Part shown: in pieces, positions 1-22,641 of the stretch
How the letters are laid out: every line of letters begins with the position of its first letter
Position numbering within the stretch: position 1 is the first letter of the stretch
Source: a virus
Length of the DNA: 22,641 nt
Direction: 5' to 3' (one strand)
IMG/VR virus record: IMGVR_UViG_3300037583_000050
Span: 1 to 22,641 of that record
Made by a program: the position numbers and the translations under genes
Notes under the pieces: model-generated
The model's input: only the letters and a program-made list of their open reading frames with translations
Database searches by the model: none
What the model was told of the DNA's origin: nothing

Positions 1-741
1 ATGGCGGGGGCAGGCGCGGCGGCGCGGTTGCATGTCCTGGCCAGAACACACCTTGGCGAGAACGCACACAGCGGGCATATATGGTTCATGTCATTGATTA
101 AGTCGAAAAAACGGGTCGCCGACCACGGCGAGGTGTTCACGCCGGAATGGCTGGTGGACGCCATGCTCGATCTCGTGAAGGATGAAGCCGAACGCATCGA
201 CTCGCGCGTTCTGGAGCCCGCCTGCGGCAGCGGAAATTTTCTCGTCCGGGTGCTGCAGCGAAAGCTGGCGAGCGTTGAGTTGAAGTTCGGAAAGTCGGCC
301 TTCGAGCGCCGGCACTTCGCGCTTCTCGGCCTGATGTGCACCTATGGCATTGAGCTTCTGGCGGACAACATCGCCGAATGCCGCGCCAATATGCTGGAAA
401 CGCTGGCCGATTACCTGCGCCTCGACGAGAGCGACGACCTTTACCGCGCCGCGTCCTACGTCCTGTCGCAGAACCTCGTGCATGGCGACGCGCTGACGAT
501 GAAGACGCATGATGGCCACCCGATCACCTTTGCCGAGTGGGGATACCTGGGCCGGGGCAAGTTCCAGCGGCGCGACTTCCGGCTCGACGTGCTGACAGGC
601 GCGTCGGCCTTCAGCGCCGAGGACTCGCTGTTCTCGCATCTCGGAAAGCATGAAATCTTCACGCCAACCAAGACCTACCCGCCCATGACGATCCGCGATC
701 TTGCCGCGCAGCTGGGGCCTGAACCGAAGGAGGTGGCATGA
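1..741 (+). CDS. N6-adenine DNA methyltransferase-like protein, first of a tandem pair (RM system)
   Basis: SAM-dependent methyltransferase-fold protein, probably the partner of the methyltransferase encoded directly downstream. The EVFTP motif (about residues 44-48) is followed by the SAM-binding motif I EPACGSGNFL (about residues 72-81) and a GIELL segment. No NPPY/NPPF catalytic motif IV is visible: after GDALT the chain runs into an FQRRDFRLDVL segment instead. It therefore looks non-catalytic on its own and may help form a heterodimer (inference). The frame is open from the ATG at base 1, but resemblance to methylases starts near the ATG at 88 (MSLIKSKKR), which is probably the true start. 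I list the whole open frame because upstream sequence is not visible. Its stop overlaps the next start as ATGA, after a strong AAGGAGG. Confidence 0.8.
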   Translation: MAGAGAAARLHVLARTHLGENAHSGHIWFMSLIKSKKRVADHGEVFTPEWLVDAMLDLVKDEAERIDSRVLEPACGSGNFLVRVLQRKLASVELKFGKSAFERRHFALLGLMCTYGIELLADNIAECRANMLETLADYLRLDESDDLYRAASYVLSQNLVHGDALTMKTHDGHPITFAEWGYLGRGKFQRRDFRLDVLTGASAFSAEDSLFSHLGKHEIFTPTKTYPPMTIRDLAAQLGPEPKEVA

Positions 742-2313
742 GCATGCAGGCCACCTTCGCCCTGCGCGGGCGCAACCCGGATGTGCTGAGCTGCATCGCC
801 AACCTCTCGAACGACGAGGTGTTCACCCCGCCCGAGTTCGCCAACCGGATGCTGGATACGCTGGCCGAGGCCTGGGCGGCGGACAACGGCGGCGCGAACA
901 TCTGGGCCGACAGCAGCGTCCGGTTCCTGGACCCCTGCACCAAGTCCGGCGTGTTCCTGCGCGAGATCACGCGGCGGCTGGTGAAAGGGCTGGAGCCGGA
1001 AATCCCCGACCTGCAGGAGCGGGTGGATCACATCCTGACCAAACAGGTCTTTGGCATCGGCATCACCCGGCTGACGGCCATGCTGGCGCGGCGCAGCGTC
1101 TATTGCTCGAAACACGCGACGGGGCCGCACTCCATCGCGAGGAGCTTCGACAACGACGATGGCAACATCTGGTTCGAGAGGACCGAGCACACTTGGGTGA
1201 AGGGCAGGTGCAAGTTCTGCGGGGCAAGCCAATCCACCTATGACCGCGGCGAGGGCATGGAAACCCATGCCTACGCGTTCATCCATACAGACGACATCAA
1301 GGCTCGCATGGCCGAGCTGTTCGGAGGCGACATGCAGTTTGACGTGATTATCGGCAATCCGCCGTATCAGTTGGCAAGCGACGGCGGGACGCGCGATGTC
1401 CCCATCTACCACAAATTTGTCGAACAAGCGAAAGCGTTGCAGCCCCGTTATTTGACCATGGTAATTCCGTCACGGTGGATGGCAGGGGGACTAGGCTTGT
1501 CTGAATTTAGAAGAGCCATGCTTGAGGATCAAAGAATTCGTGAGTTGGTCGATTACCAAAATGCCGCAGACATCTTTCCTTCGGTGGGGATTAACGGAGG
1601 AGCGTGCTATTTTCTCTGGGACGCAAACTATAACGGAGATTGTCGCTTTTCCAGCGTGCGTGGGAAAGAAGTTTGGGGCCCCGCGGTCCGCCACCTGAAC
1701 GAGTTTGATGTTCTCGTTCGCGACATTCATGGACTTGAGATATTGAGAAAGGTTCTCTCCCATCGGGAAGAGTCCATAAACACTATTTTGGCGAGAGATA
1801 AGGAGTTCGGATGGACTTCGAATTTCGATGGGTTCCACGATCAAGAACGCGATGGTGACGTGGCACTATACTACATTCGAAAAATGAAACGGCTCGTTGG
1901 TTACATTGAGCGGGAGAAAGTGACTAAGAGCGAGCACTTGATAGACAAATGGAAGGTTCTAGTTCCCGCTGTCGGCTCAGGGCGCGAAAGAGAGCGAAGC
2001 GGGGTCGATCTAGTTCTTGGACCTTCGCTGATAGCGCCCCCGCCATCAGTTTGCACGCAATCGTACTTATTCTTTTTTGCGGAATCGCGAGAAGCTGCTG
2101 AGAGTATTCAATCGTACTATGCGACGCGTTTTTTCCGTTTCTTGGTGTCTCTTCGTAAGATTTCGCAGCACGCAACACATTCTACTTATCAGTGGGTACC
2201 AAAACAGTCTTGGGATCGAACTTGGACCGACGCGGAACTTTATCAGAAATATGAGCTTAGCGCCGATGAAATCACGCATATTGAGTCTTTGATTCGTCCG
2301 ATGGAATTGGGGA

Positions 2314-2321
<8 letters not shown>
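738..2321 (+). CDS. Eco57I-like N6-adenine DNA methyltransferase of RM system
   Basis: This 527-residue protein is the catalytic modification subunit. It shows EVFTP (residues 27-31), a motif I variant FLDPCTKSGVFL (63-74), and the adenine-methyltransferase motif IV NPPY (207-210) within DVIIGNPPYQL. C123 and the C158-x2-C161 pair may form part of a metal-binding insert. The C-terminal half should hold the target recognition domain and ends with a WTDAELYQKYEL-type segment seen in this family. The ATG at 738 has AAGGAGG seven bases upstream at 727-733 and overlaps the previous stop. Base composition drops from about base 1330, right at motif IV, to about 2320 (29/60 G+C in 2041-2100 against 41/60 in 901-960). 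This fits replacement of the specificity half by recombination. The next gene overlaps by 8 bases. Confidence 0.9.
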
Positions 2322-4854
<2,533 letters not shown>

Positions 4855-4858
4855 CCAC

Positions 4859-5265
4859 TCATTCCGGCGACCGGCTGGTTCGTGCAGACACGCCTCGGGT
4901 TGCACCTTGCTTCCACCACTCCACCGGAAACCCGTCCAGCAGCCGCCTGAGTGTCACCTCCGGCCCCTGCTTCCCGTCCAGGATCGCCTCGACGATATCG
5001 GGCGCAAGCAGCGTGAGGCGCAGGACCCGCGTCATGTAGGACGGCGCGATGCCCTCGCGCTCGGCAAGCTCGTTGATGGTGGCGAACTCGCCTGATTCCA
5101 GCATCTTTTTCCAGCGAAATGCTCGCGCCAGCGCCTTGACGAGGGTGTTGTCGGTCCGGCGCTGAACCGGTGCGCCATCGGGGAGCTGCACCTCCTTGCG
5201 CCCGCCTCGTTTGATCACGCGGAACGGGACATGCAGCGTGATGATGTCGGGTCTGGCGGCCGGTT

Positions 5266-5269
<4 letters not shown>
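4859..5269 (-). CDS. Small HTH protein downstream of serine recombinase
   Basis: A protein of 136 residues with a plausible helix-turn-helix, roughly FATINELAEREGIAPSYMTR followed by VLRLTLLAPDIVEAIL (about residues 66-102). This resembles the HTH of ParB/KorB-like proteins. The longer open frame to 5425 was rejected because its extra 52 residues are an arginine-rich shadow of the recombinase gene. The chosen ATG (5267-5269) overlaps the recombinase TGA as ATGA, so translation is probably coupled. It may regulate or assist the recombinase operon (inference). Its stop lies only four bases from the stop of the convergent helicase gene. Confidence 0.7.
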
Positions 5270-6568
<1,299 letters not shown>

Positions 6569-6572
<4 letters not shown>

Positions 6573-7018
6573 GCGCGTCTCCGCGACTTCAACCCGAAGA
6601 ACACCCAGCCGTTCCAGCGGGTGCCGGTGATGGCGCGGGCGATGGCCGACAGAGACTTGTAGGGACGGCCCTGCCACTCGAAGCCCTCGGCGGTCACGGT
6701 GACGACATGCCCGATGCCCTGCCATTCGCGGATCAGCCGCGTGCCGGCGATGGGCTTGAAATCGGCCCGGACTCGGCTCTTCTTGCGGTCGCCGCCGTCG
6801 AGTTCCTCGCCGAGCCTTTCCAGCCGCTTCACCGTCTCTGGCTTCAACCCGCCATAGGCGAGTTCCTGGATGCGGTAGGCCAAGCGGCTTTCGAGGTAAC
6901 GCCGGTTGAAAGGCGGCGGCTCGCTGTCGAACAGCTCGCGCCACTTGGCCTTCAGCTCGGGCGTCTTCATGGTTTTGAGCGCGGCCAGGCGCGCGGGGAT
7001 GGCATCATGCGTGTTCAT
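6569..7018 (-). CDS. DUF2924 family protein
   Basis: A 149-residue protein matching the DUF2924 family, which commonly sits directly upstream of a serine recombinase in alphaproteobacterial elements. Recognisable features are an N-terminal [35 protein letters not shown] region, written here in parts as [25 protein letters not shown], and a later [10 protein letters not shown]. The C-terminus carries [19 protein letters not shown] and FFGLK, which look like a small DNA-binding or DNA-modification-associated fold. The molecular function is not known; a helper role in recombination is inferred from gene order only. Start ATG (7016-7018) overlaps the upstream stop as ATGA, and its own stop overlaps the recombinase start as ATGA. 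Confidence 0.85.
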
Positions 7019-7227
7019 CTGGTCCTCCGGTTGGTTGGACCTGCACTACCGCTCTGGTCGCGTGAGTTGTGTAGCGGAAAGTCTCCCTTATTCACAGAGA
7101 GTTGCCCGTTCTCCCGCATCCGCAGCCTGACCAGCCCCGCCGCCAGCAGGCGGCAGAGATCGGCGCGGCGCTCGGCTGGGGACAGCAGGTCGGGCGACAA
7201 GGGATTGGGGCGTTTCATGAAGGGCAT
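7015..7227 (-). CDS. Small hypothetical protein, first gene of the recombinase operon
   Basis: A 70-residue basic protein beginning MPFMKRPNPLSP, with an LSPAERRADLCRLLAAGLVRLR helix (in parts LSPAERRADLC and LLAAGLVRLR). Small proteins of this type often head DUF2924-recombinase operons. The function is unknown. Two in-frame starts exist (7227 and 7218) and neither has a close, strong ribosome binding site, so the start is uncertain. Its stop overlaps the DUF2924 start as ATGA, which supports it being translated. Confidence 0.6.
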   Translation of the reverse strand: MPFMKRPNPLSPDLLSPAERRADLCRLLAAGLVRLRMRENGQLSVNKGDFPLHNSRDQSGSAGPTNRRTR

Positions 7228-7259
7228 ATCCGCGAGGTCTCACCCTTCTTCTACTCATG

Positions 7260-7285
7260 GCCTCCGCGAGACGTCCCACGGAGGC
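7260..7285. repeat. Inverted repeat in divergent intergenic region
   Basis: GCCTCCG (7260-7266) and CGGAGGC (7279-7285) are perfect inverted arms of 7 bases around a 12-base spacer. The repeat lies between the divergent recombinase operon and the SOS-type promoter region. It could be an operator for either side or a hairpin in the recombinase-operon leader. No T-run follows on either strand, so it is not an obvious terminator. Confidence 0.4.
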
Positions 7286-7340
7286 GGAGCCCGCGTGGAT
7301 CGGCATTTGGGGACTCGACTCCCGGTTGTCCGGCGATGTA

Positions 7341-7355
7341 GAACATTAAGCGAAC
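7341..7355 (+). promoter_or_regulatory. Probable LexA (SOS) box, alphaproteobacterial type
   Basis: GAAC-ATTAAGC-GAAC matches the GAAC-N7-GAAC (GTTC-N7-GTTC) LexA operator established for alphaproteobacteria such as Rhodobacter and Caulobacter. It lies 26 bases before the ATG at 7382, in a locally AT-richer spot where a -10 element and transcription start would be expected. LexA bound here should repress the 7382-9527 gene pair until DNA damage. The site is also divergent to the recombinase operon. About one such 15-mer could occur by chance in a window this size, but the position favours function. Confidence 0.65.
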
Positions 7356-7381
7356 ATGACCGCCGCTAGCGAGGAGAAGAG

Positions 7382-8617
7382 ATGGGTTCCGATCTCAAGA
7401 AATTCGTCAATCCGAAGTTCCTGAAGACCATCGATCTGGGACTCATCGAGGAGCTCTTCGCGCGCCATTTCGCGTCGGAGAACACGCCCATCGATTTCGA
7501 CGGCGAAGAACCCGCGGTCAGGGCCGCGCTCGCCCGGCATTTCGAAGGGGACATCACGGCCTGGAACGAGGGCATGGTGGCCGATCTTCACAGGGTGGCG
7601 GACCTCGGCACCAACGAGGGCATGCAGATCATCCTGAACGAGGCGCGGCGGCAGGGCGTGGCGCTCTATCCCGATCCCGAGGCTGACCATGAGGAATCGG
7701 TGCCCGCGAGACACGACCCGAAACATGTCGCGCTGCATACCTACCTGCATCACAAGAGCGTCTTCGAGGCGGCGGCCGACTTCCATGCGCTGCGGGCCCC
7801 GACAGCGCTGGCCGAGTTCCGAGGGCCGGAGCGCGACGTCAGCGCCGACCTGACCGCGGAGATCACCGAGGCATTCAAGGTAGCGGCGATGAAGCTCTTC
7901 GCTCGCGATCTCCAGGGTGAGTATTGCCGCCTCGGTCCCTACGAGGAGGACGGCGAGATCAACCTCGTCGTCAGCCACGGCGCCCCGGTCGCCACGACAC
8001 CCGTGGTGGACGGCGACAGGGAAAAGATCATCCCGCTGCGCGCCGTGAAATACGCCACGCTGCGCTACTCCCCGGCAGAGGCGCGTCTGTTCATCGGCGG
8101 GGTGGCGAAGGCCCAGCAGGCGGATCTCGCCGAGATCTTCGCAAGGCAGATACTTGGCCGCCCCGGCTTCTTCTCCGGCAAGGATGCCCGCGATCTCTAT
8201 ACCCTCGATCCGATCAGCGAGGCCGGCCCCGACTTCGCCTTCGATCATCGCTACGACGACCGCATCCTCGATGTGCGGATCGTGGCCGCCGCCGCGGACC
8301 AGTTCGAGTGGGACGAGGACGAGGGGAAATGGCGTTACGTCCGGAGCTGGGTGTCAAAGGACCCAGCCGGAGCGCTGCGGCACTTCGAGGGCAGCGAGGT
8401 GCGGTTCGGCAAGGGCTGGCGGCTCGGCGAGATATCGTTCCGCGTCTTTCTGAGGTCGGAGGGCAAGCGGCCTGCGCAGGTTACCGTGAAGCTGAAGCCA
8501 CCGGGAACGCTGGCGTTTCGCCGCACGCGGTTCGAGAACGCGATCCACACGCTGATCGCGCGCCACGGGCTGGAGAAGGACCGCGATGCTGACATGGTTG
8601 TGGACACGGCTGAGTGA
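7382..8617 (+). CDS. Hypothetical protein, first gene of a LexA-boxed pair
   Basis: A 411-residue acidic, apparently soluble protein that I do not recognise. No signal peptide, membrane segment, Walker motif, or clear nuclease motif is visible. Segments that look structured include KYATLRYSPAEARLFIGG (about residues 223-240), an FARQILGRPGFF stretch, and RYDDRILDVRIVAAAADQFEW (in parts RYDDRILDVRIV and ADQFEWDEDEG). The C-terminus ends with a helical RTRFENAIHTLIARHGLEKDR. The start is well supported by AGGAG at about 7371-7375. The following gene begins 32 bases inside this one, with its own GGAG, so the two are co-expressed and probably work together. A damage-inducible role is inferred from the LexA box only. 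Confidence 0.75.
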   Translation: MGSDLKKFVNPKFLKTIDLGLIEELFARHFASENTPIDFDGEEPAVRAALARHFEGDITAWNEGMVADLHRVADLGTNEGMQIILNEARRQGVALYPDPEADHEESVPARHDPKHVALHTYLHHKSVFEAAADFHALRAPTALAEFRGPERDVSADLTAEITEAFKVAAMKLFARDLQGEYCRLGPYEEDGEINLVVSHGAPVATTPVVDGDREKIIPLRAVKYATLRYSPAEARLFIGGVAKAQQADLAEIFARQILGRPGFFSGKDARDLYTLDPISEAGPDFAFDHRYDDRILDVRIVAAAADQFEWDEDEGKWRYVRSWVSKDPAGALRHFEGSEVRFGKGWRLGEISFRVFLRSEGKRPAQVTVKLKPPGTLAFRRTRFENAIHTLIARHGLEKDRDADMVVDTAE

Positions 8618-9527
8618 CGGCGGCCCGCAGGTCTCGATCTCGGGCCGGGCGTTGCGCCGTTTTCCAGACCGCGCAGTCGAGCGTCTTCTGCGGGCGCGTG
8701 TGCTGATCGAGCATCCCAAGGCGGACAGCTGGTCGGTCTGCGCGCATTGCGAGTGCGGTCTGGATGTGCGCCCGATCCGGCAGGTCGACAGCGAACTGCG
8801 CGCATGCTGTCCGCACGATGCGGCGGAGGACGTGGTGCTTGAGCCGGACGACCTTCGCCGTTTCGGTATTGACGCCGACAACCTGATCTCTGCCATGGCG
8901 GCATCCGCGGGATTTCCGGCGGCAGCCACCGTTGTCGCGGACGGGCTTTGGCTCCTGGGGCGGCTGCCCACGGGCATCTGCGTGTTTGTCTGCCGCGACG
9001 CGGATCTGCTGATGGCGCCTGCCACCATGCTCACGGCCAAAATGGCCGCCGGATCGGCGCCCATCACCGTCATCGCCGCCGAGGTCGACCCGGCAACCGA
9101 GCTGCATTTGCGGGCGGCCGGCATCGAAGCGCGCTCGCTGGCCGAATGCGTCCTGGTGGACGAGCACGGTATGGAAAATATCGCGTTTGACCGACTTTCG
9201 CCGATCGCCGTCACCGCGCCTCGCCTCGTGCTGAACCGGAGCCGCCAGTCGGTGGTGCTCGATGGACGCCGCCTCGATCTCACGCCGCAGATGTTCGCAC
9301 TGATCCGGCTTTTCGCGGAACAGGCCGGGCAGCGCGATCCGCTGCTGCGCAAGGAGACCATCGACGCGCGGACCGGGCGTCCGGCGAACGAGATCGTTCG
9401 GGATCTGCGCAAGGCTCTGGTCGGATGCGGCCTGTCCCGGTCGGCCGCCGATGCCCTGATCGTCACCGTGCGCGGCTACGGCTATCGCCTCGGCATTGCT
9501 CCCGCTGAGGTGGCCGTCGAGGACTGA
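8586..9527 (+). CDS. Cysteine-cluster protein with C-terminal OmpR/PhoB-type winged helix
   Basis: A 313-residue protein with a likely DNA-binding C-terminus. Residues about 215-304 look like an OmpR/PhoB winged helix: a DGRRLDLTPQMFALIRL strand-helix start and the characteristic closing wing VRGYGYRLG. Near the N-terminus, C52, C55, C57, C74 and C75 (VCAHCECG and LRACCPHD) could bind zinc. The middle region (about 85-205) is unassigned and may be a sensory or dimerisation domain. There is no phosphoacceptor receiver domain before the wing, so this is not a classical response regulator. It overlaps the previous gene by 32 bases. It probably regulates the pair or the downstream operon (inference). 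Confidence 0.78.
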   Translation: MLTWLWTRLSDGGPQVSISGRALRRFPDRAVERLLRARVLIEHPKADSWSVCAHCECGLDVRPIRQVDSELRACCPHDAAEDVVLEPDDLRRFGIDADNLISAMAASAGFPAAATVVADGLWLLGRLPTGICVFVCRDADLLMAPATMLTAKMAAGSAPITVIAAEVDPATELHLRAAGIEARSLAECVLVDEHGMENIAFDRLSPIAVTAPRLVLNRSRQSVVLDGRRLDLTPQMFALIRLFAEQAGQRDPLLRKETIDARTGRPANEIVRDLRKALVGCGLSRSAADALIVTVRGYGYRLGIAPAEVAVED

Positions 9528-9598
9528 ACCCTCCGCACACAATTCACACACAACAAGCACACGCCAAACACACCGAAAGCGTCGCGGGGTCCGGCAGT

Positions 9599-9626
9599 CT
9601 TGGAACAACGGCAACGATGTTCCGAG
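9599..9626 (+). promoter_or_regulatory. Inverted repeat overlapping the ribosome binding site of the sigma-like gene
   Basis: CTTGGAACA and TGTTCCGAG (core GGAACA-N10-TGTTCC at 9602-9623, plus three further pairs including one G-T wobble) form an imperfect palindrome. It ends in the likely GAGG ribosome binding site at 9624-9627, ten bases before the ATG at 9637. As DNA it could be an operator; as RNA it would be a hairpin partly hiding the ribosome binding site. Confidence 0.45.
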
Positions 9627-9636
9627 GTACCACGAC

Positions 9637-10230
9637 ATGCATTCCCCGATTTCCCCCGCCGAGCTATCCACGCTGATCGACGAAGCCGATGCCGCCGCGC
9701 GGCGGCTGCATCGCAAGCTGGCATTGCCCGTCGCCGATCTCGACGATCTTCGCCAGGACCTGCTCGTCGACCTGATCTGCCGGCTCCCCGCCTACGATCC
9801 CTCGCGCGGCAGCGTCGGAGCCTTCGCCAACATCGTCCTGCGCAACCAGTGTTCGCGGATCGCCATCCGGCACCACCGCCAGCGTCGGGCGCAGGGTGGG
9901 TCGCTGCTCTCGCTCGACGTGCCGCTGGCCGGCTCCCGTGAACCCATTGGCGCGACGCTGAGCGAGGACGATGGCCTTGCCGCCTGGCACGGACAGGACC
10001 GCGATGCGCGGGCGGACAGCATGACCCGGGAATCCCTGCGGTCAGTGCTGGCGCGGTTGCCTGAGGCCGATCGCCGGTTCTGTCGCGCTCTGGCCCATCG
10101 TTCCGTGACCGCGCTGGCCGCCGACGGCTTCGGCAGCCGCTCCACGCTCTACCGACGCCTCGCCGACCTCCGGCTCGTTTTCACCGCCCACGGGCTCGGT
10201 CCCTCCTGGGACGATCTCGTCGCGGCGTGA
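9637..10230 (+). CDS. Sigma-70-like RNA polymerase sigma factor
   Basis: A 197-residue ECF-like sigma factor. Residues about 30-85 resemble region 2 (DLDDLRQDLLVDLICRLPAY, then GAFANIVLRNQCSRIAIRHH), which binds core polymerase and the -10 element. Residues about 133-185 resemble region 4, with an LRSVLARLPEADRRF helix and an HTH around SVTALAADGFGSRSTLYRRL. The region 4 HTH is close to that of generic phage regulators, so a sigma-like regulator is also possible. The open frame extends back to 9496, but the ATG at 9637 was chosen because it follows GAGG and the upstream part is low-complexity and would overlap the preceding gene. It heads the replication operon and may drive its own or downstream promoters (inference). 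Confidence 0.78.
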   Translation: MHSPISPAELSTLIDEADAAARRLHRKLALPVADLDDLRQDLLVDLICRLPAYDPSRGSVGAFANIVLRNQCSRIAIRHHRQRRAQGGSLLSLDVPLAGSREPIGATLSEDDGLAAWHGQDRDARADSMTRESLRSVLARLPEADRRFCRALAHRSVTALAADGFGSRSTLYRRLADLRLVFTAHGLGPSWDDLVAA

Positions 10231-10252
10231 GTAGAGGCGAAAGGAGGAGATT

Positions 10253-10603
10253 ATGTTCATGGGCAACACCCCCTTCATCACCGTCCGCGCCGCGCGCCCG
10301 CTCACGGATATGGAGTTCTGCGCCTGGGTGGGCCAGGCCGCGCCCGGCGACCGGCTGGAATACCACCGGGGTTTTCTCGGCATCGACGTGATGCCGGGCA
10401 TGTCGACCCTGTCCGACAAGGACCGACAGCGCCTCGCGGGGCTCGCCTCGGCCGCCTTCCGCGCCTGCGAGGCGGGGCTCGTGCATCTCGTGCAGGAGCG
10501 GCTCGGCCCCGACCGCTTCGCCTATCTCGCCATCGCCCGGCCGAAACCCCGCGCGGCTCCCATGCCGCTCGAACGCCTGCTTGCCGAGCCGGAGGCCGCC
10601 TGA
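10253..10603 (+). CDS. Small conserved phage-type hypothetical protein
   Basis: A 116-residue soluble protein without a motif I can assign. It contains an FCAWVGQAAPGDRLEYHRG segment and a central LAGLASAAFRACEAGLVHLVQ helix (in parts AGLASAAFRACEAG and LVHLVQERLG). The protein ends in a proline/alanine-rich tail. A strong AGGAGG lies five bases before the ATG at 10253. A second ATG at 10259 is possible. Small proteins of this kind recur near recombination genes in alphaproteobacterial prophages. Its stop touches a possible early start (TGATG) of the next gene. Confidence 0.72.
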   Translation: MFMGNTPFITVRAARPLTDMEFCAWVGQAAPGDRLEYHRGFLGIDVMPGMSTLSDKDRQRLAGLASAAFRACEAGLVHLVQERLGPDRFAYLAIARPKPRAAPMPLERLLAEPEAA

Positions 10604-10638
10604 TGGCCCTGCCATTTCCATCCATCGGAGATCCCGAC

Positions 10639-11121
10639 ATGCCGCAGACCGACAATGCCCCCCGTTTCGATGATCTCGACCGGCTTTCGCTGGGCGACAT
10701 TGCCGCGCTGCCCGCGGAGATGCTCCTGGACCTGCAGGAGGCGGCGCGCGCCGAGACCGCTCGGGTGAAGCGCCTGCGCGAGAGGCTCGAGGCCGCCATC
10801 GCGCGGCGCTATGGCGCGGCGGCGGAGGCCGAGCGCGCGGCCCGGGACAAGACCGCCGGCACGGTCAGGTTCGAGGACGGCGACGTCGTGGTGGTCGCGG
10901 ATCTGCCCAGGAAAGTCTCCTGGGACCAGGCGCGGCTGGCGGCCATGGCCGAACGCATCCGCGCCGCCGGCGACGACCCGGCCGAGTATCTCGACATCAC
11001 GTACCGCGTTCCCGAGCGGCGGTTCTCGGCCTGGCCAGCGGCCCTGCGCGAGGGCTTCGCGGAGGCCCGCAGCGAGACCACCGGCAAACCCGTGTTCCGG
11101 CTCGAACCCCGAGCCCGGTAA
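10639..11121 (+). CDS. Conserved phage-type hypothetical protein with N-terminal coiled coil
   Basis: About 160 residues. The N-terminal part is a helical, charged stretch (LQEAARAETARVKRLRERLE) likely to form a coiled coil. It is followed by a conserved core with GTVRFEDGDVVVVADLPRKV and SWDQARLAAMAERIRAAGDD, and a closing GKPVFRLEP. Proteins of this kind commonly lie next to RecA-like ATPases in alphaproteobacterial phage replication modules; the function is not known. I chose the ATG at 10639 because GGAG lies eight bases upstream. An alternative start at 10603 overlaps the preceding stop as TGATG and would add 12 residues. Confidence 0.75.
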   Translation: MPQTDNAPRFDDLDRLSLGDIAALPAEMLLDLQEAARAETARVKRLRERLEAAIARRYGAAAEAERAARDKTAGTVRFEDGDVVVVADLPRKVSWDQARLAAMAERIRAAGDDPAEYLDITYRVPERRFSAWPAALREGFAEARSETTGKPVFRLEPRAR

Positions 11122-11122
11122 C

Positions 11123-11197
11123 GCGCGGCGGCGGGACGCCCGCGCGGCAACGCCGGGCAGGTTCCCCTTCGGCACCCGGTCACCCCCGCCGCCGCGC
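11123..11197 (+). other. Structured leader: perfect 13-base inverted repeat before the Sak4-like gene
   Basis: GCGCGGCGGCGGG (11123-11135) and CCCGCCGCCGCGC (11185-11197) are perfectly complementary. They enclose a second stem, CCGGG (11153-11157) with CCCGG (11175-11179). Together they form a nested hairpin starting two bases after the stop of the preceding gene and ending 26 bases before the next ATG. It may be an attenuator, a processing site, or a translation-control element. No T-run follows, so a simple terminator is unlikely. High GC raises the chance of fortuitous pairing, but a perfect 13-base stem is notable. Confidence 0.5.
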
Positions 11198-11223
11198 TCC
11201 CCCACAACGCATTGGAGAACGAC

Positions 11224-12081
11224 ATGAGCATCCGCATCATCACCGCCGACGAACGGCTCTCGGCCGCCGAGAACAAGACCTCGCTCGCGATCTTCGGCCC
11301 GCCCGGCGTCGGTAAGACCACGCTACTGACAACGCTGCCCGCCGAGGAGACCGTCTGTCTCGATCTCGAGGCCGGCCTCAAATCCGTGCAGGACTGGCGC
11401 GGGGACTCGATCCCGGTGCGCAGCTTCACCGACTTTCGCGACCTTGCGGTGTTGATCGGCGGGCCGGATCCGGCGCAGCATCCCAAATCCTGGTATGGCG
11501 CCGAGCGCCACGCCTGGCTGCAGGCCGAGCACCGAGAGAGCGGGGTCGAGGCGTTTCTGGCCGGCAAACGCATCATCTTCGTCGACAGCATCACCGATCT
11601 CACCCGCCAGGCGATGACCTGGGCGCGCCAGCAGCCCGAAGCGTTTTCCGAGCGCACGGGCAAGGCGGATGTGCGCGGGGCCTACGGGTTGCTCGGACGC
11701 GAGGTGATCCAGGCGCTCAAGCATCTCCAGCACGCGCGCGGCAAGACGGTGATCTTCGTGGGCGTGCTGGAAAAGGCAACCGACGAGTTCGGCGCGGTTA
11801 CCTGGCAGCCGCAGATGGAGGGCTCGAAGGCCGGGCGCGAACTGCCCGGCATCGTCGACCAGGTGGCCTCGATGCAGTTCTTCGCCCCGGACGGTGAAGG
11901 CGGCTGGGCGTTTGACGAGGCCGCCACCGAACGCCGGCTCGTCTGCAAGTCCGGCAATCCCTGGGGGCTGCCTGCCAAGGACCGCTCGGGCCGGCTGGAC
12001 ATGACCGAGCCGCCCGATCTCGGCGCGCTGCTGGCGAAGATCGACGGACGCCCGGTCTCGCAACCCTCCTTCCCATCCTGA
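11224..12081 (+). CDS. Sak4-like RecA-fold ATPase (phage recombination)
   Basis: A 285-residue P-loop ATPase. Walker A is GPPGVGKT (residues 25-32) and Walker B is RIIFVDS with D121. An acidic LDLEAGL follows strand 2. The size, phage context and next-door SSB-like gene fit the Sak4 group of single-strand annealing/RecA-core proteins (AAA_24-like), which support recombination of phage DNA. Assignment to Sak4 rather than another phage AAA ATPase is a family-level inference. The ATG at 11224 has GGAG about seven bases upstream; a TTG at 11212 is less likely. It lies in the same operon as a Cas4-like nuclease, which could supply the resection step. Confidence 0.8.
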   Translation: MSIRIITADERLSAAENKTSLAIFGPPGVGKTTLLTTLPAEETVCLDLEAGLKSVQDWRGDSIPVRSFTDFRDLAVLIGGPDPAQHPKSWYGAERHAWLQAEHRESGVEAFLAGKRIIFVDSITDLTRQAMTWARQQPEAFSERTGKADVRGAYGLLGREVIQALKHLQHARGKTVIFVGVLEKATDEFGAVTWQPQMEGSKAGRELPGIVDQVASMQFFAPDGEGGWAFDEAATERRLVCKSGNPWGLPAKDRSGRLDMTEPPDLGALLAKIDGRPVSQPSFPS

Positions 12082-12103
12082 CCTCAAGCAAAGGAACCAC
12101 GAC

Positions 12104-12823
12104 ATGAGTTATGATCTGAATGACGCGCAGCCGCAGATGGCCCCCATCGGCGAGCTGATCCCCGACGGCACATTTGCCAAGCTGCGCCTGACCATCCGTC
12201 CGGGCGGCGTGAATGGCGCCACGACGATGGATGCCAAGCTCCTGAAGGCCTCGCAGTCGAGCGACGCGAAGATGCTCGATTGCGAGTTCACCATCCTCGA
12301 GGGTCCGCATGCACGGCGCAAGTTCTGGCAGAGCTTCACGGTGGCCGGCGGCAAGCTCGACGAGAAGGGCCAGTCGATCGGCTGGAAGATCTCGAAATCG
12401 ACCTTTCGCGCCATCGTCGACAGCGCTCTGGGTCTCGATCCGCGCGACGAGAGCCCGGCCACCAAGGCCAAACGCGTGCTGCCCGGTCTCAAGCAGCTCG
12501 ACGGCATCGTGTTTGCCGCGCGCATCATGGTGGAGCCCGCCTCCAACCCGAAATACCGCGACCAGAACCGGATCGCCAATGTCGTCCTGCCCGACGAACC
12601 GCATTACGCGGCGATCATGGGCGGCGAAACCGTTCCGCCCGAGCCGGTCAATGCCCCGCCGCGCAAGGCCACGGCCGCGCCGGCCTCGGGCTGGCAGGCG
12701 CCGTCGCCGGAATGGGGCGCGCCGCAGGCCCAGAGCGCGCATACGGCGCCAGCCGGTAACCCGGATCAGGGTGCTTCCGGCGGCTCGGCCCCGTCTGCCA
12801 TGCCCGCCTGGCTCAATGGCTGA
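12104..12823 (+). CDS. SSB-like (OB-fold) phage DNA-binding protein
   Basis: A 239-residue protein. The N-terminal about 170 residues look like a beta-rich single-strand DNA-binding domain, with IPDGTFAKLRLTIRPGG, a central EFTILEGPHARRKFWQSF and a later VFAARIMVEPA. After about residue 185 comes a low-complexity Ala/Pro/Gln tail ending AMPAWLNG. A flexible tail with a hydrophobic tip is typical of proteins that recruit partners, as in SSBs. The sequence match to classical SSB is weak, so the function is inferred from architecture and from lying just after the Sak4-like ATPase. AAGGA precedes the ATG. Confidence 0.65.
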   Translation: MSYDLNDAQPQMAPIGELIPDGTFAKLRLTIRPGGVNGATTMDAKLLKASQSSDAKMLDCEFTILEGPHARRKFWQSFTVAGGKLDEKGQSIGWKISKSTFRAIVDSALGLDPRDESPATKAKRVLPGLKQLDGIVFAARIMVEPASNPKYRDQNRIANVVLPDEPHYAAIMGGETVPPEPVNAPPRKATAAPASGWQAPSPEWGAPQAQSAHTAPAGNPDQGASGGSAPSAMPAWLNG

Positions 12824-12853
12824 CGGGCACGGCCGAATGCCGGAGGTGAACCG

Positions 12854-13345
12854 ATGGCGCGTCGCCCGCGAAGGAAGACAGGCCCCCGGCGCAGACCGCG
12901 TGTCCGTAAACCGCGCGCTCAAGGCGTCGGACGCCCGGCAGGGTCGGAACAGCGCCGCCCATCCGAGGCGGAACCCCCGCTCTGCGCGGTCTGCATGCGC
13001 GAGGCGCGTGGCTTCGGCTACTGCCACGAGCTGAGGCACGACCGCCACCCCGATTACCGCTTCTGTTCGCGCCGGTGTCAGGACATCGGCGCGGACATCG
13101 CCAGAAGGAACAACGGAATGATCGACAAGACCGCGCGCGAGCGGCAGGCGATCCGCGACGCGCGGGCGTCTTTCGCCGAGGCGCTCAATTCGCTGGGGCT
13201 CATGGAGCCCTTTCTTCACCGCACGCCCGAGGAGATCGATTGCCTGATCGAGGCGGCGGTGACCGGATACATCGACAGCATGGGCAGGCAGGCCGCGCGC
13301 AAGGAGCGCACCGGCAACGTGCTCGACGACCCGATCCCATTTTAG
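12854..13345 (+). CDS. Zinc-finger protein, DUF6511-like
   Basis: A 163-residue protein with an Arg/Lys-rich N-terminus (about residues 1-36) likely to contact nucleic acid. It then has a zinc-binding pattern with C44, C47, C57, H58, C71 and C75 (LCAVCMREARGFGYCH, then FCSRRCQD). The C-terminal half is helical (IRDARASFAEALNSLGLMEPF, in parts). The CxxCxREARGFGY plus FCSRRCQ arrangement resembles DUF6511, a phage-associated family of unknown function. A strong GGAGGTGA lies at 12842-12849. The next start follows after 10 bases. Confidence 0.72.
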   Translation: MARRPRRKTGPRRRPRVRKPRAQGVGRPAGSEQRRPSEAEPPLCAVCMREARGFGYCHELRHDRHPDYRFCSRRCQDIGADIARRNNGMIDKTARERQAIRDARASFAEALNSLGLMEPFLHRTPEEIDCLIEAAVTGYIDSMGRQAARKERTGNVLDDPIPF

Positions 13346-13355
13346 GACGGCTCCC

Positions 13356-14153
13356 ATGATCGACCTCAATCACAAATCCGGTTTCATCTATGGCGCCGGC
13401 GCGCCGCGCCCGCCAATCGCCGAGGCTGTCTCGGCCGCCATCGACGCGGCGCTGTCGGCGCGCCACCGCGTCGAGCGCCCCCGGACCTATGTCAGTTCAT
13501 CGGGTCTCGGCCGCCACTGCCTGCGCCAGATCCAGTTCGATTACCTCGCGGTGCCAAAGGACGAGGGCCAAGACTTCGCGCCGCGCACGCTGCGCATCTT
13601 CGAGGCCGGTCACCGGGCCGAGGACATGGTGGCGGGCTGGCTGAGGCTCGCCGGGTTCGACCTGCGCACCGAGCGCGCCGACGGGCGGCAACACGGCTTC
13701 GAGGCGCTCGGTGGACGGTTCAAGGGCCATATCGACGGCTGCCTCGTCTCGGGCCCGGTCGCCATGGACTACCCCGCGCTGTGGGAGAACAAGGCGCTCG
13801 GCGCGTCCAGCTGGAAGGACGTGGTCAAGCGCGGCGTCGGCGTGGCGCGGCCGGTCTATGCCGCGCAGATCGCCCTTTATCAGGCCTATCTCGATCTGCC
13901 GAACCCGGCGCTCTTCACCGCGCTCAACCGCGACACGCAGGAATTGCACACCGAGCTTGTCCCGTTCGATGCGCGTCTTGCACAGGAGATGTCCGACCGT
14001 GCCGTCGCCGTCGTCCGCGCTTCCGATGGCGGGGAATGGCTGCCGCGCGCCGCAGCCGAGCCCACCGCGGTCCTCTGCCGGGGCGGCATGGCGGCCGGCA
14101 AATGGCATGCCCCCTGCGCTTGGGCCGAACGCTGCTGGAGTGCGCGCCCATGA
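13356..14153 (+). CDS. Cas4-like PD-(D/E)XK nuclease with four-cysteine cluster
   Basis: A 265-residue RecB/Cas4-type exonuclease. Visible active-site elements are H86 (in AGHRAED), D127 (GHIDG), E144 and K146 (WENKALG, the ExK of PD-(D/E)XK), and a Q171-x3-Y175 helix (AAQIALYQAYL). One cysteine before the core (C55 in GRHCLRQ) and three at the C-terminus (C241, C254, C260) match the Cas4/AddB layout for a 4Fe-4S cluster. No cas genes or CRISPR repeats are nearby, so a role in phage-type end resection is more likely than spacer acquisition. The stop overlaps the next start as ATGA. Confidence 0.85.
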   Translation: MIDLNHKSGFIYGAGAPRPPIAEAVSAAIDAALSARHRVERPRTYVSSSGLGRHCLRQIQFDYLAVPKDEGQDFAPRTLRIFEAGHRAEDMVAGWLRLAGFDLRTERADGRQHGFEALGGRFKGHIDGCLVSGPVAMDYPALWENKALGASSWKDVVKRGVGVARPVYAAQIALYQAYLDLPNPALFTALNRDTQELHTELVPFDARLAQEMSDRAVAVVRASDGGEWLPRAAAEPTAVLCRGGMAAGKWHAPCAWAERCWSARP

Positions 14154-14899
14154 CCCCGGACGCCTATGAACTCAAGCGCCTCCTGCGCGCACATCGTGCC
14201 CGGTTCTGGTGCGCCGACCTGCTCGAAGCGGTGGAGTTCGCGCCGATCTACTTCTTCGGCGATCAGACCGCCTTCGACAGCGAGGACGTCGACCGGGCGA
14301 TGCCCCGCGTGTTGACCGGCCCGCTCCGTCTGCCGCACCCGGCGGTGATCTTCGAAGTGCGCGAGCAAGGCCCGTCGCCTTCGGGCCTGATCGTCTGCGC
14401 CCGCGCCGCCGGCGACATCGTCGAGGCCGCGTTCCTCATGCGCAAGCGCGCGCCGAACGGCTGGACGGACAGCCTGGTGCGGGGCTGGATGCATCCCGAC
14501 GGCAAGGCCGAGATCGAGGGCAATCCGGCCGAGCGAGATGATGGGGTGGTCCGCGGTCACGGCGAAGTCGCCGCAGGCATCGTCTGGCGCGCGCTGACCA
14601 TCCTCGGCGCCTCTCCGGAAATCCGCGACCGCAAGCTGTCGCCTTCGAAACGGTCCCGCCTGTCCCGGGACGGCGTGCGCGGGTGGGTCTGGCATCAGGT
14701 CTCGATCAACCCTGGGCGCTTGCGTGCGGTGAGCACGCCACGGGGCGGCACCCATTCCTCTCCCCGCTGGCACATCCGGCGCGGGCATTGGCGGCAATTG
14801 GCCGACGGGCGCCGCGTGTTCGTGCGCGAATGCGAGGTGGGCGACCCGACCCGGGGCGGCGTCGTGAAGGATTATAGAGTGGAGGCCGGCCAGCCATGA
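14150..14899 (+). CDS. Conserved phage hypothetical protein
   Basis: A 249-residue protein without an assigned function. The C-terminal region has a pattern often seen in phage and plasmid hypothetical proteins: GGTHSSPRWHIRRGHWRQL followed by GRRVFVRECEVGDP and VVKDYRV. Its histidine and arginine residues suggest nucleic-acid contact, but nothing shows catalysis. The chosen ATG overlaps the preceding TGA (ATGA) and has GGAG upstream; the longer open frame to 13781 only shadows the nuclease gene. The stop overlaps the helicase start as ATGA. Confidence 0.75.
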   Translation: MTPDAYELKRLLRAHRARFWCADLLEAVEFAPIYFFGDQTAFDSEDVDRAMPRVLTGPLRLPHPAVIFEVREQGPSPSGLIVCARAAGDIVEAAFLMRKRAPNGWTDSLVRGWMHPDGKAEIEGNPAERDDGVVRGHGEVAAGIVWRALTILGASPEIRDRKLSPSKRSRLSRDGVRGWVWHQVSINPGRLRAVSTPRGGTHSSPRWHIRRGHWRQLADGRRVFVRECEVGDPTRGGVVKDYRVEAGQP

Positions 14900-16215
14900 C
14901 AGACGTTACACCGTCACCCGCACAGGCGGCGGCGATCCGCGCCATCCGGGAGTGGTTCGAAACCCGTGCCCATGAACAGCAGGTGTTTCGCCTCTTTGGC
15001 TATGCGGGATCCGGGAAAAGCACGGTTCTGAAGTTCGCGCTCGACGAGCTCGGCCTCTCGCCCCACCGCAGCACCAGGGACGGAACCTGTGTGCCCGGCG
15101 TGGTCACCGCCACCTTCACCGGCAAGGCGGCGCTGGTGCTGACCCGCAAGGGCACGCCCGCGCGCACCATCCACAGCCTGATCTATTCGGCGATCGAGGC
15201 CACCGAGGAGGAGATCGAGGCGGCGGCGCGGAAAATCCGCGAAGCGGAGGATGCCGCGCGCCGCCTGACCGGGTTCGAGCGCACCGCGGCAAACGCCGGG
15301 ATCGAGGTCATGCGCCAGGCGCTCTCGGCCATGAAACACCCCCGTTTCGCACTGAACCCGCAGAGCGACGCCGCCGACGCCCGCCTCATCGTGCTCGACG
15401 AGGTGTCGATGGTGGGCGAAGAGATGGCGCGCGATCTGATGAGCTTCGGCAAGCCGATCCTGGTGCTCGGCGATCCGGGGCAGTTGCCGCCGATCAAGGG
15501 CGAAGGCGCGTTTACCCGCGACGCGCCCGACGTGATGCTGACCGAGATCCACCGCCAGGCCGCCGAGAGCGCGATCATCCGGCTGGCGACCATGGCGCGC
15601 AAGGGCGAGCCGATCGGGTTCGGCAGCTACGACACACATGTTGCCAAGCTGCGCAAGGGCGATATCACGCCGGAACAGGCCTTGCGCGGCGGTCAGCTGA
15701 TCTGCGGGATGAACGCCACGCGGCTTGAGCTCAATAACGCCATGCGGGCGGCGGCAGGCTTCGGCGACTCGTTCCTGCCGACGGGTCCGGGCGAGAAGAT
15801 CGTCTGTCTGAAGAACCAGAACGATCTCGGCCTGATCAACGGGATGTTCGTCACGCTCGAGGACATCGTCGACGAGGGCAGCCTCCATTTCTCGGCTGTT
15901 GTGACCGACGAGGAGGGCCGGCGGATCGGCCCGCTTGACGCCGAAGGGCGCCCGGGCCGCCTGCGCATCTACAAGGGGCATTTCGAGGACCATATCGCCT
16001 TTGACAGGCATCGCCACGATCGGGACTGGCGCGCGAAGAAGCGTCTGACCGAGGCAACCTTCGGCTGGGCGATCACCGCCCACAAGGCACAAGGATCTCA
16101 GTGGGAGAATGTCATCGTCTGGGACGACGGGCTGGGGCGCACCGAGCTTGACCGGCGCCGCTGGCTCTATACCGCGATCACCCGCGCCGAGCGCGGGCTG
16201 GTGCTTCTGGCCTGA
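14896..16215 (+). CDS. RecD/Dda-like SF1B DNA helicase
   Basis: A 439-residue 5'-3' DNA helicase of superfamily 1B. Motifs in order: I GYAGSGKST (residues 35-43), Ia ATFTGKAAL, II VLDEVSMV, III GDPGQLPPI, IV TEIHRQ, V AITAHKAQGSQW and VI YTAITRAERG. The length is close to phage Dda-type helicases and shorter than cellular RecD2. It lies between the Cas4-like nuclease region and the primase-helicase, as expected for phage replication or recombination. A moderately helical insert (about 96-140) follows motif Ia. Start ATG overlaps the previous stop (ATGA). Confidence 0.92.
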   Translation: MTDVTPSPAQAAAIRAIREWFETRAHEQQVFRLFGYAGSGKSTVLKFALDELGLSPHRSTRDGTCVPGVVTATFTGKAALVLTRKGTPARTIHSLIYSAIEATEEEIEAAARKIREAEDAARRLTGFERTAANAGIEVMRQALSAMKHPRFALNPQSDAADARLIVLDEVSMVGEEMARDLMSFGKPILVLGDPGQLPPIKGEGAFTRDAPDVMLTEIHRQAAESAIIRLATMARKGEPIGFGSYDTHVAKLRKGDITPEQALRGGQLICGMNATRLELNNAMRAAAGFGDSFLPTGPGEKIVCLKNQNDLGLINGMFVTLEDIVDEGSLHFSAVVTDEEGRRIGPLDAEGRPGRLRIYKGHFEDHIAFDRHRHDRDWRAKKRLTEATFGWAITAHKAQGSQWENVIVWDDGLGRTELDRRRWLYTAITRAERGLVLLA

Positions 16216-16224
16216 GGGGGCGCG

Positions 16225-18804
16225 ATGATCGATCTCAACGATGTGCCGACCCCACGCGGCCGCCATGACCTCGGCGGCATCCGCGCCCGACTGGCCGCGA
16301 CCGCCGCCGACTGGCTGCCTGGACTCTTCCCCGAGGCGCGGCGCGCGTCCGATGGCCGATCCCTGCGCTGCGCCGATCTCTCGGGCCGCCGGCCGAGGAA
16401 AGTGGGCTCCTGCGTCATCCATCTCGACGGACCCTATGCCGGCTGGGGCTTCGATCATGCCACGGGCGAGCGCGCGGGGCCCATCGACCTGATCGCGCAG
16501 GCAACCGGGCTTTGCGATGGCACGCTCTTCAAGGAAGCGGCGCGGCTTGCGCGCATGGAGATGCCTCCTCGTAGGCCTGTGCCACGCCCGAAGCCCGATC
16601 ATTCCGCCGAGATCGCCCGGATCCTCGCGGGCGCCGTTCCGCTCGCCGGCACCCCGGGCGAGGCCTATCTGCGTGCCCGCGGTCTCACCGATCCCAACTC
16701 GCCCGACCTTCTGTTCCATCCCGATCTCGCGGACTTCGAAAGCCGCCGCGGCTGGCCCGGGCTGGTGGCCATTCTGCGTCTTGCCGACGGAGAACCCGCG
16801 CCGGGCATTCACCGGACCTTCCTGCTGGACGACGGAAGTGCGAAGGCGCCCGCCGGCAAGAAGATGCTGGGATCGGTCAGGGGCGCAGCCCTCCGTCTGT
16901 TCCCGTTGGCCGAAGACGGCCATCTCGGCGTGGCCGAGGGGATCGAGACCGCGCTGGCCGCGCATGCGCTCTTCGGCGTGCCCGTCTGGGCGGCGCTCTC
17001 CGCCGACGGGCTGGCTCGGTTCCAGTGGCCCGAGGGCACCCGGCGGGTCACCATCTTCGCCGATGCGGGCGATGCCGGCCGTCAGGCGGCGGCCACGCTG
17101 GCGGACAGGCTCAACCTCGCTGACATCCCGAACGCGATCGTCCGTCCGCTCCATGGCGACGACTTCAACGACGATCTGCTGCGGGGGGCAACGGCCGGGG
17201 ATTACGCGCGGGACACCGGGGAAACTGACCGCACCGTGGACGCCGTTGCTGAAGATGAGCGCGACGCGGCAAAGGTCATGCCCGCCACCGACGATCCCGG
17301 CACCCTGATCGCCGCCGCCGAGGCGCTCACCAACCCGCCCGACATCGAGGCCCTCGGCCGGCTGCTCGGGCGCGTCGCGCTTGCCCGGCTCGAGCCCTTG
17401 CCTGAGCGCCAGGTTCTCTCGCGCATCAAGGCGGCCACCGGCATTGGTGTCGCCATCCTCGAAAGACAGCTTGGCGAGTTGCGCCGGCGCGTGAATGTCA
17501 CCGGCGATCCCAACGCCCGGATTCCGAAGCCCCTGTGGTTCAACCGCCTGCTGCTCGACATGGCCGGCACGCCCGAACGCAACGAGGCCAATGTCATCAC
17601 CGCGCTCTCCTCCGACCCGGCCTTCGCCGGCGTGCTCGCCTTCGACGAGTTCGCCCAAGGCATCGTCGTGCGCCAGCCGCTGCCGTGGGACACGGCATCC
17701 TCTAGCTTCCCGCGCCCCTGGGAGGATGCCGACGACATCCGCACCGCCGAATGGCTGCAGCTGCGCGGCATCAATGTCGCCCCCGCCGTGGTCGGCCGCG
17801 CCGTCGGCGCCGTCGCCCGTGAAATCCGCATCCACCCGGTTCGCGACTGGCTCGACACCCTGAAATGGGACGGCACGCCCCGGATCGAGACCTGGACCAG
17901 CACCTATCTCGGCGCCGAGCCCACCGCATTCAACCACACCATCGGCGCGCTCTGGCTGATCTCGGCCGTCGCCCGCATCTACCGCCCCGGCGTGAAGGCC
18001 GACCACATGCTGATCCTCGAGGGGCCACAGGGCGCGCGCAAGTCCACTGCGATCAAGGTGCTGGCCGGCGAGGAGTGGTTCACCGACGAGTTGCCCGAGC
18101 TCGGCTCCAAGGACGCGGCGCTGCACATGCAGGGCGTCTGGATCGTGGAGATCGCCGAACTCGACGCAATCGGCCGCGCCGAGGTCTCGCGCATCAAGGC
18201 GTTCCTGACCCGCACCACCGACCGCTTTCGCCCGCCCTATGGCCGCTACACCGTCGAGGTGCCGCGCCAATGCGTCTTCGCCGGCACCGTGAACCCCGAC
18301 ACCTATCTGCGCGACGAGACCGGCAACCGCCGCTTCTGGCCCCTGCGCTGCGGCACCATCGACATCGCGGCGCTTGCCCGCGACCGCGACCAGCTCTGGG
18401 CCGAGGCCGTTCACCGTTTCCGCGCCGGCGCGATCTGGTGGATCGACGATCCGGAGCTGTTGGCAGAAGCCCGCGAGGAGCAGGATCGCCGGTATCAGGC
18501 AGATGCCTGGGATGACCTTATCGAGCACTGGTTGACCCACGATATCCGCACGGTCTCCGACGGGTACCCTGACTACGGCAATTCCCGGACGGAGAGCGTG
18601 CCGCGCCCCGAGTCGCTGGCCGACGTGTCGGTCGGCGAGATCCTCGAGGAAGCCATCGGGCTCGAGCCCGGGAGATGGACCCGGGGCGACCAGATGCGGG
18701 TGTCGGCCTATCTCAAGGCGAACGGCTGGGTGCGGTATCGGAGGCGGGATGGGGGTGGGCGCGAGGCGTCGCGGGAGTGGCGGTATCGGAGGGAAGATAG
18801 GTAG
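16225..18804 (+). CDS. Toprim primase fused to VapE/D5-type helicase
   Basis: An 859-residue replication protein. The N-terminal half holds a Toprim-like catalytic core: E238 in VAEGIETALAA and the DxxD pair D280/D283 in IFADAGDAGRQAA, as in phage primases with a DUF7146-type arrangement. The C-terminal half is a virulence-associated E (VapE) SF3-like ATPase: Walker A EGPQGARKST (K606) and a Walker B-like WIVEIAELD. Arginine-rich stretches follow, including RFRPPYGR and FAGTVNPDTYL. It probably primes and unwinds the element's DNA. GAGGGGG precedes the ATG at 16225. The operon ends here, followed by stem-loops and a convergent defence cassette. Confidence 0.9.
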   Translation: MIDLNDVPTPRGRHDLGGIRARLAATAADWLPGLFPEARRASDGRSLRCADLSGRRPRKVGSCVIHLDGPYAGWGFDHATGERAGPIDLIAQATGLCDGTLFKEAARLARMEMPPRRPVPRPKPDHSAEIARILAGAVPLAGTPGEAYLRARGLTDPNSPDLLFHPDLADFESRRGWPGLVAILRLADGEPAPGIHRTFLLDDGSAKAPAGKKMLGSVRGAALRLFPLAEDGHLGVAEGIETALAAHALFGVPVWAALSADGLARFQWPEGTRRVTIFADAGDAGRQAAATLADRLNLADIPNAIVRPLHGDDFNDDLLRGATAGDYARDTGETDRTVDAVAEDERDAAKVMPATDDPGTLIAAAEALTNPPDIEALGRLLGRVALARLEPLPERQVLSRIKAATGIGVAILERQLGELRRRVNVTGDPNARIPKPLWFNRLLLDMAGTPERNEANVITALSSDPAFAGVLAFDEFAQGIVVRQPLPWDTASSSFPRPWEDADDIRTAEWLQLRGINVAPAVVGRAVGAVAREIRIHPVRDWLDTLKWDGTPRIETWTSTYLGAEPTAFNHTIGALWLISAVARIYRPGVKADHMLILEGPQGARKSTAIKVLAGEEWFTDELPELGSKDAALHMQGVWIVEIAELDAIGRAEVSRIKAFLTRTTDRFRPPYGRYTVEVPRQCVFAGTVNPDTYLRDETGNRRFWPLRCGTIDIAALARDRDQLWAEAVHRFRAGAIWWIDDPELLAEAREEQDRRYQADAWDDLIEHWLTHDIRTVSDGYPDYGNSRTESVPRPESLADVSVGEILEEAIGLEPGRWTRGDQMRVSAYLKANGWVRYRRRDGGGREASREWRYRREDR

Positions 18805-18826
18805 GCTCGTGATGAGGCGGCAAACG

Positions 18827-18851
18827 GTCAAGGCCGCACTTTGGTCTTGAC
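18827..18851. terminator. Stem-loop between convergent operons, possible terminator
   Basis: GTCAAGGCC (18827-18835) pairs with GGTCTTGAC (18843-18851) over nine positions, one a G-T wobble, around a 7-base loop. It lies 22 bases past the primase-helicase stop and before the convergent CD-NTase gene ends. There is no T-run on either strand, so if it terminates, it is not a canonical rho-independent site. It may instead protect mRNA ends. Confidence 0.4.
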
Positions 18852-18873
18852 ATCTCTGTATCCTGATGTGTCT

Positions 18874-18902
18874 GGTGGGATGCGGCACTCGCCGCAGACA
18901 CC
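18874..18902. repeat. Second stem-loop in the convergent intergenic region
   Basis: TGCGGC (18881-18886) and GCCGCA (18891-18896) form a perfect 6-base stem with loop ACTC. GGTG (18874-18877) and CACC (18899-18902) can extend it past an internal bulge. Another short stem, CCTTTT/AAAAGG, lies at 18933-18948. No gene is seen in the 229 bases between 18805 and 19033. The role may be termination or mRNA stabilisation for either operon. Confidence 0.35.
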
Positions 18903-19033
18903 TACCCTTAGGTCGATTTGATATGCCAACGCCCTTTTGGGGAAAAGGAGGGAGTCGCCGGATTACACGCCAGGAAGCCAATACAGCCTATCTTGTGGCG
19001 CGATCAATCGAGGGCGTACACCAAATGTCAGAG

Positions 19034-19933
19034 TTACCGATGCCCGCTGTTCCAGTAGCGCCGCACAGCTGCGAGAAACGTCTGATAGTCCTGTATGTTC
19101 CAGCAGACATCTGAGTTCTCTCGAATCAACCAGTAGAGATCATTCGCGCAGGACAGTTCGTTTGCATTGCATCGCTCCAGCCAATACAGGTAGTTCTCGA
19201 ATGTCTGCTGGTATCCTGCAACGAAGTTCTGGTTCGGGACACTCCACAACATTCCCTCGAGAAAGTATGACGGCGCGACGCCTTTCTCAAGGAAGCCCTC
19301 GTCGACCATTGCGTTGCGCATGTTCTTCAGCACCCGGACGTTCGGCTTGAAACGGTTGCTGGTAGCTTGATGCTTCGATGTGCAGTTCTGCTTGTGCTGC
19401 CTTGGGAAGTTGACAATCCGGTCCCCGTCAGCCGTGATGAACGATATCCCCACATGATAACGGTTATCCGAAGGCGAATGATATGAGGTGTACCGATGGT
19501 GCTCGATGCATGCCAAAACGTCTGCGTTGCGCCGATTTCCTTCCCCCGGAACGGCAATTGCTTTTCGACCCGGGGTCACACCGCCGCCGAAATTCACCCT
19601 CAGCCAAGCTACTACTTCAGATTTGAATTGCTGGAAGCCGTATTTTGCGGGTGAGCGGTTCGCTTCATACGCTTCCTTCTCCGCTGGATCGAGCCCAGAT
19701 ATATCGCTGTTGAAGACGTCGGTTAGACAGATCACCACATCTACATCGCTCTCGGAGCCTCGGACATTTGTGTCGTTCCCATAGGAGCCCTGGAGGAAAA
19801 TGTCGATCCCGCGTCCTGCATAAGGAGCATCAGGATGCTCGAGCACTGACTTTATCGACTGGTAGGTCGCTGCGGATTGCTGCTGCGACCCGACATGGGA
19901 CCAAGTTTCAAGCTGGTTCTCTGAAATCGCCAT
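19034..19933 (-). CDS. CBASS CD-NTase (cyclic oligonucleotide synthase)
   Basis: A 299-residue cGAS/DncV-like nucleotidyltransferase that should make a cyclic nucleotide signal on phage infection. It shows the GS motif (QGSYGN, residues 48-53), the catalytic pair SDVD (D63 and D65), and a likely third aspartate D138 (RNADVL). PSYFLEGMLWSVPN (about 221-234) is typical of the C-terminal helical part. I prefer the ATG at 19933, preceded by GAGG with six-base spacing, over the upstream TTG at 19945. The gene starts 8 bases after the patatin stop, so they form one operon. No Cap2/Cap3 genes are present, which points to a short type I CBASS. The clade and product cannot be told by eye. Confidence 0.93.
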   Translation of the reverse strand: MAISENQLETWSHVGSQQQSAATYQSIKSVLEHPDAPYAGRGIDIFLQGSYGNDTNVRGSESDVDVVICLTDVFNSDISGLDPAEKEAYEANRSPAKYGFQQFKSEVVAWLRVNFGGGVTPGRKAIAVPGEGNRRNADVLACIEHHRYTSYHSPSDNRYHVGISFITADGDRIVNFPRQHKQNCTSKHQATSNRFKPNVRVLKNMRNAMVDEGFLEKGVAPSYFLEGMLWSVPNQNFVAGYQQTFENYLYWLERCNANELSCANDLYWLIRENSDVCWNIQDYQTFLAAVRRYWNSGHR

Positions 19934-19941
19934 TTCCCACC

Positions 19942-20865
19942 TCAACTAAACAAAACGCCACGAATTTCGTTCTCGTAGCGACCGAAGGATTCACCGCCCT
20001 GTTGACGCAGCAGGTTCAGCTTTTTCAAATCATGCTCAAATAAGTCAGTCGCCATTTCCGGTTTGTTGAAATGGTCGCTAACCCGAGCCGTCGGCACGGT
20101 CGCAAACAAGAGCTTGCGCAGTTGATCCATTGATGCCGTATTCACTTCGAGCGTCTTCTGCAGAAGTTGCACCAACCAGAAGCGGCGTTTCATGCGTTCG
20201 AAGAATGGGTAGCGCGGTTCCGGGTAATGCCCGCAACCTATGCTCAGTACACGGCAATCAGTCGGTGCGAAACCAAGCGGCCCGGTGGCATCAGCCAATG
20301 CGTAGAGCGCAGGATTGTTCGCCACATAGCCGCCGTCGAAGAGCTCGACATCGTTTCCCGCGCTCGTTTTCACGATCTTGCGCTCGAAAAACGGGTACGC
20401 TGAACAAGATGCTTCCACCGCGTCGGCAAGCGTGCAGCCGAAGCCCGGAACGAATGTAGCTCGCCTGCCGTGTGCCTGGGTCTGCATGCTCTTGAAGATC
20501 ATCGGCGTCTCGAGTTGCCATTTCGTAGCCACCACACCAAGGCCAGTTCGAACCGTGTCGAAACCATCCTCTCCGAAGACCTTTTCCCCTACGGCGCGAA
20601 GACGCCGCGTGCGCTCGCTCGGTTTCGTGGCTTGCATAATATGCGGGACGTGCTCCCGATAGAGGCAATGGATTTCTTCGACCGTCTTTCCGGTAGCCAA
20701 CAGTGTGGCGATGATCGAGCCGGTACTTGTCCCGAAGATCAAATCAAAGCTCTCGTGTATGGGCTGAGGAAGCACCGCTTCGACCTCGGCCAGCACTCCG
20801 AGGGAATAGAAGCCTTTCGCTCCTCCACCGTCCAAGCTCAAGATCCTGCAAATGCCTTCTGGCAT
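19942..20865 (-). CDS. capV: CBASS effector, patatin-like phospholipase (CapV-type)
   Basis: A 307-residue patatin-family lipase. It has the oxyanion loop GGGAKG (residues 13-18), nucleophile elbow GTSTG with S47, and the catalytic DGG with D177, making up the patatin Ser-Asp dyad. In CBASS such CapV proteins are switched on by the cyclic nucleotide from the partner CD-NTase and degrade membrane phospholipids, killing the infected cell. I chose the ATG at 20865 because conserved sequence starts at ICRILSLDGGG just after it and a TTGGAG lies ten bases upstream. The longer frame to 20991 adds 42 unconserved residues. The gene precedes the CD-NTase and lies on the strand opposite to the replication operon. 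Local G+C is clearly below that of the primase gene. Confidence 0.93.
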   Translation of the reverse strand: MPEGICRILSLDGGGAKGFYSLGVLAEVEAVLPQPIHESFDLIFGTSTGSIIATLLATGKTVEEIHCLYREHVPHIMQATKPSERTRRLRAVGEKVFGEDGFDTVRTGLGVVATKWQLETPMIFKSMQTQAHGRRATFVPGFGCTLADAVEASCSAYPFFERKIVKTSAGNDVELFDGGYVANNPALYALADATGPLGFAPTDCRVLSIGCGHYPEPRYPFFERMKRRFWLVQLLQKTLEVNTASMDQLRKLLFATVPTARVSDHFNKPEMATDLFEHDLKKLNLLRQQGGESFGRYENEIRGVLFS

Positions 20866-20893
20866 CGGAAGCACGCTCCAAGTGTTATCCAGA

Positions 20894-20923
20894 TATAGTG
20901 TATGGTGCGAAGGTCGTATGCAA
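20894..20923 (-). promoter_or_regulatory. Possible promoter of the CBASS operon
   Basis: On the minus strand, TTGCAT (20918-20923) resembles a -35 element. ACTATA (20894-20899, spacer 18) or TACACT (20897-20902, spacer 15) could be the -10. It lies 30 to 60 bases before the patatin ATG in an AT-richer stretch. The match is only moderate. Confidence 0.3.
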
Positions 20924-20963
20924 GGGGTAGCGGTGCATCTTCGAACGGCTGTTTTGTGATGTT

Positions 20964-20978
20964 GTTCCAGGTGAGTTC
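20964..20978. promoter_or_regulatory. Possible LexA-like box upstream of the CBASS operon
   Basis: GTTC-CAGGTGA-GTTC fits the bare GTTC-N7-GTTC alphaproteobacterial LexA pattern, about 100 bases before the patatin ATG. The spacer is less AT-rich than usual and the site lies upstream of the proposed -35. A chance match is quite possible in a window this size. Confidence 0.3.
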
Positions 20979-21060
20979 GTTCTCGTACCAACGTCCGCTC
21001 CGCGCCCTTCGATGGCGTCCTGTGTTTACATGAAGCTGTCCGGCTTTAGTCATGGCGTTC

Positions 21061-21359
21061 GGTCCCAACCTCGCCGGTGGTCCCAACGTGGTCCCAACCT
21101 CTGGAGGGGGTTGGGGACACGAAAAACCTTTCAAAAACAACGCTGTCCCCAACCTCACCCTGTGGCCCCAACCTTTTTCGATACATTCATGAGGGAGAAA
21201 GAAAAAGGTCGGGAACATGTTTGCTATACGAAAGGAGTAGGACCCCCGTTGGGGACACCGAGGTTGGGACCACTTTCACGCAAATCGTTGATCTGCAATA
21301 ATAATAAGCGGTCCCAACCTCCGAAAAGGTTGGGGTCAGGCTGCCAGAAGGTTGGGACC
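21061..21359. repeat. Cluster of eleven CCCAACC/GGTTGGG motifs, iteron-like
   Basis: No gene is seen in 20866-21486; its main content is this cluster. Forward cores (CCCAACC or CCCAACG) lie at 21064, 21082, 21093, 21148, 21167 and 21313. Reverse cores (GGTTGGG or CGTTGGG) lie at 21109, 21247, 21262, 21328 and 21350. Most sit in a longer GGTCCCAACC or GTCCCCAACC unit. Some spacings are close to helical turns (11 and 22 bases). Arms combine into strong hairpins, for example 21109-21119 with 21144-21154, a perfect 11-base match. This could be iterons of a replication origin, multiple operators, or a structured RNA. Confidence 0.8.
21260..21321. other. Candidate replication-origin core: 12-base inverted repeat around an AT-rich island
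   Basis: GAGGTTGGGACC (21260-21271) and GGTCCCAACCTC (21310-21321) are perfect inverted arms of 12 bases. The 38 bases between them contain an AT-rich run with ATAATAATAA at about 21298-21307. Inverted iterons beside an easily melted stretch, near primase-helicase genes, is the layout of many phage and plasmid origins. The assignment is an inference from structure alone. Confidence 0.4.
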
Positions 21360-21407
21360 GACAGCTTCGGGCGCGCGTTCCGCCCAGTCCATGGCTCCTG
21401 CGCGGAT

Positions 21408-21440
21408 TTTGCTTTGGGCCCGGTACACGGGCTGCTATAT
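21408..21440 (+). promoter_or_regulatory. Possible promoter and operator before the RuvC-like gene
   Basis: A TTTGCT (21408-21413) and a GCTATA (21434-21439) could be weak -35 and -10 elements, with a spacer of 20 that is longer than ideal. Between them, GCCCG (21418-21422) and CGGGC (21428-21432) form an inverted repeat that could be an operator. The RuvC-like ATG follows 47 bases later. Confidence 0.25.
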
Positions 21441-21486
21441 CTGGTGGTGACCGAAGCCGAAGGCCCACCATCCGTGAGCCTTCACC

Positions 21487-22008
21487 ATGAACACCCAGAC
21501 CCCCACCGCCACCGGGCGCGCCGCTCAGGCGCCTGTGCCCCTTTCCACCGTCCTCGCCCTTGACCTCGGCACCAACGCCGGCTGGGCGCTGCGCGGCCAT
21601 GACGGTCTGATCACCACCGGCACGGTCAGCTTCCGCCCCGGCCGCTTCGACGGCGGCGGCATGCGGTATCTGCGCTTTACCAATTGGCTGACCGAGATCG
21701 ACCGGCTGTCGGGGCCGATCGAGGCGATCTGGTTCGAGGAAGTCCGTCGCCACGCTGGCACCGACGCGGCCCATGTTTACGGCGGGCTCATGGCCACGCT
21801 GACCGCATGGGCCGAGCTTCGCGGCGTGCCCTACGAGGGCGTGCCTGTCGGCACCATCAAGCGCCATGCGACCGGCAAGGGCAACGCGCCCAAGCACGCC
21901 ATGATCGACGCTGCCCGCGCCCGGGGCTTCGACCCGGCCGACGACAACGAGGCCGATGCCATCGCCATCCTCATGTGGGCGATCGAAACCAAGGGAGGGC
22001 TGGCATGA
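21487..22008 (+). CDS. RuvC-like Holliday junction resolvase (phage type)
   Basis: A 173-residue RNase H-fold nuclease. The acidic residues expected for RuvC are visible: D26 in LALDLGTNAGWAL, E84/E85 in IWFEEVRRH, and D153 and D157 in the DDNEADAIAI helix. A conserved GTIKRHATGKGNAPKHAM segment matches phage-type RuvC proteins. It should resolve branched DNA made by the Sak4-like/Cas4-like recombination genes. No strong ribosome binding site precedes the ATG at 21487. The stop overlaps the next start as ATGA. Confidence 0.88.
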   Translation: MNTQTPTATGRAAQAPVPLSTVLALDLGTNAGWALRGHDGLITTGTVSFRPGRFDGGGMRYLRFTNWLTEIDRLSGPIEAIWFEEVRRHAGTDAAHVYGGLMATLTAWAELRGVPYEGVPVGTIKRHATGKGNAPKHAMIDAARARGFDPADDNEADAIAILMWAIETKGGLA

Positions 22009-22202
22009 AGGCGATGCGCTTCACACCGCCGGGCTATGGCGGGCGGCGACGCGACCCCGATGAGGTCAAGCGCGACGGCTGGATGGAGCAAGGCCTGCTG
22101 GCGGTGTCGGTGGAAGATGAGCGGCTGACCTGGCCGGAAAGGGAACTGGTGCGTCAGCTGGGCGAGAAACTCTATGGCAAACGGGAGGAGCGACATGACT
22201 GA
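22005..22202 (+). CDS. Small hypothetical phage protein
   Basis: A 65-residue protein (MKAMRFTPPGYGGRRRDPDE at the start, then a helical LTWPERELVRQLGEKLYGK). It overlaps the RuvC stop as ATGA, with GGGAGGG just upstream. Its end overlaps the next gene by 8 bases. No function can be assigned. The tight coupling on both sides supports it as a real gene rather than a shadow. Confidence 0.65.
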   Translation: MKAMRFTPPGYGGRRRDPDEVKRDGWMEQGLLAVSVEDERLTWPERELVRQLGEKLYGKREERHD

Positions 22203-22641
22203 CTGGACGATAGCCCGGGTGCAGGACCGACTGGAGTTCGCGGCCGATGTGTTCCGGCAAATGCCGCCCGTGCGGCCGCAGGGGTATTTCAACGCGTGGC
22301 CCGAGTATTTCCACAGCTTCGCCGATCAGGTGGGCCAGGAGCCTCGAATGCGGCGGCCGCGCCCGAGCCCGCGTCAGATCACCGAGGCAGAGGAAGCGAT
22401 GCTGTGGCTACGCTGGCTCGAGAAGGACGACGCTCGGATCGTCTGGCTGCGTGCCAATCGCACGCCGTGGAAAAAAGTCTGCTGGGAGGCGGGCCTCAGC
22501 CGCCCGTCCGCCAGCCGGCACTGGCAATACGGCATCGCGGTAATCGTGTGGCGGCTCAACGGGCGGGTGCCGCCAGGCAAGCGATCAAAGCGCTTCGTGA
22601 TCGAGAACGCCGACAGGCTGTCAAGAAAAATCGTCCTGTGA
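22195..22641 (+). CDS. DUF6362-like phage protein
   Basis: A 148-residue protein resembling DUF6362, a phage-associated family. Marks are WTIARVQDRLEFAADVFRQ near the N-terminus, MLWLRWLEKDDARIVWLRA, and an HTH-like TPWKKVCWEAGLSRPSASRH followed by WQYGIAVIVWRLNGR. The helix-turn-helix-like part suggests DNA binding. A small-terminase-like or late regulator role is possible, but nothing in view proves it. The ATG at 22195 has GGGAGGAG upstream, so I prefer it to the open frame from 22174. The gene ends with the last base of the window. Confidence 0.8.
   Translation: MTDWTIARVQDRLEFAADVFRQMPPVRPQGYFNAWPEYFHSFADQVGQEPRMRRPRPSPRQITEAEEAMLWLRWLEKDDARIVWLRANRTPWKKVCWEAGLSRPSASRHWQYGIAVIVWRLNGRVPPGKRSKRFVIENADRLSRKIVL

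Follow-up and report, generated by a model that had tools for sequence, protein, structure and literature searches.

The gene pair P1-P2 is probably a switch that starts a temperate phage upon SOS induction; in it, P2 would activate a sigma-like gene (SIG) and the early operon. We found the pair in a window of 22,641 nucleotides, which is the whole stretch of DNA that was analysed (IMG/VR record IMGVR_UViG_3300037583_000050). The window contains the gene pair, a LexA box, a repeat array and a fixed -10 element, and the array tracks the DNA-binding domain of P2 among related phages. The first-pass annotation had offered a damage-sensing switch as one explanation of the pair. The fixed LexA box and an array that follows the type of P2 DNA-binding domain support this idea well. 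The features that compose the proposed switch are the following.

7312..7321, plus strand: GACTCGACTC, a tandem GANTC pair whose start lies 29 nt before the LexA box
7341..7355, plus strand: LexA box GAACATTAAGCGAAC, with the alphaproteobacterial site pattern
7382..8617, plus strand: P1, 411 aa, no known family; its middle is weakly RdgC/CENP-N-like in a low-confidence model
8586..9527, plus strand: P2, 313 aa, with a helical/winged N-terminus, a Cys cluster, an alpha/beta middle and an OmpR-type winged helix
8739..8810, plus strand: Cys cluster of P2 (residues 52-75)
9213..9500, plus strand: P2 residues 210-305, an OmpR/PhoB-type winged helix by profile and fold
9536..9573, plus strand: four CACAC units at 9536, 9547, 9558 and 9569, spaced by exactly 11 bp; the array that P2 is proposed to bind
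9595..9600, plus strand: CAGTCT, the -10 element of the promoter that P2 is proposed to activate; second base A and sixth base T in 97/97
9602..9623, plus strand: GGAACA..TGTTCC, an inverted repeat that spans the predicted +1, beside the SIG Shine-Dalgarno (GAGG, 9624-9627)
9637..10230, plus strand: SIG, sigma-70-region-2-like (Sigma70_r2, 26.8 bits against a cut-off of 24), the proposed first target of P2

The proposed mechanism is as follows. In the lysogen, host LexA would occupy the GAAC-N7-GAAC box of the P1 promoter, and P1-P2 would stay off. DNA damage would remove LexA, and the overlapping P1 and P2 would be made together. P2, a receiver-less OmpR/PhoB-type activator, would then bind head to tail to the four 11-bp repeats located just past its own gene. 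The fourth repeat would lie over the -35 position, and from there P2 could bring RNA polymerase to the SIG promoter. SIG and the replication genes behind it would be switched on in this way.

Both open reading frames lie where the first-pass annotation placed them, and they share the 32 nt from 8586 to 8617. The relatives of P1 show 24-93% identity and those of P2 27-92%, with the same gene order. By this comparison of sequences, P1 and P2 are genuine genes whose relatives keep their order. The overlap was followed in 92 rows (the window plus L047-L137, some near-identical). It measures 29-47 nt in 88 of them, which is wherever both genes are intact. The four exceptions lack P2 at a contig end (L068) or beside a P1 fragment (L077), or carry a truncated (L073) or frameshifted (L079) copy. 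Likewise, among 292 genomes from the order of Jannaschia, P1 is present in 12 and P2 in 9, all of them within those 12. The three genomes with P1 only have P1 fragments (G010, G234) or a copy cut by the contig end (G023). Frequent occurrence of one gene apart from the other, which the first-pass annotation had named as a refutation of the unit, is not seen in these genomes.

The first-pass annotation also reported an SOS box. Alphaproteobacterial LexA sites are given as GTTCN7GTTC or GAACN7GAAC in PMC3091678. The sequence GAACATTAAGCGAAC fits this pattern. Of 77 distinct upstreams, 75 keep GAAC-N7-GAAC at a distance of 39-44 nt before P1. The two without the exact box are L073, in which P2 is truncated too, and L126, which is one mismatch off. 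In newly fetched, more distant upstreams, the box is present in 32/36 (35/39 if three contigs seen before are included), and two of the four box-less cases are one mismatch away. The two most distant relatives (24-29% identity) have no LexA box upstream of P1. Control by LexA is thus not universal, because these two and some other upstreams lack the site. In one of the two, L305 (G254), the P1 upstream carries a perfect palindrome, GCAAACCGGTTTGC, which is perhaps the site of another repressor.

P2 combines parts of different character. Its C-terminal ~95 residues are an OmpR/PhoB-type winged helix according to profile and fold. Trans_reg_C scores under the Pfam cut-off in this part (20.6 vs 26.2 bits). 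The profile of RstA matches it with an E-value of 2e-4, and its fold matches BaeR with Z 12.9 and rmsd 2.2 A over 92 aligned residues. No receiver domain family of Pfam was found in P2 or in 28 relatives. These results bear out the earlier description of an OmpR-type wing without a receiver. The middle of P2 aligns only loosely with receivers (VanR, 97-304, at 12.3 A). The middle of P2 has no fold match of its own among the matches listed, which the winged helix fills.

The first 110 residues of P2 are its best-conserved part across 29 relatives. Here lies the cysteine-rich N-terminus that had been noticed before. C52, C57 and C75 are invariant in the 29 sequences and C55 is almost so; the cluster is absent in the two most distant relatives, L305 and L306. 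The cluster is probably a structural zinc site, because distant orthologues lack it. It shows no sign of damage sensing, which would lie with host LexA and RecA. The label "unrecognised" given to the pair at first remains apt for P1, for the P2 N-terminus and for the P2 middle; the P2 C-terminus is of OmpR type. P1 and P2 are two undescribed protein families.

Between P2 and SIG, an array scoring at least 24/30 at the 11-bp period is present in 55 of 63 distinct regions (mean 27.5/30). We left L067, L068, L073 and L077 out of this count, as they had no SIG match or were too short. Among the other periods from 6 to 18, six regions gave an array at period 9 and the rest gave none. In 20 rounds of mononucleotide shuffles, no array of at least 24/30 appeared; shuffles of this kind were also the controls for leader folding and for the distant-relative tests. 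Eight regions fall below the threshold, and six of these have a first spacing of 10 bp. Distant loci fetched later show the array in 35/39 (36/42 with three contigs seen before). A strict-pattern scan of 19 loci found it in 7, each time only in front of SIG. Of the remaining 12, three (L062, L063, L122) are one unit short and nine are flanking pieces without P2. The relatives at 24% and 29% identity have four repeats as well, CGGGAG with spacings of 11, 11 and 11 and AGGTTC with 11, 10 and 11. No shuffle matched these CGGGAG or AGGTTC arrays; at a strict 11 bp, AGGTTC is not significant (6 of 300 shuffles do equally well).

This arrangement resembles the sites of known OmpR/PhoB relatives. The Pho box consists of two 11-nt units bound by such a regulator (PMC4415409), and the majority of ArcA sites have between three and five units, in most cases spaced by 11 bp (PMC3798270). 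P2 shares with PhoB, ArcA and BaeR the C-terminal winged helix, and tandem 11-bp repeats are its proposed sites. It differs from them in having no receiver and in its Cys-cluster N-terminus and unassigned middle, and the proposed synthesis under LexA control would replace phosphorylation.

The P2 DNA-binding domain occurs in several types among otherwise similar phages, and the repeat unit changes with it. In 121 distinct P2/array pairs, the unit is CACAC (49), CCCAC (64), CCCAT (5), CCCAG (2) or CGCAC (1). After dereplication of 111 rows to 48, we placed the units on two trees. The P1 tree requires 9 changes of unit, and the tree of the P2 C-terminal domain requires 4, the minimum possible. 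By this comparison, the unit goes with the DNA-binding domain of P2 and not with the backbone of the phage. At residue 269, which lies in the recognition helix, 7 of 8 CACAC representatives have E and 19 of 20 CCCA-type representatives have D. The exceptions are L076, with G, and L119, whose E breaks the E/D rule. Linkage explains part of this tracking, because the array adjoins the 3' end of P2; the periodicity of the array and the fold of P2 are support independent of linkage. These natural swaps of domain and repeat unit offer a ready set for studying how OmpR-type recognition helices read DNA.

Two small groups of loci differ in the surroundings of the array. L119, L122, L123, L127 and L129 have ~0.8 kb extra between P2 and the array, which still lies directly before SIG. 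In L110, L111 and L115 the last P2 codons run into the array, and it is preserved.

To examine the sequence downstream of the repeats, we located the array with a search pattern, which succeeded in 97 of 111 distinct leaders. With bases numbered from the fourth unit, all 97 have A at position 27 and T at position 31, and neither was part of the search pattern. GGCA, also outside the pattern, starts at position 24 in 80/97. We take these two invariant bases for -11A and -7T in a -10 element. The predicted +1 is then at window position 9607 and the fourth repeat at -38 to -34. Class II activators occupy the -35 region. The proposed SIG promoter has no other -35 and a -10 far from consensus. That P2 recruits RNA polymerase is suggested because the fourth repeat covers -35 and the promoter has only a minimal -10.

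The same features could be read in the opposite sense. P2, as a repressor on the array, would keep SIG and the early operon silent in the lysogen, and P1 would be an antirepressor made in the SOS response. The array does lie directly upstream of SIG, and an antirepressor controlled by LexA follows a known logic, for Tum of coliphage 186 is reportedly one. However, P2 is on the same LexA-controlled transcript as P1, so the lysogen would not make this repressor. In addition, a fourth repeat at -38 to -34 with no other -35 occupies the place of an activator. We regard repression by P2 as unlikely, and activation is the reading that we retain.

The role of P1 is less evident. P1 has no matches in Pfam, NCBIfam or PADLOC, as expected from the first description of a protein without recognisable domain, and PDB sequences gave nothing usable. 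A PHROG search returned a single match, 18 residues long. The structures of P1 and P2 were predicted from alignments A1/A2 (18 rows), shallower than A3/A4 (29 rows), and the P1 model is poor (mean pLDDT 60.5). In this low-confidence model, residues 139-272 align with CENP-N (Z 7.7, 4.1 A, 104 residues) and with RdgC (Z 6.5, 4.9 A, 110 residues). A fold search of the model in a viral library gave nothing at E 0.001. These alignments, and a conservation that is higher in P1 than in P2, could mean that P1 is the working SOS protein. It would be RdgC-like, would bind DNA and act on RecA or recombination, and P2 would be only a local regulator. Nevertheless, the model is poor, Z values below 8 may be chance, and no sequence match accompanies them. 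This role for P1 seems improbable to us. Within the proposed switch, P1 is probably the obligate partner or modulator of P2.

The proposed switch can be compared with phage GIL01 of Bacillus thuringiensis. Host LexA keeps the GIL01 lysogen, and the phage activator gp6 lies over the -35 of the next promoter (PMC6182141). Similarly, the promoter of P1-P2, the first lytic genes, has a LexA box (75/77), and an activator site is predicted here over the next -35. GIL01 differs in that it also needs gp7 together with LexA and in that gp6, a homologue of LexA, acts on late genes. In P1-P2, on the other hand, the proposed activator is OmpR-like, is paired with P1 and faces a sigma-like gene. Thus, lysogeny kept by LexA is itself known from GIL01, and P1-P2 would be a LexA-controlled prophage switch built from undescribed protein families. 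No paper describing this switch was found in the open-licence PMC literature.

GafA and GafYZ, which activate gene transfer agents in Rhodobacter and Caulobacter, also show some likeness (PMC11150451, PMC9638019). GafYZ is a gene pair, GafA has weak sigma-factor-like parts, and the elements are prophage-like and alphaproteobacterial. However, GafA matches are annotated as DUF6456, GafA itself has a DnaA-like N-terminus, and the gene order of P1, P2 and SIG differs.

The inverted repeat in the SIG leader recalls another phage gene. Its arms vary between lineages and the pairing is kept. Insertions put the arms out of register in alignment A5, and the leaders were folded one by one. In 84 of 89 distinct leaders, at least 2 nt of the Shine-Dalgarno-like tetramer are paired in the predicted fold. 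The predicted openness of the ribosome site has a mean of 0.10 in read-through RNA and 0.26 in RNA from the predicted +1. In the latter, 41 of 91 leaders are more open by >0.2, and 7 of 91 are less open. Long early transcripts of T4 gene e are poorly translated, and late ones that lack the 5' portion are translated well (PMC3014915). In T4 gene e, a hairpin covers the ribosome site and a later start omits its 5' arm. The SIG leader resembles it because the predicted +1 falls inside the 5' arm of the predicted hairpin. From the folding, a translation gate of this kind is a weakly supported possibility. Alternatively, the inverted repeat may be a DNA operator.

A second sequence accompanies the LexA box in part of the relatives. 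GANTCGANTC, the tandem GANTC pair, is present in 63 of 107 distinct upstreams, in two lineages, and absent from the groups of 64% and 48% identity. It is a single copy in the scanned loci that carry it, at a fixed distance from the LexA box. CcrM is an adenine methylation activity linked to GANTC sites. Methylation at this pair is a possible input to the P1 promoter. We also considered GACTCGACTC as a P2 operator and rejected it: it is the same across differing P2 domains, it is missing in the 64% and 48% groups, and it occurs once in each scanned locus that has it.

A wider reading joins these elements, and we put it forward tentatively, as rather doubtful. LexA would be the sole lock, and the phage would have no repressor of lytic entry of its own. 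A three-step relay would run from LexA through P1-P2 to SIG, and the four 11-bp sites in front of SIG would co-evolve with P2. Read-through RNA would be silent, with the hairpin over the SIG ribosome site. The transcript driven by P2 would start inside the 5' arm and could not form the full hairpin. In the two lineages with the doubled GANTC at the first promoter, methylation could tie induction to replication. Peptidase_S24 was found in 0/6 and HTH_3 in 1/6 (G002) virus records, which are linear and may be incomplete; a repressor could therefore have escaped notice. These counts fit a LexA-only lock as in GIL01.

If the switch is true, it would give a working model for how a widespread, never-isolated prophage group leaves the chromosome, and it would give roles to two gene families that are blank in databases. 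All its steps are open to testing in culturable hosts.

The neighbourhood of the pair agrees with the mobile and replication setting noted initially, with a serine recombinase and DUF2924 on one side and an AAA_24 ATPase, a RecD-like helicase and a VapE/Toprim primase on the other.

5266..6429, minus strand: large serine recombinase (Resolvase, Recombinase and zinc ribbon), the conserved upstream neighbour
6569..7018, minus strand: DUF2924 gene (E 4e-54), beside the recombinase
10253..18804, plus strand: early/replication genes g10253, phrog_2480, AAA_24, phrog_2300, DUF6511, RecD-like helicase and VapE/Toprim

The conserved order is recombinase (on the opposite strand), P1, P2, SIG, g10253 and then the replication genes. 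In temperate tailed phages of Alphaproteobacteria, P1 and P2 open an early module that is conserved. The 45-kb record G002 (L138/L139) encodes small and large terminase, portal, protease, major head, tail and tail-tip proteins. It also carries the recombinase and P1-P2 (L122); the 22.6-kb window stops before the structural genes. The element is considered a tailed temperate phage because G002 has terminase, portal, head and tail genes. The recombinase copy of the window is frameshifted, with its 5' end in another frame within 6366-6944. The split of this gene (5266-6944) reflects either an error in sequencing or an inactive integrase.

We searched for relatives in both viral and genome contigs. 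The 31 genome-contig loci with relatives are mostly from Rhodobacterales, plus Aquibium, Acuticoccus, Pannonibacter and others. The hosts include Ruegeria, Paracoccus, Gemmobacter, Tabrizicola, Roseovarius, Jannaschia and Pannonibacter, among others.

The proximity of tandem repeats to replication genes, together with two DNA-binding-like ends in P2, would also suit a replication origin with iterons and P2 as its initiator. Against it, the array is followed by no AT-rich stretch; the 23 nt past the fourth unit have a mean of 73% G+C. The OmpR-type fold and an invariant -10 at fixed spacing also disagree with an origin, and we consider it very unlikely.

The first-pass annotation had named an undescribed defence system as its other explanation, and a cargo defence or toxin-antitoxin pair lodged in the prophage would have real cargo defence genes (a CBASS pair and a restriction-modification set) for company in the window; however, P1-P2 has no PADLOC match, was never found outside the core early module, where it was always beside the recombinase and SIG, keeps its LexA box at a fixed place, and gave zero matches among 50,697 deposited phage records (P1, P2 and SIG, at E 1e-3) and 72,556 plasmid records (P1 only), so we give this explanation hardly any credit.

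Finally, these cargo genes have features of their own. The CBASS-like pair at 19034-20991 (minus strand) consists of an oligonucleotide cyclase (NCBIfam DS2_2) and a patatin phospholipase (DS2_1), between VapE and a DUF6362 gene, and is probably cargo defence. The restriction-modification set at 1-4854 (plus strand), left of the recombinase, includes two N6-methyltransferase-like genes and a large ResIII-like protein. Its genes 2 and 3 correspond to different portions of a single type IIG model, with the order swapped.

Follow-up and report, generated by a model that had tools for sequence, protein, structure and literature searches.

This locus raises the question of why copies of one short motif, in both orientations, are packed into about 300 bases beside a set of CBASS genes. 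The window, meaning the whole stretch of DNA analysed here, corresponds to a 22,641-base virus record in IMG/VR and is a linear fragment. The replication module lies 5′ of the motif array and encodes a Sak4-like protein, a Cas4-like exonuclease, a Dda-like helicase and a Toprim-VapE primase-helicase, as assigned by Pfam and PHROG. After VapE come the CBASS genes on the opposite strand, the array, a RuvC-like resolvase and a DUF6362 protein. The genes bordering the array are as follows.

16225–18804, + strand: VapE-type Toprim primase-helicase, 859 aa, the proposed initiator (Pfam Toprim_3, DUF7146, VapE-like; PHROG DNA helicase/primase; sequence and fold match to PriRep1, PDB 7pds)
19034–20991, − strand: CBASS cargo between VapE and the array, comprising a CD-NTase (19034–19945; PADLOC cyclase, 2e-122) and a patatin phospholipase (19942–20991; PADLOC phospholipase effector, 2e-148); absent or replaced in other loci
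21487–22008, + strand: RuvC-like Holliday junction resolvase, the usual right neighbour of the array (PHROG 159)

Two other features of the window were noted. Positions 1–7018, which probably serve integration or hold cargo, encode an Eco57I-like methyltransferase and a large helicase/restriction-like protein, together with a serine recombinase accompanied by a DUF2924 protein. Directly before the RuvC start codon, at 21440–21490, there is a conserved leader hairpin, GCCGAAGGCCCAC...GTGAGCCTTC, that relatives also have; GCCGAAGG and GCCTTC are both present in 80 of 102 loci, which span different iteron classes. Its role is possibly translational control.

A sequence-only reading of the window had counted eleven CCCAACC motifs in 300 bases. 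That number holds for the CCCAAC core but not for the exact heptamer. Exact CCCAACC occurs nine times on the two strands together, all at 21064–21356 and nowhere else in the 22.6 kb window. The core has 14 copies in the window, of which 11 fall inside 21061–21359 (299 bases), six on the + strand (21064, 21082, 21093, 21148, 21167 and 21313) and five on the − strand (21110, 21248, 21263, 21329 and 21351). Nine of these extend to CCCAACC and two to CCCAACG. The density is far above that in simulations: dinucleotide shuffles of the whole window contained 2.9 ± 1.5 exact copies and never reached nine, and the richest 300-bp stretch held 3 exact copies across 2000 Markov simulations of the window, or 4 across 20000 based on the local composition, versus 9 observed. 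Direct and inverted copies are both present, as the same reading had said, but they are not a random mix. The sites form two roughly mirror-image blocks flanking a 72-bp AT-richer core. The iterons below are read from the sequence.

21061–21071, + strand: iteron 1, GGTCCCAACCT, left block
21079–21089, + strand: iteron 2, GGTCCCAACGT, left block
21090–21100, + strand: iteron 3, GGTCCCAACCT, left block
21108–21119, − strand: iteron 4, TGTCCCCAACCC, left block
21144–21155, + strand: iteron 5, TGTCCCCAACCT, left block
21164–21174, + strand: iteron 6, GGCCCCAACCT, left block
21175–21246, no strand: AT-richer core and putative site of melting; contains one degenerate iteron, ~21201–21216 (AT ~56%, versus 39% in the left block and 46% in the right block)
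21247–21257, − strand: iteron 7, TGTCCCCAACG, right block
21261–21271, − strand: iteron 8, GGTCCCAACCT, right block
21310–21320, + strand: iteron 9, GGTCCCAACCT, right block
21327–21337, − strand: iteron 10, GACCCCAACCT, right block
21349–21359, − strand: iteron 11, GGTCCCAACCT, right block

The earlier statement that no gene accounts for this density fits the absence of any convincing gene here. The open reading frames overlapping the array (21012–21563, + strand; 20838–21218, − strand) are mechanical only, and homologous loci are intergenic at this place. A tRNA scan was negative, a promoter and terminator scan was near chance, and a DNA-level search of the array region against phage and plasmid collections gave no matches. 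The mean raw GC skew flips sign at the array, but the four-fold-site skew of the flanking genes moves oppositely; as the two measures contradict each other, skew is given no weight here.

Relatives were found through protein-anchored searches (VapE, RuvC) of IMG/VR and GTDB genomes. An array of the same layout lies 3′ of VapE in about 130 alphaproteobacterial prophage loci from the two sources, in hosts belonging to Rhodobacterales, Acetobacteraceae, Rhodospirillales and Hyphomicrobiales. Nearly all relatives with sequence on both sides have 8–13 short repeats after VapE and before RuvC. The distance from array to RuvC is usually 70–130 bp (median 126 bp from the array end). With the slash marking the AT-richer core, the general layout is >>(>)<>> / <<(<)><<, and the dominant orientation patterns are >>><>> / <<><< and >><>> / <<<><<. 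The core is 67–89 bp long across arrays. In 83 arrays, AT content is 53.6% in the core, 43.5% in the iteron blocks and 34.4% in the whole locus; the core exceeds its locus in 83/83 cases, by 19 points on average, and is AT-rich only in this relative sense (54%).

The iteron sequence itself varies by locus (GTCCCAACC, GTCCCACTT, GTCACCAACC, GTCACCACC and others). The main forms are GTCCCAACC, GTCCCAC(T/C)T, GTCACCAACC and GTCACCAC(C/T)T, and rarer ones are GTCCAACCT, GTCC(C)TACCT, GTTCCCACCT and TGGCCCCACTT. Among iterons with recognisable cores in the four main classes, 722 match the class of their own array and 7 match another. The copies within an array thus change together, as expected if they share a binding protein. 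Some loci depart from the usual form. L034, L180 and L192 (the last with a 2251-bp gap) have degenerate arrays; in L216 and L312 the array is dominated by GGACCCA, and L212 has no clear array of the usual kind, these three falling outside the residue rules given below. Downstream of the replication module, L177 (12585–13961) and L164 (15534–16862) have a gene in which a ParB-like domain is joined to a DNA methyltransferase, and a second methyltransferase gene comes after it. L218 (CP059262.1), a metagenome-assembled genome titled Exiguobacterium profundum, carries this alphaproteobacterial prophage with 80% VapE identity, and the title probably reflects a mislabelled or contaminated assembly.

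The spacing between VapE and the array bears on the CBASS genes. It is below 700 bp in 87 of 149 scored loci, and below 100 bp in many loci free of cargo; in the remaining 62 of 149 more than 0.7 kb of cargo intervenes. The gap in the window is 2.3 kb because CBASS is inserted there. Many loci have VapE and the array side by side, and others have different cargo between them. By this comparison CBASS is incidental, one of many defence cargoes in an insertion site and not part of the origin. Its proximity to the array, which had been taken as a possible connection, is a coincidence.

The stretch between vapE and the array (18805–21060 in the window; also, for example, in L168, L165, L021, L172, L204, L025 and L339) is an insertion hotspot for defence genes. 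Cargo includes CBASS (the window, L014 and L026), IetAS, RmrAT, Lamassu-like LmuB and OLD-like ATPases. There are also many large proteins without a PADLOC match, such as those of 1328 aa in L018, 1139 aa in L163 and 736 aa in L213, and these are candidates for new defence systems. In the hotspot of L025 (9417–10328, − strand; relatives in L178, L027 and L182), a homologue of alpha-glutamyl/putrescinyl thymine pyrophosphorylase and amino acid:DNA transferase (Pfam 7e-110) is a DNA hypermodification enzyme, and it adjoins an IrrE-like peptidase protein. New anti-phage defence systems may also be sought at this insertion site between initiator and origin.

Which protein reads the iterons? The closest solved relative of the window VapE by both sequence and fold is PriRep1 with dsDNA (7pds; HMM E 1.8e-62, Foldseek E 1.9e-22). 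By homology, VapE meets the description of an AAA+ helicase related to SaPI/PICI Rep; that it loads itself is inferred from this homology only. Its C-terminal domain is predicted as a winged helix in AlphaFold models. Foldseek of the isolated C-terminal model returned no significant match, with 7pds first at E 0.15. The relevant segments of the gene are these.

18505–18792, + strand: coding sequence of the C-terminal winged-helix domain, residues 761–856, the proposed iteron reader (AlphaFold models; the iteron class tracks this segment best)
18682–18684, + strand: codon of R820, with which the predicted recognition helix (820–832) begins; R with CCAAC, K with CCAC (131/133 loci)
18703–18705, + strand: codon of S827, in the recognition helix
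18739–18741, + strand: codon of R839, in the wing strand 835–841; Q with GTCACC, R/K with GTCC (134/134 loci)

The iteron class was mapped by parsimony on trees of the neighbouring proteins and of segments of VapE. On the tree of the last 103 VapE residues it changes 19 times, versus 29–37 times on other VapE segments. The trees of RuvC, Dda, Cas4 and Sak4 require 33, 37, 33 and 32 changes, and that of DUF6362 requires 23 from only 90 loci. As judged by these trees, the predicted winged-helix domain at the C-terminus of VapE tracks the iteron sequence better than any other gene or domain tested. The sequence-only reading had named the primase-helicase as a possible binder, and rightly so as far as covariation of its residues with the iterons goes; there are no binding data.

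The association can be traced to individual residues. Residue 839 is Gln in 28/28 loci with GTCACC iterons and Arg or Lys in 106/106 others. Residue 820 is Arg in 75/77 loci of AAC type and Lys in 56/56 of AC type. Residue 827 is Gly in every AC-type locus and Ser, Ala or Thr in most AAC-type loci. In the models, 820 and 827 are on the third helix and 839 is on the wing strand, which is where DNA-reading residues would be expected to sit. Independent contrasts, taken on a tree built without the C-terminal part of VapE, agree in 11/11 cases for residue 839 and in ~15/16 for residue 820. The residue rule was recorded before new loci were fetched. Two new scans then supplied 53 non-redundant VapE proteins less than 97% identical to any earlier one; 39 loci with at least 5 scorable iterons could be scored, and 14 of the 53 were left unscored for having fewer than 5 standard iterons near VapE or a contig end. 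In this held-out set the 839 rule succeeded in 39/39 loci and the 820 rule in 36/39. At about 40% identity, Pseudomonas phage vB_Pae_U5 obeys both residue rules. Marinobacter phage PS3, also 40% identical, carries an array too, but its residue 839 does not obey the rule; we therefore limit the rules to the alphaproteobacterial family. Within it, matching between protein and site is well supported, in so far as comparison of sequences can establish it.

Three candidates had been offered for the cluster: iterons of the element's origin, an operator array, or a structured RNA. The evidence favours the first: very probably, a family of alphaproteobacterial tailed (pro)phages has its replication origin at this array, with the C-terminal winged helix of VapE binding the iterons. 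What the comparison of loci shows is a constant layout at a constant place, copies that change in concert, and an iteron sequence that follows residues of one predicted domain. Replication itself is inferred, without a binding or replication experiment.

Of the other readings, an operator survives best, although we judge it improbable. In this reading VapE or another phage DNA-binding protein regulates the promoter of the RuvC operon at the array, which is not an origin. In most loci the array does sit between the VapE unit and that operon, just upstream of the latter. Coevolution of domain and sites is also expected from an operator or any other VapE-binding site, and VapE binding would account for it equally well. 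However, eleven sites in two mirror blocks with an AT-richer core look like an origin rather than an operator, the covarying protein is a primase-helicase, and the related systems with such a layout are proven origins. An operator read by VapE cannot be excluded from sequence alone; an origin fits better.

It is still less likely that the association is an artefact of linkage, in which recombination exchanges the array and the 3′ end of vapE as one piece, with no functional matching. In favour of this, the two are often less than 100 bp apart in cargo-free loci, but the residue–iteron association is kept in 51/51 loci in which the array is more than 1.2 kb from the VapE stop codon. RuvC is about equally near on the other side and does not track the class, its best column reaching only 84% and 90%. 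Physical linkage is therefore not the explanation, and the signal moreover sits on a few residues of the predicted DNA-reading face.

We give very little credence to a structured RNA, either a leader or a small RNA, formed by the inverted copies. The + strand does fold far better than shuffles (z = −6.6), but any dyad-symmetric array of sites would fold likewise, and we do not count this value as evidence for an RNA because it follows from the inverted sites. An Rfam scan of the window gave no match at the gathering threshold, and base pairing predicts neither concerted change of the copies nor a match to winged-helix residues. Equally hard to credit is a partition or nuclease target, for example one recognised by the ParB-like/methyltransferase fusion that relatives encode a few kb downstream, since the tree of that protein requires 21 changes of iteron class versus 11 on the VapE C-terminal tree of nearly the same 60 loci, which disfavours it as the array binder. 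Ordinary host repeats, whose scatter through the host genome would have refuted an origin, are excluded: in ten host genomes close pairs of motifs pile up only at the prophage array in those of the GTCCCAACC class, and isolated single pairs elsewhere are at about the level of a reversed-pattern control.

Returning to the origin, we propose that it is made of about eleven iterons of 9–11 bp in two mirror-image blocks, with an AT-richer core of 70–90 bp between them. Inferring from homologous systems, the C-terminal winged helix of VapE would bind the iterons, and two VapE rings would assemble, one on each block. The rings would then melt the core and load themselves as helicase, and the Toprim domain would prime replication of the phage DNA. 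More tentatively, and with somewhat less than even confidence, we suggest that this is a natural modular code of protein–DNA specificity in which the two halves of the iteron are read by different parts of the domain, one by residue 839 of the wing and the other by residues 820 and 827 of the recognition helix, so that an initiator and its origin change class as a pair, with at least four main classes. Purely as a hypothesis, this might be driven by selection against cross-recognition between co-resident or co-infecting prophage replicons, with the iteron class acting as an incompatibility type.

The best reading is of an iteron origin like those of SaPI and PICI elements, but in tailed phages. 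In SaPI Rep helicases the C-terminal domain recognises iterons directly 3′ of rep (PMC7581432), and in PICI origins two sets of iterons flank an AT-rich region and support plasmid replication (PMC6092414). The family here shares iterons 3′ of rep in two sets around an AT-rich region (PMC7581432, PMC6092414), and, judged by homology, an AAA+ helicase initiator that would load itself and whose C-terminal domain is proposed to bind DNA, PriRep1 (7pds) being the closest solved relative. The helicase Cch2 of SCCmec and its putative origin are also similar in that a C-terminal domain binds short repeats just downstream of the gene, as is proposed here, but in that system there are only three 5-nt iterons, the helicase is of another subfamily and there is no fused Toprim primase (PMC7581432). 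Unlike SaPI and PICI elements, the phage family here encodes terminase and has the Toprim primase fused to VapE; cargo often separates rep and ori, and the iteron sequences differ. Iterons 3′ of the initiator gene, a criterion for SaPI/PICI origins, are met in the scored loci. The criterion for a satellite, namely dependence on a helper without packaging or structural genes of its own, is not met by the family: the relative L177 encodes a terminase small subunit downstream, and contigs reach 40–74 kb. This non-satellite claim covers the family, the window being a fragment, and some SaPIs also carry a TerS homologue.

The alpha protein of phage P4, in which primase and helicase are likewise fused, recognises short repeats of either orientation, as proposed here. 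P4 uses two separate sites, ori and crr; here one array per locus was seen (in loci up to 18.5 kb; whole genomes were outside the search). Iteron plasmids (RepE, TrfA and similar) have arrays of short repeats and an AT-rich region, with winged-helix readers. Their initiators are not helicases, unlike the present case, in which initiator, helicase and primase are one protein. Such plasmids are reviewed in PMC4980987.

Some more distant VapE elements have comparable arrays. Gammaproteobacterial phages with VapE-type primase-helicases (~40% identity) carry a two-block array 3′ of the VapE gene or of the next small gene, at ~5590–5870 with CTGTCCCAC iterons in Pseudomonas phage vB_Pae_U5 (L362) and at ~5215–5480 with GGTCACCCC iterons in Marinobacter phage PS3 (L363). 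The two-block origin type may be common among VapE phages. Two Acetobacteraceae plasmids have a VapE helicase with a repeat array directly downstream: the 4.3 kb Gluconobacter plasmid pGO128 (L366; 2660–2960, TAGTGCTGAA) and Roseomonas plasmid p1318-6 (L367; 5540–5900, GTGCCCACT). The former suggests that a VapE and array pair can sustain a replicon, but it is not proof, an HTH protein on pGO128 being an alternative initiator.

We found no paper containing both 'VapE' and 'iteron' in a search that covered only part of the literature. Here the proposed two-block origin belongs to elements with terminase-encoding relatives, the Toprim primase is fused to the helicase, and initiator and iterons match at the level of residues. 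The natural initiator/iteron pairs number well over 100, with specificity apparently in two or three residues, and are ready material for testing how a winged-helix helicase recognises its origin and how specificity switches in evolution. The class of origin is predictable from protein sequence, and a possible use is in compatible small replicons for Alphaproteobacteria. We found no annotated origin for this large and mostly uncultured phage family, in which a probable initiator–origin pair is now placed. The two-block iteron origin had been described as unique to phage satellites, and the present loci indicate that it also occurs in phages with packaging genes of their own.
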